This document shows, piece after piece, positions 1 through 64,000 of a stretch of DNA of 64,000 nt. Under the pieces are notes generated by a model. The model searched no databases, was not told where the DNA came from, and worked only from the letters and a program-made list of their open reading frames with translations. Made by a program: the position numbers and the translations under genes. The stretch's first letter is position 1. Every line of letters starts with the position of its first letter. The DNA comes from Paenibacillus protaetiae (GTDB lineage: Bacteria; Bacillota; Bacilli; Paenibacillales; Paenibacillaceae), in NCBI RefSeq assembly GCF_004135365.1, contig NZ_CP035492.1, forward strand, positions 1,364,001-1,428,000. Reading direction: 5' to 3'.

Positions 1-1384
1 GCGCTACTTCCGCAGCGTCCAGAACGATTTCCCCAAGCGTTGGATGCGCATGGATCGTCAGGGCGATATCTTCAAGCGTTGCGCCCATTTCGATGGCCAG
101 GCCAAGCTCGGCAATCATGTTGGAAGCTTCGTTGCCGATAATTTGCGCGCCAAGCACAAGGCCGCTGTCTTTATCGGAAACCAGCTTCACGAAACCTTCC
201 GTTGCATTAAGCGACAAGGCGCGGCCGTTAATTGCAAATGGGAATTTGCCCACTTTAACGTTGTGGCCTTTGTCTTTTGCTTCTTTTTCCGTATAGCCGA
301 CGCTAGCGCATTCCGGATCGGAGAAACATACCGCAGGGATACATTTGTAATCCACAACGCTTGGATGTCCGGCAATCGCTTCAGCCGCAACGCGGCCTTC
401 GTACATCGCTTTATGAGCGAGAGCAGGTCCAGCAATAACGTCGCCGATAGCATAAATATGCGGGTTGCTTGTGCGGGTTTGGCTGTCAACCTCGATCAGA
501 CCGCGGTCGGACACTTTTACGCCGGCAAGATCAAGACCAAGCTCGCCATCGGTATTCGGACGGCGGCCAACCGTAACAAGCAGGTAGTCTGCCGTTACTT
601 TCTCTTCTTTATCGCCAACTTTGTAAGTGAGCGTTACGTCGTTGTCGGTTTGCTCAGCGCTTTGCGCCATTGCACCGGTAACGATATCTACGTTTGTGCC
701 TTTCAGCTTCTTCACTACGATGGAAGACATGTCTTTGTCAAAGCCAGGCAGGATGGTGTCTCCGCCTTCGATTACAGTTACTTTCGTACCGAACTTGGAA
801 TACATTTGACCAAGCTCGATGCCGATATAACCGCCGCCGATAACGATCAGGCTTTTTGGCACTTCAGGCAAGGACAAGGCGCCGGTCGACGAGATGATGC
901 GCCCTTTGAACGGGAATGCTTTCAGCTCGATTGGACGGGAACCGGTAGCGATGATGCAGTTTTTGAAACGGTAACGAGGAGCTTCCTGGTCGTTAAACAC
1001 ACGCGCTTCGTTCTCGTTAATGAACATTACTTCGCCGTTGAAGTATTGCACTTTGTTTGCTTTCAGCAAGGAAGCAACGCCGCCTGTCAGCTTTTTCACG
1101 ACGCCGTTTTTAAACTCCTGCACTTTGGACCAGTTCACGGTTGCTCCGCTTGCTTCAATGCCAAATGCAGAAGCGTGGCCGATCGACTCGTACTGATGAG
1201 CTGCGGAGATGAGTGCTTTCGACGGAATGCAGCCAACGTTCAAGCAAACGCCGCCGACATTTTCTTTATCTACAACAAGCACGTTTTGACCCAGTTGAGC
1301 TGCGCGAATCGCAGCTACGTAACCGCCGGGGCCAGCACCAATGACTAAAGTATCGATATCCAGAGAAGCGTCTCCTACTACCAT
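1..1384 (-). CDS. lpdA: Dihydrolipoyl dehydrogenase (E3 of pyruvate dehydrogenase), partial
   Basis: Flavoprotein that reoxidises the dihydrolipoyl groups of the E2 core, passing electrons to NAD+. The reverse strand reads from an ATG at 1384, with a GGAGG ribosome site about 9 bases upstream, to the window edge without a stop, so the extreme C-terminus is missing. Visible family marks are the N-terminal FAD-binding stretch VIGAGPGGYVAAIRAAQLG, the redox-active disulfide GGVCLNVGCIPSK, the NAD-binding glycine motif VIGGGYIGIELG and the second FAD motif IYAIGDV. It is the last gene of the pdhA-pdhB-pdhC-lpd operon and starts 4 bases after the pdhC stop. The order matches pdhABCD of Bacillus. 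Long forward-strand frames across it are antisense shadows. Confidence 0.96.
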   Translation of the reverse strand, partial: MVVGDASLDIDTLVIGAGPGGYVAAIRAAQLGQNVLVVDKENVGGVCLNVGCIPSKALISAAHQYESIGHASAFGIEASGATVNWSKVQEFKNGVVKKLTGGVASLLKANKVQYFNGEVMFINENEARVFNDQEAPRYRFKNCIIATGSRPIELKAFPFKGRIISSTGALSLPEVPKSLIVIGGGYIGIELGQMYSKFGTKVTVIEGGDTILPGFDKDMSSIVVKKLKGTNVDIVTGAMAQSAEQTDNDVTLTYKVGDKEEKVTADYLLVTVGRRPNTDGELGLDLAGVKVSDRGLIEVDSQTRTSNPHIYAIGDVIAGPALAHKAMYEGRVAAEAIAGHPSVVDYKCIPAVCFSDPECASVGYTEKEAKDKGHNVKVGKFPFAINGRALSLNATEGFVKLVSDKDSGLVLGAQIIGNEASNMIAELGLAIEMGATLEDIALTIHAHPTLGEIVLDAAEVA

Positions 1385-1388
1385 TACC

Positions 1389-2684
1389 TTACACCTCCAT
1401 GATGAACAGCTCAGGTTGTGCCAGCAGCTGTTTAATATAGTTCATAAAGTTTTGTGCAGTTGCGCCGTCGATGAGACGGTGGTCAAAGCTGAGCGACAAG
1501 GCCATAACCGGAGCCGGAACGACTTCACCGTTCTTCACAACCGGTTTTTCCGAGATGCGGCCGGTCCCGAGGATCGCAACTTCAGGGAAGTTGATAACCG
1601 GCGTAAAGAACATGCCGCCTGCGGAACCAATGTTCGAAATCGAAATGGTGCTGCCTTTCAGTTCGTTAGCAGCAAGTTTGCCTTCGCGTCCGCGGACAGC
1701 CAGGTCACGAATGGAATCGGCAACCATCCAAATATTTTTGCGGTCCGCATCTTCGATAACCGGAACGATCAGGCCGTTGTCCGTATCGGTTGCGATACCG
1801 ATGTTGTAATATTTGCGAAGCACGATTTCTTGGTTTGCTTCGTCAAGCGTAGCGTTCATGATCGGGAACTGGCGGCAAGCAGCCACAAGAGCCTTCACGA
1901 TAAACGGCAGGTAGGTGAGCTTCGCGCCCTTTTTCTCTGCGTATGGTTTATATTTTGCACGCAATGCAACAAGCTCGGTTACGTCCACTTCGTCCATGAT
2001 CGTAACATGAGGGGCTGTGTATACCGATTTAACCATTGCATTGGCGATCGCTTTGCGGATACCTTTGAACGGAACGCGTTCTTCCGGACGGTAAGGCGTT
2101 CCGGCTGCGACAGGAGCCGCTTTTGCTTCAGCCGCTGCAGGAGCTGCCGCAGCTGGCGCAGCCGTTTCAACTGCTGACGGAGCCGCTGCCGGTACAGCGC
2201 CGCCTGCGAAGCCGTCAACGTCTTCGCGCGTAATGCGGCCGTTTTTGCCGGAGCCGTTTACTTGCGTCAAGTCGATGTTTTTCTCGCGGGCATATTTGCG
2301 AACGCTTGGCGTAGCCAGCACAAGGCTGCCGGACGCTTGAGGCGCTGCGCCAACCGCTGCCGGTGCGGCAGCAGGAGCTGCAGCTTCAGGAGCCGCCGCC
2401 TGAGGCGCTTCTTCGGCCGGGGCAGCTTGCTCCGGAATATCGCCTTCCGCTTCGATTACCGCTACCACTTCGCCGACATGGCATACTTGGCCGTCCTTCA
2501 CGCGGACTTCCAGCACCGTGCCGTTCACCGGACAAGGAACTTCGACAATCGCCTTGTCGTTCTGCACTTCCATAATGACATCTTCGTCCGTTACTTTATC
2601 GCCGGGCTTCACATGCACTTTGACGATTTCGCCTTCATGCAAACCTTCGCCCAGCTCAGGGAATAAATAATTAAATTTCGCCAC
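1389..2684 (-). CDS. pdhC: Dihydrolipoyllysine acetyltransferase (E2 of pyruvate dehydrogenase)
   Basis: Core of the pyruvate dehydrogenase complex; transfers the acetyl group from lipoyl-lysine to CoA. The 431-residue protein has one lipoyl domain (about residues 1-78) with the lipoylated lysine in QNDKAIVE (Lys44). An Ala/Pro-rich swinging linker follows, then a peripheral subunit-binding domain (about 125-160, [18 protein letters not shown]), a second Ala-rich linker, and the catalytic domain (about 200-431) with the active-site motif [10 protein letters not shown] near the C-terminus. One lipoyl domain and this length are usual for Gram-positive E2. It lies between pdhB and lpd in the same operon; the 118-base gap to pdhB contains no gene. 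Confidence 0.96.
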
Positions 2685-2802
2685 CTGTTACGCACCCTCC
2701 TCGAAGTTGCGGTCCAGCCGGGACTAAACAGCGCAAGCAGCAGCCTGCCTTGTTATCCGGCTGTACCGAACTAGTACATTCTTTTAAAAAATTGCGTTCC
2801 GA

Positions 2803-3780
2803 TTAAAACTCGAGAACTTTATGGACAGCTGCCGCTACGCGAGCAGGAGTTGGAAGCCATGTATCTTCGATCAGCGCAAACGGATAAACCGTATCCGGGC
2901 CGGCAACGCGAAGCACGGGCGCTTCAAGATGCAAAATCGCTTTTTCATTGATTTGCGCAATGACCTCGGCAGCTACGCCGGATGTTTTTTGCGCTTCTTG
3001 CACAACAATAGCACGGTTTGTTTTCTTGATCGACTCCACGATGGTGTCGATATCAAGCGGCAGCAAAGTGCGAAGGTCGATAACTTCCGCTTTGATGCCG
3101 GATTTTTCAAGCTCTTCCGCAGCCGCAACCGCAGTATGAACCATCATGCCGTAAGCGATGATCGTTACGTCGCTGCCTTCGCGGACAACGTTAGCTTTGC
3201 CGATTTCGATCGTGTATTCGCCTTCCGGAACTTCCGCTTTAAATTTACGGTACAAGTTCAAATGCTCCATGAAAAAGACCGGATCGTTGTCGCGAATCGC
3301 GGAAATCATCAAGCCTTTAGCATCATACGGATTCGAAGGCACGATAACTTTCATGCCCGGCGTTTGCAAAGCAAGGCCTTCCAGCGAGTCTGTATGCAGC
3401 TCGGCTGCTTTTACGCCGCCGCCAAAAGGCGTACGGAATACGATCGGCGCATTGTAGCGGCCGCCGGAACGGTAACGCATGCGCGCTGCTTGTACAAACA
3501 TTTGGTCGAGCGCTTCATAAATAAAACCTACGAACTGGATTTCCGCAATCGGGCGGAATCCTTGCGTACCCATACCAACCGCAAGACCTGCGATTGCCGA
3601 TTCTGCAAGCGGCGTATCAAATACGCGCTCTTCGCCGAATTCTTCCTGCAGTCCTTCCGTTACGCGGAATACACCGCCAACTTTACCAACGTCCTCACCG
3701 AAGATAAGCACGTTCGGATCTCGTTTCAATTCCACGCGCATTGCGTCGCGGATTGCTTCCAACATATTCATTTGTGCCAT
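2803..3780 (-). CDS. pdhB: Pyruvate dehydrogenase E1 component, beta subunit
   Basis: Beta chain of the thiamine-diphosphate-dependent alpha2beta2 decarboxylase that opens the complex reaction. The sequence starts [14 protein letters not shown] and contains the typical E1-beta stretches [33 protein letters not shown] and [16 protein letters not shown]. The frame extends nine codons upstream to a GTG at 3807, but that start has no ribosome site. The ATG at 3780 is preceded by AAGGGAGG at 11 bases, so 3780 is chosen, giving 325 residues, the usual family length. It follows pdhA by about 33 bases in the operon. Confidence 0.95.
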
Positions 3781-3813
3781 GATCGCTTTATCCTCCCTTA
3801 CCGTCACGAATAA

Positions 3814-4890
<1,077 letters not shown>

Positions 4891-4939
4891 TCACCTCGAT
4901 CGATATTATTTGAATATTAGATTCCTCTGTTATAGAATT

Positions 4940-4969
4940 ATTATAAACCTGTTTACCGAAAATGGTCAA
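4940..4969 (-). promoter_or_regulatory. Sigma-A promoter of the pdh operon
   Basis: Reading leftward, a -35 box TTGACC (4964-4969) and a -10 box TATAAT (4940-4945) are separated by 18 bases, about 60 bases before the pdhA start. No operator was recognised. An A/T-rich tract upstream (about 4975-5000) could act as an UP-like element; this last point is inference. Confidence 0.75.
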
Positions 4970-5175
4970 AGCAAAAAACAAAAAAACCGCCGTTTTTTCG
5001 CTATTTTAGGCTATAACAACCTCGAATTGTATATGTAACAGGATATTCAAAACAGTATAACAGAATGGTACAATAGAACGCTTTCACAGTTTTGACATGC
5101 GATTTTATGCGCATTAAGCCTTTCTATTGTTTACCCACATCAAGAGCAATCCATTCAATGGGCGGAGGGAAAACG

Positions 5176-5916
5176 ATGACGGATGAAAGATATTTAAAAA
5201 GGACGATTCTAAAAGAAACCATCACAAGCCGTTACTTGCCGGAAGGCGAACGCGCGCTGCGCATTTATTTGCCGCCGGGCTATAATGAATTGTTAAGCTA
5301 TCCGGTTGTGTATTGCCAGGACGGCGAAGACTTTTTCAACTTCGGACGGATCGCAACGACCGCCAACCAGCTTATTTTAGATGAAGGCGTTGAACCGTTT
5401 ATTATTGTAGGGATCGAAGTGAACAAAAAAGTAAGAACGGCGGAATATGCCCCGGACGGCGACAGGCATGACGATTACGTCACGTTTTTTGGCGAGGAGC
5501 TTGTCCCTTTCATCGAAAATAAATACCCGGTAAGGCGCGATCCCGAATACCGCTTGCTCGCCGGCGACTCGCTGGGCGCAACGGTGTCGTTCCATATTGC
5601 GCTTGCTTATCCCGAGCTGTTTACACGCGTGCTGTCGCTTTCCGGCGCTTACTTTGAACGGTCGCTCGAAATCATGGAAATTCCGCGCGATTTGACCTGG
5701 CTTCGCATTTACATGATCGTTGGCCTGCAGGAGACGGCTTACGAGACGACGGACCGCGGCGTTTACAACTTTGTCGAGCTGAACCGGAGCGCACGCAAGC
5801 TGCTCGAAGGATATGGCGCCGATGTCTACTATGAGGAAAAAGACGGTCAGCATCAATGGGGCTTCTGGCAAAAAGAACTGCCCGCCGCGCTTCTGTATTT
5901 TTTGCCGCGGGGCTGA
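5176..5916 (+). CDS. Esterase of the enterochelin-esterase-like alpha/beta-hydrolase family
   Basis: Predicted cytosolic serine hydrolase of the esterase D/Fes-like family (putative esterase, COG2382-type). The sequence shows an N-terminal strand region RALRIYLPPGYNELLSYPVV, then a nucleophile elbow GDSLGA (a G-x-S-x-G motif), and a C-terminal histidine in DGQHQWGFW that completes a plausible triad. The frame is open from 5092, but the ATG at 5176 follows GGAGGG at 6 bases and begins MTDERYLKRT, so it is chosen (246 residues). The substrate is unknown; relatives hydrolyse siderophore, feruloyl or small ester substrates. It stands alone, divergent from pdh and convergent with the phosphatase gene at 6043. 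Confidence 0.8.
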   Translation: MTDERYLKRTILKETITSRYLPEGERALRIYLPPGYNELLSYPVVYCQDGEDFFNFGRIATTANQLILDEGVEPFIIVGIEVNKKVRTAEYAPDGDRHDDYVTFFGEELVPFIENKYPVRRDPEYRLLAGDSLGATVSFHIALAYPELFTRVLSLSGAYFERSLEIMEIPRDLTWLRIYMIVGLQETAYETTDRGVYNFVELNRSARKLLEGYGADVYYEEKDGQHQWGFWQKELPAALLYFLPRG

Positions 5917-5944
5917 CGGGCAGCAAGTCCAGATAAAACAACAC

Positions 5945-5993
5945 GAAAAAACCTTCACAAACCGTTTAGAGCAGCGGCCGTGAAGGTTTTTTT
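5945..5993. terminator. Bidirectional rho-independent terminator
   Basis: Inverted repeat CCTTCAC (5952-5958) / GTGAAGG (5980-5986), extended by an A-run on the left and a T-run on the right, so it can end both the esterase transcript (+) and the phosphatase/TRIC transcript (-). Confidence 0.8.
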
Positions 5994-6042
5994 ACATTTG
6001 AAACCACCGTATTGGCGCATAGCTTCCCTGCTTATTCGCCGT

Positions 6043-6519
6043 CTAGAGCTTCAGGTCGGCTTTCACTCGAGCAAGAAGCGCCTCGCAGCCTTCTTGCACG
6101 AGTGCGTATACTTCGTCAAAATTGCCGGTGTAATACGGGTCGGGAACGTCCGAGACGCCTTTCTCCGGCAGCAGGTCCATAAATTTAAACACTTTCGCAT
6201 CATCCGTCTGGATGCCGGCCGTTTCTTTTACGTCACGTTCGTTTTTGGAATCCATGCAGACGACATAATCAAATATCTCATAATCGTCCGCTTTAAATTG
6301 CCGCGCACGCATTCCCGCATAGGAAATACCAAGACGATCCAGCAGCTTGCGTGTCCCTTCGTGCGGTGGCTTGCCGATATGCCAGTCGCCTGTTCCTGCG
6401 GAGTCGATTTCAATTACCCGCTCCAGGCCGGCTTTTTGCACTTCATGGCGAAATACCGCTTCCGCCATCGGAGAACGGCATATATTGCCAAGACAAACAA
6501 ACAATACGCGAGCTTTCAT
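6043..6519 (-). CDS. Low-molecular-weight protein-tyrosine phosphatase
   Basis: Cytosolic phosphatase of the arsenate-reductase-like LMW-PTP fold. At the N-terminus lies the P-loop signature VCLGNICRSPMAEAVF (C-x5-R-S); near the C-terminus is DPYYTG with the catalytic acid. At 158 residues it has standard length. The family splits by the residue before the second Cys: B. subtilis YwlE, a protein-arginine phosphatase, has Thr, while the tyrosine phosphatase YfkJ has Ile. Here it is Ile (GNICR), which favours phosphotyrosine activity of YfkJ type; that assignment is inference. Its start overlaps the end of the upstream TRIC-family gene by 4 bases, so the two are probably translationally coupled. 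Confidence 0.9.
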   Translation of the reverse strand: MKARVLFVCLGNICRSPMAEAVFRHEVQKAGLERVIEIDSAGTGDWHIGKPPHEGTRKLLDRLGISYAGMRARQFKADDYEIFDYVVCMDSKNERDVKETAGIQTDDAKVFKFMDLLPEKGVSDVPDPYYTGNFDEVYALVQEGCEALLARVKADLKL

Positions 6520-7193
6520 AAGGTGTCTCCTTTATTTCTTTTCGTTTTGTGCCAAAACGGCGGCAGTTCAGGCGTCCATGCGCCGGTTTTGAGAGAACGC
6601 CGCGGAAGCTTCCATTTGAAATAAACGGACAACATCCGCAAAAATGTAATCACAACAAAGAGGAACAATAAATCAAGCGTCGAGTGAAACCAGCCGAGCC
6701 ATATCGCAAATCCGGCCAGCATCGCCCACACGGCGTAAATTTCATCGCGCAGCACAAGCGGCTTGCGTCCTGCGAGCACATCGCGGATCAGTCCGCCGCC
6801 AATGCCTGTCAGCATGGCAGCTACCAGCACGGCGCTTAACGGATGATTCATTCCCGTTGCGTACAGAGCGCCCTGGATCGCAAACGCCGCTAAGCCAATC
6901 GCGTCGAAAAAAGCTTCGCTTTTTTTCCAATGCTGAATCCAGGTTGAAGGCAATACAAAAGCGATTGTCATGGCACACATGGCTATGATAAACAAATGTC
7001 CCTGGCTCCAAAGTGACGTGACCGGGATGCCGATCAATATATTCCGCACCACACCTCCGCCAAACGCAGTCACCAAACCAAGCACAAACACGCCCAAAAT
7101 GTCGTATTCCTCTTCCATCGCTACAATCGCGCCGCTCACCGCAAACGCAATCGTGCCGATGATGCTGAATACGGCAAAAATATCGACGTCCAC
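6516..7193 (-). CDS. TRIC / UPF0126 family membrane protein
   Basis: Integral membrane protein of 225 residues made of two repeated halves, each with a glycine-rich segment (FGGGVVRNILIG and GIGGGLIRDVLAG). These repeats are the hallmark of the bacterial TRIC (trimeric intracellular cation channel) family, formerly UPF0126/YvgT. Seven hydrophobic segments can be traced, starting with IFAVFSIIGTIAFAVSGAIV. Prokaryotic members conduct monovalent cations, so K+ permeation is plausible here. It is the first gene of a two-gene unit with the tyrosine phosphatase; the reason for the pairing is not evident. Confidence 0.85.
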   Translation of the reverse strand: MDVDIFAVFSIIGTIAFAVSGAIVAMEEEYDILGVFVLGLVTAFGGGVVRNILIGIPVTSLWSQGHLFIIAMCAMTIAFVLPSTWIQHWKKSEAFFDAIGLAAFAIQGALYATGMNHPLSAVLVAAMLTGIGGGLIRDVLAGRKPLVLRDEIYAVWAMLAGFAIWLGWFHSTLDLLFLFVVITFLRMLSVYFKWKLPRRSLKTGAWTPELPPFWHKTKRNKGDTL

Positions 7194-7384
7194 CCTTTCT
7201 CCTCCCGTTTCTTCCCGGTTCGCTCCCGGTTATGTCCTTTCCATTGTATCTGCGCCTATACGATATGAAAAGACAATTTTTTCGGAAGTTATGGGTTCGA
7301 TTAACTGTATTTGCAGTTCCGTTCGCTATATACTGACATTATCTGCAAACTGCGCTAAAGCAGGAATAAAAGGAGAACCATTTC

Positions 7385-8023
7385 ATGCATAAACGTATTG
7401 TGATTTGCTCCGGCGGCGAATTGGGCCGCTGGGCGCTACCCTATATCGAGAACTGCAGCTATTTGATCGGCGCGGACAAAGGAGCGCTTTTTTTGGCGGA
7501 GCACGGCTTCCGGCCGGATATTGCGCTTGGCGATTTTGACTCGGTGACCGCCGGCCAGCTCGCTCTTATACGGAACAGCAGCAGGAAAGTCGAAGACTGC
7601 GATCCGATTGATAAAAACTATACCGATACTGAGCTGGCATTCCGCCATGCGCTGTCGTTAAATCCGGGGGAAATCGTGCTCCTTGGCGCAACGGGAACCC
7701 GGCTTGACCATACGCTTGCCAATATGCATTTGCTGGCAGCCGCTCTGCAGCAAGGCACACCGGCCGCCATTATTGACAGGCACAATCATATTTCGCTGAC
7801 GGACAGCCGGCTAACGTTGAGCCGCAGCGGCTACCGGCAAATCTCGCTGCTTCCGCTGACCATGCGCGTCACCGGCATTACGCTAACCGGTTTTCAATAC
7901 CCGCTGCATAATGCTGTACTAAACATTGGCCAGTCGCTTGGCATAAGCAATGTACTTGCCGAGGAAACCGGCACGATTCAAGTCTCGGAAGGCATGCTGC
8001 TTGTTATTCAAAGCAACGATTAA
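7385..8023 (+). CDS. thiN: Thiamine pyrophosphokinase (thiamine diphosphokinase)
   Basis: Converts thiamine and ATP to thiamine diphosphate, the cofactor used by, among others, the E1 enzyme encoded at the start of this window. Family motifs are present: DKGALFLAEHG, the catalytic GDFDSVT, DKNYTDTELAF and LLGATGTRLDHTLAN. The length of 212 residues matches bacterial ThiN. The start ATG is preceded by AAAGGAGAA. It is monocistronic, divergent from the TRIC-family gene and convergent with the MutS2-like gene. No TPP riboswitch was recognised in the 191-base upstream gap. Confidence 0.93.
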   Translation: MHKRIVICSGGELGRWALPYIENCSYLIGADKGALFLAEHGFRPDIALGDFDSVTAGQLALIRNSSRKVEDCDPIDKNYTDTELAFRHALSLNPGEIVLLGATGTRLDHTLANMHLLAAALQQGTPAAIIDRHNHISLTDSRLTLSRSGYRQISLLPLTMRVTGITLTGFQYPLHNAVLNIGQSLGISNVLAEETGTIQVSEGMLLVIQSND

Positions 8024-8056
8024 GGGCAAGCAGCGTACACTCGCTGCTTGCCCTTA
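8021..8056. terminator. Perfect 15-bp hairpin between thiN and the MutS2-like gene
   Basis: Left arm 8021-8035 and right arm 8042-8056 are perfectly complementary around a 6-base loop; the left arm contains the thiN stop codon. There is no T-run on either side, so it is a strong RNA hairpin but an atypical terminator. It may instead protect the 3' end of the transcript. Confidence 0.55.
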
Positions 8057-8102
8057 ATGATGCAGCCTGCATTGCGCAGCCCGGCTCGCCGCTGAACCTG
8101 GC

Positions 8103-10169
8103 TTAAGGCTCCGGCGGGCTTATGATGGACAGCCCTTCGACATGCTTGCGGGACATTAGCTTCCGCGCCTTCCGGTTTTCTTTCGAGTCGAACACAATAT
8201 CCATATCGTAATCGGCGCCGGGATAAAGCTTCTCTTTGGCAATATAAGGCTTCAGCCGTTTCCGGTTAAAATGCAGCTTTCTCCCTTCGACCTGAACCAT
8301 CACATTCCCGCGTTCATCCGCCGGCCGGTAAACGATTCCCGCCCGGTTCAGCGGATAAATCCACACGGCGTCCCCTTTCGCAAATTCCGGCGGCTTCCCC
8401 CTCGGTGAAGGAGCCGCTTTGCTTCCGCGCTCCGATCTTTCCGCAGCTGAAAGCTTACGCCATCCCGCCGACCCGGCGTGCGGCGCCGCTTCTGCCCCAT
8501 TAGCGGCTGATGCCGCCGCTCCTTCCGCTTTTGCATCCGGCTGCTCGACGCCTTCGCCCGCTCCCGGGCACTCTGCCGCTGCGCCAAACTTGCCCGCTGC
8601 GTCCTTCTCCGCCGTTCCGGCCGCTGTGCCCGGCTTAACGGCTGCGGCAAGCAGCTGCTCCGCCCGGTTCATCAAGCCGGCTGGCAGCCCGACCCGCCGG
8701 GCAATAACGAAAGCATGGCTTTCGCCTGCCGCTCCGACTTCCAGCCGGTATAACGGCTGCAGCGTCTCCGGGTCAAATGCCATTCGAGCATTTTGGCAGC
8801 CTGGCGTGCGGGAAGCATACGCTTTAATTTCATTAAAATGCGTGGAAGCCGCGGTCAGTGAGCCGCTTGCCAGCAGCTCTTCGAGCAAGGCAACCGATAA
8901 AGCGATCCCTTCGGACGGATCGGTGCCGGCGGCCAGCTCATCCAGCAAAAACAGCGAGCGCGGCCCGGCGTTTTCCAGCATCGCCTTTATGGCGGCAAGA
9001 TGGGACGAGAACGTACTGAGCGACTGCTCCAGGCTTTGCCCGTCGCCGACATCCGCCATCACATGGCGGAATAGCCCCAGCTCCGTCCCTTCCTCCGCAG
9101 GAACAAGCAGCCCGGCTTGGGCCATCAGCACCAGCAGACCAATCGTTTTGAGCGCTACCGTTTTGCCGCCGGTATTTGGTCCGGTAATAATAAGCTGGTT
9201 CCAGCCGGTGCCAAGCTCGACATGGAGCGGAACGGCTTCTTGCCGCAGCAGCGGATGGCGGCCGCCAACAATCCGGATTTCCGGCTGCGCGGATAATAAC
9301 GGGCTGATGCCGCCATAAGAACGCCCCAGCTTTCCTCTTGCCATGATGAAATCAAAAGAAGCCATCGCTTCCAAATTGCAGTGCAGCTGCGGCGCGTAAC
9401 TTTCAGCCAGTCCCGACAGCTCCGACAGGATGACCGTACGCTCCCGCTCCTCGTCCGCCAGCAGCTGCTGCAGCGCGTTCTGCAGCTCGGCAACATCAGC
9501 CGGCTCCACGAATAACGTTTGCCCGCTGGACGATTCATCCCATACAGTGCCCGGAACTTGCTTGCGCAGCTCCCGCTTCACCGGGATGACAAGCCGCCCC
9601 CGGCGCTTGCTCACCAGCTGCTCCTGCAGCGCCGTTCGATATTTCGTCAGCGTCTGCTCCATCTTCTTCTCAATCCGCTGCTCCGCTGCATAAATATGTC
9701 TGCGGATATCGGCCAAATAAGGACTGGCACCATCTGTCAGCCGTCCATACCGGATGCAGCGCACCAGCTCCTCCTTCAAATCACGGCATTCCACCATGGA
9801 ATCCGCGTAGGATGCGATCGTAGGCGCCGTTAACCGTTTGCTGTCCATATATTTCTTCATCTGCGCGACCGATGACAGCCAGACCGCCAGCTGCTCCAAT
9901 TCCGTTTCCGCATAAATACGCCCTTTGCCGAGCAGCGCCATAAACGAGTCGATCCCTTCCATTGCGGATAGCGGTATGCTGGCGCCTGCGGCGAGCAATG
10001 CCGCCGCTTCCTTAGTTTCCTGCTGCCAGATCCGCACCCGCTTCAGCTCGTCGCTTGGCTGATGACGTTCAGCCAGATCCCTGCCGGCCGGCGACACGGT
10101 GTACTCCAGCAGTTTCTCCATCACCCGGTTAAATTCCAATTGCTTAAATGCCGATTCCATTCCATTCAT
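8103..10169 (-). CDS. MutS2-like ATPase lacking the C-terminal Smr nuclease domain
   Basis: Protein of 688 residues related to MutS2/RqcU. It has the N-terminal clamp/lever helices (about 1-300, including GQTLFVEPADVAELQN), then the ATPase with Walker A GPNTGGKTVALKT, Walker B LFLLDELAAGTDPSEG and the His switch AASTHFNEIKAYA. An Ala/Gly/Glu-rich linker (about 525-600) leads to a small KOW-like module (FAKGDAVWIYPLNRAGIV). Canonical MutS2 is near 780 residues and ends in an Smr domain; here the frame stops after the KOW-like module. Beyond the stop lies only the thiN hairpin, so this is a genuine short form and not a local frameshift. Family members act on stalled or collided ribosomes or on recombination intermediates. 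Start ATG 10169 follows GAGGG at 7 bases. Confidence 0.85.
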   Translation of the reverse strand: MNGMESAFKQLEFNRVMEKLLEYTVSPAGRDLAERHQPSDELKRVRIWQQETKEAAALLAAGASIPLSAMEGIDSFMALLGKGRIYAETELEQLAVWLSSVAQMKKYMDSKRLTAPTIASYADSMVECRDLKEELVRCIRYGRLTDGASPYLADIRRHIYAAEQRIEKKMEQTLTKYRTALQEQLVSKRRGRLVIPVKRELRKQVPGTVWDESSSGQTLFVEPADVAELQNALQQLLADEERERTVILSELSGLAESYAPQLHCNLEAMASFDFIMARGKLGRSYGGISPLLSAQPEIRIVGGRHPLLRQEAVPLHVELGTGWNQLIITGPNTGGKTVALKTIGLLVLMAQAGLLVPAEEGTELGLFRHVMADVGDGQSLEQSLSTFSSHLAAIKAMLENAGPRSLFLLDELAAGTDPSEGIALSVALLEELLASGSLTAASTHFNEIKAYASRTPGCQNARMAFDPETLQPLYRLEVGAAGESHAFVIARRVGLPAGLMNRAEQLLAAAVKPGTAAGTAEKDAAGKFGAAAECPGAGEGVEQPDAKAEGAAASAANGAEAAPHAGSAGWRKLSAAERSERGSKAAPSPRGKPPEFAKGDAVWIYPLNRAGIVYRPADERGNVMVQVEGRKLHFNRKRLKPYIAKEKLYPGADYDMDIVFDSKENRKARKLMSRKHVEGLSIISPPEP

Positions 10170-10227
10170 GCGATAACCCTCGCTTTCATTTCATATGCGA
10201 TGCGTTTGGCTTAAAAAGCCGTCAAAT

Positions 10228-10269
10228 AAAAAAACAGGAACAGAACGCATATGCGCTCCATTCCTGTTT
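10228..10269 (-). terminator. Second terminator-like hairpin in the leader of the MutS2-like gene
   Basis: On the minus strand a 9-bp stem (10261-10269 with 10232-10240), with a further GC palindrome in its loop, is followed by seven T residues. It sits about 60 bases before the MutS2-like start, downstream of the first terminator at 10357-10382. It could be the end of the upstream non-coding RNA by read-through, or an attenuator for the MutS2-like gene. Confidence 0.65.
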
Positions 10270-10356
10270 CGAGGCGGCAGAGTCAGTCCGTTTCGCGCAA
10301 CGGCCCAGATGTCTGTGCCATTCCCGGGGAAATGGCGGACACTGGTCCATAAACGC
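10270..10356 (-). other. Structured non-coding stretch between two terminators
   Basis: Between the two terminator hairpins the minus strand holds two short stem-loops: GCCATT/AATGGC (right edge near 10336) and CCGTT/AACGG (near 10300). These are flanked by partly complementary arms. No open frame or known riboswitch signature was recognised. It could be an attenuator-type leader of the MutS2-like gene or a decayed RNA. Confidence 0.35.
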
Positions 10357-10560
10357 AAAAAAACCGTGCTGCAAGAGCACGGTGTACTGTTCCGCTGCCA
10401 TAGTTGTTCAGGCGGGGAGTCCACATGTTCTTAACTCAAGGACCCAGACCATTAGACAGGCGCATCAAATCAAGCTGCTGCTTGAACAAAACAGGAGCAA
10501 GCTGATCCAAAGCCGCAAAGCTAATGTCCGGCATATCCAATTAGGAGTTAAGAACACCCG
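10357..10560 (-). ncRNA. Probable structured small RNA (rod-like, 6S-type architecture possible)
   Basis: The minus strand holds a candidate -10 box TATGAT just right of 10560, with a weak -35. A perfect 11-bp closing stem pairs GTTCTTAACTC with GAGTTAAGAAC (plus positions 10545-10555 with 10427-10437) and encloses a near-continuous rod: further pairings are GACATTAG with CTAATGGTC (one bulge), ATCAGCT with AGCTTGAT (one bulge) and TGCT with AGCA around the apical loop. About 45 single-stranded bases follow, then a 7-bp GC-rich hairpin (10364-10382) with seven T residues, a standard terminator. Total length is near 200 nt. No frame with a ribosome site is present. A long rod with internal loops is the general shape of 6S RNA, but I could not match a 6S consensus, so identity is open. 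Confidence 0.5.
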
Positions 10561-10613
10561 TAATCATAAAAATTTGTCCCCTTTCCAAAACAAACAAAAT
10601 CTGCCTTAATCAT

Positions 10614-10650
10614 AAAAGAAAGCCATGCCCGCTGTCAAGGCGGCATGGCT
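10614..10650 (-). terminator. Rho-independent terminator of the nitrilase-GNAT-GNAT-MBL operon
   Basis: Inverted repeat AGCCATGCC / GGCATGGCT (10621-10650), followed on the minus strand by TTCTTTT, directly after the stop of the metallo-beta-lactamase gene at 10657. Confidence 0.75.
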
Positions 10651-10656
10651 CCCGGT

Positions 10657-11433
10657 TTAAATAAACAGCTGCATCCCGGTTTCGGCAAAAGCCGAATGCT
10701 CAGGCAGCTCATATTCGCGCCGCAGGTCAATATCATGCGACATATGTGTAAAAACCGTGCGCTTCGGCTGCCAAATCCGCAGCAGCCCGGCAGCTTCCGT
10801 CACATCATAAACCGATCTTGTATCATACGGAAACTCTTCCTTATAAAAACTTGTCCCCAATACCAGCAGATCAAGCCCGTACAGCGGCTTCTGCTGTTCT
10901 TCGGTCAAGCCAATCGCATCCGAGCAATAGGCCCACGCTTTGCCTGTTGCCGCGTTGTCGAACCGGTACGCGTAAGCGTAGCCGTTTTTCCCATGGTTCA
11001 CGCGCCAGCATGACGTTACCCAATCGCCAAATTGCACCGGCGTATCAATCGCGTGAAAATGAATTTGCCGCTGCAGCCACGGAAAACGGTCGGCAATTTC
11101 CTTGATGACCTCAGACGGCGCATACGCTTCGCCGGATTTGCCGAGCCATCGGCATGCATCCGCCCATTCCACCAAACCGCCGATATGGTCAAAATGTGCA
11201 TGTGTGATCAATATGCGGTCCACGATCCGCAGTCCTGCCGCTTCCATCTGTCTTCCCCAGTCCGGACCACAGTCAATCATCATCGTGCCGGCGTTGTCAT
11301 CGTCGATTTGCACAAGCGATCGGTAACGCCGGTTCCGGTTCCCGCTGCGGGCCTCCTCGCAAACCGGGCAATCGCAGTACACACGCGGTACGCCCATCGA
11401 ATCGCCCGTCCCACGGAACGTAATAGCTGTCAT
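10657..11433 (-). CDS. PhnP-like metallo-beta-lactamase-fold hydrolase
   Basis: Protein of 258 residues with the metal-binding signature ITHAHFDHIGGL and further histidines (VNHGKNGYAY; TVFTHMSHDID) typical of the MBL fold. Near the N-terminus, GVPRVYCDCPVCEEA is a Cys-rich loop like the structural zinc site of PhnP, the phosphoribosyl cyclic phosphodiesterase. The family therefore points to a phosphodiesterase on a small cyclic phosphate or nucleotide substrate, but no phn genes are nearby. It is the last gene of a four-gene operon and overlaps the preceding GNAT gene by 4 bases. The substrate remains unknown. Confidence 0.8.
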   Translation of the reverse strand: MTAITFRGTGDSMGVPRVYCDCPVCEEARSGNRNRRYRSLVQIDDDNAGTMMIDCGPDWGRQMEAAGLRIVDRILITHAHFDHIGGLVEWADACRWLGKSGEAYAPSEVIKEIADRFPWLQRQIHFHAIDTPVQFGDWVTSCWRVNHGKNGYAYAYRFDNAATGKAWAYCSDAIGLTEEQQKPLYGLDLLVLGTSFYKEEFPYDTRSVYDVTEAAGLLRIWQPKRTVFTHMSHDIDLRREYELPEHSAFAETGMQLFI

Positions 11434-12104
11434 AGCGGAAGCAAACCTACCTGTTCACGGCTGCGAAGCGCCTCTATCATCTCAAGCCAAGCTTGCGGTT
11501 TGTTTGGAAGCGCGGAATAATACGTCGTCAAAAACTGCACGATGAGCTGCGCGGGAAGAGAGGCGCGTTCATCATCTGCCGGCAGGAAGCATAAATCAAG
11601 CCCTTCAACCGCCTGGCCTTCATGATCCCATGAAGGATGGACATACCCGAAGTCAAGCCGCTTGTAACCCATATGGGACAATACTTCCCGCCGCACCAGC
11701 GGGTTCATCGGCGTTACGCCGCCAAACTCGTGGATGGAGGCAAGGTACGGATCGTAAATTTCAGCAAACATGCCCAGCCGCTCCGTGCCCGATTCTTTTG
11801 CCAGCCTTGCCAGATCCCGTTCCCGGTTCACCATCAGGAAACGCCCGATGCCCATCGACGGCCGGCCAATGATCGTGAAGTCCGTCATGGCCACCTTCAT
11901 ATCCGGGTAATAGCGGTATTCCGTAGAGCCTACCACTTCATCCCCGTGAACGGCGGCATATACATGAATACCCGGATCTTCCAGCGGTTCCTTCCATAAT
12001 TCATACGCCAGCACTTCTTCCGGCGGAAAGATCGTTTGCAGAAGCTGGTGCAGCTTAGCAAAATAAGGATCTTCAATTGACTTAATTCGATGATATTGCA
12101 GCAT
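11430..12104 (-). CDS. GNAT-family N-acetyltransferase-like protein
   Basis: Protein of 224 residues with the overall pattern of a GNAT fold: an N-terminal FPPEEVLAYELWKEP region, a central HGDEVVGSTEYRYYPD strand pair, and a degenerate acetyl-CoA loop SMGIGRFLMVNRERD in place of the classical Q/R-x-x-G-x-G/A. The C-terminal 80 residues have no motif I know. The acceptor is unknown. It is the third of four genes in a tight operon (35 bases after the second GNAT gene, 4-base overlap with the MBL gene), so it probably acts in the same pathway. Confidence 0.65.
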   Translation of the reverse strand: MLQYHRIKSIEDPYFAKLHQLLQTIFPPEEVLAYELWKEPLEDPGIHVYAAVHGDEVVGSTEYRYYPDMKVAMTDFTIIGRPSMGIGRFLMVNRERDLARLAKESGTERLGMFAEIYDPYLASIHEFGGVTPMNPLVRREVLSHMGYKRLDFGYVHPSWDHEGQAVEGLDLCFLPADDERASLPAQLIVQFLTTYYSALPNKPQAWLEMIEALRSREQVGLLPL

Positions 12105-12139
12105 AACTGTCAGTCTCTCCCCTCTCTCCTATTATCCGT

Positions 12140-12814
12140 CTAAGCTTCCGGCTGCTCCAGGAACGGATTGCGCCATTCCATTAATGCCGCGTTGCCAAGC
12201 GATTCTTCATCGTCCAAGTAATTGGAGGCGACGCCGATTGGCATCCGTCCGCAGCGAAGCAGGAACGTCAGGACCGGATCTCGCAGCTCTCCCAATACCG
12301 CTTTCTCCAAATATTGCTTTGGCGTAAGCGATTCGGCATGTATATGGTAACCCGGCATTCGTCCTGCGCCAAGCAGCCGCTTCAGGTTCAAAAAAACAAC
12401 CGTTTCGTACATCGACTGCATCAGCCATTTGCCGATGCCGGCTTTCCGGAATGCCGGGGATACGCATAAGTCAGCGACATACAGCGTATCTCCTTCCGGA
12501 TTATGGTTGCGGATATAACCGTTATCCGTAATCGTCTCCCAGGTGTGGGAATGCCCGTAGTCGTCCAGATTGACGATAAGTCCGGTCATCGAACCGATAA
12601 TCCGGCCTTCCGTTTCCACACATAATGCGCCGGCCGGAAAATGATCGAGATGCTTCGCCAGCTGCTCTTCGTTCCACAGCAGTTCCTCCGGATAAGGAGG
12701 AGGAAAGCTTTCTTGCTGGAGCGCGATCATGCCGGCATAATCCTGTTTCGTATAATTGCGGATGATTACCGGAAGCGGCTTGCCGTCCAGAAAAACAATC
12801 ATCTTTTTGTACAT
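12140..12814 (-). CDS. GNAT-family N-acetyltransferase
   Basis: Protein of 224 residues. The acetyl-CoA binding motif is clear: LYVADLCVSPAFRKAGIGKWLM has the R-x-x-G-x-G core (RKAGIG) after the beta-4 strand. The start ATG follows AAGGAGG at 8 bases. It lies 13 bases after the nitrilase-fold gene. In B. subtilis YhcX a GNAT domain and a carbon-nitrogen hydrolase domain are fused in one polypeptide. Here the same two domains are encoded by adjacent genes in the opposite order, which supports a shared pathway. The acceptor molecule is not known. Confidence 0.78.
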   Translation of the reverse strand: MYKKMIVFLDGKPLPVIIRNYTKQDYAGMIALQQESFPPPYPEELLWNEEQLAKHLDHFPAGALCVETEGRIIGSMTGLIVNLDDYGHSHTWETITDNGYIRNHNPEGDTLYVADLCVSPAFRKAGIGKWLMQSMYETVVFLNLKRLLGAGRMPGYHIHAESLTPKQYLEKAVLGELRDPVLTFLLRCGRMPIGVASNYLDDEESLGNAALMEWRNPFLEQPEA

Positions 12815-12827
12815 GGCTGCAGCCTCC

Positions 12828-13688
12828 TTACGCCCAATCCGTATACAAATCTGTTCGGCGGTCCCGCCAAGTCGTTACGGAACCGGCTGAACGGACGTCT
12901 TCCAGCAGTTGCAAATCCAGGTCGGCCACAACAAGCATATCGTCGTTTATAACCCCTTCGGCCAATATCCCTCCCGGTGGAAACGGAATATCGTTAGGCG
13001 TAATAACAGCAGCCTGCCCGTAGTTCGCCCGCATAAAATCAACGCGGCGAAGCGCGCCGACGGTGCCGGTCGTCACGATATACACCTGATTCTCAACCGC
13101 CCTGGCGTGGCAGCAATAGCGCACGCGGTGGAAGCCGTGCCGGTCATCGGTGCACGATGGGCAAAAAATGACGTCCGCGCCTTTTGCCCGCGCCATCCGG
13201 ACGATTTCCGGAAATTCAATATCGTAGCAGGTGAGCATTGCAATGGTGCCGTATTTCGTTTCAAACACAGCCAGTCCGTCGCCGGGCGCCATGCTCCATT
13301 CCGTTACTTCGGTTGGCGTTAAGTGGATTTTGGCCTGCTTGTCGATTTTCCCGTCCGGATGGAACAAGAACGCCGTATTTTGCCGTCTGCCTCCGCCCGC
13401 GTCAACGACATGCGTGCCTCCGATTATATAAACGCCGTATTCCGCCGCTAGGCCTTGGAACAACGCCGTATAATCGTCCGTAAACGCCGGAAGCTGCTCA
13501 ATTGGCAGCGGACGCCCATCCGCACCCCCGATCGACAGCAGCTGGGTCGTCATAAATTCAGGAAATAATACAAATTCCGTTCCGTATTCGGAAGCGTTGC
13601 GGACATAATGTGTCACTTGAGCGGCAAATTGCTCAAAGGACGTAATGTCTTCCAAATGATATTGGACGGCAGCAACCCGGTATTTCAA
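12828..13688 (-). CDS. Carbon-nitrogen hydrolase (nitrilase superfamily)
   Basis: Amidohydrolase of 286 residues with the complete nitrilase catalytic set: Glu in EFVLFPEFM, Lys in IDKQAKIHLTP and Cys in AMLTCYDIEFPEIVR. It likely hydrolyses an amide or carbamoyl bond of a small substrate in the cytosol. The start is a TTG at 13688 preceded by AGGGGGAAAG. First gene of the operon with two GNAT genes and a PhnP-like hydrolase; it begins only 11 bases after the histidine kinase gene ends, so read-through from the two-component system is likely. Relatives include YhcX, omega-amidase and N-carbamoyl hydrolases; the exact substrate cannot be read. Confidence 0.85.
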   Translation of the reverse strand: MKYRVAAVQYHLEDITSFEQFAAQVTHYVRNASEYGTEFVLFPEFMTTQLLSIGGADGRPLPIEQLPAFTDDYTALFQGLAAEYGVYIIGGTHVVDAGGGRRQNTAFLFHPDGKIDKQAKIHLTPTEVTEWSMAPGDGLAVFETKYGTIAMLTCYDIEFPEIVRMARAKGADVIFCPSCTDDRHGFHRVRYCCHARAVENQVYIVTTGTVGALRRVDFMRANYGQAAVITPNDIPFPPGGILAEGVINDDMLVVADLDLQLLEDVRSAGSVTTWRDRRTDLYTDWA

Positions 13689-13699
13689 GCTCTTTCCCC

Positions 13700-15055
13700 C
13701 TACCGTTTTTGTCTAAATTGAATGGTGATCGTCGTGCCGACATCCGGCAAGCTGTACACATCAATTTTGCCTTCATGAAGATCCACGATCCGTTTTGCAA
13801 TCGACAGCCCAAGGCCAACGCCTCCCGTAGCGCGGGCTCGGGCGCCGTCCACGCGGAAAAAGCGCTCAAACAAGTTCGGAATATCCGCTTCCGGAATGCC
13901 GATCCCTTTATCTTTCACTTCAATCTGAACGATGTTTTTAATTTGCAGCACCGTTACATCGATCGGCTCTTTACTGTATTTGATCGCATTATCCAACAAG
14001 ATGACGAGCAACTGGCGGATTTTGTTTTTGTCCGCATACATGCGCACCACTTTGGCAGAAGCCTTCACCCGGATCGGTCGCTGGAACGTGGTCTGCAGCA
14101 TATTGGCCGTTTCGTCCAGCATTTGGACGACGTCGAATTGCTCCTGGTTCAGCCAGTCCTCCTGCTCCGCTTCGGCAAGCGTCAGCATCGACTTGATCAG
14201 GCTTTGCAGGCGCGAGGTTTCTTTATCAATCGCTTCGATCGCTTCGTTGCGCACATTCTCATCATCGCGTCCCCAGCGCTTCAGCATTGCCGTGTAGCTG
14301 CTGATAACGGTAAGCGGCGTCTTCAGCTCATGGGAGGCATCCGCCACAAAATGCTTTTGCCCTTCAAATGTACGATCCAGCCGGTCGACCATCTGGTTAA
14401 ACGCGCGGACAAGCTGCTGAAGCTCGGGCGATTCCTCAGAATTGGTATTTTCAATTTTGCGGAGCTTGCCGCTCCGGTCAATCTCGCGGATCGTTGAAAC
14501 CATCTGCTGAATAGGAGCCGTCAGCCTGGAAGTAAACCAGTATGTACCGAATATAGCAAACAAGATTGCGCCAACCGTCGTCACTGTAAGCGCCGCAACC
14601 AAAATTTGCAGGTAGCTGTCCAGCTCGTTCAACACGCGGTTGATTTCAAGCATTGCAACGACATCGTGCCCCTCATAAAGCGGCACCTGCATGCTTAATA
14701 TCCGCTCGCCGCCTTTGCTGATCATCCCGGTATTATGCTGGGATTGAAACTGGGCGGGCAGATCCAGGAGCACCGGATCGGAGCCGGTAATATTCGCGAC
14801 TTTCCCGTCCGGCAGCACAATCCGGATCAGCTCATTGACGTTGTAATATTCCTTAAGCAGATCGGGGTCGCTAAGGCTGCTGCCCTTTTGGATGTTCGGA
14901 TTTTCCAAGATGAGATTGATTTTATTGGTCAGCACCCGTTCTTCGCTGTCCGTCGTAATTTTAATCACATAAAAATAAACAAATATATTAAACAAAATAA
15001 GAATAAAGATTAACCAAAAAATGGTGAAGAGGGTAAACCTTTTACGCAGTGTCAT
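13700..15055 (-). CDS. Sensor histidine kinase (HAMP / HisKA / HATPase)
   Basis: Membrane sensor of 451 residues. The first transmembrane helix lies at about 8-32 (FTLFTIFWLIFILILFNIFV), an extracytoplasmic domain at about 35-150, and a second membrane helix at about 152-172. A HAMP linker follows, then the HisKA dimerisation box FVADASHELKTPLTVISS with the phospho-acceptor His, and an ATPase domain with DNAIKYS (N box), DKGIGIPEAD (G1) and GVGLGLSIAKRI (G2). It overlaps the response-regulator gene by 4 bases. Similarity is to the ArlS/CssS/HssS type of OmpR-linked kinases; the stimulus is unknown. The nitrilase operon follows 11 bases downstream. Confidence 0.92.
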   Translation of the reverse strand: MTLRKRFTLFTIFWLIFILILFNIFVYFYVIKITTDSEERVLTNKINLILENPNIQKGSSLSDPDLLKEYYNVNELIRIVLPDGKVANITGSDPVLLDLPAQFQSQHNTGMISKGGERILSMQVPLYEGHDVVAMLEINRVLNELDSYLQILVAALTVTTVGAILFAIFGTYWFTSRLTAPIQQMVSTIREIDRSGKLRKIENTNSEESPELQQLVRAFNQMVDRLDRTFEGQKHFVADASHELKTPLTVISSYTAMLKRWGRDDENVRNEAIEAIDKETSRLQSLIKSMLTLAEAEQEDWLNQEQFDVVQMLDETANMLQTTFQRPIRVKASAKVVRMYADKNKIRQLLVILLDNAIKYSKEPIDVTVLQIKNIVQIEVKDKGIGIPEADIPNLFERFFRVDGARARATGGVGLGLSIAKRIVDLHEGKIDVYSLPDVGTTITIQFRQKR

Positions 15056-15750
15056 GCATCCGGCTCCTTAATCATATAACCGACGCCGCGCACCGTATGG
15101 ATAAGCTTATGCCGGTATCCTTTGTCCAGCTTTTGCCGCAAATACCGGATGTACACGTCGACCAGATTCGTTTCGCCTATAAAATCGTATCCCCACACAT
15201 CGGACAAAATGTCTTCGCGCGATTTCTCTTCGTTTTTATGCTCGACCAAGTAGACGAGCAGCTCAAATTCTCGCGGCGTCAGCTCGATGACAATATCTTT
15301 GCGGAACACTTTGCGCGTCCGGAGCTCGATCGTCAAGTCGCCTACTTTAATGACATCATTGCCTTCCGCTTCGCGCGGGTTTTGCTGGAATATACGTAAA
15401 ATATTGCGGACGCGGGCGAGCAGCTCCTCCATCGCAAACGGTTTTGTAATATAATCGTTGGCCCCGTGCTCGAAGCCGCTAACTTTATCCGGCACGGTAT
15501 CCCTTGCCGTCAGCAAAATAACCGGCACCGGATTGCCTGCCTGGCGCAGCCGCCTAAGCACTTCAATTCCGTTCAGCTCGGGCAGCATGACATCCAGCAG
15601 CACAAGCTCCCATTCGCCTGAAGCCGCCATCTCGTAGCCTGTCCGGCCGTCCGCCGCTGTGCCTACATGATATCCTTCATGTTCCAATTCCAATTGTAAA
15701 ATGCGGGAAATTCCCGCCTCATCTTCAACCACTAATATGTTTTGATTCAT
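15052..15750 (-). CDS. OmpR/PhoB-family response regulator
   Basis: Protein of 232 residues. The receiver domain has the acidic pair in ILVVEDEAGI, the phospho-acceptor Asp in ELVLLDVMLPELNG, the switch Thr in VILLTARD and the Lys in NDYITKPFAMEELLARVR. The C-terminal winged helix shows ELTPREFELLVYLVEHKN and NLVDVYIRYLRQKLDKG, so it binds DNA as an OmpR-type regulator. It is translationally coupled to the kinase gene at 13700. Its closest known class is ArlR-like; targets are unknown. Confidence 0.94.
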   Translation of the reverse strand: MNQNILVVEDEAGISRILQLELEHEGYHVGTAADGRTGYEMAASGEWELVLLDVMLPELNGIEVLRRLRQAGNPVPVILLTARDTVPDKVSGFEHGANDYITKPFAMEELLARVRNILRIFQQNPREAEGNDVIKVGDLTIELRTRKVFRKDIVIELTPREFELLVYLVEHKNEEKSREDILSDVWGYDFIGETNLVDVYIRYLRQKLDKGYRHKLIHTVRGVGYMIKEPDA

Positions 15751-16024
15751 CCTTGTTTGTCACCTGCTCTTCCAGTATTGCAAAATAGGTGCATTATTTT
15801 CATCATAAAGAACGTTGTATGGAAAAGCAAGCAAGCCGGCCTGCTTCACGCAGTCCGGCTGAGACGATTTGTCCGGCATGGAGCCGGGGTGGTAAAACAC
15901 TTGCTTTCGCCGCTCTTTTCCGTAACGGGCACACCCCTATTTTGCGTTCGGCTCCGCATTCGGGACAGACAGACTGTTCCCTGCAGCTGCGCCTAATGTA
16001 CATGTTTCGCTGCCGGCTCCAATT
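15751..16024. other. Intergenic region between response regulator and kinase-fusion gene
   Basis: No convincing gene. A hairpin at 15834-15860 (AGCCGG/CCGGCT with an inner CTGC/GCAG) is followed on the minus strand by a weak T-rich tail and may end the upstream kinase-fusion transcript. A 66-codon minus-strand frame (15803-16003) contains CPECG and a further Cys, resembling half a zinc ribbon. However, it runs through this hairpin, lacks the second Cys pair and has a poorly spaced ribosome site, so it is not called. Confidence 0.4.
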
Positions 16025-17653
16025 TTAAGTCCGTTCAGCTCTGCTTCTGACGGTGCTGCCCTTCTTCGCGCCAAGCTCCTTGGACAGAAAATGCCATAAA
16101 GGAGCTAACGCTTTGTCAGCAGCCCGGCGGATAGCGGAATTGTCTGTACACCATCCGCCGGCCCATATCGCCTCAAGCACCGCTGCCGTATCCAGCTGCG
16201 GGAAAACTATCGGGTCCGGCAGCATTTGCTGCCATTCCTTGCGCCCGCGGAATGATGTGTCCTTGTTTGCCGCCCATAACGTGCGCAGTCCGGCTTGAGC
16301 ACGACTCCCGGCAAGCCGTTCCAGCAGACTTAGCTTCCTCGCTTCCCATCGGGACACAAACGGATCGGCTGCAATAACGATCAATGATGCCTCCTGCAGC
16401 CAACCGGCCACTTCATGCCCCGAATGATCCCATGCGCCGGATACATCCACAACCGTTACATCAGACGGCAATCGTGCGATTTCCCGTTCAAAAGCATGCA
16501 GTCTCGGCGGCTCGTTCCGGGGAACGGCGGGCTGCAGCATATGCCAATGCACCCGATCGGCGCCTTGAAGCAAACGATATCGCTCGTCCGCCATGCCGGC
16601 ATGCTCCGGCTGCCGTCGCTTGGCAGCAATCGAACCGCCCCGCGGATCCAGAAGCGAATGCCATTCCGGGCGTACGCCGGGAAATTCAGCCGCCGCCACT
16701 TGCAAACCTTGCCGCGCCAGCAGCTTCGCAATGGAAATGGCCATAAAGGTCGCTCCAGCTCCTTCCGACAAACCCAGCACCGCTATCGTACAAGCTTTCC
16801 CGCTCCGCCGGACCGTATGTTCCGATGCCGCAATCGAATCGGCAGTATACACGGGAACAAAGGCGCGAAGCGCATCCAGCACCTGTTCCATAGAGCTGTA
16901 TCTATGATAAGGATCCTTTGCAAGCATACGGTCCAGCACACGGACAAATGCGCGCGGAACATCCGGGCCAAAAGGCCGGTTAACCGCCACCCGGTTCGTG
17001 ACACCCCCCGATAACATATAAAATAGAAGAGCGCCAAGTCCATATACGTCAGTCCATTCGCCGCTCTGCCCGCCGCCGCTTTGCTCAGGCGCTGCAAATC
17101 CGGGTGTCCCGAGCAGAACCGTATCCTGTTCCGCTCCGGGCTTGTAGAGCCTGGCAATGCCAAAGTCAATCAGCTTCACCAAACCGCGTTCATCGATCAT
17201 GACATTGGAAGGTTTCAAATCACGGTGAATAATTGGCGGCGATTGCCGGTGCAAATAAGAAAGAGCGGAACAAAGCTGCATGCCGATCGCAGCCGCCTCT
17301 TCAAACCGGATGCCCGCTCCTCGATCGGCTACCAGCTGCCGGACGGTTTGCCCGGATACAAAATCCATCACAAACCATTCCACCCCTTGCTCATCCGGCG
17401 GCGCGTAATCTACAATTGACGGTAAATTCGGATGGCTGAGCTTCATAAGCACCTGGGCTTCTTCCGATGATCTTTGCCGGTCTTCCGCCGCCGCTTTAAT
17501 GGCTTTCAAAGCGCGAAGCTTGCGTTCCAGCTTCATATCTTCCGCTGCATATACAACGCCCATTCCCCCGCTGCCAAGCAGCCGCACAATCCGGTAACGG
17601 CCGCCTGCTACCGTCCCCGGCTCCCAATGGGGCAAACTATCCTTGCTGTACAC
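16025..17653 (-). CDS. Ser/Thr protein kinase fused to a degenerate MinD/CpaE-like P-loop domain
   Basis: Cytosolic protein of 542 residues. Residues about 20-265 are a complete Hanks-type kinase: Gly-rich loop LGSGGMGVV (26-34), ATP Lys50 in RALKAIK, catalytic loop HRDLKPSN (143-150), DFG (163-165) and APE (188-190). There is no transmembrane helix and no PASTA repeat, unlike PrkC. Residues about 285-530 form a second domain that opens CTIAVLGLSEGAGATFMAIS, the layout of a ParA/MinD ATPase strand and P-loop. The canonical lysines are replaced (GAGAT), as in CpaE/TadZ-type proteins, and VTVVDVSGAWD and LIVIAADPFVSRWEARK follow like Walker B and later strands. The start is GTG with GGGAGG about 11 bases upstream. 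Function is unknown; phosphorylation-controlled positioning or scaffold activity is inference. Confidence 0.85.
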   Translation of the reverse strand: MYSKDSLPHWEPGTVAGGRYRIVRLLGSGGMGVVYAAEDMKLERKLRALKAIKAAAEDRQRSSEEAQVLMKLSHPNLPSIVDYAPPDEQGVEWFVMDFVSGQTVRQLVADRGAGIRFEEAAAIGMQLCSALSYLHRQSPPIIHRDLKPSNVMIDERGLVKLIDFGIARLYKPGAEQDTVLLGTPGFAAPEQSGGGQSGEWTDVYGLGALLFYMLSGGVTNRVAVNRPFGPDVPRAFVRVLDRMLAKDPYHRYSSMEQVLDALRAFVPVYTADSIAASEHTVRRSGKACTIAVLGLSEGAGATFMAISIAKLLARQGLQVAAAEFPGVRPEWHSLLDPRGGSIAAKRRQPEHAGMADERYRLLQGADRVHWHMLQPAVPRNEPPRLHAFEREIARLPSDVTVVDVSGAWDHSGHEVAGWLQEASLIVIAADPFVSRWEARKLSLLERLAGSRAQAGLRTLWAANKDTSFRGRKEWQQMLPDPIVFPQLDTAAVLEAIWAGGWCTDNSAIRRAADKALAPLWHFLSKELGAKKGSTVRSRAERT

Positions 17654-17684
17654 GATACGATCCGCCTCCCTTGTCCGGATTTAA

Positions 17685-17728
17685 CAAAAAAATCCCGGCC
17701 CTGCGCATGCCTGCGCCGGACCGGGATT
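17685..17728 (-). terminator. Rho-independent terminator after the sugar-binding protein gene
   Basis: Stem AATCCCGG (17691-17698) / CCGGGATT (17721-17728), with a G+C-rich inner palindrome and a T-run on the minus strand. It ends the transcript of the solute-binding protein gene that stops at 17796. Confidence 0.8.
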
Positions 17729-17795
17729 CTTTCCCGTTAAACCTGCCTTTGGTAATAAATTACCATATCCAATTGCGGCAGACAAGCGGGGAGTG

Positions 17796-19139
17796 TTATT
17801 TATTTTTGGACAAGATGGAGGTTGCATCGGCTCTAAAGCTTTTTGCTGCATCCTCTACCGAAATTTGATTATATTCCAGCTGCTCGCTAAGCGTCTTCAG
17901 CTTGTCGATGATCTCTGCCGATCCAACCGGATCTACAGGGTCCATTGGCGAGCTGTGCTGCTCCGACCACGATACATAATCAAATACTTGCTGCTGTGCA
18001 GGCGACAGAAGCGGTTTGATCGCTTCTTGTACAGTCGATGATACCGGCACGCCGCGTTCGCCCAAAATCAATTTGTTTGCTTCCACGTCATTCACCCAGA
18101 AGTTAATGAATTTCGCCGCTTCAGACTTCACTTTCGAGCTTTCGGCAATCGAGAAGAACATACTTGGCTTCAAATACAATCCTTTCTCCATGTCCGGTCC
18201 AACCATTGGCGCAATCTCCATCGGCTTGTTGACCGCCTTTTGCAGCGCGTCATATTGGTTTGACCATTGCCATACGCCAATTTGCTGCCCTTTTACTGTA
18301 AAGCCGTCCTCTACGCCTTTAATTTGGGCTTTTACGTCAGCGGAAGGAGCAGCGCCGGACTTCGTCACATCAGCGATGCGTCCGAAATAATCGACAAACA
18401 GGCTGTCGTCATCATAACCAAGGCCGTTGCCGTCGGCATTATATAAGGTAGCGCCTTTTGTGCGAAGGTAATAGGCAAAGAAAATTTCCGGGCGGAAGCC
18501 GTCGTCGATGTAAATGCCGGCTTGTTTGGCTTTAGCCGCCATATTGACATAGTCATCCCAAGTCCAGTTATCCGGAATGCTGTCGATGCCCGCTTTATTC
18601 AGCGTTTCAGGCACGTATTGGAAACCAAGCGAGTTGACGCCAAGGTTCATGCCATAGTTGCCGCTTCCGTATTCGCCGGCTTTCAGCGCGTTGTCACTAA
18701 TATTCGATACATCAATTTCTTTGCCGAAAAACGGAGTTAAATCAGCAAGCTGTTTTTTGCCTGCGTATTGCGAATAGTAGCTCGTATCAATCTGAATAAT
18801 GTCCGGGAGTTCCCCTGCTGCTGCTTGCGGGGCAATTTTTTTCCAGTAATCGTCATAATTCGCGTATTCCACTTCGATTGTTACGTTTTTATGCTGCGCT
18901 TCGTACATGTCGACCACTTTTTTCGTATACTCGTGGCGTGTGTCGCCGCCCCACCATGCAAGGCGGATCGTCACAGGTTTGCCGCTGTCCGAGTCCGTGC
19001 TTGCGCTTGCACTTGCACCTGCATTCGAACTGCTGCTTGCAGTACTGCCGGCATTATTGCCATTGTTACCGCCGCATGCTGCGACAAATACAAGTGCCGT
19101 CGCGGCCATGAGGGTAAGCATCTTTTTCTTATGTTTCAT
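17796..19139 (-). CDS. yesO: Extracellular solute-binding lipoprotein of a carbohydrate ABC transporter (YesO-like)
   Basis: Lipoprotein of 447 residues. The signal peptide MKHKKKMLTLMAATALVFVA is followed by the lipobox AAC and a Gly/Asn/Ser-rich tether. The mature part has the family-1 solute-binding pattern (VTIRLAWWGGDTRHEYTKKV; SYYSQYAGKKQLADLTPFFG; ASKFINFW-like helix AAKFINFWVNDVEANK). It captures an oligosaccharide, by context a rhamnogalacturonan-derived unsaturated disaccharide, for the permeases at 20445 and 21283. Start ATG follows AAAGGGGAG. Unlike B. subtilis, where yesO precedes the permease genes, it is a separate transcription unit downstream of them with its own promoter. 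Confidence 0.88.
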   Translation of the reverse strand: MKHKKKMLTLMAATALVFVAACGGNNGNNAGSTASSSSNAGASASASTDSDSGKPVTIRLAWWGGDTRHEYTKKVVDMYEAQHKNVTIEVEYANYDDYWKKIAPQAAAGELPDIIQIDTSYYSQYAGKKQLADLTPFFGKEIDVSNISDNALKAGEYGSGNYGMNLGVNSLGFQYVPETLNKAGIDSIPDNWTWDDYVNMAAKAKQAGIYIDDGFRPEIFFAYYLRTKGATLYNADGNGLGYDDDSLFVDYFGRIADVTKSGAAPSADVKAQIKGVEDGFTVKGQQIGVWQWSNQYDALQKAVNKPMEIAPMVGPDMEKGLYLKPSMFFSIAESSKVKSEAAKFINFWVNDVEANKLILGERGVPVSSTVQEAIKPLLSPAQQQVFDYVSWSEQHSSPMDPVDPVGSAEIIDKLKTLSEQLEYNQISVEDAAKSFRADATSILSKNK

Positions 19140-19194
19140 GTCATACTCCCCTTTCGATCAAATCTGGCTTGGATTGGTTATGTTTACATGCTTT

Positions 19195-19200
19195 ATTATA
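19195..19200 (-). promoter_or_regulatory. -10 box of the yesO-like gene promoter
   Basis: Perfect TATAAT on the minus strand 56 bases before the start codon. No good -35 hexamer is found at 16-18 bases, the usual situation for an activator-dependent promoter. The conserved element at 19218-19253 lies just upstream, and a cre-like site occupies the spacer. Confidence 0.65.
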
Positions 19201-19206
19201 AAGTGT

Positions 19207-19220
19207 TGTAACCGCTTACG
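19207..19220. promoter_or_regulatory. CcpA catabolite-responsive element (cre)
   Basis: TGTAACCGCTTACG matches the cre consensus TGWAANCGNTNWCA at 13 of 14 positions. It lies between the -10 box and the expected -35 position of the yesO-like gene, where bound CcpA would block RNA polymerase. Carbon catabolite repression of a sugar importer is the expected biology. Confidence 0.65.
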
Positions 19221-19253
19221 GTATTAAAAAATCCGCTTTTTTTGTTAAAAAAA
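19218..19253 (-). promoter_or_regulatory. Yes-regulon promoter element, copy 1
   Basis: A 36-base tract that recurs upstream of the permease operon (22409-22444). The shared core on the minus strand is TTTTTTTAACAAAA, one variable base, AAGCGG, one variable base, then TTTTT and AAT-CCG. In both copies the A of AAGCGG lies exactly 38 bases before the -10 box. It is probably the binding site of the AraC-type regulator encoded at 22540; this is inference. Confidence 0.55.
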
Positions 19254-19272
19254 CCGTCCTGTGCCGGAACGG
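19247..19272 (-). terminator. Terminator after the GH105 gene
   Basis: Minus-strand stem ACCGTTCC / GGACGGT (one bulge) followed by seven T residues. The T-run is shared with the start of promoter element copy 1. Confidence 0.6.
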
Positions 19273-19310
19273 TATTATGTTTTCCATGATTTAACTTGTA
19301 TAACACAATT

Positions 19311-19357
19311 AAAACCTCTATATTGTTCAAATAAATCATAAACAATACAAAGGTTTT
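19311..19357. terminator. A/T-rich inverted repeat 3' of the GH105 gene
   Basis: Two nested arm pairs, AAAACCT/AGGTTTT and TATTGTT/AACAATA, form an imperfect hairpin 20 bases after the GH105 stop. With the hairpin at 19247 it makes a tandem terminator region. Confidence 0.45.
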
Positions 19358-19375
19358 AATAATTAATTGTTATTA

Positions 19376-20409
19376 TTAGGAAAATGTTCTGTTTTTCGAT
19401 TTCACAAGCTCCGCCAAAAAGGCCAGCGCCAATCCTTGCCCCCAGCCTTGAACTCTTTTGTGGCCGGTGTTTTTGTAGCCATCCTTATCAAACATGACGG
19501 CTGTACCTGCGGAAACGTTCAATACAGCGCCATCTTCCGTAATTTGGGTTAATATTCCTGTAATCGACTTATTGATGTATTTATTATACAACGAGCCGAA
19601 TGCAAACAATCCTGTTGCAATACCTGCAGATCCCGAAGTTTCCAAATAAGAGGTTGGATCATCCAATACGGTATGCCACAAGCCTTCATCCGACTGGAGG
19701 CGCACCAGCGTGCTCAGTTGGTCGCGAAGCGAACCTTCAATAATCATATAAGCCGGGTGAGCGACATGCACCTCCCGCAGCGCTTTCGCCATCGTTAACG
19801 CCGCCCACGAATTGCCGCGCGCCCAAAAAACGCCGGACATATGATTTTTGGCGATATTGTCCCAGCCGTGGTAATACAGATTCGTCACCGGATCCTGCAG
19901 GCATTCCTCGTGACCGTGATATTGGCGGATACCGTCTTCCATATATTCCTTGTTGCCGAGAAGCTTGCCCATACGGACCAGGAAATAACCGGCCATCATC
20001 ATCGTATCGACCCATGCCTGCTCAGGGAACACGTACTCTTCAGAGTTGACCGTATGCTGGAAGATGCCGTCGCCGAAGCGGACAGCTTCATGCCGCAAAT
20101 ATTCGGCCATTTGGATCGCGATATTCAAATAGGTTTCGTCTTCCGTCGCTTTGTATAACGTAATCAGGCAGTGGCCGACCGATACGCCGTTTACGGACAG
20201 CTTAGGCAAGCCGTCCTCCAGCTTCTCGTCCACCCACGCTTTCAGCTTATCCATATAGGTCTTGTTGCCGGTTGCCTCGTAAGCTTCCGAAACACCGTAA
20301 AAAGCTACTCCCCCGGCCAATCCCATGTAAAATCCATCCGGAATGTCCGGTCTACCACCCGGTCAATCACCTTTAAAATTTCGTTCTCATCAAATTGCAA
20401 TTGCGGCAT
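19376..20409 (-). pseudogene. yesR: Unsaturated rhamnogalacturonyl hydrolase (GH105, YesR/YteR-like), frameshifted
   Basis: GH105 enzymes cleave the terminal unsaturated galacturonyl unit from rhamnogalacturonan or pectin oligomers in the cytosol. The main frame (19376-20326) has the catalytic-Asp region EQAWVDTMMMAG and FWARGNSWAALTMAKAL, with the C-terminal HKRVQGWGQGLALAFLAEL. The usual N-terminus lies in another frame: from ATG 20409 (after GGAGGAG at 9 bases) it reads MPQLQFDENEILKVID and then RMDFTWDWPG, and stops. One added G in the run at plus 20310-20314 joins the two into a 344-residue protein with the family motif WDWPGGVAFYG. So the gene is broken by one base, through mutation or a sequencing error. 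It follows the permease genes, as yesR follows yesQ in B. subtilis. Confidence 0.85.
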
Positions 20410-20444
20410 CTGCATCGTCTCCTCCATGAACGTATTGATGATTA

Positions 20445-21281
20445 CTATTTCAAACCGCTTGTGCTAATCCCTTCCACAATGTACTTCTGGAATAAGAAAA
20501 AGACGAGAAGCACCGGCAGCAAGCTGACAATCGACATCGCGAACATAGCGCCCCAGTTCGATAATCCTTCGCTGTCGAGGAACATTTTGAGACCTAGCGA
20601 TACCGTATAGGAGCTTGGTTTATTCAAATAAAGCAGCGGCCCCATCAGATCTTCCCAGCGCCAGTAGAACGAGAAGATCGCGGCTGTCGCCAGCGAAGGA
20701 ACGATAAGCGGAATAATAATCCGGAAAAACAAACCGAATTTGCCTACCCCGTCAATTGTAGCCGCTTCGTCCAGCTCGCGCGGAATGGAACGGATAAATT
20801 GCACCATCAAAAAGATGAAAAACGGGATACCGAAAAATTGCGGCACAACAATCGGCTTAATGGAACCTAACCAGTGCAGCTTGGAAAACAAAATGTATTG
20901 CGGCACAAGCACAACGTCATGCGGCAGCATAAGGGTAACCATCATAATGCCAAACCACACGCCGCGGCCGACAAACTTCAGCCTGGCAAAGCCGAAGGCA
21001 ATAAAAGCCGAGGACAACACGGCGCCGATCGTCGAGATAATTACGATCTCCAGCGAATTATAAATATAATGGCCAAAGCTGATATCGGATGCGCCGCTCC
21101 AGCCCAGCTTATAATTTTCCCATACCCATGGATGCGGGATGAGCGATGTAGAGGTCGTGAAGATCGTGCTGCTTTTTTTAAAGGAGCTTACAAGCAGCCA
21201 GATTACCGGATACACCATCACAATCGCAAGCAAACCGACAAATAGATGATAGACAGGCCATTTTGTTTTTTTCCAAACCAT
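20445..21281 (-). CDS. yesQ: Carbohydrate ABC transporter permease, MalG type (YesQ-like)
   Basis: Inner-membrane permease with six predicted helices, beginning [21 protein letters not shown]. It carries the ATPase-contact loop of the MalG class, [20 protein letters not shown] with IIIPL after it. The frame opens at 21338, but ATG 21281 follows AAGGAGG at 8 bases and sits 1 base after the stop of the preceding permease, so it is chosen (278 residues). It pairs with the MalF-type permease at 21283 and the binding protein at 17796. No ATPase gene is present locally; such transporters often share a multitask ATPase (MsmX type). Confidence 0.92.
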
Positions 21282-21282
21282 A

Positions 21283-22176
21283 TTAGCGGCCTCCTTCCGA
21301 TTCGTAATGGACCCAAAGCCGCGAGGTAGCAAATACAACAGCCGTCAGCAAACCGACAATGATAAGCATGATCCAGGCCATTGCGGAAGCAAAGCCCATA
21401 TCGAAGTAAACAAACGCCTGCTTAAACAAATAAAGTGAGTATAGCAGCGTGCCGTCCAGCGGACCGCCTTCGCCTTTCGAAATAATGTAAGCTGGAACAA
21501 ACGTCATAAAGGCGCTGATCAGCTGCATCACGAGGTTAAACAAAATAATCGGCGTCAGCATCGGAATCGTAATGCTGAAAAACCGCCGGAAAAACCCGGC
21601 TCCATCTACACTGGAAGCTTCATACAGCTCGCTTGGGATGTTTTTTAACCCTGCCAGAAAGATGAGCATCGAGGAGCCGAACTGCCATACCGACAACGAG
21701 ATCAGCATAAACAACGCTGCGGAAGGATTGCCGAAAAACCGGATCGGCTCGAAACCTAAAGCTGTGATCAGCCCATTGACAATACCGTTGTCGCCGAATA
21801 CGTTGCGCCACATGATGGAAACCGCTACGCTTCCGCCAATAATCGACGGCAAATAATAAACGGTGCGGTAGATGCCTACCGCCTTCGTAGCGGTATTCAA
21901 TATCATCGCTACAAACAAAGCGAATATAAGGCGTAAAGGTACGCCAATAAACACATAAATTAACGTCACTTTCAAAGAGTGGACATAACGTTTATCCTGG
22001 AACATCGATGTGAAATTATCTGCGCCCGACCATTGCGGAGTTGTCAGCAAATCATAGTCGGTGAATGAGAAATACAACGATGAAATCGCAGGATATAAAG
22101 TGAAAATTAAAAATCCGATAACGAAGGGCGCTATAAACGTGTACCCGATGAGATTGTTTTTCAGCGATAGCTTCAT
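21283..22176 (-). CDS. yesP: Carbohydrate ABC transporter permease, MalF type (YesP-like)
   Basis: Inner-membrane permease of 297 residues with six predicted helices (first: [21 protein letters not shown]). The EAA loop is [19 protein letters not shown] followed by SITIPML. First gene of the permease-hydrolase transcript; promoter element copy 2 lies 230-270 bases upstream. Together with yesQ and yesO it forms a pectin-oligomer importer like the B. subtilis Yes system; the substrate is inferred from the neighbouring GH105 gene and YesM/YesN regulators. Confidence 0.92.
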
Positions 22177-22408
22177 AGTCTCCAGCTCCTGTGTGAAGTT
22201 TGTTGTCCCCTGTCCCTCAAGGAACGCTTCAAGCTTGTACCGAATGGCAAGACAGCGTTTTCATTGCTGCGCAATAAAAAAGCGGTACTTATCGGACTAA
22301 CGGGGTTCAAGTTCGGATCAGCGCTCATTTGTTTTACCTACCTTTCACGTCTAGGCTGCGGCATCTGGTATACCCTTCATCCATAATGGTAAAGGAATCC
22401 GGAGACAG

Positions 22409-22444
22409 CCGGAATTTAAAAAACCGCTTATTTTGTTAAAAAAA
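22409..22444 (-). promoter_or_regulatory. Yes-regulon promoter element, copy 2
   Basis: Second copy of the 36-base tract described at 19218-19253, with only a few differences over its length. The AAGCGG core starts 38 bases before the candidate -10 box TACCAT at 22386-22391, the same spacing as in copy 1. It probably marks activator-dependent transcription of the permease operon by the adjacent AraC-type regulator. Confidence 0.55.
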
Positions 22445-22480
22445 CAGAGAAAGGCCTGCTCGTCAGAGCAGGCCTTTCTC
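22441..22480 (-). terminator. Strong terminator of the yesM-yesN-like operon
   Basis: Perfect 15-bp stem (22447-22461 with 22466-22480), 4-base loop, followed on the minus strand by TGTTTTTTT. It ends transcription from the two-component genes before the permease promoter. Confidence 0.85.
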
Positions 22481-22539
22481 AAACTATATGCTGTCGTTCA
22501 TTTTTATCCGATGAAATATGGATGGATCATGTCCGGTTG

Positions 22540-24099
22540 TTACTTTGGCGCTTTACGGTACTCCGACGGCGTCTGGCCGGTGTATTTTTTAAACACCTGG
22601 CTGAAATATTGCGGATTATCGCCGAATCCAAGCTGCTCGGCAAGCTCAAATACTTTGACGTCTTCCGCCGCTTCGATAAGCTGAACCGCCTTCTCAATCC
22701 GCTGGCGCATGACAAAGTTGGAAAATTTCTCGCCGGTTTCTTTCTTGAACAGTTTGCCCAGGTAATCCGCATTCATATATAAAGTTTCGCTGGCGACCCA
22801 GTTGAGCGACAACAGCTCGTCGCCTATATTTTCGTTCACTACCTCTATCATCCGCTCGATAATGGAGGAATGTTTCGTTTTTTGCGTTTGGTGGTTAGCT
22901 GCCGCCACCGCTTTCGCAATATCGGTGACAAATTGCTGCGAGGCTTTAAGCGTATGCTGTTCGTCCAGCTTGGTTATAAGCTGCATGTACCGCCCCATCT
23001 CCTCCGGCCGGCTCTGCCGGGCAATTGTGATGAGCAGCGTCATGAGATAGGACCTGGTCATAACCGCGTCCATCCGGCTCCCGGCAAGCTCCTGGAAAAA
23101 CAGCTCCAGCTCCTGCCCTGCCCCGTCCCAATTGCCCGATTTCAGATGCAAAGCCAGTTTCTCGTCATCATAATCCATAGCCGGAGCAGATTCGACATGC
23201 GCGATGTCTTTTTTCGATATAATGGTGCCTTCCCCGAAGTAAAAACGGTAATCCAAACATTCCATCGTTTCCCGGTACATAAACCGGGCATCCGTAATGA
23301 GGGAAGGGGCGCTTACTGCGATCGTCGAATCCTGCTTGTAGAAACGGATAAACGTCTCTTTAATAAGCTGCAGCTTCTCGAACAGCCACTCCTGCCGGTA
23401 TGATTCCTTGAGCAGCAACAGCGCCTGCCCGCCGATGGTTGTGCCGAGCAGCACAATGGACTTGCCGAGCAAATCCTCCGCTATGTTTTTGATCGCAAAC
23501 AGATGCTCATATTCGTATTCGCCTTCCGGCTGAAACAAGATGAGCTGCACCTGCTCTTTTTCGACCTCAATGCGGAATAGCCTCCGGTAGTCGTCCCAAT
23601 CGCGTTGCCCGTATGTTTTATTCGTGACCAGCTCCTTCAGAAACTGCTCCTTGGCGTGAGGAAGCACCTTCGCCAGCTCCTGCTGCAGCCCTTGCATGAA
23701 CTGCTCGCGGTGGCGTTTCCCCTCTAAGCCGGTTATCAATTCCTGCAGCGCTTCCAAAATGACATTCTCGTTGCAGGGCTTGAGCAAATAATGCTTGACG
23801 CCGTATTGCATCGCTTTGCGGGCATAATCAAATTCGCTGAAGCCGGATAACAAAATAAAACCCGTCCCCGGAAACAGCTCATACGCTTTCTCGACAAGCT
23901 GGAGCCCGTCCATGCCGGGCATTTTTATATCGGAAATGACGATGTCCGGCTTCAGCTTTTCCATCAGATCAAGCGCTTCAATTCCGTTTCTTGCCGTGCC
24001 CGCCAGCTCGGCGCCTTGCGACTGCCAGTTCACCATCGTCGATATGCCTTCCAGAATAATGCGCTCATCATCTACCAGCAATATTCTATACATGCTCAT
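22540..24099 (-). CDS. yesN: AraC-type response regulator (YesN-like)
   Basis: Regulator of 519 residues. The receiver domain (about 1-125) has ILLVDDERII, the phospho-acceptor Asp in DIVISDIKMPGMDG and the Lys in VKHYLLKPCNE. A long middle region (about 150-400) carries no clear enzyme motif. The C-terminal AraC/XylS helix-turn-helix pair (about 415-519) ends LGFGDNPQYFSQVFKKYTG followed by QTPSEYRK, the diagnostic second HTH. Partner of the YesM-like kinase, whose gene overlaps its start by 14 bases. It likely activates the permease operon and the binding-protein gene through the two copies of the 36-base element; that link is inference. Confidence 0.93.
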   Translation of the reverse strand: MSMYRILLVDDERIILEGISTMVNWQSQGAELAGTARNGIEALDLMEKLKPDIVISDIKMPGMDGLQLVEKAYELFPGTGFILLSGFSEFDYARKAMQYGVKHYLLKPCNENVILEALQELITGLEGKRHREQFMQGLQQELAKVLPHAKEQFLKELVTNKTYGQRDWDDYRRLFRIEVEKEQVQLILFQPEGEYEYEHLFAIKNIAEDLLGKSIVLLGTTIGGQALLLLKESYRQEWLFEKLQLIKETFIRFYKQDSTIAVSAPSLITDARFMYRETMECLDYRFYFGEGTIISKKDIAHVESAPAMDYDDEKLALHLKSGNWDGAGQELELFFQELAGSRMDAVMTRSYLMTLLITIARQSRPEEMGRYMQLITKLDEQHTLKASQQFVTDIAKAVAAANHQTQKTKHSSIIERMIEVVNENIGDELLSLNWVASETLYMNADYLGKLFKKETGEKFSNFVMRQRIEKAVQLIEAAEDVKVFELAEQLGFGDNPQYFSQVFKKYTGQTPSEYRKAPK

Positions 24100-25843
24100 C
24101 CCTCACCTCATACGGCAAAACAAGCGTTACTTTGGTGCCTTGGCCGGGATCGCTTTCGATTTCCAAGCCGTATTCTTCGCCGTATAAAATTTTTATGCGC
24201 TCTTCAATGTTTTGCAGACCAAGCCCTGTGCCTTTTGGTTTTACAATTCCTTGCCGCAGCTTATTTACAAACTCCTTCTCCATGCCGGGACCGTTATCCT
24301 CCACGCTGATACGCAGCTTGTTTGCCGTAACAGCGGCAGCAAGCCGGATCGTGCAAGGCTCGATCATTTGCTCCAGTGCGTAGTTGATCGCATTTTCCAC
24401 AAGCGGCTGGACCGATAGTTTCGGTATGCTGCAATAGTGCAGGTGAGAAGGCACATCGATATGGAAATCCAGCCTTTCTTCAAACCGGAACCGTTGAATC
24501 GTAATATAAGGATTGATAATTTCCAGTTCCCGGCTTAACGATATGACGGGGTCTCGCGTATTAATCGACAAGCGCAGCAAAGCGCCAAGCGACTCCACCA
24601 TTTGCGAAATACGGGTCTGATTGCTCATTTTGGCCGACCAGTTGATCGTCTCCAATGTATTGTACAAAAAATGCGGATTAATTTGCGCCTGCAGCGCTTT
24701 AAATTGCGTATCCTTGATAGCCAGCTGCTTCACGTAATTTTCCTGGATCAGCTCGTTGATGCGTTCCACCATAATGCGGAAATTACGCTGCATTTGGCCA
24801 ACCTCGTCCATCGGCAAAGCGCTGTTCTCCTCATCCTGGTAATCGAAATGGCCAAGCTGCACCCGTTTCATCTTGAGAGACAGCTTCTCTAACGGCACCG
24901 TAATCCTTCTCGAAATCTGATAAGCGAGCAGAACAGCCGCAACAAACAGCAAACCGTAAATAAGAATGACCGTGCTTTTCATACGGACCGTCGTATAAAA
25001 GATTTGATCATAAGGCGTCACGGTATAATACGTCCAGTCCGTATAAGCGGAAGACAGGTACGTGATAAAATACGATTTTCCGCCGTCGCGAATAATTTTA
25101 TAGCCCTGCTGCTCCTTCTCCAGTGCCGTAAGCGTTTCCAATTTGATGTCCGTTTCCTGCTCCGGATATACGACTTCGTCGTCTTTCAAAATAATAAACT
25201 GAGAATCTTCATTATCCAACCCTTTGGCATAGTCGGAGAACAGCCGGCTCACATCAACGCGGATGGCCAATATGCCAAGCGTCTCCAAAGAAAGCTCCTC
25301 ATACCTCCGAATATTTCTTGTAGCTGTAAGCGTACTGTCATTGTCATCCGGCGGAACCCATGTAATGCCGCCTTTATTTGCAACCGCTTCCCATTTCAGC
25401 CGCTGGAGCCGGGCCTGGTTTAAAGTAACAGGACGTGTGCCAACCGCATATTCCTTATCGTTGACGTCATACAGCTGCATCGACAAGACGTATTTATCCA
25501 GTGCGCCTAACTCCACCATCCGTTCGCGAATTTTCGTAAACGCCACATAACTCACATAATCCGTATCAGCCGTCCGAATATTCCACAAATGAGCTTGAAT
25601 ATCCGGGTCTGTCACAACGGAAAAGGAGAGAGTTGAAATTTTTTTCAGCTCGTTCTCCATCCCCATTGATGAGATGCTCAGCGCTTTGGACGATTCCTTA
25701 TACATCACGCTGTCATACGTGCCAAACGCATATTGCAAAATAAAGTTGGTGATAAGCCCCAAACCGCCCATTAAGGCAGCAATTAACACGAAAATTTTAT
25801 ATTTGATCCGCATATTCGAAAATAGCATCCGGCTTGACCTCAC
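24086..25843 (-). CDS. yesM: Sensor histidine kinase of the YesM / LytS-like class
   Basis: Membrane sensor of 585 residues: first transmembrane helix near residues 15-40, a large extracytoplasmic dCache-like domain (about 45-285), second helix VILIYGLLFVAAVLLAYQIS, then HAMP. The kinase core has the His_kinase signature FKALQAQINPHFLYNTLETI and an ATPase domain with SVEDNGPGM and GTGLGLQNIEERI. The start is GTG 25843, preceded by GGAGAGG at 6 bases. It probably senses the oligosaccharide, directly or through the binding protein, and phosphorylates the AraC-type regulator. First gene of the two-gene regulatory operon. Confidence 0.93.
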   Translation of the reverse strand: MRSSRMLFSNMRIKYKIFVLIAALMGGLGLITNFILQYAFGTYDSVMYKESSKALSISSMGMENELKKISTLSFSVVTDPDIQAHLWNIRTADTDYVSYVAFTKIRERMVELGALDKYVLSMQLYDVNDKEYAVGTRPVTLNQARLQRLKWEAVANKGGITWVPPDDNDSTLTATRNIRRYEELSLETLGILAIRVDVSRLFSDYAKGLDNEDSQFIILKDDEVVYPEQETDIKLETLTALEKEQQGYKIIRDGGKSYFITYLSSAYTDWTYYTVTPYDQIFYTTVRMKSTVILIYGLLFVAAVLLAYQISRRITVPLEKLSLKMKRVQLGHFDYQDEENSALPMDEVGQMQRNFRIMVERINELIQENYVKQLAIKDTQFKALQAQINPHFLYNTLETINWSAKMSNQTRISQMVESLGALLRLSINTRDPVISLSRELEIINPYITIQRFRFEERLDFHIDVPSHLHYCSIPKLSVQPLVENAINYALEQMIEPCTIRLAAAVTANKLRISVEDNGPGMEKEFVNKLRQGIVKPKGTGLGLQNIEERIKILYGEEYGLEIESDPGQGTKVTLVLPYEVRDEHV

Positions 25844-25887
25844 AGTTGACCTCTCCTCTACAGACGGTCTGTTGCAGCAGCTGCGGC

Positions 25888-26903
25888 CTAATTTCTTTTG
25901 ATCAAAAACAATGTAATCTCTTCGCGGTTATGAACGAGCTGCTTTGCCCGCTCCACTTTAAAAACAGTCTCCAGCTTCGCGATCACATCTCTAATCGTTT
26001 GCAAAGGCTTACGGTGCATCAGCTTAATCGTTATAACGGCCGATGCTTGAGGAGCAAGCGCCTCTTCAAGGCCAAGCACCAGCTTGACCATCTGCATAGG
26101 GCTCCAGCTCATGTCGCAAACAAGCAGATCGAATGATCCCGCTTGAAACTGCACATCCGCCGCATTGCGCTTCAAATAAGTAAGACGCGGATGTTTTTGG
26201 ATTGATTCATGCAGTTCGGCCGGATCAATCGCCGTTACATGAAGTCCCCGTTCCAGCAGCAGCGAAGTCCAGCCCCCGGCGCCGCGCCGATATCAAGCGC
26301 AGAACGATAGGCCGACAAATCAAGGCCAAATACCCGCTCCGCCTCCAGCAGTTTAAACTTAGCCCGGGATATTTGCCCTTCTTCTTTCTGGAAACGGATC
26401 GCGCCTCCCGGCCAGTCCGACAGCATTTCCTCCGGTGTGCCGACCCCGATATACATTCTGCTATCCGCCGCATAAATAGCGATGATGTTGTCCGGCTGCT
26501 GCCGCACGATTTCCGCTCCGGCCGCCGTAAGGATTTCATCCACAATCGTTCTTGAATCGGCAGGCGAATAAGGATAACTTGTTTTGGCGCTTTTGCGCAC
26601 ATGAACAGCTGCCTTCCGCCCTGCCAAGCTGCCGGCCAAGTTCTGGACCGCTTTTGTCAAACTTGCCAAATCACTTTCATTGCCTTCAAGCTCCAATACT
26701 TCATCTACAGGCTGAATATGCCTTAAAAAAATCGGCGGATTCGCCGCGATCAGCCCGGCCAGCTGCTGCTTGTCCAGCGTGGTTTCAACAAGAAACACTT
26801 CCCCTGCCGCAAGCTGCGTGAAAGACCCGCCCCCCATCAGGCGCCTGAGCTCTTCTATCGCATACGGCGAGTAACCGTGATTAGCCGTGCCAATTAAACG
26901 CAT
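25888..26903 (-). pseudogene. RlmM/FtsJ-like 2'-O-ribose RNA methyltransferase, frameshifted
   Basis: SAM-dependent methyltransferase of the RlmM/FtsJ class (23S rRNA 2'-O-methylation in the characterised members). The first 211 residues run in one frame, with a substrate-binding N-terminal domain and GQISRAKFKLLEAERVFGLD, up to ALDIGAAPG; that frame then ends at 26235. The rest (about 25888-26270) continues in another frame as GWTSLLLERGLHVTAIDP, FDLLVCDMSW and AVITIKLMHRKP. One added G in the run at plus 26273-26277 restores the SAM motif DIGAAPGGWTS and a 338-residue protein, the usual size. The catalytic K-D-K-type residues are present once joined (KFKLLEAE; DMSW; IKLM). Either a recent inactivation or a homopolymer base-call error. 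Confidence 0.82.
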
Positions 26904-26925
26904 TCACATTTCCTCCATCAAATAA

Positions 26926-26959
26926 CAAAAATGCGCCTTGCCAAAGCAAGCAACGCATT
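26926..26959 (-). terminator. Terminator-like hairpin just upstream of the RlmM-like gene
   Basis: Minus-strand stem AATGCG...CGCATT with an inner CTTGC/GCAAG helix is followed by TTTTTG, only about 20 bases before the start codon. It may be an attenuator in the leader of the gene or a second terminator behind the receiver-like gene. Confidence 0.45.
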
Positions 26960-27016
26960 ATTATTGTAACATAAAATTCAAGCCGCCCAATAGCAGGAAA
27001 TATAAGCGGCTATAAT

Positions 27017-27052
27017 AAAAAACCTTGCAGCCGCTAACCGGCCGCAAGGTTT
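27017..27052 (-). terminator. Terminator of the fpg-nfo-receiver transcript
   Basis: Stem AAACCTTGC (27020-27028) / GCAAGGTTT (27044-27052), followed on the minus strand by T residues, directly after the stop codon at 27059. Confidence 0.8.
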
Positions 27053-27058
27053 GTGCCT

Positions 27059-27409
27059 TTAGGAATGGGAATCAGCCGCATTTTGCGCAATTTGCAGCAG
27101 CAGCGAATCCGGCATCATATGATTGGACAGCCCCATATCGAGAGGGGCCGTTTCGGACAACATCGCATACATTTGCATTTTGCCATGCGTGCTGGAAGAA
27201 TGCATATACACATGCTGCGGGTATTTGCCTGTCTCCACGATATATCTGGCGACCTCAAGGCCGGTTGGCTGGCCCCAGCCTAAATCAAAATCAAGCGATA
27301 AGATGCCGATTGGCTCCGAATCAATCAGCAGCTTGCATTCCTCGGCATTCCGGGCAAGGACAAACCCCTTCGGGCAGGCGCGGAAGTCGTCCAAATAGAC
27401 ATGAATCAT
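27059..27409 (-). CDS. Small receiver-like protein (cyclic-phosphate-processing receiver type)
   Basis: Protein of 116 residues that begins MIHVYLDDFRACPKGFVL, has the phospho-site-like strand ILSLDFDLGWGQPTG and later HVYMHSSSTHGKM. The DDxR start and DFDLG strand resemble the 'cyclic-phosphate processing receiver' (cREC/REC) proteins, stand-alone receiver relatives without an output domain. The start ATG 27409 follows GGAGGA at 7 bases and overlaps the nfo stop by 4 bases, so it is translationally coupled to endonuclease IV. Its role is unknown; a link to nucleic-acid end processing is suggested only by position. Confidence 0.65.
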   Translation of the reverse strand: MIHVYLDDFRACPKGFVLARNAEECKLLIDSEPIGILSLDFDLGWGQPTGLEVARYIVETGKYPQHVYMHSSSTHGKMQMYAMLSETAPLDMGLSNHMMPDSLLLQIAQNAADSHS

Positions 27410-28239
27410 AGCTGATTCCTCCATTTGCGCATTATATTTAATTGCTCCTCATAAGACCCGCCATCATCAGGAGACGTTTCCAATATAAAAGGCACGTTCA
27501 TAAGCTCCGGCGCTGAAATAAGCCACTGCAAGCCGGCTTCTCCGATATGCCCTTGCAGCAGCCTGGCGTGTCTGTCCTTTTTTTGCCCGCAAGGATACAG
27601 GCTGTCGTTGAAATGGACGGCTGCAACCTGCTCCAGTACGCCCAGCTTTCGCGCTTTATCCGCCCATTCGGCTGAAACTTCGCCGCGCCATACGCCGCTC
27701 GCAAACAGATGGCAGCTGTCCAGGCAAAAGGCAAGTTTCTCCGGATAGCTGCTCAAACGGCGGATTTGCGCCAGCTCCTCCATGGTTGTGCCCATAAAGG
27801 TATGCTCGCCCGACTGCACTTCAATCAGCAGCTTTGCTTTTCCATTCCATGCTGCCGCTACGCGATTCAAGCAAGCAATAATATGTTGATAGCCGGTTAA
27901 CGGCTCTGTGCCTTTATATACGCCAAAATGGACGACGATGCCGATCGAACCGCAGCTTTCCGCGATGTCCAGATCGTTCAGCAGAGACAATACCGTCCGG
28001 TCCTGCTGTTCTTCCGTATCGGCGGCCAGATTGGTAGGGTACGGCGTATGGGCCACCGTTACGATTTTGTGCTTCTCGCATAGAGCTGCGCATTCCAGCG
28101 CGTCTTTCCGGTCAAAACGTTTAACCGTCAGGCTCCGGGGATTTTTCGGAAAATATTGAAACGCCGTTAATCCGGCTGCTGCCGCTTCCCGGGCAGCTTT
28201 CGCATAACCGCCTTTAATGCTGACGTGGTAACCTAACAT
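27406..28239 (-). CDS. nfo: Deoxyribonuclease IV (AP endonuclease, zinc-dependent)
   Basis: Cuts DNA 5' of abasic sites in base-excision repair. The 277-residue TIM-barrel protein starts MLGYHVSIKGGYAKA and shows the zinc-ligand stretches VAHTPYPTNLA, LLIEVQSGEHTFMGTT, FCLDSCHLFASG, AAVHFNDSLYPCGQKKDRHA and ETSPDDGGSYEEQL. All these are standard for the Nfo family. It lies 6 bases after the fpg gene, whose product makes the substrate for AP endonucleases, so the two act in consecutive steps. Confidence 0.95.
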   Translation of the reverse strand: MLGYHVSIKGGYAKAAREAAAAGLTAFQYFPKNPRSLTVKRFDRKDALECAALCEKHKIVTVAHTPYPTNLAADTEEQQDRTVLSLLNDLDIAESCGSIGIVVHFGVYKGTEPLTGYQHIIACLNRVAAAWNGKAKLLIEVQSGEHTFMGTTMEELAQIRRLSSYPEKLAFCLDSCHLFASGVWRGEVSAEWADKARKLGVLEQVAAVHFNDSLYPCGQKKDRHARLLQGHIGEAGLQWLISAPELMNVPFILETSPDDGGSYEEQLNIMRKWRNQL

Positions 28240-28245
28240 GCCCTG

Positions 28246-29058
28246 CTATTCCTTCTGGCAGGACGGGCACACGAAAGCTTTGCGCGATGCCACTTCGATC
28301 TGCTCGATTGTGCTTCCGCACCGGCGGCAGCTTTCTCCAGCCCGGTCATACACTTGGCACAACTCATCGTAGCCGCCTGTTAACGTATCGGCAGCGGTGA
28401 AAGGCTGATCCATGTAGCCGCCCCTTGCTATCGCTTCCTTTAACACACTATGCATGGATGTATGTAAACGTTCCCAATCGCCGGATTCCAGCGTTGGAAT
28501 TTTGGCATCCGGCCGGATGGAGGCCGCATAAACGATTTCATCCGCATAACAGTTGCCGATGCCCGACAACACCTGCTGGTCTACAAGGGATGCTTTTAAC
28601 GTTCCGCGTTTTTTGGCAAACAGATCGGCAAACTTAGCCGCATTCAGCCGCTTATCGAACGGATCGGGACCAAGCTTTGCCAGCGCGCCTTCCAGCTCCT
28701 TTACGGAAAGCAGATGCAAATGGCCCAGCCGCAGCCCGATAAAATACAGATTCCCGTGCTCAAAGCGGATTGTCACTTGTATCGTTCTGTCCGGCTTCTC
28801 TTCCTCCGATCCAAAAAACATGGACCCGCCAAGCATGAGATGAAGCTCCAGCCGCTTCCCGTTATCCAGATGGAATATCAAATGTTTGCCGCGCCGTTCC
28901 ACATACCAGATTGTGCGGCCAACAAGCATTTGCTGAAATTCGTCCGGGCTTACGTTAATTGATTTATCCCGCGTTACTTCCGTTCCTGTAATGACTGCCC
29001 CGGCAATTTGCTCGTTCAGCAGTTTACGATACGTTTCCATTTCCGGCAATTCCGGCAT
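28246..29058 (-). CDS. Formamidopyrimidine-DNA glycosylase family protein (Fpg/Nei)
   Basis: Bifunctional DNA glycosylase/AP lyase of 270 residues that removes oxidised bases. The N-terminal catalytic PELPEMETYRKLL (Pro2, Glu3) and the beta-hairpin lysine region ERRGKHLIFHLDNG are present. So is the helix-two-turn-helix stretch LVDQQVLSGIGNCYADEIVY and the C-terminal zinc finger with four cysteines (CRRCG and CPSCQKE). Paenibacilli often carry more than one Fpg/Nei paralogue, and the METYR start differs from the canonical MutM VETVRR, so a Nei-type or second Fpg is possible; no symbol is given. It forms an operon with nfo. Confidence 0.88.
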   Translation of the reverse strand: MPELPEMETYRKLLNEQIAGAVITGTEVTRDKSINVSPDEFQQMLVGRTIWYVERRGKHLIFHLDNGKRLELHLMLGGSMFFGSEEEKPDRTIQVTIRFEHGNLYFIGLRLGHLHLLSVKELEGALAKLGPDPFDKRLNAAKFADLFAKKRGTLKASLVDQQVLSGIGNCYADEIVYAASIRPDAKIPTLESGDWERLHTSMHSVLKEAIARGGYMDQPFTAADTLTGGYDELCQVYDRAGESCRRCGSTIEQIEVASRKAFVCPSCQKE

Positions 29059-29101
29059 TCCGACTCATTCCTTCCTGTCCCTGTCGCTTTGCTTCATACT
29101 C

Positions 29102-29917
29102 TTATAGCCCGATACGCGATAAAATATACGATTGCAGCTCATCCAGGCTGCCGCATATCAAATCCGGCTTACAGCCTGCCAGTTTGGCATAATGCTCATA
29201 GTTATCTCTGGTCGTCAAACCGGTTAATACAAGTGCCGTTCCGCATCCGGCTGCGATACCGGCGGCAATATCCGTCGCCATGTTGTCGCCGATGACCCAA
29301 ATACCGCCCGGCTCCATCCCGAGCTGCTGCAGTGCATAATCCATCAATATCGACGAAGGCTTCCCGATGACGACCGGAACTTGTCCCGAAGCGGCCTCGA
29401 TCATCGCGCCGATCGAACCGGCACCCGGCTGCAAGCCGGATTCGCCCGGCAGCAATAAATCGGGATTGGTCATTACCGATACTGCGCCAGCCCGAATGAA
29501 TCGGACTGCCGCAGCCACGCGGCTGTAGCTCAGCTCGCGGTCGATCCCCTGCACGACAAAATCCGGCTGCTCCTCTTCCGTCAGCCGCAGTCCCGCTTCC
29601 GCCACAGCCTGTTTAAGACCGGCTTCTCCGACAACATACACCGATGCTCCCGGTTTCCGCTGCGCGATATACTGGGCAGCCGCTAAAGATGAAGTGCACA
29701 CCTCATCCGGCTGCGCCTCGATCCCCATGCCATTTAATCTTGCTGCAACCTCCTCCGGAGAAACGGAGGAATTGTTCGTCACGAACCGGAAAGGCAGCCG
29801 GTTGGCCCGCAGCGCAGCCAACAGCCGGTCCGCACCTTCAATCCGTTTGGATCCGTGATATAACGTTCCGTCCAAGTCTATCAAAAAACCGCGCATCGCG
29901 GTTGGTTTCAATGGCAT
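29102..29917 (-). CDS. HAD superfamily subfamily IIA phosphatase (NagD / p-nitrophenylphosphatase type)
   Basis: Cytosolic phosphatase of 271 residues. HAD motif I is LIDLDGTLYHGSKRI, motif II is FVTNNSSVSPEEVA, the motif III Lys lies in VPVVIGKPSSILMDYA, and motif IV is VIGDNMATDIAAGIAAG, followed by TALVLTGLTT. The cap inserted between motifs II and III is of the C2A type. The physiological substrate is unknown; relatives act on sugar phosphates, glycerol phosphate or UMP. Start 29917 follows GGGGAG at 7 bases. Confidence 0.9.
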   Translation of the reverse strand: MPLKPTAMRGFLIDLDGTLYHGSKRIEGADRLLAALRANRLPFRFVTNNSSVSPEEVAARLNGMGIEAQPDEVCTSSLAAAQYIAQRKPGASVYVVGEAGLKQAVAEAGLRLTEEEQPDFVVQGIDRELSYSRVAAAVRFIRAGAVSVMTNPDLLLPGESGLQPGAGSIGAMIEAASGQVPVVIGKPSSILMDYALQQLGMEPGGIWVIGDNMATDIAAGIAAGCGTALVLTGLTTRDNYEHYAKLAGCKPDLICGSLDELQSYILSRIGL

Positions 29918-30015
29918 ACCTGCACTCCCCTATATTGCCCGTGCCCGAAGCATCGCCCGATCCAGCCGGTTCACGCTGCCGTTAGCCGCAGCCTTCCGTT
30001 TAACGCCGACCATCG

Positions 30016-31452
30016 CTAACGTTGCGCCGCCGCTTTGCGGTGAAGCCGGTCCAGCCGCCTGCGCAGCGCATCAAGCTCGGCTCTTCGCTTCGGATTCATC
30101 CGGCCGGCCAACGGATGGCTAACCGCCAGTTCCAGCGCTTCTTTCGTGTAATAAATGGCAAGCTCTATATTTTTAATCTTATGCTCGTAATACATCGCCA
30201 GCTCGACATAAGCTTCCTGCTGATTCGCTCCGAACGCAGATTGCGCGTCAATAGCCTTCTGCCACAATAACACAGCACGGCTCCAATTTCCAGCTTTCTT
30301 GTCTCTTGCCGCCAGCAGCAGCAGTGCCGAATAAGCAGTCCTGCCGCTCATCCCGGCAGCTGCGCTGAACATCCGTTCCGCCTGCTGCCGGGCACCCATC
30401 CGCTCCAGCCATAAGCCCGTCCGGACCAGTTCTTCCGGCTCTGACGGAAGCGGCAGCTTGGCTGCACGCTCATCGCCCAGCAAATAACCAAACCGGACTG
30501 CCAGACAGGCAAGCGACAGCATATCAATTTCATTGTGCCGGAAGACGCCTTCCAGCGGCCCGGGCTTGCCGTCCGCCAAAAACTGAAAATAAAGCTGCGG
30601 CGCCAGCAAGCCCGGCACATCGTCTTGCCTTGCAATGCCAAGCCGCGACTCCTCCACATAGCTCAGCTTGCAGGAAGGAAGCGTATTGCGCCAAATGCTC
30701 CTCGCCGGATGCAAAAAATCAAGATGGAGCGGCTGCCAGGTCCGATTCCGAAAGCCGTTTAGGATGAACCGGTTTTGCAGCACCGGCCAGTCAAAAGTTC
30801 GTCCATTGTACGTTGCGAGGAAACGAAAGCGGCTGACCAGCCCGTCTAAATAATCCAGCATCGCCCGCTCTTCAGCAGGATGGCGGATAAGCGCCTGCTC
30901 GATTGTAAACTGCCCGGCTCCCGCATAACCAAGCCCGATCATAAACGGAACATTGCCCGCTCCTACGCCAAGGCCGGTTGTTTCCAGGTCGAGAAACAAG
31001 ATGTGCTTATCGTCTACCGGCTCGCCGGGATGAAAAGCGGACAAATGGGCGGCTGCATCCGCCAGCTCAGCCAAATGATGCGTACCATGCCGATAATCGG
31101 CGGCATAGGTGACGCGGCGCAGCAAAAAGCTTCCCATTTCGTTATGGATCAGCTTTACACCGAGCTTCGCCCATTCCGGGCCAAGCTCGTCCTCTTCTTT
31201 CTCCTGCGACGGCGGCGGAGAAGGCTGCGCCCCCGCTCTGGCCGGATTTGCTGCTGCGGAGGGCGTTAGTCCAGGTGCTGCAACAGCAGCCTCGGCCGAA
31301 CAAACTTCGCCTGCGCCCGACTCAGGCGAAGCAGGGATAACGGCGGCAGCTGATGCTTCCGTTATCCCCTTCTCCGCGGCCGCGGCCGTCTCAGCCGGCA
31401 GTGCGGAAGCATCCCCGCGCAGACGGCTCATTCGTTCACGCAAGCCGCTCAT
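30016..31452 (-). CDS. mrfB: Mitomycin repair factor B: DEDD-type exonuclease with TPR-like C-terminus
   Basis: Homologue of B. subtilis YprB/MrfB, the exonuclease partner of MrfA in repair of mitomycin C adducts. The 478-residue protein has an Ala/Pro/Glu-rich N-terminal 90 residues and a conserved WAKLGVKLIHNEMGSFLLRR segment. The RNase H-fold exonuclease domain follows, with DEDD motif I LFLDLETTGLG, motif II LATYNGRTFDWPVLQNRF and a third motif in FRHNEIDMLSLACLAVRFG. The C-terminal part (about 330-470) is made of TPR-like helices (GRTAYSALLLLAARDKKAG). The start overlaps the mrfA stop by 4 bases, as in the B. subtilis yprA-yprB pair. Confidence 0.9.
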   Translation of the reverse strand: MSGLRERMSRLRGDASALPAETAAAAEKGITEASAAAVIPASPESGAGEVCSAEAAVAAPGLTPSAAANPARAGAQPSPPPSQEKEEDELGPEWAKLGVKLIHNEMGSFLLRRVTYAADYRHGTHHLAELADAAAHLSAFHPGEPVDDKHILFLDLETTGLGVGAGNVPFMIGLGYAGAGQFTIEQALIRHPAEERAMLDYLDGLVSRFRFLATYNGRTFDWPVLQNRFILNGFRNRTWQPLHLDFLHPARSIWRNTLPSCKLSYVEESRLGIARQDDVPGLLAPQLYFQFLADGKPGPLEGVFRHNEIDMLSLACLAVRFGYLLGDERAAKLPLPSEPEELVRTGLWLERMGARQQAERMFSAAAGMSGRTAYSALLLLAARDKKAGNWSRAVLLWQKAIDAQSAFGANQQEAYVELAMYYEHKIKNIELAIYYTKEALELAVSHPLAGRMNPKRRAELDALRRRLDRLHRKAAAQR

Positions 31453-33734
31453 AATGCGCCGCCTGTTCGCTCAAGCAGCGACAACGCCTGCTGCTTGCCA
31501 AGCAAACCAACTTCTTCAATCGGCCCAACACAAGCCGGGCAACCGCTTAGGCAGGTGCAGGAGCGAATCACTTGGGCTGCTTGGCGCAGAAGCTCGTCAT
31601 GAACTTCATACAGCCGCTCGCTCAGCCCGATTCCTCCCGGATACCGGTCGTAGAAGTAGATTGTCGGCTTTTGCGTATGGACCGCTTTCACCTGCGGCAC
31701 GACGCGGATGTCGAACGGGTCGCACATCAAATAAAGCGGCGCGATATGAACCAGCACGTTGGCAATGCCAAGCAGCGCAAACTGCATTTCGTTTTTGCTT
31801 TTGCCTTCTGCCGCCTCATCACTGAACGAAAACCAGTAGCTGCTTGTATGGAGTTCCTCCTCCGGCAGATGGATCGGGCCGGAGCCGATATTTTCATGCG
31901 TGCGCAGCCGAATTTTTTTAAAGATAGTAGGCTTCGAATTGACGGTCACTTCTCCATATTGCCGGAGCAGTTCGCCGGATTCCGCTTCTTTGTCGACATG
32001 CAGCACCTTCAGCTCCACAGCCAGATTGGCATCCGTGTAATAATCCACGTTGACTTCCCGCACGTATGCTTTTTTCTCAGGGTAATCCAGCTTCTCAACC
32101 TGGTACTGCACCCCTTCGTGGATATAGATGGCTTCCTCATGAATAAGAGTCGGAGCGCCAAACCGGTCAACCTCGCCAAGTACCCGGCTGCCGTTGGTGA
32201 TATCAATAATGACGAAATTTTCCTGCGCAGCGGAGCGGAGCGAAATATTGTGGGCCGGGAACGACTGCTCCATCCAAAACCAGCGGTCGCCCGCGCGGTG
32301 CAGCACCTTCTCCTCCACCAGAAATTCCATCATATCTTCCAGCCGTTCTCCGCCAAACGTTTCTCCCGCTTCGAACGGCAGCTCGTATGCCGCGCATTTG
32401 ACATGGTCAATCAGTATAAGCAAATTATCAGGATGAATAAGGGCGCGTTCCGCCGGCCGGTTAAAAAAGAAATCCGGATTCTGAATAATGTATTGATCGA
32501 GCGGATTGCTGCTCGCAACGAGGAACGTCACCGAGCTTTCCTGCCTTCTCCCTGCCCGACCCGCCTGCTGCCACGTGCTCGCAACCGTTCCCGGATAGCC
32601 GTTCAGCACGCATGCCTGCAGCTGGCCGATGTCAATGCCAAGCTCCAGCGCGTTCGTGCTGACAACGCCGCGGATTTGGCCGCTGCGCAGCCCGCGTTCG
32701 ATTTCCCGGCGCAGCTTGGGCAAATAACCGCCCCGGTAGCCGCGGATCGTCGGCGCATCCAGTTTGTCCTTGATCAGCTCCTGCAAATAGGTAAGCAGCA
32801 GTTCGACCCGTACTCGGCTGCGGGCAAACACGATTGTCTGCACGCCCTGCTGCAGCAGCATCGCCGCCAGCTTGCGGGTTTCAAGGACACTGCTGCGCCG
32901 AATGCCCAGCTGCTTATTGACAACAGGGGGATTATAGAAAATAAAATGTTTTTCCCCCATTGGAGCCCCATTGTCGTTGATCAGCACAACCTTGTCTCCG
33001 ATCAGTCTCTCCGCGTGCTCTCCCGGATTATCTATGGTTGCCGAAGCGCAAATAAATTGCGGATTGGAACCGTAAAACCGGCAGATCCGCTTCAGCCTGC
33101 GCACCACATTGGCGACATGGCTTCCGAATACGCCGCGATACGAATGCAGCTCGTCGATAACGATATATTTCAAGTTCTCGAACAGCTTGACCCATTTGGT
33201 ATGATGCGGCAAAATTGCCGAGTGCAGCATGTCCGGATTCGTGACGACAATATGTCCCGCATTGCGGATCACTTGCCGTACTGACGGAGCCGTATCCCCG
33301 TCGTATGTATGCGTCTTAAGATCAACATCCATTAAATCGGCCAGCTCCTGCAGCTCGGCCACCTGGTCCTGGGCCAGCGCTTTCGTCGGAAATAAATACA
33401 ACGCCCGGCCTTCCCCGTTCTCCAGCAGCGATTGCAGAACCGGCAAGTTGTAGCACATCGTTTTGCCGGATGCCGTTGGCGTTACCGCCACAATGTGGCT
33501 GCCGTTTCTTACGGCGGCATAGCTTGAGCTTTGGTGTGTATATAAACGATTAATCCCCTTGGTGGCAAGCGCTTCTTTCAGCTTTGGATGCAAATCATCC
33601 GGCGTAGCGGCGGTTTGCGCTTCTTTGGCTTCAATCGTTCTCCAATGCGTTATATTATCCATAACGGCTTGATCCTGCTTCAGCAGCTGGAGCCACTCCT
33701 CGAGCCCGGAGGTTTTCCCCGTCCAGCGATTCAT
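31449..33734 (-). CDS. mrfA: Mitomycin repair factor A: DEAD/DEAH-box helicase with C-terminal zinc cluster
   Basis: Superfamily 2 helicase homologous to B. subtilis YprA/MrfA. The Q-motif region is TKGINRLYTHQSSSYAAV, motif I VTPTASGKTMCYNLPVLQ, motif Ia LFPTKALAQDQ, motif II VIDELHSYRG (DE-x-H), motif III CASATIDNPGEH and motif VI WQQAGRAGRR. The C-terminal DUF1998/MZB region holds a four-Cys zinc cluster CTCLSGCPACVGP. The frame opens at 33761, but ATG 33734 follows AAAGGAGAGG at 6 bases and is preferred (761 residues). It pairs with mrfB. The 570-codon forward-strand frame over it is antisense noise. Confidence 0.93.
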   Translation of the reverse strand: MNRWTGKTSGLEEWLQLLKQDQAVMDNITHWRTIEAKEAQTAATPDDLHPKLKEALATKGINRLYTHQSSSYAAVRNGSHIVAVTPTASGKTMCYNLPVLQSLLENGEGRALYLFPTKALAQDQVAELQELADLMDVDLKTHTYDGDTAPSVRQVIRNAGHIVVTNPDMLHSAILPHHTKWVKLFENLKYIVIDELHSYRGVFGSHVANVVRRLKRICRFYGSNPQFICASATIDNPGEHAERLIGDKVVLINDNGAPMGEKHFIFYNPPVVNKQLGIRRSSVLETRKLAAMLLQQGVQTIVFARSRVRVELLLTYLQELIKDKLDAPTIRGYRGGYLPKLRREIERGLRSGQIRGVVSTNALELGIDIGQLQACVLNGYPGTVASTWQQAGRAGRRQESSVTFLVASSNPLDQYIIQNPDFFFNRPAERALIHPDNLLILIDHVKCAAYELPFEAGETFGGERLEDMMEFLVEEKVLHRAGDRWFWMEQSFPAHNISLRSAAQENFVIIDITNGSRVLGEVDRFGAPTLIHEEAIYIHEGVQYQVEKLDYPEKKAYVREVNVDYYTDANLAVELKVLHVDKEAESGELLRQYGEVTVNSKPTIFKKIRLRTHENIGSGPIHLPEEELHTSSYWFSFSDEAAEGKSKNEMQFALLGIANVLVHIAPLYLMCDPFDIRVVPQVKAVHTQKPTIYFYDRYPGGIGLSERLYEVHDELLRQAAQVIRSCTCLSGCPACVGPIEEVGLLGKQQALSLLERTGGAL

Positions 33735-33859
33735 AACCGTCCTCTCCTTTGTTCCATGCATAATGCCTGTTTACTGTCCATTCTACAGAATACATGTTCG
33801 CACCGCAATTGGTTTATTTTCCTTATATTTGCGTCATACCCATTCGGCCCGGCAGCTGA

Positions 33860-33892
33860 AAGGCCCTCCCCGTTCAGTACGGGAAGGGCCTT
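33860..33892 (-). terminator. Hairpin 3' of rnz
   Basis: Stem AAGGCCCT-CCCGT / ACGGG-AGGGCCTT with one mismatch and a 5-base loop, followed on the minus strand by a short TTTC. It lies 90 bases after the rnz stop and about 100 bases before mrfA, and is probably the terminator of rnz. Confidence 0.55.
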
Positions 33893-33980
33893 ATGATTTG
33901 CTTTTATGTATAGGTTCAGTCCAGTACATGATACAGCTTATCAGCAGTCGCGCTGTAAACGCCGCTTTCGCTTCCGAAGG

Positions 33981-34907
33981 TTAATGAACGCATGGGATAT
34001 GAATATGCATCATATCAAATGCAGCAGCGGATGCGGGAAAAACCGTCTTCGCTTCATCTTCCAGCGCCGGCATATCCTCTCCCCGAAATCGGGAGCTGAA
34101 GTGGGTCATTACCAGTTGACGGGCGCCGGCTTCTTTGGCCGCCTGCGCAGCCTGCAGCGTTGTGGAATGCCCGTAATCGTATGCTTTTTCCTCCTGGCCT
34201 TCGGCAAACGTGGCCTCATGCACCAGCAAATCAGCTCCTGCAGCAAGCTTAACCGCGTTATCGCATGGCCGCGTATCGCCAAGTATCGTCACCACGCGGC
34301 CCTTCACTGGCGCGCCAACTACATCAGATGAACGGATAAGGGTGCCGTCCGGCAGCTCCACATCACGGCCGTTTTTCAGCTGGCCATATAAAGGTCCGCT
34401 TGGCACGCCGAGCCGCTTCAGCTTCTCGCCGTCCAGCTTGCCGGGGCGGTCCTGCTCCGTAACACGGTAGCCGAAACATTCAATCCGGTGGTCAAGCAGC
34501 GCGGCCTCAACCTTGTATTGCTCGTCTTCATAAACGATGCCTTCCGAAATTTCCGTAATGATCAGCTCATATTCAAGCCGGGAACCGCTTATTTCCAGCG
34601 CTGTTGTGACAAGCTGTTTAATGCCCGGCGGGCCAAACAGCTTCAGCGGCTCCTTCGTTTCAAAATATGACCGGCTGCTGAGCAGGCCAGGCAAGCCAAA
34701 TGTATGGTCGCCGTGTAAATGCGTAACAAATAGCATCGTCAGCTTGCTCAGCTTCAGCGGCGAATGCAGCAGCTGGTGCTGCGTCCCTTCCCCGGCGTCA
34801 AACATCCATATTTCACATCTTGGATCCGGCAGCTTCAGCGCAATGGACGTCACGTTGCGTTCTTTTGTCGGACGGCCCGCCGCAGTGCCTAAAAACCATA
34901 AATCCAT
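33981..34907 (-). CDS. rnz: Ribonuclease Z (tRNA 3'-processing endonuclease)
   Basis: Zinc endonuclease that trims the 3' end of CCA-less tRNA precursors. The 308-residue protein has the MBL signature FVTHLHGDHTFGLPGL, the N-terminal FLGTAAGRPTKERNVTS (substrate-binding Thr/Pro loop), VHEATFAEGQEEKAYDYGHST with zinc ligands and the C-terminal VMTHFSSRF. The length agrees with B. subtilis Rnz (307). It is monocistronic with about 160 bases to metH. Confidence 0.95.
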   Translation of the reverse strand: MDLWFLGTAAGRPTKERNVTSIALKLPDPRCEIWMFDAGEGTQHQLLHSPLKLSKLTMLFVTHLHGDHTFGLPGLLSSRSYFETKEPLKLFGPPGIKQLVTTALEISGSRLEYELIITEISEGIVYEDEQYKVEAALLDHRIECFGYRVTEQDRPGKLDGEKLKRLGVPSGPLYGQLKNGRDVELPDGTLIRSSDVVGAPVKGRVVTILGDTRPCDNAVKLAAGADLLVHEATFAEGQEEKAYDYGHSTTLQAAQAAKEAGARQLVMTHFSSRFRGEDMPALEDEAKTVFPASAAAFDMMHIHIPCVH

Positions 34908-34984
34908 CGTTCCACCACCTCATTATGTAGCATATCCATCTTTCCGCTTATACTCACGAGCGGCTATACCGGATCGCTGAATGG

Positions 34985-35024
34985 AAAAGGAAGAGCATCC
35001 CGCTTGCCGCAGGACGCTCCTTTT
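34985..35024 (-). terminator. Probable terminator of metH
   Basis: Imperfect hairpin (GAGC-TCC / GGGA-GCTC arms around a G+C loop) followed on the minus strand by CTTCCTTTTCC, 45 bases after the metH stop. The stem has mismatches, so the call is moderate. Confidence 0.45.
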
Positions 35025-35069
35025 CCTTTACGTTATGCCGCACGGCACTGCTTGTCTGCCAGCCGTTTG

Positions 35070-38000
35070 TTAAGCTTTATCCACATTAAAGTATTGCGCT
35101 TGCGGATGGGAGAAGACCATAGCCGATACCGATGCCTCGGGTTCCATCATAAAGCCTTCCGTCAGCTCAACGCCGATGTCTTCCGGTTTCATCAGCTCAA
35201 ACAATGGGCCTTGATCCTCGAGATTCGGGCAGGCCGGGTAGCCAAACGATACACGGATGCCTTGATAACGGGCGCCAAAACGCTGCTTCATCGTCATTTC
35301 CGGCGGGTCCGGATATCCCCAAGCATCACGCATCATATGATGAATACGCTCCGCCATGCCCTCGGCCACTTCCAGCGCAACCGCCTGCAAGGCGTGCGAG
35401 CGCAAATAATCGCCTTGATCCTTCCATTCGTTCGCCAGTTCGCGAACCCCTTGGCCGGCTGTTACAACGAGGAATCCGACATAATCCATAATACCGCTCT
35501 CCACCGGCTTCAAATAATCCGCCAGGCACAAATACGGCTCGACCTGCTGGCGCGGGAAGCTGAACCGCTTGATCACTTCACCCGGATGCTGTGGATCATA
35601 GATAAGAATATCATTGCCCGAAGACTGCGCCGGGAAAAACCGGTACATGCCATGCGCCTGCAAGATGCCGGTCGCTGCCGCTTCCTTCAGGATAGAATTC
35701 ACCGTTTCCTTCAAATGAACGGCCTTGTCGTTGCCTTCCTTCAGCAGCTGCTCGACATTGCCCTTCAACCCAAGATGGTGGCCAAGCAGCATTTGCATGT
35801 TGACATAAGGCTCAACTTGCGGAATCGGGACGTTGCGCAGCACGTGGCGTTCCAAATCCGGCGGAATGTAGACCGGATTATCCTGTGCAATGCTGGAGCG
35901 GACCGCACGCGTCAGCACCGGCAGCTCCTTTTTCGCTTCTTCCTCAACCGGACCTTGCGCCTTCCATTCGGCAAGCTCGGTTTCAAGCGTTTGCCTATGT
36001 TCAGGATTCATCAGCTTGTTTGCAATATCCAGGCCGTCCATCGCATCTTTGGCATACATGACCAGCCCGTCATACTCCGGGCCAATCCGGTTTTTGGTAA
36101 ATTTGCGCGTCAGCGCAGCTCCGCCGACCATAATCGGCGCATCAATGCCGGCATTGCGCAAGTCTTGCGCCGTTACGACCATCTGCTGGGCGGATTTGAC
36201 GAGCAGGCCGGACAAGCCGATAATGTCGGCTTTTTCTTTCCGGTAAGCTTCGATGAGCTGCTCCGGCGGCACTTTTATGCCCAGATTGACGATTTCGTAA
36301 CCATTGTTGGACAATATAATTTCGACCAGGTTTTTGCCGATGTCATGCACGTCGCCTTTGACCGTTGCCAGCATAATTTTACCTTTGACCGACGATTCGT
36401 TTTTCTCCATAAACTGTTCCAGGTGCGCGACAGACGCCTTCATAACTTCGGCGCTTTGCAGCACCTCAGCGACAATGAGCTCGTTGTTGTTGAAGAGGCG
36501 GCCAACCTCCTCCATCCCTTTCATAAGCGGCCCGTTAATAATATCTAGCGCGGAATATTTTTGCAGCGCCAAATCCAGGTCAGGAATAAGTCCTTCTTTG
36601 GTGCCTTCCACCACATAAGAAGCAAGCCTCTCTTCCAGCGAAAGATTCGTTGCTTTCTCTTTTTTGGCCACCTTCTTATCGCGGAAAGCCGCTACGAAGG
36701 CTGCAAGTGTCTCGTCGTTCGTATCGTACAGGAGCGCTTCGGACAGACGGCGTTCCTCTTCCGGAATGGAAGCGTAACGCTCCAGCTTTTCCGTATTGAC
36801 AATCGCATAATCAAGCCCCGCTTTTGTGCATTCGTACAAAAAGACCGAATTCAACACTTCACGGCCCGCTTCCGGCAATCCGAACGAAATGTTGCTGATC
36901 CCGAGAATGGTCTGGCACTCTGGCAGCCGTTCTTTAATGAGGCGAATGCCTTCAATCGTTTCCTTCGCGGAACCGATATATTGCTCGTCGCCTGTTCCGA
37001 CCGGGAATACTAGCGGGTCAAAAATGATATCTTCGGCGTTCATGCCGTATTTGTTCACAAGCAGATCATGCGAACGCAACGCAACTTCCAGCTTATCTTC
37101 CCGCGTAATCGCTTGGCCGCGTTCGTCAATCGTGCCGACGACTGCCGCCGCGCCATATTTATGGATAAGCGGCACAACCTTCTCGAACTTCTCTTCGCCG
37201 TCCTCGAGGTTGATCGAGTTAATGATCGCCTTGCCCTGCGAATATTTCAGAGACAACTCAATCACTTTGGCATCCGTCGTATCAATAACAAGCGGAACCT
37301 TCACTTTTTTGACGACCAGCTCTAAAAACTTCCGCATATCTTCCGCTTCTTCGCGGTCCGGGTCCTGCAAACAGACGTCAATGACATGCGCACCGTTTTT
37401 CACTTGCGCACGGGCAATCTCAGCCGCTTCCTCATATTTGCCTTCGGCAATGAGCCGCTTGAATTTGCGGGAGCCAAGCACATTTGTCCGCTCGCCGACC
37501 ATATATGGACGGTTCTCCGATTCAATATAAACAGCATCAATACCCGATACAGCCGGGGGATGAATGCCCGCTGTTTTACGCGGCGCATATTTCGCCATCG
37601 TTTCGGCTAAAGCGCGAATATGTGCAGGTGTCGTACCGCAGCAGCCGCCGGCAATATTCAGCCAGCCCTGCTGGGCGAAAGCTTCCATTTTCCGGGCAAG
37701 CGATTCCGGCGATTCATGATAATGCCCGTTTTCATCCGGCAAGCCTGCATTCGGGTAGCAGCTAATCGCCGACCGGGAAATTTCGCTTAATGTACGGATG
37801 TGATCGCGCATAAATTCCGGTCCTGTTGCGCAGTTTAAGCCGATCGAAATCGGCTGCAGATGCTCCAGCGAAATATATAATGAATCAATAGGCTGGCCGG
37901 CCAGCGTTGTTCCCATCGGCTCAATCGTGCCCGAGATCATGATTGGCAGCACTTTACCCGTTGCAGCAAACGCATTGCGGATGCCGATGCTGCCTGCTTT

Positions 38001-38510
38001 CACATTCAGCGTATCCTGCGAAGTTTCCAGCAGCAATGCATCCACATCGCCTTCAATCAATGCAACGGCCTGCTCGAAGTAGCTGTCGACCAGCTCATCG
38101 AAGGTTACACCGCCCGTTACGGACAAGGTTTTGGTCGTAGGTCCAAGCGCACCCGCTACATAACGGGGTTTATCCGGTGTTGAATATTTATCCGCCGCAT
38201 CACGGGCCAGTTTGGCCGCTGCCAGGTTAATTTCCCGGGCTTTTTCCGGAATATCGTATTCAGCCAAGACGACGCTAGTCGCACCAAACGTATTGGTTTC
38301 CAAAATATCGGCGCCGGCCTCCAAATATTGCTCATGTATGCTTTGAATGACATCCGGCCTTGTCAGCACGAGAATTTCATTACAACCGTCCAGTTCTTCT
38401 CCGCCGAAGTCCGTTTCCGTCAACCCAGCCTGCTGGATCATCGTTCCCATTGCGCCATCCAAAATCAAAATGCGTTGCTTCATCAACTGCTGTAACGTAG
38501 GTTTTGACAA
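35070..38510 (-). CDS. metH: Cobalamin-dependent methionine synthase
   Basis: Transfers methyl from 5-methyltetrahydrofolate to homocysteine through methylcobalamin. The protein of about 1146 residues has all four modules. The homocysteine domain (about 1-320) shows ILDGAMGTMIQQAG and zinc ligands in GLNCATG and AGGCCGTTPAH. The pterin domain (about 340-610) includes RTNVLGSRKFKRLI. The cobalamin cap and binding domain (about 650-890) has the axial His in DVHDIGKNLVE, and the C-terminal activation domain (about 920-1146) ends near GVELTEGFMMEPEASVSAMV. The frame begins at GTG 38519, but TTG 38510 has GGAAGG at a normal distance, so 38510 is chosen. No S-box, cobalamin riboswitch or T-box was recognised upstream. 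Divergent from mtnD. Confidence 0.95.
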   Translation of the reverse strand: MSKPTLQQLMKQRILILDGAMGTMIQQAGLTETDFGGEELDGCNEILVLTRPDVIQSIHEQYLEAGADILETNTFGATSVVLAEYDIPEKAREINLAAAKLARDAADKYSTPDKPRYVAGALGPTTKTLSVTGGVTFDELVDSYFEQAVALIEGDVDALLLETSQDTLNVKAGSIGIRNAFAATGKVLPIMISGTIEPMGTTLAGQPIDSLYISLEHLQPISIGLNCATGPEFMRDHIRTLSEISRSAISCYPNAGLPDENGHYHESPESLARKMEAFAQQGWLNIAGGCCGTTPAHIRALAETMAKYAPRKTAGIHPPAVSGIDAVYIESENRPYMVGERTNVLGSRKFKRLIAEGKYEEAAEIARAQVKNGAHVIDVCLQDPDREEAEDMRKFLELVVKKVKVPLVIDTTDAKVIELSLKYSQGKAIINSINLEDGEEKFEKVVPLIHKYGAAAVVGTIDERGQAITREDKLEVALRSHDLLVNKYGMNAEDIIFDPLVFPVGTGDEQYIGSAKETIEGIRLIKERLPECQTILGISNISFGLPEAGREVLNSVFLYECTKAGLDYAIVNTEKLERYASIPEEERRLSEALLYDTNDETLAAFVAAFRDKKVAKKEKATNLSLEERLASYVVEGTKEGLIPDLDLALQKYSALDIINGPLMKGMEEVGRLFNNNELIVAEVLQSAEVMKASVAHLEQFMEKNESSVKGKIMLATVKGDVHDIGKNLVEIILSNNGYEIVNLGIKVPPEQLIEAYRKEKADIIGLSGLLVKSAQQMVVTAQDLRNAGIDAPIMVGGAALTRKFTKNRIGPEYDGLVMYAKDAMDGLDIANKLMNPEHRQTLETELAEWKAQGPVEEEAKKELPVLTRAVRSSIAQDNPVYIPPDLERHVLRNVPIPQVEPYVNMQMLLGHHLGLKGNVEQLLKEGNDKAVHLKETVNSILKEAAATGILQAHGMYRFFPAQSSGNDILIYDPQHPGEVIKRFSFPRQQVEPYLCLADYLKPVESGIMDYVGFLVVTAGQGVRELANEWKDQGDYLRSHALQAVALEVAEGMAERIHHMMRDAWGYPDPPEMTMKQRFGARYQGIRVSFGYPACPNLEDQGPLFELMKPEDIGVELTEGFMMEPEASVSAMVFSHPQAQYFNVDKA

Positions 38511-38581
38511 TGTGTACACCCTTCCGCGAAATCATTGAAATATAGTTTAACAGAATAAACTTGACGTGAAAAGGTAAACCG

Positions 38582-38610
38582 TCGACAATAAGTTTAGGAT
38601 GGCGTATAAT
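38582..38610 (+). promoter_or_regulatory. Promoter of mtnD
   Basis: -35 TCGACA (38582-38587) and perfect -10 TATAAT (38605-38610), with a 17-base spacer, 42 bases before the mtnD start. Confidence 0.72.
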
Positions 38611-38652
38611 AAACGCAATCAGTTAAATCCTATTGGAAAAGAGGGAATAAAG

Positions 38653-39195
38653 TTGGCACAAATTCGGATCCGAAACACCAACGAACGCATTGAGAACGAA
38701 GCTGACGTAAAAGCTTTTCTTGACCAACAAGAAGTCCTTTACGAACATTGGGATATGAGCAAACTTCCCGCTGAACTGCATGATAAATTTGTACTTAGCG
38801 ATGATGAGAAACAGCAAGTATTGAATACATTTGACAGCGAGATTAAAGATTTGGCAAGCCGCCGCGGCTACCAAATTTGGGATCTCATTACGTTGTCCGA
38901 TGCTACGCCTAATTTGGACGACCTGCTGCAAAAATTTGAAGCGGTTCATACCCATTCCGAAGACGAAATCCGCGCGATTACAGCTGGTAAAGGCATCTTT
39001 ATCATTAAAGGCGCCGGCGATACAGGTTACTTTGATGTTGAGCTTGAAGCAGGCGACGTTATTTCCGTTCCGGAAAGCAAACCGCATTTCTTCACGCTGA
39101 TGGAAAACCGCAAAATCGTTGCCGTTCGCCTCTTTATCGAAAAAGAAGGCTGGGTTGCTTCGCCGTATGACGACCCTGAGTTTGTAAAAGCGTAA
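38653..39195 (+). CDS. mtnD: Acireductone dioxygenase (methionine salvage)
   Basis: Oxidises 1,2-dihydroxy-3-keto-5-methylthiopentene to 2-keto-4-methylthiobutyrate and formate (Fe form), the last oxidation in the methionine salvage pathway. The cupin metal ligands are visible in VHTHSEDEIRAI (two His and Glu) and KPHFFTL (third His), with GDVISVPES between them. The best start is TTG 38653, behind GAGGG at 7 bases, giving 180 residues like B. subtilis MtnD; an upstream in-frame ATG at 38599 has no ribosome site and overlaps the -10 box. The other mtn genes are not in this window. It lies back-to-back with metH, so methionine synthesis and salvage flank one promoter region. Confidence 0.93.
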   Translation: MAQIRIRNTNERIENEADVKAFLDQQEVLYEHWDMSKLPAELHDKFVLSDDEKQQVLNTFDSEIKDLASRRGYQIWDLITLSDATPNLDDLLQKFEAVHTHSEDEIRAITAGKGIFIIKGAGDTGYFDVELEAGDVISVPESKPHFFTLMENRKIVAVRLFIEKEGWVASPYDDPEFVKA

Positions 39196-39210
39196 TAACT
39201 TCGCACACAT

Positions 39211-39249
39211 AAAAAACGCTCTTGATCCGGAAGGATCAGAGCGTTTTTT
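39211..39249. terminator. Bidirectional terminator between mtnD and the HAD gene
   Basis: Inverted repeat ACGCTCTTGATCC / GGATC-AGAGCGT with a tetraloop GGAA, an A-run on the left and T-run on the right; it serves mtnD (+) and the HAD phosphatase gene (-). Confidence 0.85.
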
Positions 39250-39301
39250 CATGTGTGCTGTCCATGGCGGGCTTCTTCGTAATCAGAATTCAGCCAGCCA
39301 G

Positions 39302-40090
39302 TTATCTGTCGAGTAATGTAAACAACTCTTCCAAATGTTTAATTTCATAGGTAGGTTTAATTTCCGTATCGGCTTTCATGCCGTGGCGGTTAATCCATAC
39401 GGAAGGAATACCTACGGAATTTGCCCCTTTAATATCGGTCGTCAGCTTATCGCCAACCATAATTGCTTCATCGGCCTGCACGCCAAGTTTACCAAGCGCA
39501 TGATGGAAAATGGCCGAAGACGGTTTACCTTCTCCGAAATCCCCCGAGATGATAATGTGGTCGAAATAGGCAAGCAGTCCGTCAACGCCGTTCAGCTTCT
39601 CTTTTTGCAAATCCGGGGAACCATTTGTTAAAAGCAGCAGTTTATATTTGCCCTTCAAGGCGTCGAGAACACGGAATGTTTCTTCATAAACGATCGGACG
39701 CAAACGTCTTTCCGCCGGGAATTGCTCGGCCAGGCGTGCGCCAAGCGCCGCATCGTCAACACCGATAGCTTTCAAGCCGCGTGTCCATGCTTCTTTGCGG
39801 TATTCCGGCGCAAGACGTTCAAGCTTGCGGAACTCATCTTGTTCGCCTTCCTTGAATTGCGCCCACAACGCCTCAAACGGATTAATGCCAATCATTTGCG
39901 TAAAAGGGAATGTCTCAAACGATTGATACAGCTCTCTCGCTTCTGCCCGGACAGCCTCCTCAAGCTTCTCGGGATCCACGCCGGCAACAGCGGCTGCCGC
40001 CTCGCAAGTTGCGGCAAAAGCTTCACGCACGCTGCGTTCATCCCATAGCAAAGTATCGTCCAAGTCAAATAAAACTGCTTGTTTAGCCAT
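39302..40090 (-). CDS. HAD superfamily hydrolase (YjjG/YfnB type)
   Basis: Phosphatase of 262 residues. Motif I is LFDLDDTLLWDERSV, motif II LLLLTNGSPDLQKEKL, the motif III Lys lies in GEGKPSSAIFHHAL, and motif IV is MVGDKLTTDIKGANSVG. The long helical cap (about residues 20-115) is of the C1 type found in YjjG and B. subtilis YfnB, which act on nucleoside monophosphates or sugar phosphates. The substrate here is unknown. It is separate from mtnD and 34 bases downstream of the membrane-protein gene on the same strand. Confidence 0.88.
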   Translation of the reverse strand: MAKQAVLFDLDDTLLWDERSVREAFAATCEAAAAVAGVDPEKLEEAVRAEARELYQSFETFPFTQMIGINPFEALWAQFKEGEQDEFRKLERLAPEYRKEAWTRGLKAIGVDDAALGARLAEQFPAERRLRPIVYEETFRVLDALKGKYKLLLLTNGSPDLQKEKLNGVDGLLAYFDHIIISGDFGEGKPSSAIFHHALGKLGVQADEAIMVGDKLTTDIKGANSVGIPSVWINRHGMKADTEIKPTYEIKHLEELFTLLDR

Positions 40091-40123
40091 CTCTCTGCAA
40101 CTCTCCCATGATAATCGTTATAT

Positions 40124-40630
40124 TTATTTTTCTATAAGATTAATGTGGTTCACTTTGGCAAATTCCTTCAACCGCTCAGCTATTACAGCCGTCGGATAAC
40201 GGTTGAGCAGCCGGTTAAACATCCAGTTTGCTCCTTTGACCTGTTCAATCAAAATCGAACCGTCCTGAACGGTAATGCTTTTAATGCCGGAAGCGTTAAT
40301 CCGTTTATCGCCGGTCATCCGTCTCGTCTGCACGTAATCTTTGCCGATCTTCAAATAAGGGCGGCGCAGGAAGAAGACAAGCGCCATCACAATGTATGCG
40401 GCAACCGTAATCCATTCGATCGTCCTGAACGTTACACCGGATATTAAAGATGTAATCAAGTAAATCCCGATAAAGAACAGCAGAAATACAGGAAGGATAA
40501 TACTGCGGCCGTAATAGCGGTCAGATTTATCTCCGCCGGTAACAACTTGTTCTTTCCCCTGTTTTTTTCGTTGATTGTTTAGCTGCGTCATATTTTTACG
40601 AACTTTTCGTTCCCACGAACGTGATGACAA
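40124..40630 (-). CDS. Two-helix membrane protein of unknown function
   Basis: Protein of 168 residues that I do not recognise. It has a Lys/Gln-rich cytosolic N-terminus (about 1-42) and two adjacent membrane helices (SIILPVFLLFFIGIYLITSL and WITVAAYIVMALVFFL). A soluble C-terminal domain of about 75 residues follows (YLKIGKDYVQTRRMTGDKR; GSILIEQVKGANWMFNRL) whose beta pattern resembles membrane-linked PH-like (YcxB/DUF304-type) domains. The start is TTG 40630 with AGGGGG at 7 bases. Its neighbours (HAD phosphatase, ynzC) give no functional clue. Confidence 0.7.
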   Translation of the reverse strand: MSSRSWERKVRKNMTQLNNQRKKQGKEQVVTGGDKSDRYYGRSIILPVFLLFFIGIYLITSLISGVTFRTIEWITVAAYIVMALVFFLRRPYLKIGKDYVQTRRMTGDKRINASGIKSITVQDGSILIEQVKGANWMFNRLLNRYPTAVIAERLKEFAKVNHINLIEK

Positions 40631-40720
40631 TGGACATCCCCCTACATATTATATATTCGGCTGCATTTCCGCGGCGGCTTAACGGTTACATCCGGTACCC
40701 GCTGCCATCCACGGTTAACG

Positions 40721-40912
40721 TTATCCGCGTTTGGACTGATCATCCGCATCATCCACAATTTCGATCGCATCCAGCTGTTGTCTGAAGTTGCGGCGGAAGT
40801 TTTCCAAATACCGTTTTCTAAGCTCGTCCCGTTCCGCCAGTTCGGCTTCATTTAAGCCAACGGTTTTGTGCTTGCGCGACAGCTCATTGATTCTGGCAAT
40901 AACCTGCTCCAT
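40721..40912 (-). CDS. ynzC: DUF896 protein YnzC
   Basis: Basic-acidic helical protein of 63 residues, EQVIARINELSRKHKTVGL then AELAERDELRKRYLENFR, the DUF896 signature of a two-helix hairpin with a flexible tail. Start ATG 40912 follows GGAGGGG at 9 bases. In B. subtilis ynzC belongs to the SOS-induced yneA-yneB-ynzC operon. Here it is downstream of yneA but separated by a terminator at 41046-41090, and no yneB lies between. It may thus be transcribed partly by read-through. The biochemical role is unknown. Confidence 0.85.
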   Translation of the reverse strand: MEQVIARINELSRKHKTVGLNEAELAERDELRKRYLENFRRNFRQQLDAIEIVDDADDQSKRG

Positions 40913-41045
40913 CCTCTCGCTCCCCTCCGTGTTGTATGTGTTTTCTTTGTCCTTCTCTATTCATACGAGCGGAAAAGATTCTACCTTCTATTTTGGCTTT
41001 TTCAGCGGCTGCTTGTCAAGGAGCCTGCCTGCCCCGGCGAATAGG

Positions 41046-41090
41046 AAAAAAAGCTCTAAGATGCCATTTCGACGGCAGCATCTTAGAGCT
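41046..41090 (-). terminator. Terminator of yneA
   Basis: Perfect 13-bp stem AGCTCTAAGATGC / GCATCTTAGAGCT (41052-41064 with 41078-41090) followed on the minus strand by seven T residues, 37 bases after the yneA stop. Confidence 0.88.
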
Positions 41091-41127
41091 TTAAAGATAG
41101 TAGGCAACAAATGAACAACTGCTCCTC

Positions 41128-41493
41128 TTAACGGACGGGGATAATAATTGTTTGCCCCGGATGGATCAGCGCCGAATCCAAGTTGTTCCGTTTCTCGATG
41201 TCAAAAATTAACCGGCGGACATCCTCCTGCCCATTCACGTATTCATTAGCAATATCCCAAAGCGTATCGCCGCTGCTGACCAAAACAACGGTCTCGCCGG
41301 CAGTGGCCTGCTCAGGCGTCTCCGTCGCAGCGCTTGTAGCCATCAGCAAAAAGCTGGAAAACAACACGGCAGCCACAATAACGGTCACGGCTATTTTAAT
41401 CAGATGACGACGCACAAAAGTGATTGCTGGCGTCGGCTTCTTGCCCGATTGATCTTGATGGATTGTACGATAAAACGATGGATTCATCATCAT
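41128..41493 (-). CDS. yneA: SOS cell-division suppressor YneA (membrane-anchored LysM protein)
   Basis: Delays septation after DNA damage. The protein is 121 residues from ATG 41493, which follows GGGGTG at 6 bases; the open frame runs further to 41697 but crosses the LexA boxes and the lexA promoter, so the long form is rejected. A single transmembrane helix is at about residues 32-52 ([20 protein letters not shown]), then a short linker and a LysM domain ([36 protein letters not shown]). TM plus LysM and the divergent lexA are the YneA arrangement of B. subtilis. Two LexA boxes overlap its promoter. Confidence 0.92.
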
Positions 41494-41504
41494 ATTCAGC
41501 ACCC

Positions 41505-41518
41505 CAAACATTTGTTCT
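41505..41518. promoter_or_regulatory. LexA (SOS) box 1
   Basis: Minus strand AGAACAAATGTTTG matches the Gram-positive LexA consensus CGAACRNRYGTTYG at 13 of 14 positions. It lies just downstream of the yneA -10 box. Confidence 0.75.
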
Positions 41519-41524
41519 GTTTGT

Positions 41525-41553
41525 AGAATATCACGAACAAGTGTTTGCGTCAA
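41525..41553 (-). promoter_or_regulatory. Promoter of yneA
   Basis: -35 TTGACG (41548-41553) and -10 TATTCT (41525-41530), 17-base spacer, with the perfect LexA box 2 (41534-41547) filling the spacer. Confidence 0.7.
41534..41547. promoter_or_regulatory. LexA (SOS) box 2, perfect consensus
   Basis: CGAACAAGTGTTTG fits CGAACRNRYGTTYG at all 14 positions and lies inside the yneA promoter. Confidence 0.88.
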
Positions 41554-41579
41554 CGGAAAGATGCGAACTTTTGTACTCA

Positions 41580-41593
41580 AGAACTTATGTTTG
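41580..41593. promoter_or_regulatory. LexA (SOS) box 3, degenerate
   Basis: AGAACTTATGTTTG matches 12 of 14 consensus positions and overlaps the lexA -35 box. Confidence 0.55.
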
Positions 41594-41619
41594 TACGAAC
41601 TCCGGTTCTGTGCTATACT
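41591..41619 (+). promoter_or_regulatory. Promoter of lexA with internal LexA-like box 4
   Basis: -35 TTGTAC (41591-41596) and -10 TATACT (41614-41619), 17-base spacer. A half-conserved LexA site CGAACTCCGGTTCT (41596-41609) occupies the spacer, consistent with autoregulation. Confidence 0.7.
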
Positions 41620-41650
41620 TTTCTTCAAACTTACTAATGGAGTGATCTCA

Positions 41651-42274
41651 TTGTCCAAACTTTCCAACCGCCAACAAGCGATTCTTGAATTTATCAAGAA
41701 TGAGGTTCGGGATAAAGGATACCCGCCATCCGTCCGTGAAATTGGCGAAGCGGTCGGCTTAGCATCAAGCTCAACCGTTCATGGGCATTTGGATCGGTTG
41801 GAGAAGAAAGGACTTATCCGACGCGACCCCACCAAGCCGCGCGCGATTGAAATATTGGATCAGGACAATGATCTTGTTTCCGCATTGCGCACCCCTGTTG
41901 CCCAAGTGCCGATTGTCGGTAAAGTAACAGCAGGCGTACCGATTACCGCTACGGAAAACATTGAAGAATATTTTCCGCTCCCTTCGCATTTTGTCGGCGA
42001 TAATGACGTGTTTATATTAAATGTTATTGGCGAAAGCATGATCGAAGCCGGCATTCATAATGGCGATTATGTTATCGTCCGCCAGCAAAGCACCGCGACG
42101 AACGGTGACATCGTCGTAGCGATGACCGAAGACGACGAAGCAACGGTTAAGACGTTCTATAAGGAAAAGGATCATATTCGACTGCAGCCGCAAAACTCGA
42201 CGATGAGTCCGATTCTGCTCAAAAACGTTACGATTCTTGGCAAAGTAATTGGACTTTTCCGCGATATCCATTAA
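41651..42274 (+). CDS. lexA: LexA repressor
   Basis: SOS master repressor, self-cleaving when RecA is active. From TTG 41651 (GGAGTG at 6 bases) the protein is 207 residues, like B. subtilis LexA (205). N-terminal winged [23 protein letters not shown] and [19 protein letters not shown]. The cleavage Ala-Gly lies in [11 protein letters not shown], the catalytic Ser in [17 protein letters not shown] and the Lys in [12 protein letters not shown]. The longer frame from ATG 41561 would include the -10 box and is rejected. Divergent from yneA, with four LexA boxes in between. Confidence 0.96.
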
Positions 42275-42305
42275 TCCGCCGGCGTGTACGGCTACATAAC
42301 CAGTG

Positions 42306-42347
42306 AAAAGCCCCGAACGCAGCTTGTTTGCCGCTTCGGGGGCTTTT
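42306..42347 (+). terminator. Terminator of lexA
   Basis: AAAGCCCC-GAA...TTC-GGGGCTTT hairpin with a T-run, about 30 bases after the lexA stop. Confidence 0.8.
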
Positions 42348-42450
42348 TCCTTTTTTACTGCTCTTACACGATAAAGACGTAATGATCTCGTTTTATGGTT
42401 TCAGTCCGGATCATTCTCCCTATCACGTACGCTGCCGTTCAAAATAACCC

Positions 42451-42496
42451 CAAAAAAATACAGTACCGGCAAGAAATATATCCCCGCCGATACTGT
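42451..42496 (-). terminator. Terminator of the Gln-rich protein gene
   Basis: Minus-strand stem ACAGTATCGGC / GCCGGTACTGT (one G-T type mismatch) followed by ATTTTTTT, about 50 bases after the stop of the Gln-rich gene. Its presence supports that gene as a real transcript. Confidence 0.8.
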
Positions 42497-42548
42497 CTGT
42501 GATATTCAAACTCGCATCGTTTATGCCATAAGGCTTAACATCCATTCA

Positions 42549-42956
42549 TTATACCGCTATTTGAGGAGGTTCTGGCTCCGGTTCGACATTTACTACTTGC
42601 TGCTGCTGTTGCTGCTGTGAATCAATTTGCTCTTGCATTTGCTGCAGCTGCTGTTGCTGCTGCTGGATATGGGTTTGGACAAGAGTGAACAATTGAAGCT
42701 GGATTTGTTGGTGAGATAGCTCGAAGCTTTGAATCTGAGACTGCACTTGAGTCTGAAACTGCAATTGCTCTTGCAGTTGTGCGCTAAACTGATTTTGCAA
42801 CTGCTGTTGGGCTTGCAATTGAGCCTGCAGCTGCGCTTGAGCCTGCTGAATGGTTTGCAAAATCGCAAACTGAAGCGTTCTGCTTGGTTTCGTGCATGTT
42901 TTCACAACTTTTCGCTGAGTTTTCTTCTTGCCATGTTTTACAGCACAGCCCGCCAT
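42549..42956 (-). CDS. Glutamine-rich low-complexity protein of unknown function
   Basis: Protein of about 135 residues from ATG 42956; ATG 42992 would add 12 residues. The N-terminal 30 residues are basic with three cysteines (MAGCAVKHGKKKTQRKVVK, then TCTKPS). The rest is almost entirely Gln with Ala, Leu, Phe and Ile at helical spacing (IQQAQAQLQAQLQAQ; IQQQQQQLQQMQEQ), predicted as a long amphipathic or coiled-coil helix, and it ends in an acidic Pro-rich tail EPEPEPPQIAV. I do not recognise a family; Gln-rich spore-coat-like or inner-coat proteins are one possibility in this sporulating lineage. It is monocistronic with its own terminator, between lexA and glnA. Confidence 0.65.
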   Translation of the reverse strand: MAGCAVKHGKKKTQRKVVKTCTKPSRTLQFAILQTIQQAQAQLQAQLQAQQQLQNQFSAQLQEQLQFQTQVQSQIQSFELSHQQIQLQLFTLVQTHIQQQQQQLQQMQEQIDSQQQQQQQVVNVEPEPEPPQIAV

Positions 42957-43102
42957 ATCCGTTATACACTTCCTTCTTTTATATTCAGACATCCCTTTAT
43001 AAATATGAAAAAAAAGAAGATTCGGACATGGCTGATGACAGGGGGTTATAGCATAGTTTAGTAGTTGAACAAGCCGATACAAGGTTTCGAATGCCTGCCA
43101 AA

Positions 43103-43136
43103 TCAAAAAAACCCTTTGGCGCTTAAAGCGCCAAAG
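43103..43136 (-). terminator. Terminator of glnA
   Basis: Stem CTTTGGCGC / GCGCCAAAG with loop TTAAA (43114-43136) followed on the minus strand by GGTTTTTTTG, 10 bases after the glnA stop. Confidence 0.88.
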
Positions 43137-43146
43137 AGTTTCCCTC

Positions 43147-44475
43147 TTAATACAACGTCAGATACTGATCGCGTTCCCATTGGTGAACTTGAGTGCGATA
43201 CATATCCCACTCGATTTCTTTCAGCTCATAGAAGTGCGCAAGCGCATGATCGCCAAGCGCATCGCAAATCACTTCGTCGCGCAGCAGTTCATCCAGCGAC
43301 TCTTTCAAGTCAGCCGGCAAGCTTGCAATGCCGGAATCGAGCAGTTCTTCCTGTGTCATGATGTATATGTTCCGGTCAACCGGTTCCGGAAGCGGAAGCT
43401 GATTCTCGATACCGTCAAGGCCCGCTTTCAGCATAACCGCCAGCGCCAGGTACGGATTGGCAGCCGGGTCCGGATTACGCACTTCAATGCGGGTGCTGAG
43501 ACCGCGGGACGCCGGAATGCGAATCATCGGCGAACGGTTGCTTGCCGACCAAGCAACGTAGCTAGGCGCTTCATAACCTGGAACAAGCCGCTTATAGGAG
43601 TTGATTGTCGGGTTCGTAATGGCCGCCATCGCTCTTGCATGGCGCAATACGCCGGCCATATAATAACGGGCTGTTTCGCTTAAGCCCAGTTTATCCGATT
43701 CATCGTAAAATACGTTCGTATTGCCTTTGAACAGCGATTGGTGGCAGTGCATGCCGGAGCCGTTTACCCCAAACAGCGGTTTTGGCATAAATGTAGCATG
43801 CAGTCCATGTTGTCTTGCGATTGTTTTTACAACCAGCTTAAACGTTTGGATCTGGTCTGCCGCACGAATGGCGTCGGCATATTTGAAGTCGATTTCATGC
43901 TGGCCCGGAGCCACTTCGTGATGGGAAGCTTCGATTTCAAAGCCCATTTCTTCCAGCGTCAATACGATTTCACGGCGGCAGTTCTCGCCGAGATCCATAG
44001 GTGCAAGGTCAAAATATCCGCCTTGGTCGTTCAATTCCGTTGTCGGTTCGCCGCGGTCATCCGTTTTGAACAGGAAAAATTCAGGTTCCGGACCAACGTT
44101 CATCGCCGTATATCCCATATCGTTAGCTTCCTTCAGCACACGCTTCAGAATACCGCGCGGATCGCCTGCAAAAGGAGTGCCGTCCGGCATATATACGTCG
44201 CAAATAAGACGGGCTACACGGTCTTGCGATACCCAAGGGAATACGACCCAAGTGTCCAAATCCGGATACAAATACATATCCGATTCTTCAATCCGTACGT
44301 AACCTTCGATGGAAGATCCGTCAAACATCATTTTATTGTCTAACGCTTTATCCAACTGGCTGATCGGAATTTCAACGTTTTTAATAGTACCGAGCAAGTC
44401 CGTAAATTGAAGCCGAATGAAACGAACGTTTTGTTCCTCCGCGATTCGTTTAATATCCTCTTTGCTGTAACCCAT
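43147..44475 (-). CDS. glnA: Glutamine synthetase, type I
   Basis: Makes glutamine from glutamate, ammonia and ATP. The 442-residue protein is of the GSI-alpha type of Firmicutes (no adenylylation loop). Marks are [19 protein letters not shown], the metal and ATP site stretches [28 protein letters not shown] and [13 protein letters not shown], the ammonia-site [17 protein letters not shown] and [14 protein letters not shown]. Start 44475 is behind a normal ribosome site (AAGGAGATG). Co-transcribed with glnR 81 bases upstream. Feedback-inhibited GSI-alpha controls GlnR and TnrA in Bacillus by direct binding; the same is likely here. Confidence 0.97.
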
Positions 44476-44556
44476 TTCATCATCTCCTTAGTGTTGATCA
44501 TCACATTACGATTGCGAAATTCTCAGGTTTGTATTCAGGGACTATTCACGAAACGA

Positions 44557-44973
44557 TTAACGCTTGTTGTTGAGGAAGCGCGTCAGCTGGCCCTGAATAA
44601 GCGATGCTTGGCCCGGGCGCTGTTTTTCCAAAAGCTGCTGCTTCAGCATCCGATGCAGCTGGGCATCGGACAATTCGCGGCGTTTCACCTCGGATTGCTC
44701 GCTTACGACTGTAGCCTCTTCCGATTCTTTCGAAACCGGATACATGACTTGCTTAATACCTGCAATATTGACGCCTTTCTCAATCAATGATTTGATTTCG
44801 AGCAGCCGCTCAACATCATTAAATGAAAACAATCGTTGATTACCGGATGTTCTGGCCGGAACAATCAGCTCATGCTGCTCATAATAACGGATTTGGCGTG
44901 CTGTCAGATCCGTCAGTTTCATGACGATGCCGATCGGAAACAGCGCCATATTGCGGCGAATATCATCACCCAT
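44557..44973 (-). CDS. glnR: MerR-family nitrogen repressor GlnR
   Basis: Represses glnRA and other nitrogen genes when glutamine is plentiful. The 138-residue protein has the MerR winged-HTH stretch KLTDLTARQIRYYEQHELIV, then RTSGNQRLFSFNDVERLLEI and KSLIEKGVNIAGIKQV. The C-terminal tail (KQQLLEKQRPGQASLIQGQL then TRFLNNKR) resembles the autoinhibitory, GS-interacting tail that ends GlnR in Bacillus. It directly precedes glnA. The promoter and operator are at 45011-45060, within the end of ynbB. Confidence 0.94.
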   Translation of the reverse strand: MGDDIRRNMALFPIGIVMKLTDLTARQIRYYEQHELIVPARTSGNQRLFSFNDVERLLEIKSLIEKGVNIAGIKQVMYPVSKESEEATVVSEQSEVKRRELSDAQLHRMLKQQLLEKQRPGQASLIQGQLTRFLNNKR

Positions 44974-45010
44974 GTCGCATCAACCTTCCAGTCAAACTTA
45001 TTATATGTTC

Positions 45011-45039
45011 ATTGTAACCCCCTACCATTAACATGTCAA
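45011..45039 (-). promoter_or_regulatory. Promoter of glnRA
   Basis: Perfect -35 TTGACA (45034-45039), 17-base spacer, -10 TACAAT (45011-45016), 38 bases before the glnR start. The -35 overlaps the ynbB stop codon. A partial second operator (TGTTA...TTACA, spacing 11 instead of 7) spans the spacer. Confidence 0.85.
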
Positions 45040-46328
45040 TCTGTGTGAGGTTTAATTACAACTAACTCTCGTTTGACAAGCTGAAACAATGCTGTAAGCA
45101 TACCGTATTTCGCATGCGCGTAAGTAAGCCCACCCTGCATGTAAGCGATATACGGCTCGCGGACCGGCGCATCGGCAGATAACTCCAAGCTGCCACCTTG
45201 AATAAACGTACCTGCCGCCATGATGACAGGATGTTCGTAACCCGGCATGTCCCAAGGCTCCGGCACAACATGCGCATCTACCGCTGCTGCCTGCTGAATG
45301 CCTTGTACGAAAGCGATCAAATGGTCCGGACCGCCAAAGCGGACCGCCTGAATCAAATCAGTGCGCGGCGCATCCCAGCGCGGATGCGTCTCGAACCCGA
45401 GCTTCTCGAATAATGCCGCTGCCACAATACTGCCTTTGACAGCTTGTCCCACCAAATGGGGAGCCAGGAACAAGCCTTGATACATGGAACGAAGCGTACC
45501 GAGCATAGCCCCTACTTCCCCGCCGATGCCGGGCGCCGTCAGCCGGTAAGCGGCGGCTTCCACCGCCTTCGCAGTCCCTGCAATATAACCGCCGGTTTCC
45601 GCAAGTCCGCCGCCGGGATTTTTAATTAATGAGCCGGCCATCAGGTCGACACCAACCTCGGTTGGTTCGGCCAGTTCCGTGAACTCGCCGTAGCAGTTGT
45701 CGACAAACACCAGCACATCCGGCTTGATCGCTTTTACTTTGGCAACCATCTCGCCAATCTGGGCTACCGTAAAAGAAGCCCGCCAGCTGTAGCCCCGCGA
45801 ACGCTGGATACCGATAACCTTCGTGTTCCGGTGAATGGCCGCTTCAATGCCGGCCCAGTCCAGATCGCCACCCTCCAGCAGCGGAACTTCCCTGTACGTC
45901 ACTCCCCAATCCTGAAGAGAACCTGTTCCGTCGCCAGGTTTGCCGATCACTTTATGAAGCGTATCGTAGGGCGTCCCCGTTATGTACAACAGCTCGTCCC
46001 CCGGACGAAGCACGCCAAAAAGGGCGGTGCCGATCGTATGCGTGCCGGAAACAAAATGCGGTCTGACCAGCGCCGCTTCTGCTCCAAACACATCCGCATA
46101 CACTTCATCCAGCACCTCCCGGCCCCGGTCATTATACCCGTAACCCGTCGAACCTGAGAAATGAAAATCGCTTACCTGATGTTTCTGAAACGAACGGATT
46201 ACTTTCCACTGATTCCGTTCAGCCACGTAATCCCGGTGCCGTAGCTGCTCCTGTGCCAGTTCTTCCGCTTCGTTCGCCAGCTTCTCCAGCTTATCCCATA
46301 TGCCTTGATCCTCATGCTGCCATTTCAT
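45036..46328 (-). CDS. ynbB: Methionine gamma-lyase family PLP enzyme (YnbB)
   Basis: PLP-dependent enzyme of 430 residues of the YnbB ('aluminium resistance', methionine gamma-lyase-like) family. Features: RSFQKHQVSDFHFSGSTGYG, FGAEAALVRPHFVSGTHTIG, VFVDNCYGEFTE and the Schiff-base Lys in LMAGSLIKNPGGGLAETGGY. The true reaction is not established for the family; C-S lyase activity is inferred from the fold. It stands between hflX and glnR, the same order as ynbA-ynbB-glnR in B. subtilis. Confidence 0.92.
   Translation of the reverse strand: MKWQHEDQGIWDKLEKLANEAEELAQEQLRHRDYVAERNQWKVIRSFQKHQVSDFHFSGSTGYGYNDRGREVLDEVYADVFGAEAALVRPHFVSGTHTIGTALFGVLRPGDELLYITGTPYDTLHKVIGKPGDGTGSLQDWGVTYREVPLLEGGDLDWAGIEAAIHRNTKVIGIQRSRGYSWRASFTVAQIGEMVAKVKAIKPDVLVFVDNCYGEFTELAEPTEVGVDLMAGSLIKNPGGGLAETGGYIAGTAKAVEAAAYRLTAPGIGGEVGAMLGTLRSMYQGLFLAPHLVGQAVKGSIVAAALFEKLGFETHPRWDAPRTDLIQAVRFGGPDHLIAFVQGIQQAAAVDAHVVPEPWDMPGYEHPVIMAAGTFIQGGSLELSADAPVREPYIAYMQGGLTYAHAKYGMLTALFQLVKRELVVIKPHTD
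45044..45060. promoter_or_regulatory. GlnR/TnrA operator
   Basis: TGTGAGGTTTAATTACA is a perfect fit to TGTNAN7TNACA. It lies 4 bases upstream of the glnRA -35 box, inside the last codons of ynbB, as the first glnRA operator does in B. subtilis. Confidence 0.85.
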
Positions 46329-46408
46329 TGAATACTTGCCTCTCCCTCTATATCTTCTGGTACCGCCGCTTCATTCACATCCGGCAGCGTCAGCGTCTGC
46401 TAATCCGA

Positions 46409-47695
46409 TTACTGCCTGAACGGGTGAAGCCGGCTTCCGTGCAGCGCGTACTCCTGCTTGCTTAACTGAATCGTAAGCAGCAGCTTGTCTTCCTCTGTTT
46501 CCTGCCGGATCACCTCACCGCTCCTGTAAGCAAGCGAAATGAGATCGCCGCGTTCCGCCGGAATCGCAAAAACAGCCTGTTCTCCCGACAGCCGATCTTG
46601 AATCGCCTGCCGCAGCAGCGCCAGATCATTTGGATCATAGGCGCTGATGACAAGCGCGTTGCCGTGCGGAATGAACTGCTTGCGGGTTTCCTCGTCCCAC
46701 AGATCTTTTTTATTATACACATTTATTCGCATGCCGCTATCCGCGCCTAGCTCGCCGAGGATCTGCTCCACGGTTGCGATCTGTTCTTCCCGTACCGGAG
46801 AGCTGCCGTCGATAACATGCAATATCAGATTGGCTTCCAGCACTTCCTCTAAGGTCGCCCGAAAAGCGGCGACCAGCTCATGCGGCAGCTGCTGGATGAA
46901 TCCAACCGTATCCGTCAGAACCACTTCCCTGCCATTCGGCAGCTCGAGCAGCCGCGATGTCGGGTCCAGCGTTGCAAACAGCTGGTTCTCCACATACACA
47001 TCCGCTTGCGTCAGTTCGCGGAGCAAAGTGGATTTGCCCGCGTTCGTATAACCGGCAAGCGCAACTTGAATTACGCCCGTCTTGCGCCTGCGCTCGCGGT
47101 GCAGCTTCCGGTGGCGGACGACCTCCTCCAGCTGCTGCTTTAAATCGGATATCCGGCCGCGGATATGCCTGCGGTCCGTCTCGAGTTTTGACTCACCGGG
47201 GCCGCGTGTACCGATCCCGCCTCCGAGGCGGGATAAGTTTTTGCCATGGCCCGACAAGCGCGGGAGCAAATAATTGAGCTGGGCCAGCTCGACTTGAATA
47301 ATGCCCTCCCGCGTCTTGGCGCGCTGCGCAAAAATATCGAGAATCAGCTGCGTCCGGTCGACAATTTTTAAATCCAGCGCTTCTTCCAAATTGCGGACCT
47401 GGGCGCCGGAAAGCTCTTGGTCAAAAATGGCCGTTGTGGCCCCCAGTTCATCCGCCAGCAGTTTGACTTCCTCAACCTTGCCTTTGCCGATAAACCACTT
47501 TGAATCCGGCGTATCTTTATTTTGCATCACGGTTGTCAGCACTTCCACACCGGCCGTTTCCGTCAGCTGAATAAGCTCATCCAGCGATTGTTCGGCGGTG
47601 ACGGCCAGCTTCCTCTCCAATTCGGGAGTAACCAGGCTGATCAAAATTGCTTTTTCGGGAATGGCATGGTTCGTTTCGTACATGTTGTCTTTCAT
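46409..47695 (-). CDS. hflX: Ribosome-associated GTPase HflX
   Basis: GTPase that splits stalled 70S or 100S ribosomes. From ATG 47695 (AAGGAG at 6 bases) the protein is 428 residues; the frame extends 25 codons further without a ribosome site. The N-terminal HflX domain includes NYLLPRLSGHGKNLSRLGGG and TRGPGESKLETDRR. The G domain has G1 GYTNAGKST, G2 region LFATLDPTSR, G3 LTDTVGFIQQLPHELVAAFR and G4-like NVYNKKDLW. It corresponds to ynbA of B. subtilis, and its place between spoVK and ynbB is conserved. Its presence near a MutS2-like gene is coincidental as far as I can see. Confidence 0.95.
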   Translation of the reverse strand: MKDNMYETNHAIPEKAILISLVTPELERKLAVTAEQSLDELIQLTETAGVEVLTTVMQNKDTPDSKWFIGKGKVEEVKLLADELGATTAIFDQELSGAQVRNLEEALDLKIVDRTQLILDIFAQRAKTREGIIQVELAQLNYLLPRLSGHGKNLSRLGGGIGTRGPGESKLETDRRHIRGRISDLKQQLEEVVRHRKLHRERRRKTGVIQVALAGYTNAGKSTLLRELTQADVYVENQLFATLDPTSRLLELPNGREVVLTDTVGFIQQLPHELVAAFRATLEEVLEANLILHVIDGSSPVREEQIATVEQILGELGADSGMRINVYNKKDLWDEETRKQFIPHGNALVISAYDPNDLALLRQAIQDRLSGEQAVFAIPAERGDLISLAYRSGEVIRQETEEDKLLLTIQLSKQEYALHGSRLHPFRQ

Positions 47696-47748
47696 CCGCT
47701 GCTCCTTATATAGCTTCACCGGCTCCGAATATGTCTGAACACCCAGCT

Positions 47749-48747
47749 TTACACGCCTTTGGCATCCCACTTCAAATCCTCCGGCTTAATGGTCATCAGC
47801 TCCTGCTTCGGGGGTACGCCGCTTGCATATTGCGTCAGCAGCCTTACCGCCTGATGGCGGATCGATTTCTCAATGACGTTGCGCACATACCGCGCATTGC
47901 TGAATGAAAATAAATCGTTCATTTTTTCCTGCATCAAATGCTGCCTTAATTTGAATATGGCCTGCGGCATTAAATAATAATCGCGGTCTTTTGCCATCAA
48001 CTCGGAAATTTGAATCAACTGGTCAATCGAGTAGTCCGGAAAATCAATTTGAATCGGGAAACGGGAAGGCAGCCCGGGATTCGTCTGCAAAAATTGTTCA
48101 ATTTCAAGCGGGTATCCCGCCAATATAAGTATAAATTGATTCCGGTTGTCTTCCATTGCTTTTACAAGCGTGTCGATGGCTTCTTTGCCGAAATCCTTTT
48201 CTCCGCCGCGGGCCAGGCTGTAGGCTTCATCAATGAATAAAACGCCGCCCAGCGCTTTGCGCACCAGATCGCGCGTTTTTTGCGCCGTATGTCCGATGTA
48301 TTCGCCGACCAGATCGGCGCGCTCTACCTCAATCAAATGCCCTTTAGATAACACGCCCATCTTTTGGAACAGCTTGGCGATGATACGGGCTATTGTTGTT
48401 TTGCCGGTTCCCGGGTTGCCGCGGAAAATCATATGGTATACCTGTGATCCGCCGTGTAAGCCGGCTTCCGAACGCATCCGGCTTATATAAAGCAAAGCGT
48501 ATATTTCATACACTAGAGCCTTTACATTGTCCATCCCGATCATCGGATCCAGTTCTTTCTGAATATCTGCAAACTGGTCTGTAGAAGGAAGCGGCTTAAC
48601 CGCCGGGAGCGGCTCATTCTCAATGGCATGCGCTTGCGCGGAAGCTTGCGCCGAATCTTGGCTTCTAAGCACAACATTAATTTGACGGGACGGTCTTGTA
48701 CCGTTTTTCGCTCCCGAGATGGAGTGTCCGTTCATCTGTTGCATCAC
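47749..48747 (-). CDS. spoVK: Stage V sporulation AAA ATPase SpoVK
   Basis: Mother-cell AAA+ ATPase required for late spore maturation, related to the CbxX/CfqX family. Walker A FRGNPGTGKTTIARIIAKLF, Walker B GGVLFIDEAYSLARGGEKDF, sensor region ILILAGYPLEIEQFLQTNPG then LPSRFPIQIDF, and the arginine finger nearby. It has 332 residues, near the B. subtilis length (322). The start is either GTG 48747, ATG 48744 or ATG 48735; AGGTG spacing favours the last. First gene of spoVK-hflX-ynbB-glnRA order; a sigma-E-type promoter was not resolved. Confidence 0.94.
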   Translation of the reverse strand: MMQQMNGHSISGAKNGTRPSRQINVVLRSQDSAQASAQAHAIENEPLPAVKPLPSTDQFADIQKELDPMIGMDNVKALVYEIYALLYISRMRSEAGLHGGSQVYHMIFRGNPGTGKTTIARIIAKLFQKMGVLSKGHLIEVERADLVGEYIGHTAQKTRDLVRKALGGVLFIDEAYSLARGGEKDFGKEAIDTLVKAMEDNRNQFILILAGYPLEIEQFLQTNPGLPSRFPIQIDFPDYSIDQLIQISELMAKDRDYYLMPQAIFKLRQHLMQEKMNDLFSFSNARYVRNVIEKSIRHQAVRLLTQYASGVPPKQELMTIKPEDLKWDAKGV

Positions 48748-48869
48748 CTATCCTTCGCACCGTCATAATGGCGGCTGCCCTTTCTGTACGCCTGTCAGGT
48801 TAGCAGGGCATATCCCGCACTACAAGTGTATTCTATCGGATTCGGTCATATTAACAGTTTTGAACGGAT

Positions 48870-49535
48870 TCAATCCGCCTTCAAATGCACCGTCATTAAC
48901 AGCTTGTCCAGCTCCCACTTCGTAAATGCGAGAACTTCTCGTGATTCATTTTTCACGGGGCTTAGCACCTCGGTATGGAAAGCAGCTGTCGTTGTTTGCG
49001 GATAATGCAGATAATGGGCAATATCCGACGCTCTGGCCGCATGATAATCATGTGTAATGAGCAATAAGCTGTTCAACTGGTAAGCTTCCACAATCGGTTT
49101 GGAGTAAAGCAAGTTCTCGTACGTGCTTCGCGCTTTCAGCTCCAGCAGCAGCTTGTCCTCAGGAACGCCAAGCGCTGCCAAATAATTGCGCATGCCTTCC
49201 GCTTCGGTCAGCTTCGAGCCGTTGCCATCCAGCCCGCCGGTTAAAATGAGCTTATGCACTTTACCGCTTTCCAAAAGCTCATACGCGTAATCAAGCCTTT
49301 CCTTCAGCGCCGGGCTTGGCACATCATCCCACAGGGCTGCCCCTAATACGATACCTGCGTCAGCAGGAGGAATTTCTTTATTGTAATCATAACCGTTGAT
49401 TCGATACAGCAAATAGCCTGTCCATACAACACCAATGACGATAAACCAGGCCGCAGCACGAAACAGGAGCAGCCGCGCCTTGCCGTCTTGCTTTCGCTTG
49501 CGCGCGCTGCTCCTTTTGTTTGTTTCCGCCATCAT
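48870..49535 (-). CDS. YdcF/SanA-family membrane-anchored protein (DUF218)
   Basis: Protein of 221 residues: basic N-terminus (TNKRSSARKRKQDGKARL), one transmembrane helix (FRAAAWFIVIGVVWTGYLLY) and an extracytoplasmic DUF218 domain. Marks are ADAGIVLGAALWDDVPSPAL, KLILTGGLDGNGSKLTEAEG and a later LLITHDYHAARASDIAHYLH. DUF218 proteins of the SanA/YdcF group affect envelope integrity; some bind SAM. The exact activity is not known. It overlaps the DUF402 gene upstream by 4 bases. Confidence 0.85.
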   Translation of the reverse strand: MMAETNKRSSARKRKQDGKARLLLFRAAAWFIVIGVVWTGYLLYRINGYDYNKEIPPADAGIVLGAALWDDVPSPALKERLDYAYELLESGKVHKLILTGGLDGNGSKLTEAEGMRNYLAALGVPEDKLLLELKARSTYENLLYSKPIVEAYQLNSLLLITHDYHAARASDIAHYLHYPQTTTAAFHTEVLSPVKNESREVLAFTKWELDKLLMTVHLKAD

Positions 49536-50089
49536 GATTCGCTTACCTCGCCGGTGCGCTCAAGCAATGTTTTGCGATGCTTCAGGCTCATCGTGAAATA
49601 CCTGAATCTGCCGCCTTTGATGCTGGACAGCAGCCTGCCTGCCGTCTTGCGGGCCATCGCCGCTTCCTTGCCGGTCACATCGCCTATAGCTACCGCCTCT
49701 TCCAGCTCATCTTCATCCAGCAGGAAAACCTCTCCTGACGGGAGCACAACCACATCCAAATACAAATCGTCGAACCACGGCACCTGCTGGTCGGTTAAAC
49801 CTTGCGTTTTGCAGACGTCAATATACCATTGAACCACGCGGCCTTTGTCATCAAACATCGTGGTCACCACAAAATGCTCGCCTCTCGGGAAATGCTGCAT
49901 CCACAAATAACCCCGGTCCGCGACGCAAAGCCGTCGTCCGTTATATTCTTTCCATAGCGGCTCCCGCAGCTCGTGAATCCGATAGAAGGTAACCAGCCCT
50001 CTAAACTCATCGCTGTCCATGGACATGCAAGAAAAACTTTTGCGCAATATTCTCCGCCAGTTGGCGCGGTCAGAAAATTTTCGTTTCAT
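49532..50089 (-). CDS. DUF402 protein (UPF0374, YgaC-like nucleoside phosphatase family)
   Basis: Protein of 185 residues from ATG 50089; the frame extends to 50143 without a better ribosome site. The DUF402 beta core is visible in RGEHFVVTTMFDDKGRVVQW, YIDVCKTQGLTDQQVPWFDD and LYLDVVVLPSGEVFLLDEDE, with the acidic metal-binding residues typical of the family. Characterised members hydrolyse nucleoside di- or triphosphates or fluoroacetyl-CoA-like substrates in other lineages, so only phosphohydrolase activity is proposed. It is coupled with the YdcF-family gene downstream. Confidence 0.82.
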   Translation of the reverse strand: MKRKFSDRANWRRILRKSFSCMSMDSDEFRGLVTFYRIHELREPLWKEYNGRRLCVADRGYLWMQHFPRGEHFVVTTMFDDKGRVVQWYIDVCKTQGLTDQQVPWFDDLYLDVVVLPSGEVFLLDEDELEEAVAIGDVTGKEAAMARKTAGRLLSSIKGGRFRYFTMSLKHRKTLLERTGEVSES

Positions 50090-50253
50090 ACGGAACGTAC
50101 CTTTCCGCTGAGATAGCCTCCTTAAGAGGGCGTACAAGCTCAATCTTCAATCAGTAATTTTCCTTCTTATATTAGTATTCTCTTTACAGAAAAGATTACC
50201 ATAAGTTAGGGGCTATCTCCAGCAAACTTGTAAAATAAACCAAGCCGATATGC

Positions 50254-50291
50254 ATATAGACGCTGTCCCGTTGCAGGGACAGCGTCTATAT
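50254..50291. terminator. Perfect 16-bp hairpin 3' of the class A PBP gene
   Basis: Arms 50254-50269 and 50276-50291 pair without mismatch around loop GTTGCA, 8 bases after the PBP stop. It lacks a T-run, so termination strength is uncertain; it may stabilise the transcript end. Confidence 0.6.
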
Positions 50292-50299
50292 ATTGCCTA

Positions 50300-52869
50300 T
50301 TACGGATTGGTGCCAGACCCGTTCGAGCCGGAGGAATCTCCGCTCCGGTCGCCTCGCCCATTGCCGTTACCGTTGCCATTTCCTTGACCGTTCCCATTGC
50401 CGTTGCCCGCATCAGGAGGCGCAACCGCCCCTTGATCCGTGCCGCCGTTTGGCTGTTGGCCCGGATTGCCGCCAGGATTAGCTGGCGGCGCCGTTTCCGC
50501 AGGTGGCGGGGTTGGCTGCCCGCCATTATTAGGCGGTGTCTGCGGATTGCCAGGCTCCGCAGACGGAGGGGTCGTTTCGGCCGGCGGTTCGGTTTCAGCC
50601 GGCGGTTCAGATGGCGGGATGCTCGGGAAGTCGATTTCCGCTTCCGGTATTTCGACCGTAACCGTTGCCGAAGGATCTGTCACCGTGTTGGTCGCCGTGT
50701 TCACCGCAACGACGTAATACTCATAAGTGAGCCCAAGCGATATGCTTGGATCTTCTGCTTCCGTTGTCGTCAAGCCATCCAGGTAAAGGGTGAAATCCGG
50801 ATCCGACTCCTGTTTGCGGAAAACTTGGTAAGTGACGCCTTCCGCCTCAACCGGATTCCAGGAAAGCTTCACTTTCATTTCATCTGCAGCAAATTCTGCT
50901 TTAAAACCGTTTACGGCCGCCATTGGCGTTTCCGTTGGTTCTACCGGCGCTTCTACCTTCGCAAAGCTGCCGGCAGGCATGCCTTTCATCGCTTTCTCCA
51001 TTACGTTGGAAAACATCGCTGCAGCCTGGTGGCTGCTTTTCTTGAGCACATGCTGTTTATCTGTCTTGTCATAGCCCATCCAGACGGCTGCGGTCCATTG
51101 CGGCGTATAGCCGACGAACCAAGCATCACGGTTTGCGCTTGACTTGAAGTCCGGAATGCCGTGCTGTGTCGTACCGGTTTTGCCGGCAACCGGACGGTCC
51201 ATTCGGGCTTCAGCCCCCGTACCGCCTGGAGACACAACGGCTTGCAGCATTTCCGTCATTTGGGCCGCCGTTGATTCCTTCATCACTTGTTTGCCAGCCT
51301 GGTTTTTATATTTGTAGACGGCGTTTTTCGCCCGATTATCAATCCGGATAATCGCATGCGCGTCCACCGTTTTGCCGTCATTGGCAAAAGCGCTGTAAGC
51401 CGTCGCCATCTGGAGCGGAGTTACCCTTCCGTCAAGCCGCCCAAAGCGATGGAAAGGTTTTTGTCCTGATCCGTCAATTCAATGCCCAGCTTATTTGCAA
51501 ACTTGATGCCGGTGTTGAGGCCAATCGTGTTCAGCATCCAAACCGCCGGCAAGTTGCGCGATTCTTTCACAGCTTCAATCATTGTAATCGGCGTCGTTCC
51601 TTTGGAATCGCTAGGGCAATACGAGCCAAAACATTTTTTATCATTGGCCAGCACGGTTTGAGGCGTATAATCTCCCGTTTCCAGCGCAGGGCCATAAGCG
51701 ACAATCGGTTTAAAGGAAGAACCCGGCTGGCGTTTGACAAGCGCACGGTTCAGCCCTTTGCGGACGTAATCGCGGCCGCCTGCAATCGCCTGAATGGCAC
51801 CGTCCGAGTGGTCCATAATGACCATCGCCCCTTGCACCTTCTGGTCATCGACGCTTTTTTCAAAGTTGGAATCATCGGCGAACTCGGCTTCAACTGCCCG
51901 TTGCGCTTGCTGATTCAATGTCGTATAAATCGAGTAACCGCCGATCCGGAGTTCTTCCTCCGTCATATTCGGCATAACCTGCAGCGCTTCATCCACCACA
52001 TAATCAATAAAAGCGAGATATTGCTGCTTTTTGCTTTGCTCAATGTTAGCCGGCGGCTCATAATCAACAGCTTTTGCCTGCTCCATTTCGCTTTCGGTAA
52101 TAATGCCCTGCTGATACATCAGCTGCAGCACAACGCCGCGGCGTTCCTTCGATAAATCCGGATTGCTGATCGGGTTGTATTTGCTCGGCCCTTTCGGCAT
52201 GCCCGCGAGTGTCGCAATTTCCCACAAATCCAAATCTTTAAGATCCTTGTCAAAATAAAGCTTGGCGGCCGCCTTGATGCCGTACACCCCTTGGCCCAAA
52301 TAAATCCGGTTCAAATACATCGTCAAAATTTCTTCTTTGGTCATTTTGTTTTCCAACGCAACGGCTATCGAAGCTTCCGTCGCTTTACGGAAAAAGTTTT
52401 TATCCGATGTCAGGAACATATTTTTGGCGAGCTGCTGGGTAATGGTACTGCCGCCTTCCACTGCGCTTCGAGCTATAACGTCCTTCACAAGCGCGCGGCC
52501 GACCCCGATCAGATCAATGCCGGAATGTTCATAAAAGCGCTGATCCTCCGTCGCCACAACCGCCTGCATGAGAAGTTTCGGAATTTCCGAATACTCCGCG
52601 CTGTCGCGGTTGTTTTGCTGGTCGGCAAGCTGGCCCACTTCCTGGCCGTTCATATCGTAAATAATTGTTGGTTCCCCTAATACAAATTTGTCCGCGTTCT
52701 CAGACAAAATGCGTTCACCGTTTAATATAATGAGCAGATAGCCGATAATCCCGCAAACAATCGCTATAACGACCGTAAAAAACAAGCCAAAAAACCACTT
52801 TCGCGACGATCGCTTCTTTTTCTTTTTCGTGCTGTTCGCCCTTCTGCTGTTTGGTTTGTCTGAAACCAT
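50300..52869 (-). pseudogene. Class A penicillin-binding protein (PBP1), frameshifted
   Basis: Bifunctional peptidoglycan synthase. N-terminal part (52869-51421): basic tail, TM helix (FFGLFFTVVIAIVCGIIGYL), GT51 glycosyltransferase with catalytic Glu108 in VVATEDQRFYEHSGIDLIG, EGGSTITQQLAKNMFL and the start of the transpeptidase with GSSFKPIVAYGP (S-x-x-K) and ESRNLPAVW. It stops at LGGLTEG. The rest (from 51426 leftward) continues in another frame as VTPLQMATAYSAFANDGK, AGKTGTTQHG (KTG box), a fibronectin type III-like domain and a Pro/Thr tail ending in Gly/Asn repeats. One added G at plus 51424-51426 restores TEGVTPLQ and an 856-residue protein. A non-functional PBP1 is tolerated in some Bacilli, but a base-call error is as likely. 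Confidence 0.88.
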
Positions 52870-52936
52870 TGATGCTTCCCTCCTGTGACTCCTGTTTCTC
52901 CTGCTTACTTCACAGCATGTTGTTATTTTATCCCTC

Positions 52937-52976
52937 GAAAAGCAAGAACAACCCGCCGGGAGCGGGTTGTTCTTGC
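52937..52976 (-). terminator. Terminator after hfq
   Basis: Perfect 15-bp stem (52942-52956 with 52962-52976), 5-base loop, followed on the minus strand by TTTTC. It ends the mutS-mutL-rsmJ-miaA-hfq transcript. Confidence 0.8.
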
Positions 52977-53034
52977 CATTCCGCTATCTAATTAACGATC
53001 TTCCGATCAACAAGGTTTCACTTCGGGGTTAAAC

Positions 53035-53277
53035 TTAAGACTCTTGGTTCGTCAAATCTTGCGAAAGCGATACGTTACGCTGCGGCGTAAACGTCGAGAT
53101 CGCATGCTTGTATACCATTTGCTGGCGGCCGTCGCTGTCGATAATAATGGTGAAATTATCAAAAGCTTTGATCGTGCCGCGGATTTGGAACCCGTTCATT
53201 AGAAAAACCGTAACCGGAATATTATCTTTGCGCAGTTGGTTCAAGAACGTATCTTGAATATTGATGGATTTATTCAT
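53035..53277 (-). CDS. hfq: RNA chaperone Hfq
   Basis: Sm-like hexameric RNA-binding protein of 80 residues. The Sm1 motif is visible in [20 protein letters not shown] then [14 protein letters not shown], and the Sm2 motif with the conserved KH in [13 protein letters not shown]. It is slightly longer than B. subtilis Hfq (73). It overlaps miaA by 4 bases; miaA-hfq adjacency is widely conserved. Hfq pairs small RNAs with targets in many bacteria, with limited effect in Bacilli. Confidence 0.96.
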
Positions 53278-54308
53278 TGGACGTTACCCCCGTCTAAAAA
53301 AGATTGATTAGAAGTATATTCAAGATGGACTTGAAACTTTCCTTCTAGTATATCATGAATAGCAGCTAAATTGTTGCTAAAATTCTCCCCCATGTCAATC
53401 CAATGAATGTTTTCCATATGTCTGAACCAGGAGAGCTGGCGCTTCGCGAATCTTCTTGTATCCCGTTTCAATAACGTCACTGCAGCTTCAAGCGTACACT
53501 CACCATTCAAATAAGCGGCGATTTCTTTATAACCCAAGCCTTGCATCGCAACCGCATGGGGCGGCGTCCCGCTTTGAAGCAGCTGCCTCACCTCTTCGAC
53601 AAGCCCTTGTTCCATCATCAGGTCAATGCGCTGCTCGATTCTTTGGTACAGCTCGGCGCGGTCGAGGGATAAGCCTATTATACATAATTCGTAAGGAGAT
53701 TCCCGTTTTTGACCTTCCTGCTGCGAAGAGAACGTTTCACCGGTCAGATGATAAACTTCCAGCGCCCGGATGACCCGCCGCACATCGTTAGGGTGGAGCC
53801 GCTCCGCCGATTTCGGATCGATCTGCTTAAGCCGTTCGTGCAAAGCTTCGGCGCCATGTTCATCTGCAATCCGCTGCATATGCTGGCGGAATTGTTCATC
53901 CGAGCCGTTGTCCGCGAACTGGTAGCCGTAACATACCGATTCTACATATAACCCGGTGCCGCCCACAATAAAAGGAAGTTTGCCTCTGGACGCAATGTCA
54001 GCGATAGCTTCCGTGCACCGCAGCTGGAAATCCGCCGCGGAAAACGGGGTGTCCGGGTCGCATATATCAATCAGGTGATGGCGGATACCTTGCTGCTCTT
54101 CCGTCGTTATTTTCGCCGTGCCAATATCCATGCCGCGGTATACCTGCATGGAATCGCCGCTAATAATTTCCGCGTTCCATGCTTTTGCAATTTCGATGCT
54201 AAGCTTCGTCTTGCCGACCGCGGTTGGCCCAATCAGAACGAGCAGGGGAGGTTTGCCTCCCTCCATTGTAATGGACGGAAGAGCGGTATCATTTGTTGCT
54301 GTCAACAT
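53274..54308 (-). CDS. miaA: tRNA dimethylallyltransferase
   Basis: Adds the dimethylallyl group to A37 of tRNAs that read UNN codons. The 344-residue protein has the P-loop [20 protein letters not shown], the substrate loop [47 protein letters not shown] and the C-terminal [13 protein letters not shown] and [14 protein letters not shown]. The start ATG 54308 follows GGAG at 6 bases and overlaps the methyltransferase gene by 20 bases. The N-terminal 17 residues before the P-loop are a lineage extension. Part of the mutSL-rsmJ-miaA-hfq operon. Confidence 0.96.
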
Positions 54309-55080
54309 CTATCACTCCATAAGCTATTTTCGACGTATTCGCATGCTTCTTCTCAAACCCAAGCCGTTCGAATTCGCCGCTGTCGCGGTGTTCCTTCATC
54401 ACAACCGTTTTTCGGGCGACCCGCTTCGCTTCCGCTACCGCCTCCTCCGCCAGCGCGCCTACATTGGCAAGCCCGCGCAGCGGCTGCAAAGCGCTCGATT
54501 CATGGATCGGTTCACGGAACATCGGATCAAAATATACAATATCTACGCTATTATCCGGCAGCGAACACAAATAAGAAAGATGGCCGGTGTTCACCATCCG
54601 GATCCGCCTCATCGCTTCATCCACATCCGGCAGGCTCGACTCATAGCTTGCAAGCCCGTCCCGGACAACCACATACAACGCCTCTTCGCTTTCCAGCGCT
54701 GTTACTGCCCCTTCAGTACCAACCGCGTACGAGAAAACGAGCGAGTCAGCCGCGAGGCCAGCGGTGCAATCCAGCACTTTATCACCAGATTCGCAGCGCG
54801 ATATCGTAATAAGCGGATCTTTTTCTCCGGCGCGCAGCCGTTTGACCCGGACATAGGCCATGCTGGGATGAAAATATAGCGGAGGCGCTTGCGGCCCGGC
54901 ATAATAATACCGCAGCTCACGATCGGTTACAACAAGCAGCCGTTCATCCCGCTGCTGCTCGGCCAGCTTGCCGAGCGTCCGGTTGCGGCGCGGCACAAAC
55001 GGGATGTCCAGCTCCTTCGATAACAACTGCGCTTTCGCATACATTTCCGGCTTTGGGCGATCCGTGGTCGTTACAATCAT
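54289..55080 (-). CDS. Class I SAM-dependent methyltransferase, RsmJ-like
   Basis: Protein of 263 residues with a SAM-binding core KVLDCTAGLAADSLVFSYAV, the acidic loop EGAVTALESEEALY and the catalytic N/D-P-P-like motif DIVYFDPMFREPI. The DPMF motif and the N-terminal extension resemble RsmJ, the 16S rRNA m2G1516 methyltransferase. Members of this family sit between mutL and miaA in several Firmicutes. The substrate is assumed to be rRNA or tRNA. It overlaps mutL by 4 bases and miaA by 20 bases, so it is translationally coupled on both sides. Confidence 0.82.
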   Translation of the reverse strand: MIVTTTDRPKPEMYAKAQLLSKELDIPFVPRRNRTLGKLAEQQRDERLLVVTDRELRYYYAGPQAPPLYFHPSMAYVRVKRLRAGEKDPLITISRCESGDKVLDCTAGLAADSLVFSYAVGTEGAVTALESEEALYVVVRDGLASYESSLPDVDEAMRRIRMVNTGHLSYLCSLPDNSVDIVYFDPMFREPIHESSALQPLRGLANVGALAEEAVAEAKRVARKTVVMKEHRDSGEFERLGFEKKHANTSKIAYGVIDVDSNK

Positions 55081-57206
55081 GACATCACCCGCTTAAACAT
55101 TTTTTCAAGCTGGTAGTTGGACAAATGGACAATAATCGGCCGTCCGTGCGGACAAGTATAAGGCTGGCTGCAATTCGATAATCTGGCGATCAAAGCTTCG
55201 CCCTCTTCCCGCGTTTTGCGGTCGTTTGCTTTGATGGAGGCTTTGCAGGAGCACATAATCGCCGCTTGCTCGCGCAGCTTGGCAATATCAATTGATTTCC
55301 GTTCAGCAATGACCAGCTCCGCCATTTCTTCAATGATGGCTTTCTCTTCGCCTTGCGGGAACCATTCCGGATAAGCACGCACCAGGAAGGTCTGGGCGCC
55401 AAACGGCTCGATCTCGACTCCCGCCTCCGCGAACAAGTCCAGCCGGTCCTGCAGCTGCAACGCTTCGCCCGGCGTAAATTCCAGTGTCAGCGGAATAAGC
55501 AGCTGCTGGCTCGCCTTGGCCGGGTTGCCGAATTTATGAAAATAATATTCGTAGTTAATCCGCTCATGCGCAGCATGCTGGTCAATCAAATAAAGGCCGT
55601 CCTCTGCCTCCGCTATCATATACGTGCCGTGCATTTGACCGATCCATGACAGCTCGGGAAAACGTTCCTTCGCCTGCTGCTCTTCAGCTGCGGCCGGTTT
55701 CCACGGCTTCGCCGGGTTAAACGGCGCATTCGCCCGCACACCGCCGGCCGTATCAACGGCAGCGGATGCGGCAGCCGCTTCGCTATAGGCAGCAGCCGGC
55801 TGCCCGTCATCGGCCAACCCCGTATCTTCCGGCTGGACGCTTCCTGCAGCATAAAGACCCGCCGGCTCCCGCATTTCACCGGCTGATGAAAGCTGATGTC
55901 CGCTTGCAGCCAAAGCGGGCTTTGGCTGCCCGGAGCCGGATGCCTGGCTTCCTTCATAGCGCGGCGGGGCATACAGCCTCTCAGCAGCATCTTTTGGCAC
56001 ATAAGGCTCGGATGACGCGCGCCCTGCAAACGGAGCCGAATGTCCGGAAGTCCTTTGCGGCGGCCGGCTGGCCGGAGCCGCAGCATCGCTTCCGGCATAG
56101 GCAGCCTGGCCGCTGCCGGAAGCAGGAGGCTCCTGCCGGTGGAATGAGATCGCATCCTGCACATAGAGCGGACCCGATCGGGCAGGTTTGGCTGCCGATT
56201 CCGGACCGGGAATATACCGTTCGCTCCGGAGCGCCGCACGAACAGCCTGCTCAACAAGCTCTTTCAATTCCGCTTCCTTGCTGAATCGGACTTCCATCTT
56301 GGAAGGATGGACGTTGACATCAAGCAGACTGGGGTGCATGCCCAGCTCCAGCACAACTAACGGAAACCGGTTGATCGGCAGCAGCGTATGATAAGCTTGT
56401 ACAATCGCCTGGTTCAATACGAAACTGCGGATATAACGGCCATTGACGATCGTTGTCATGCCGTTCCGGTTCGCCCGCGTCATCTCCGGCTTGGAAATAT
56501 AGCCGCGCATCTCGTAATCAGGCGTTTCCGCCTCGACCGGCAGCATTGATTTGGCTGCACTGCTGCCGTAAACGGCGGCAATAACTTGCAGGCGGTCTCC
56601 AGTGCCAAGCGTCCGGAGCAGCGTATTGCCGTTATGCGTCAGCGTAAAAGCGATGCCGGGATGCGCGAGCGCAATCCGGTTTACATAATCGGATATATGC
56701 CCCAGCTCGGTTTGGATCGATTTCATATATTTCAAACGGGCAGGCGTATTGTAAAACAAATCTTTCACCAGCATATCCGTTCCTTGCGGCGCATTGGCCG
56801 GTTCATTGGCCGTCACGGCGCCGCCTTCTATGACAACCCGCCTGCCAAGACCGGTTGATTCCTGAGAGGAAACTGTCGTTAACCGTGATACCGCGGCAAT
56901 ACTCGGCAGCGCCTCGCCTCGAAAACCTAAGCTTGCAATGCGGAACAAATCGCTTGCGGAGCTGATTTTGCTGGTGGCATGGCGTTGAAAAGCCGTCTCG
57001 ATATCGTCTGCTTCAATGCCGGAGCCGTTATCCGTCACCCGGATGGACGCCAGCCCGCCTTCCTCGATAACGATATCGATCGCCGTGCTTCCGGCGTCAA
57101 CCGCATTTTCAACAAGCTCCTTCACGACGGAAGACGGCCGTTCCACCACTTCGCCCGCCGCGATCTGATTCGCCAGCTGATCGTCCAGCACGCGAATTTT
57201 CCCCAT
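55077..57206 (-). CDS. mutL: DNA mismatch repair endonuclease MutL
   Basis: Nicks the new strand after MutS binds a mismatch. From ATG 57206 (GAAAGGGG at 9 bases) it has 709 residues. GHKL ATPase motifs: ELVENAVDAGS, VTDNGSGIE, QRHATSKI and LGFRGEALPSI. The central linker (about 340-510) is long and rich in Pro, Ala, Gly and Ser. The C-terminal domain carries the endonuclease motif DQHAAHERINYEYY and the zinc region SNCSQPYTCPHGRPIIVHL. A beta-clamp-binding-like QQLLIPL is present. The frame upstream of 57206 lacks a ribosome site. Second gene of the mutS operon, 37 bases behind mutS. Confidence 0.95.
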   Translation of the reverse strand: MGKIRVLDDQLANQIAAGEVVERPSSVVKELVENAVDAGSTAIDIVIEEGGLASIRVTDNGSGIEADDIETAFQRHATSKISSASDLFRIASLGFRGEALPSIAAVSRLTTVSSQESTGLGRRVVIEGGAVTANEPANAPQGTDMLVKDLFYNTPARLKYMKSIQTELGHISDYVNRIALAHPGIAFTLTHNGNTLLRTLGTGDRLQVIAAVYGSSAAKSMLPVEAETPDYEMRGYISKPEMTRANRNGMTTIVNGRYIRSFVLNQAIVQAYHTLLPINRFPLVVLELGMHPSLLDVNVHPSKMEVRFSKEAELKELVEQAVRAALRSERYIPGPESAAKPARSGPLYVQDAISFHRQEPPASGSGQAAYAGSDAAAPASRPPQRTSGHSAPFAGRASSEPYVPKDAAERLYAPPRYEGSQASGSGQPKPALAASGHQLSSAGEMREPAGLYAAGSVQPEDTGLADDGQPAAAYSEAAAASAAVDTAGGVRANAPFNPAKPWKPAAAEEQQAKERFPELSWIGQMHGTYMIAEAEDGLYLIDQHAAHERINYEYYFHKFGNPAKASQQLLIPLTLEFTPGEALQLQDRLDLFAEAGVEIEPFGAQTFLVRAYPEWFPQGEEKAIIEEMAELVIAERKSIDIAKLREQAAIMCSCKASIKANDRKTREEGEALIARLSNCSQPYTCPHGRPIIVHLSNYQLEKMFKRVMS

Positions 57207-57243
57207 TTGTATCAGCCCCTTTCGCAAGCATTCTGCCTGCAAA

Positions 57244-60159
57244 CTAATCTTTGAATTTCCGTTTCATATCGTTCAGCCATTGCATCGCTTCAAGCGGCGT
57301 CATATTAAACAAATCCAGCTTGCGCAGCTGCTCGGCAAGCTGCTCCGCTTTCGGATCGGATGCTTTCCGTTTCCCGGTGTCCGCCTGCACAGCGGCCTCG
57401 GCAAAAATTGAAAGCTGCACGGGCGCTTCCAGCGGCTCAAAGCCGCCGCCTGCAATTTCTTTCGCATTCGTTGGGTGCAGCTCCCGATCCCCAGCGAACG
57501 GATTCGAACCTCCGGCGGATGCGGCAGATGGCTGCCCTCCGGCAATCCGGTTCGTTTCTGCGTCAGCAGAAACAGGCAATTCGCGCCGGACAGCAGCAGG
57601 CGCTTCAAGTCCAGCTGCCGCTTCGCGCAAGGCTTCCGCCGGCATTGCCGTACGGCTTTCATTTGCCTCTGCCCCGCGTAAGTCTGCCGCTGCAGCCGTC
57701 TCGCGGACCGTCTCCACAGCCTCAGGCTGTTTCAGCGCGAATCCGGCACCCGTACGTTTCTCCTCCGGCTGCTGCTCCAGCCCGTCCAGCAGCTCATAAG
57801 CCCGGCCGATGACTGATTCCGGCAGGCCGGCAAGCCGCGCGCAATAAATGCCGTAGCTGGTGCTCGCCGCACCTGGGATCAGCTTGCGGAGGAACGTCAC
57901 GTGATCGCCGCTTTCTTCAACGGCCATGCAGGCGTTCGCGAGCGAAGGAAGCGACTCCTCCAAATGCGACAGCTCGTGAAAATGCGTTGAAACGAGCGCT
58001 TTGCATCCGATATGATGATGCACAAACTCAATGACGGCTTGCGCAATGGCCATGCCTTCCGAGGTTGAAGTGCCTCGGCCAAGCTCGTCAATTATGACCA
58101 AGCTGTCACGCGTCGCTTTTTCCGTCATAATCTGGATATCCTTCATCTCGACCATAAACGTACTTTGGCCGCCGATCAGATCATCCGCCGCGCCAATACG
58201 CGTAAAGATCCGGTCGACCAGCGGCACCTCGGCTCCTTTGGCCGGAACAAAACAGCCGATCTGCGCCATAATGACGATAAGCGCTACTTGGCGCATATAC
58301 GTGCTTTTGCCCGCCATATTCGGCCCGGTAATAAGCAGCATCGAATGGTCTTCCTGTGTCAGCGAAGCGCTGTTCGTAATAAACGGAGCGCCCTCCATCA
58401 CGGATTCGACAACCGGATGACGGCCCTCTTCAATTTTCAGATTGTAGCCTTCTGTAATGGAAGGCTTGGCATACCGCCGTTCGGCGCTGACCAGCGCCAG
58501 CGACTGGTACACGTCCAGTGCGGCAATCGTCTCAGCCAGCTTCTGCAGCCGGCTCAGATGAAGCGCAACATGGTCGCGCAGCTCCAGAAACTTCTCATAT
58601 TCGAGATCAACCATCTTCTCTTCGGCTTCCAGTATGAGCCGCTCTTTCTCTTTCAGCTCCGGCGTGACGAACCGCTCGGCGCTGGCGAGCGTTTGCTTGC
58701 GCTCGTACCTGCCTTCCGGCAGCATAGGAAGGTTCGCTTTCGTCACTTCCAAATAATAGCCAAACACTTTGTTGTAGCCGATTTTCAGCGACTTGATTCC
58801 TGTCGCTTCGCGTTCCTGGCGTTCCAGCTCCGCCAGCCACCGCTTGCCGTTGGTGCTCGCCTCTCTCAGCTGATCCAGATACGGATCGCAGCCGCCCCGG
58901 ATCAGCCCGCCTTCCCTGACGGAAACCGGCGGCTCGTCCACGATAACGGCATCAATCGCCTCCGCAATGTCGGCGCATGTATCCAAGCCGCGCACAAGTG
59001 CGGCGAGCGTTGCCGAACCGGACGAGGCGGAGAGCGCAGCCAGCTGAGGCACACGCAGCAGCGAGTTTTTGAGCGCATTCATGTCACGTCCGTTGGCGCT
59101 GCCGAATGCAACCCTGCCGACCAAACGCTCCAGGTCGTATATTTCTTTCAGCTCGGTGCGAATGTCTTCACGCAATATTAAATTGCGGTACAGCGTATCG
59201 ACCGCTTCAAGCCTTGCTTCAATCGCTGCGGCATTCAGCAGCGGTTTATCGATCCAGCGGCGCAGAAGGCGCGCGCCCATGGAGGTCTGCGTACGGTCGA
59301 GCAGCGACAGCAGCGATCCTTTTTTGCTGCGGTCACGAACCGTTTCCGTCAGTTCCAGATTACGGCGCGTGTAATTATCCAGCACCATGTATTGGTTCGT
59401 TTCATAGGTGCGTACCGTACGAACATGGTGCAAGGAGCGTTTCTGCGTCTCGTCCAAATACCCCGTCAGCAGGCTTACCGCCGCCAGCCGCTCGGCAGCG
59501 AGGCCCGCAAGCTGCTCATGGCCGAACTGCCCGGCAAGCTTGTCCGCCGGCGCCGGTTCTCTTGGCGTCAGCAGCACCGGACGGCCGGCTGCCGCCACAA
59601 GCGGCTGCAGCTCCGCCAGGAGCGGCGCCTCGCCGACCATTTCCGAAGGCTCATAAACGTTGATTTCGTCGAGCAGCGCCTCCAAAGTCGGCACGACGGA
59701 AGTGACATACAGCTCGCCCGTCGACAGATCGCAAGCAGCGATGCCGTAAAATCTGGCGCCGTATCCTGCAACCGATACGATAAAGTTGTTGCTTTTATCC
59801 GCCAGCGATTTGGATTCCATAACCGTACCCGGCGTAATGACGCGGACAATCTCCCGTCTGACGACGCCTTTAGCTGCGGAAGGGTCCTCCACCTGCTCGC
59901 AAATGGCAACCTTGTACCCTTTTTCCACCAAACGCGCTATGTAATTGTCGGCCGAGTGGTAAGGAACGCCGCACATCGGAATTTTTTCCGCCATGCCGCC
60001 ATCCCTGCCGGTCAACGTAATTTCAAGCTCACGTGCCGCTGCAACGGCATCTTCAAAAAACATCTCGTAAAAATCGCCCAGCCGAAAAAACAGGAACGCA
60101 TCCTTTGCCTGCTCTTTGACGGACAAATATTGCTGTATCATCGGGGTATATCCAGCCAT
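57244..60159 (-). CDS. mutS: DNA mismatch repair protein MutS
   Basis: Recognises base mismatches. The 971-residue protein has the mismatch-reading F-x-E at residues 30-32 (LGDFYEMFFED), the connector and lever domains, and the ABC ATPase with Walker A ITGPNMAGKSTYMRQ, Walker B VIIDELGRGTSTSEGMAIAQ and the His switch VSTHFHELSHLE. After the ATPase comes an Ala/Glu-rich insert of about 130 residues (roughly 800-930) ahead of a beta-clamp-like QLSIF and the usual C-terminal helix LFNMTPLEAMQWLNDMKRK. The insert makes it about 100 residues longer than B. subtilis MutS. First gene of mutS-mutL-rsmJ-miaA-hfq. Confidence 0.96.
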   Translation of the reverse strand: MAGYTPMIQQYLSVKEQAKDAFLFFRLGDFYEMFFEDAVAAARELEITLTGRDGGMAEKIPMCGVPYHSADNYIARLVEKGYKVAICEQVEDPSAAKGVVRREIVRVITPGTVMESKSLADKSNNFIVSVAGYGARFYGIAACDLSTGELYVTSVVPTLEALLDEINVYEPSEMVGEAPLLAELQPLVAAAGRPVLLTPREPAPADKLAGQFGHEQLAGLAAERLAAVSLLTGYLDETQKRSLHHVRTVRTYETNQYMVLDNYTRRNLELTETVRDRSKKGSLLSLLDRTQTSMGARLLRRWIDKPLLNAAAIEARLEAVDTLYRNLILREDIRTELKEIYDLERLVGRVAFGSANGRDMNALKNSLLRVPQLAALSASSGSATLAALVRGLDTCADIAEAIDAVIVDEPPVSVREGGLIRGGCDPYLDQLREASTNGKRWLAELERQEREATGIKSLKIGYNKVFGYYLEVTKANLPMLPEGRYERKQTLASAERFVTPELKEKERLILEAEEKMVDLEYEKFLELRDHVALHLSRLQKLAETIAALDVYQSLALVSAERRYAKPSITEGYNLKIEEGRHPVVESVMEGAPFITNSASLTQEDHSMLLITGPNMAGKSTYMRQVALIVIMAQIGCFVPAKGAEVPLVDRIFTRIGAADDLIGGQSTFMVEMKDIQIMTEKATRDSLVIIDELGRGTSTSEGMAIAQAVIEFVHHHIGCKALVSTHFHELSHLEESLPSLANACMAVEESGDHVTFLRKLIPGAASTSYGIYCARLAGLPESVIGRAYELLDGLEQQPEEKRTGAGFALKQPEAVETVRETAAAADLRGAEANESRTAMPAEALREAAAGLEAPAAVRRELPVSADAETNRIAGGQPSAASAGGSNPFAGDRELHPTNAKEIAGGGFEPLEAPVQLSIFAEAAVQADTGKRKASDPKAEQLAEQLRKLDLFNMTPLEAMQWLNDMKRKFKD

Positions 60160-60319
60160 GCTGCCCCTCCTATCCGTTTACTAGAAAATGAAACATTACC
60201 GTTTCATTATAACAAGGGCTATTGCCGGACGCCACAGTGCGGAAGGATGCGGAAGCTGCGGACATGATCCCGGATGAGGCGCAGCCTGTTCAAGCAGCCG
60301 GGATCATCCGGCGCAATCC

Positions 60320-60369
60320 AAAAAAAGCGCATTCGCCCTTCGGGCGGTTAACCCAAGGGCGGAATGCGC
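60320..60369 (-). terminator. Terminator of the amidoligase gene
   Basis: Minus-strand stem GCGCATTC / GAATGCGC extended by GCCCTT / AAGGGC (bulge of one), followed by seven T residues. The stop codon of the amidoligase lies in the hairpin, so the gene ends inside its own terminator and mutS must be read from a promoter in 60160-60320. A second inverted repeat, ATGATCCCGG / CCGGGATCAT (60264-60307), lies in that leader. Confidence 0.82.
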
Positions 60370-61796
60370 CATTTGAACCGGATATCCTGGCTTTCATCCC
60401 ATACCGCCCCTTTGCGGGCGGCATCGAGCAGCGGCTCGATATAAGCCGCATATTGTCCGTAGCTTTCCGTCGCTGCCATCTCGGCGGCCAGGCCGTCGAG
60501 GCAACCAAGCAGCTCGGCCCGGTCCCCTTCGTAATAAGCGGCAATAAACCGTTCGTCCATCGACGGCAAATACGATAAATTCCACGCCTCCTTGGCGCAA
60601 AGCAGCGATAAAGCAAAAGCTCCCTTCGCTGCGGCAGGAGAAACAAGCCAGCTGGGCAGCGTGCGGTATTCGAAGCCGTGCGGCTGCAGCCGGAAATCGC
60701 CAAGTGCTCCGTATCGCGGCCTTCTGCCCCTGCCGGAAGGATCCTCCACCATCGCCAAAATAAACGCCGTATAGCTGTCCAGCAAATGAAGCAGCTTGGA
60801 TGTAAGCGGCACGCCGCTGAAGTGGATATGCCCGCCCAGCGCGATCCCCCGCGCAGGCATCGCCCCTGCCGCCCAGCGAAGCGAATAGTCGCTGCCGATC
60901 CGCTTCGCTGCGCGGAGCAGCAGCAGCCTGACATTAGCGGCCAGCGCATTCGGATTGTCCGCCGGGTCAGGGCGCAGCTCCGCAACCGGATACAACAATC
61001 TTCGCCCTACGCGCAGCACATCCGTTCCGGCCGCCGCTCCCGTGCTTTCCCCCAGGAAACGGGCAGCCGACGCGACTTTGCCGTCCGGCCGCAGCAGCAG
61101 AAACTCGGGATCGGCCCCGATAAGCAGCGGCGGTTTCTCTTCTTCATATTCCTGGCTTCGGACGGTATGCAGCCATCCCGCAAAACGCTGGAGGCTCGCT
61201 TGCCGCAGCTGGATGTCCTCCATGGCATGTACAGCCCGGACTGATGTTTTGCCGTCCATGCCCAGCGCCACCTCAACTTCGCCTACATCAAGCCCAAGCA
61301 CATAAAGCGCCCGGACAGCGGTCCGTACAACACGCCGGACAGCGGCATCCTGCGGCCATAACGACCCGGGTGCCGCTTGCGCGCTCCCGGATTTGCTTAA
61401 CGGATTCGTGCCGCTGACCGGATTGCCGGAGCTGTCCAGCCTGATCATTTCAATCGGGTCCAAATGCACGACCCGGATCAAATAGAGACGAACGTATCCG
61501 CGCTCTTGTTGCATAAGCCCGGAACGCTGCCATATGAGCTGCTGCGTCTCCTGCGGCATCAATGCGGCCGCCGCGGATCTGCTGTTAAGTATCCAAGCGC
61601 CCGGAAAGCGCTGCTCATCAACCGCCTTATGTTCCGACAGCGAAAAAACGGCGTCGCCCGGCCCCACCTCCGACCAATGCCCATACCGCCTGAACGGCGA
61701 ATCGGCGCGAGCTCGCGAAGCCGGCTTTGCGCCGTTCCCCGGCATGACATGCTCCAAACGATCATAATCGCCATACCACAGCCACGTTTCCGACAT
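60348..61796 (-). CDS. Putative amidoligase (GS-fold COOH-NH2 ligase type 2)
   Basis: Protein of 482 residues. The C-terminal half (about 225-450) carries the signature of glutamine-synthetase-fold amidoligases: LLIGADPEFLLLRPDGKVAS, LYPVAELRPDPADNPNALAA, ALGGHIHFSGVPLT and PHGFEYRTLPSWLV, matching metal-ligand acids and the conserved histidines of the COOH-NH2 ligase type 2 family. The first 225 residues are a separate domain that I do not recognise (TWLWYGDYDRLEHVMPGN; YVRLYLIRVVHLDPIEMIRL). Such enzymes form amide or isopeptide bonds using ATP; the substrate is unknown. It lies between mutS and the spore-coat gene cotE. The start follows AGGTGA at 6 bases. Confidence 0.75.
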   Translation of the reverse strand: MSETWLWYGDYDRLEHVMPGNGAKPASRARADSPFRRYGHWSEVGPGDAVFSLSEHKAVDEQRFPGAWILNSRSAAAALMPQETQQLIWQRSGLMQQERGYVRLYLIRVVHLDPIEMIRLDSSGNPVSGTNPLSKSGSAQAAPGSLWPQDAAVRRVVRTAVRALYVLGLDVGEVEVALGMDGKTSVRAVHAMEDIQLRQASLQRFAGWLHTVRSQEYEEEKPPLLIGADPEFLLLRPDGKVASAARFLGESTGAAAGTDVLRVGRRLLYPVAELRPDPADNPNALAANVRLLLLRAAKRIGSDYSLRWAAGAMPARGIALGGHIHFSGVPLTSKLLHLLDSYTAFILAMVEDPSGRGRRPRYGALGDFRLQPHGFEYRTLPSWLVSPAAAKGAFALSLLCAKEAWNLSYLPSMDERFIAAYYEGDRAELLGCLDGLAAEMAATESYGQYAAYIEPLLDAARKGAVWDESQDIRFKWRIPPLG

Positions 61797-61947
61797 CGTA
61801 CGTCACCTGTTTCTCGTCATACCGGCCAAATGTTACGGAAGAGGGAACGAGCGGCACGGCAAGCGCCCCGTTTGTTCCCTCTCGCCGCATATAGTTTAGG
61901 CGGGTGGCCGCCATCTGCTCCCGGACCACTCGTTCCGGAGAGCCCAT
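61762..61947 (-). CDS. Possible small protein overlapping the amidoligase start
   Basis: Minus-strand frame of 61 codons (ATG 61947; TTG 61953 also possible), MGSPERVVREQMAATRLNYM at its start and VTYDVGNVAVVWRL at its end. The composition looks coding, but there is no clear ribosome site. A 9-bp inverted repeat (AGAGGGAAC / GTTCCCTCT) lies within it, and the last 35 bases overlap the amidoligase gene. It could couple translation to the amidoligase, or be chance. Confidence 0.3.
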   Translation of the reverse strand: MGSPERVVREQMAATRLNYMRREGTNGALAVPLVPSSVTFGRYDEKQVTYDVGNVAVVWRL

Positions 61948-61957
61948 CAACAAAGAA

Positions 61958-61973
61958 GAGGGCTCACGCCCTC
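61958..61973 (-). terminator. Small hairpin after cotE
   Basis: GAGGGC / GCCCTC with a 4-base loop and a T-rich tail (TTCTTTG) on the minus strand, 50 bases after the cotE stop. A weak terminator. Confidence 0.45.
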
Positions 61974-62023
61974 AAATCTGCCGATTGCTCAGCATATCAT
62001 ACTCTTACAAAAGAGCGTTTCGA

Positions 62024-62587
62024 TTACAGCTCGTCGTCCAGAAGATCTGGGTCGAGATCTTCATAGTCTCCGTCGCCGAGACCGAATTCGAATTCTTTGC
62101 CGTCCAGACCGTCGATGCCGCCTGGAACAACCGCTACGCAAACTTTGGTTTCGGCAACCATTTCAACTGCGTATTCCCGTTCTACCCGAACGACAACATC
62201 CGTACCGTTCGATGAAGTATTGGCCTCGATGCAGTTTGGCTCCTGCAGGCATTCAGCCGTTACTTCCTCTGTAGAGCTTCTATGCTTCGGATCCAGGTAC
62301 GACAGCGGGATATGCTCTACATAATGTACGGATTCCTTTGCTACGTCTGTTTGCGAATTTTTACTGTACGAATACCAAATGTTGATATCGTAAGTACCGA
62401 TAACCTCGATGCCGTCGCCCGAACGAACCGCTTCATATTGATGGTTAATTATCCATGCGCCCAAAATGCTTGTTGGTACATGAGGCGGCGTTACGGTATG
62501 GGTTACAGTGGAAAACTTACGACCTTTGCCGCAGACAGCTTTCGTAATTATTTCTCTGTACTGAAGCTGTTTATCTGCAATAGTCAT
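62024..62587 (-). CDS. cotE: Outer spore coat morphogenetic protein CotE
   Basis: Organises assembly of the outer spore coat around the forespore. From ATG 62587 (GGAGGAGG at 8 bases) the protein has 187 residues, near the B. subtilis 181. Conserved stretches are QYREIITKAVCGKGRKFS, VPTSILGAWIINHQYEAV, IEVIGTYDINIWYSYSKN, VAKESVHYVEHIPLSYLDP and a strongly acidic C-terminus (YEDLDPDLLDDEL). The 10 codons before 62587 lack support. It sits next to mutS as in B. subtilis (cotE-mutS-mutL), with the amidoligase gene inserted between. Confidence 0.96.
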   Translation of the reverse strand: MTIADKQLQYREIITKAVCGKGRKFSTVTHTVTPPHVPTSILGAWIINHQYEAVRSGDGIEVIGTYDINIWYSYSKNSQTDVAKESVHYVEHIPLSYLDPKHRSSTEEVTAECLQEPNCIEANTSSNGTDVVVRVEREYAVEMVAETKVCVAVVPGGIDGLDGKEFEFGLGDGDYEDLDPDLLDDEL

Positions 62588-62621
62588 TGATTTAACCTCC
62601 TCCATACAATCATTCAATTAA

Positions 62622-62650
62622 AGTGTATGCAGGACATTCGTCTAGGGTGA
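62622..62650 (-). promoter_or_regulatory. Candidate sigma-E promoter of cotE
   Basis: Minus-strand CATACACT (62622-62629) fits the sigma-E -10 consensus CATACANT. A TCACCCT stretch 14 bases upstream is a partial -35 match. It lies 35 bases before the cotE start. B. subtilis cotE is read from sigma-E and sigma-K promoters, so this is expected. Confidence 0.55.
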
Positions 62651-62884
62651 CTGTTTCTTTTCCCGCGCCGCTACGATTTTTTTGCCCTTACTATTTTATG
62701 GCAATCGCTCGGTCAACATGACTTTTAGTTTTGTCATGCAGGCAAAAGCCGCGCAAAACGCGGAAATAAAGCAGTTTTCCCGCAGGATGTCCGGTATGCT
62801 TCAAGCGGTGAACGGCTAATCCGGCAAACATCGCAAGAAGCCGTCCGGCCGTTTGGCACAAATAAGATAGGAAAGAAACAGAGA
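62651..62884. other. Intergenic region between cotE and the ABC permease
   Basis: No gene was found. A small hairpin CCGCG / CGCGG (62749-62763) followed on the minus strand by CTTTTG may terminate the permease transcript that stops at 62885. Nothing else was recognised. Confidence 0.4.
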
Positions 62885-63760
62885 TTAACGGTCTTTCCAG
62901 CCGGCGGTCAGCTTCCGCTCCAGGTAAGCTACCAGTTGGTACATAATCGTTGCCACAACGGCAATGACGACAAGCGTGGATAATACAAGTGTGAAATTGA
63001 ACACCTGGAAGCCGTAAATGATCAAATAACCAAGGCCTGATTTCGCAACCAGAAACTCGCCGACGATTACGCCGACCCAAGCCATGCCTACGTTTACTTT
63101 TAACGCCGAGATAATAACAGGGAAAGATGCCGGCAATATGACAAACCGGAACAGCTGATAACGCGATGCGCCAAACAGCTTCACCACTTTGATGTGGCCG
63201 GGGTCTACTTCGCGGAATTGATTATAAATGTTAAGTGTTGTAATTATGACGGTAACGGATAAAGTAACGGCGACAATGGATAGAAATCCCGGGCCAAGCA
63301 GGACGATAAACAACGGGCCAAGCGCAACTTTAGGCAAACTGTTCAGCACAACCAGATAAGGATCGAGCACTCGGGATAAAAAAGGCACCCACCACAAAAG
63401 CGCGGCCAGCAAGGTTCCAAATAAGGTGCCAAGCACAAATCCTACGATCGTTTCGCCTACTGTAACCCCGATATGCGGCCATACCGTGCCGTCTGCCATC
63501 GAGGTCCACAGCTGGCGGGCGACTTTCGTCGGGTAGCTGAACAGAAGCGGATCGACCCACCGGTTCCGGCCGGCAAGTTCCCAAGCAACGATAAAAACGG
63601 CAAGGATTATAAATTGAAGCGAGGCGGCGGCCGAAGCAATCCGTTTGGCACGTTTCAAATGGCTGCGGTGCAGCTGGCCAAGCCAGGCGCTCCGGTCTTC
63701 TTGAACACCGGATACGGCGGCTGCCTCATCTGCTTCGGTCTTCTCATTCCGGTTACTCAC
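62885..63760 (-). CDS. ABC transporter permease, SsuC/TauC/NrtB type
   Basis: Inner-membrane permease of 291 residues from GTG 63760, which follows GGGAGG at 8 bases and overlaps the ATPase stop by 8 bases; the longer frame to 63889 is rejected. Helices include FIILAVFIVAWELA and IVGFVLGTLFGTLLAALLWW. The ATPase-contact loop reads GHIKVVKLFGASRYQLFRFV followed by ILPASFP. The family imports sulfonates, nitrate, taurine, thiamine precursors (ThiX type) or aliphatic amides; the substrate cannot be decided without the binding protein, which is outside the window. Confidence 0.85.
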   Translation of the reverse strand: MSNRNEKTEADEAAAVSGVQEDRSAWLGQLHRSHLKRAKRIASAAASLQFIILAVFIVAWELAGRNRWVDPLLFSYPTKVARQLWTSMADGTVWPHIGVTVGETIVGFVLGTLFGTLLAALLWWVPFLSRVLDPYLVVLNSLPKVALGPLFIVLLGPGFLSIVAVTLSVTVIITTLNIYNQFREVDPGHIKVVKLFGASRYQLFRFVILPASFPVIISALKVNVGMAWVGVIVGEFLVAKSGLGYLIIYGFQVFNFTLVLSTLVVIAVVATIMYQLVAYLERKLTAGWKDR

Positions 63761-64000
63761 GGGAGCTTCCTCCCTTCCGGTCTTCGCCTGCTGCCGGCAG
63801 ATCGGCATCGACCTGCTCCAGCTCCGCCCAAAGACGGTCGAATATTTCCTGAAATCCCGGAAGGCGCCTGGCTTCCAGCGGTCCGGCACTGCTCAGCGCC
63901 TCCGGAACGACAAGCTCGAATCGGATGCGGCCCGGATTGCGGGCAAGCACAATGACCCGGTCGCTCATCGCTGCCGCTTCCGCCAAATCATGCGTCACCA
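63753..64000 (-). CDS. ABC transporter ATP-binding protein, C-terminal end (partial)
   Basis: Only the last 82 codons are inside the window; the frame runs off the right edge. It shows the H-loop VTHDLAEAAAMSDRVIVLARN, the end of an SsuB/TauB-like ATPase, and a C-terminal tail of about 55 residues. It is coupled to the permease gene by an 8-base overlap, so the two form one transporter. Confidence 0.85.
   Translation of the reverse strand, partial: VTHDLAEAAAMSDRVIVLARNPGRIRFELVVPEALSSAGPLEARRLPGFQEIFDRLWAELEQVDADLPAAGEDRKGGSSRE

Follow-up and report, generated by a model that had tools for sequence, protein, structure and literature searches.

A Ser/Thr kinase fused to a TadZ/CpaE-like domain without P-loop lysines in Paenibacillus protaetiae, and its linkage to Tad operons in relatives

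What a protein kinase gains from being joined to a CpaE/MinD-like domain, and whether such a protein controls a pilus or secretion machine, is the question raised by a gene of Paenibacillus protaetiae. The gene lies in a 64,000-nucleotide stretch of contig NZ_CP035492.1, which is called the window here. An earlier note, made from the sequence alone, had proposed phosphorylation-dependent control of localisation or of such a machine, which remains an inference. The open reading frame that it had picked out is genuine: a 542-residue protein is encoded on the minus strand from a GTG start with a ribosome-binding-like GGGAGG site close upstream (Table 1), and the 4.23-Mb window genome contains one full-length copy.

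Table 1. Coordinates of the fusion gene, its domains and the surrounding features in the window
Feature	Position	Strand	Basis or remark
Kinase-TadZ-like fusion gene	16025..17653	-	542 aa; GTG start 17653, stop 16025
Hanks-type Ser/Thr kinase domain, residues 20-257	16883..17596	-	Pfam PF00069 Pkinase, E 1.8e-39
TadZ/CpaE-like domain, predicted MinD/ParA fold, no P-loop lysines, residues 285-542	16028..16801	-	Profiles, AF2, Foldseek, alignment
Deviant Walker A GLSEGAGATF, residues 294-303	16745..16774	-	Neither lysine position holds K in the alignments
Two-component pair downstream of the kinase gene	13700..15750	-	Response regulator 15052-15750, histidine kinase 13700-15055; functional link not shown
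Block MetH - RNase Z - c8 - c4 - HAD - Fpg - c10 - c11 - FtsJ methyltransferase, upstream of the kinase gene	26235..38519	-	Synteny with relatives

Residues K50, D145, N150, D163 and T183 are all present in the window kinase, with the VAIK lysine, the HRD aspartate, the asparagine and the DFG aspartate intact, and the first four are kept in 68/68 aligned kinase-bearing homologues. Judged by these catalytic residues the kinase is active-looking; activity itself is inferred. Of the earlier description, an intact kinase without PASTA repeats or a transmembrane segment, the catalytic residues and the lack of PASTA matches in a Pfam search hold, while the missing transmembrane segment rests on inspection by eye (none is obvious and the model consists of two globular domains; no transmembrane prediction was made). 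With 188 bits against NCBIfam NF033483 (PrkC/Stk1), the kinase domain belongs to the same Hanks family as the PASTA kinases, but the fusion falls far under the 450-bit cut-off, lacks PASTA repeats and has no apparent transmembrane segment. Matches to NCBIfam defence and lanthipeptide kinases, likewise far under cut-off, were rejected as generic kinase similarity. Pairwise dN/dS, for computable pairs only, was 0.08 to 0.16 for the kinase and 0.09 to 0.28 for the C-terminal domain, which shows purifying selection on both.

Residues 290-322 alone gave only a weak match to the MinD/ParA family (Pfam CbiA, E 0.05-0.13), and an hmmsearch of the C-terminal domain against the PDB had MinD on top with E 0.006. 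The AF2 model of the domain (pLDDT 89, pTM 0.88) found ParA-family 3ea0 as its best PDB match in Foldseek (E 1.4e-8, TM 0.64/0.68), followed by ParF, FlhG, Soj, MinD, FleN and MipZ. The family profile and the model thus agree in placing the whole domain in a predicted MinD/ParA fold. Absence of any relation between residues 285-542 and this fold would, by the earlier note, have refuted its reading; given the model and these matches, that refutation failed. The kinship with CpaE/TadZ, until now a guess, is supported by a profile-profile comparison, in which the C-terminal family profile matched CpaE from Tad operons of the order at 97.8% (E 7e-13), these CpaE proteins themselves matching TadZ 3fkq with E 3.4e-45. 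The domain is on this basis a relative of TadZ/CpaE, the link to TadZ, which positions Tad pili, running by way of Tad-operon CpaE. In the full-length model (pLDDT 86.6, pTM 0.67) the linker at about residues 269-284 has low confidence, and how the two domains sit relative to each other is consequently poorly predicted.

The loss of the Walker A lysines extends beyond the window protein. In an alignment of 72 domains the P-loop lysine position is occupied by A, T, G, S or V and never by K, and the signature-lysine position by S, A, Y, T, G or H, with K not listed; in L083, a divergent relative, a K follows one residue after the lysine position. G300 is invariant in 56/56 sequences of a first alignment, E323 and D403 in 72/72, and T302 is Thr in 70/72. 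The joining of a kinase to a MinD/ParA-fold domain without a P-loop lysine is thereby confirmed by Pfam, alignment, family profile and AF2, but the accompanying label of a dead P-loop is too strong: the loop of TadZ 3fkq (GGVGTST) likewise lacks the P-loop lysine, and PMC13170226 describes TadZ as an atypical ATPase whose dimerisation involves ATP binding. Lysine loss is thus no proof of a dead site.

Within the window's family, a search with one sequence detected the C-terminal domain in 118/247 genomes, and a profile search, the weakest matches of which may be other MinD-like proteins, detected it in 237/247; across the order the profile matched in 213/219 genomes. Nearly all strong matches lie in open frames of about 500 to 620 aa, and the kinase domain is present in almost every one of those examined, the exceptions being of a receiver-like type. 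The kinase-TadZ-like fusion is no one-off; it is conserved order-wide as a single-copy gene. Searches of Pfam and NCBIfam gave no family name of its own, and we found no description of a kinase-TadZ fusion in the open-access literature searched. At least four CpaF-bearing genomes (G397, G402, G420, G438) have no C-terminal profile match. Two genomes (G016 and G089) keep the fusion without a detectable Tad CpaF, and the kinase may therefore have another or an additional role.

The predicted tad/flp genes were found beside the fusion gene in relatives and not in the window genome. Among genomes listed as matches for both the C-terminal domain and CpaF, and counting best matches, the kinase gene and CpaF lie on the same strand no more than 6 kb apart in 41/59 genomes of other families, and in 0/35 of the window's family. 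A model of uniform positions and independent genomes gives the former figure a chance probability of ~1e-110. At 13 loci, in families f4, f6, f7, f8, f9 and f11, the gene stands upstream of CpaE-CpaF-TadB-TadC-TadE-TadX-TadE-prepilin peptidase, some of these loci ending early without the last Tad genes. In all 10 Tad operons checked, the kinase gene is first and a gene for a DUF6382-FHA protein, a phosphothreonine reader, is last, after the peptidase gene. The CpaF encoded behind the Paenibacillus cymbidii fusion gene has 59% identity to that of the window genome. Since Tad is nearly universal in the window's family (CpaF in 245/247 and FHA in 246/247 genomes), presence or absence is uninformative there, and in the order sample the co-occurrence of fusion and Tad (Fisher p 0.006) is weak evidence, absences being few and genomes non-independent.

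The neighbours of the fusion gene in the window genome are not pilus genes, and the Tad operon is found 0.87 Mb away at 2.24-2.25 Mb, in the order CpaE/TadZ, CpaF, TadB, TadC, TadE, large protein, TadE, A24 peptidase and DUF6382-FHA. In other families the Tad operon comes after a block of c8, c4, Fpg, c10, c11, ABC and FtsJ methyltransferase genes, most members of which also precede the kinase gene in the window. On synteny alone, the fusion gene would be at the ancestral locus and the Tad operon elsewhere; because the root of the kinase tree is unclear, the direction of change (departure of the Tad operon or of the kinase) has no other support. A two-component pair lies close downstream of the kinase gene at most loci of the window's family, with gaps from the kinase gene to the next gene of 36 to 366 bp (274 bp in the window).

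Some further features of these loci were recorded. The FtsJ-type methyltransferase gene (25894-26903, minus strand) is split across two frames, similarity to full-length relatives resuming in the second, and may for this reason be a pseudogene or reflect a sequencing error. Between it and the kinase gene, positions 17796-25843 (minus strand) encode a sugar-type ABC transporter, a two-component sensor/AraC-type regulator and a glycosyl-hydrolase-like protein, an arrangement common to the related loci L062, L063, L068 and L097. Beside the genome's Tad operon, L060:12359-15887 resembles a lasso-peptide-type cluster by eye from translations, with an ABC transporter, a B2-like protease and PqqD-like and HprK-like proteins.

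Canonical Tad operons are not the only ones with which the fusion is associated. Genera g7, g8, g13 and g18 have a second, divergent Tad-like operon coding for SAF, P-loop, T2SSE, T2SSF and small membrane proteins; its first gene is the kinase gene, at an unchanged locus, and the next gene is 9 to 30 bp away (four measured). Most of this operon is missing in three g8 genomes (L110, L111, L121). In a third Tad-like cluster type, of mobile elements, the same C-terminal domain stands behind a receiver-like N-terminus (L081, L107-L109). We use this term because a profile test for a receiver gave no more than a hint (hhalign 37%, E 4e-4; PDB response regulators E 0.02-0.08). The kinase fusion fills the slot of the receiver-like protein in mobile-element-type clusters of G491, G533 and G544, and the receiver-like version replaces the kinase fusion in a g7-type operon of G050 (L197), so that in two Tad-like cluster types one operon slot holds either protein. 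The P. cymbidii Tad-linked kinase groups with the Tad-like-operon kinases (96/96), and its C-terminal domain with the receiver-type proteins (91/98, below the tool's mark for firm support). With roots not fixed in either tree and the second branch not firm, this conflict suggests domain exchange. The window gene is placed among orphan genes.

Mobile-element-like loci L081, L107, L109, L148 and L188 carry a Tad-like cluster with a lysine-less TadZ-like protein; the mobile-element signs, noted by eye, are a TraG/VirD4-like ATPase in L107 and, in L081, a TubZ/FtsZ-like protein that has relatives in L148 and L188. Outside the order, at L185 (G533) and L187 (G544), the fusion has the Tad FHA gene on one side and a second Tad-like operon on the other, bringing the two machine types together.

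In related bacteria usually first in a Tad operon that ends with a phospho-reader, the gene probably switches pilus assembly on or off by phosphorylation. In the reading we prefer, to which we assign a probability of roughly two in three, the Tad machine has in the fusion a second TadZ/CpaE paralogue, one that bears a kinase and whose phosphorylation target is a Tad component or the FHA protein. The lysine-less MinD-fold domain would dock on the cytoplasmic Tad base, either on ordinary TadZ/CpaE or on the CpaF motor; the kinase domain, in the position of TadZ's receiver-like domain, would phosphorylate its target; and the DUF6382-FHA protein would read phosphothreonine and gate assembly or activity. 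Where the Tad operon has moved off, as it may have done in the window's family, the kinase gene at the old locus would act in trans, and action of the window lineage's fusion on its distant Tad operon is our best guess. This proposal starts from the fold, the homology, the intact kinase residues, the operon linkage in relatives and purifying selection, which we regard as established; docking, substrate, kinase activity, phosphothreonine reading by the FHA protein, ATP binding, dimerisation, polar localisation and the effect on, or requirement for, pili are inferred.

Against this reading stands the absence of canonical-Tad adjacency in the window genome and in 35/35 scored genomes of its family, which leaves room for repurposing of the kinase after the split from Tad, with another target, perhaps connected with the neighbouring two-component system or with general control of the envelope, while the TadZ-like domain is retained only as a dimerisation or membrane-targeting module. 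The recurrent two-component pair downstream and the two genomes that keep the gene without Tad CpaF fit such a change of role. The intergenic distances, however, do not suggest a single operon, the architecture and the motif residues E323 and D403 are common to all Tad-linked homologues, and the Tad-FHA system is still in nearly all genomes of the family; we consider repurposing unlikely, though not to be dismissed. Further points against the preferred reading are that G016 and G089 keep the fusion without a detectable Tad CpaF, that at least four CpaF-bearing genomes have no C-terminal profile match, and that the FHA protein could be fed by PrkC-like or other kinases.

That the fusion merely marks a site, as a TadZ-like landmark at the pole or membrane whose kinase controls only its own oligomerisation by autophosphorylation, appears improbable to us. 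The MinD fold is typical of positioning proteins, and TadZ/CpaE localises the Tad secretin, with CpaE dimers modelled around CpaF (PMC13170226); but a landmark of this sort has no downstream reader, and the FHA gene closing 10/10 operons suggests a phosphorylation readout in trans. The weak Pfam alignment of the single C-terminal domain might still be taken to mean an ordinary cytosolic kinase whose C-terminal sensor, for nucleotides or stress, has nothing to do with pili and whose link to Tad is incidental. Such a reading is already strongly disfavoured by the profile homology to TadZ and by the association with canonical Tad, with the second Tad-like operon and with the mobile-element cluster type, and we give it very little weight.

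Among known proteins, Eubacterium rectale TadZ (3fkq) and Caulobacter CpaE share with the fusion the MinD/ParA-fold C-terminal domain with a deviant Walker A, and the profile relation through the operon's own CpaE; they are encoded in Tad operons, as is the fusion in many relatives, including the Tad-like operons of the four genera, and not in the window genome. Unlike them, the fusion has an active-looking Ser/Thr kinase (Pkinase) in place of the atypical N-terminal receiver domain, for which reason we call it TadZ-like and not TadZ, and in relatives it accompanies an ordinary TadZ/CpaE within one operon. In the T6SS, PpkA phosphorylates TssL or Fha and thereby triggers assembly and positioning (PMC3953482, PMC12607579). 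Both systems have a kinase specific to the machine and an FHA reader encoded among the genes of that machine, although in the window genome only the FHA gene is within the Tad operon. Tad differs in being a type IV filament machine, the fusion kinase, seemingly cytosolic, carries a TadZ-like domain, and no phosphatase gene was noticed in the clusters, although none was specifically sought. A last comparison is with the Kil/Tad-like apparatus of Myxococcus and with T7SSg and T7SSe loci that have FHA, kinase or Tad genes (PMC8460266, PMC11217815): FHA proteins accompany Tad-like machines there as they do here, the DUF6382-FHA protein is known from T7SSe and T7SSf, and T7SSg is adjoined by a full Tad set in Acetivibrio and Paenibacillus; a kinase-TadZ fusion is not described in the passages searched.

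The regulation of Tad pili in monoderm bacteria is poorly known. A wider generalisation remains tentative, and we would stop just short of favouring it: the Tad pili of the whole order may carry a phospho-switch, written by the kinase-TadZ pseudo-ATPase and read by the DUF6382-FHA protein, which would give type IV filaments a post-translational control of firing comparable to that of the T6SS, and kinase and receiver modules would have traded places on one TadZ-like chassis. FHA signalling in Tad-like machines has been raised as a speculation (PMC8460266), and a kinase-TadZ-like fusion heading an FHA-ending Tad operon makes it directly testable by one kinase-dead mutation. Receiver-like and kinase modules appear to have been swapped on one positioning-type protein, and a function is suggested for an order-wide family that had no name in the Pfam and NCBIfam searches.
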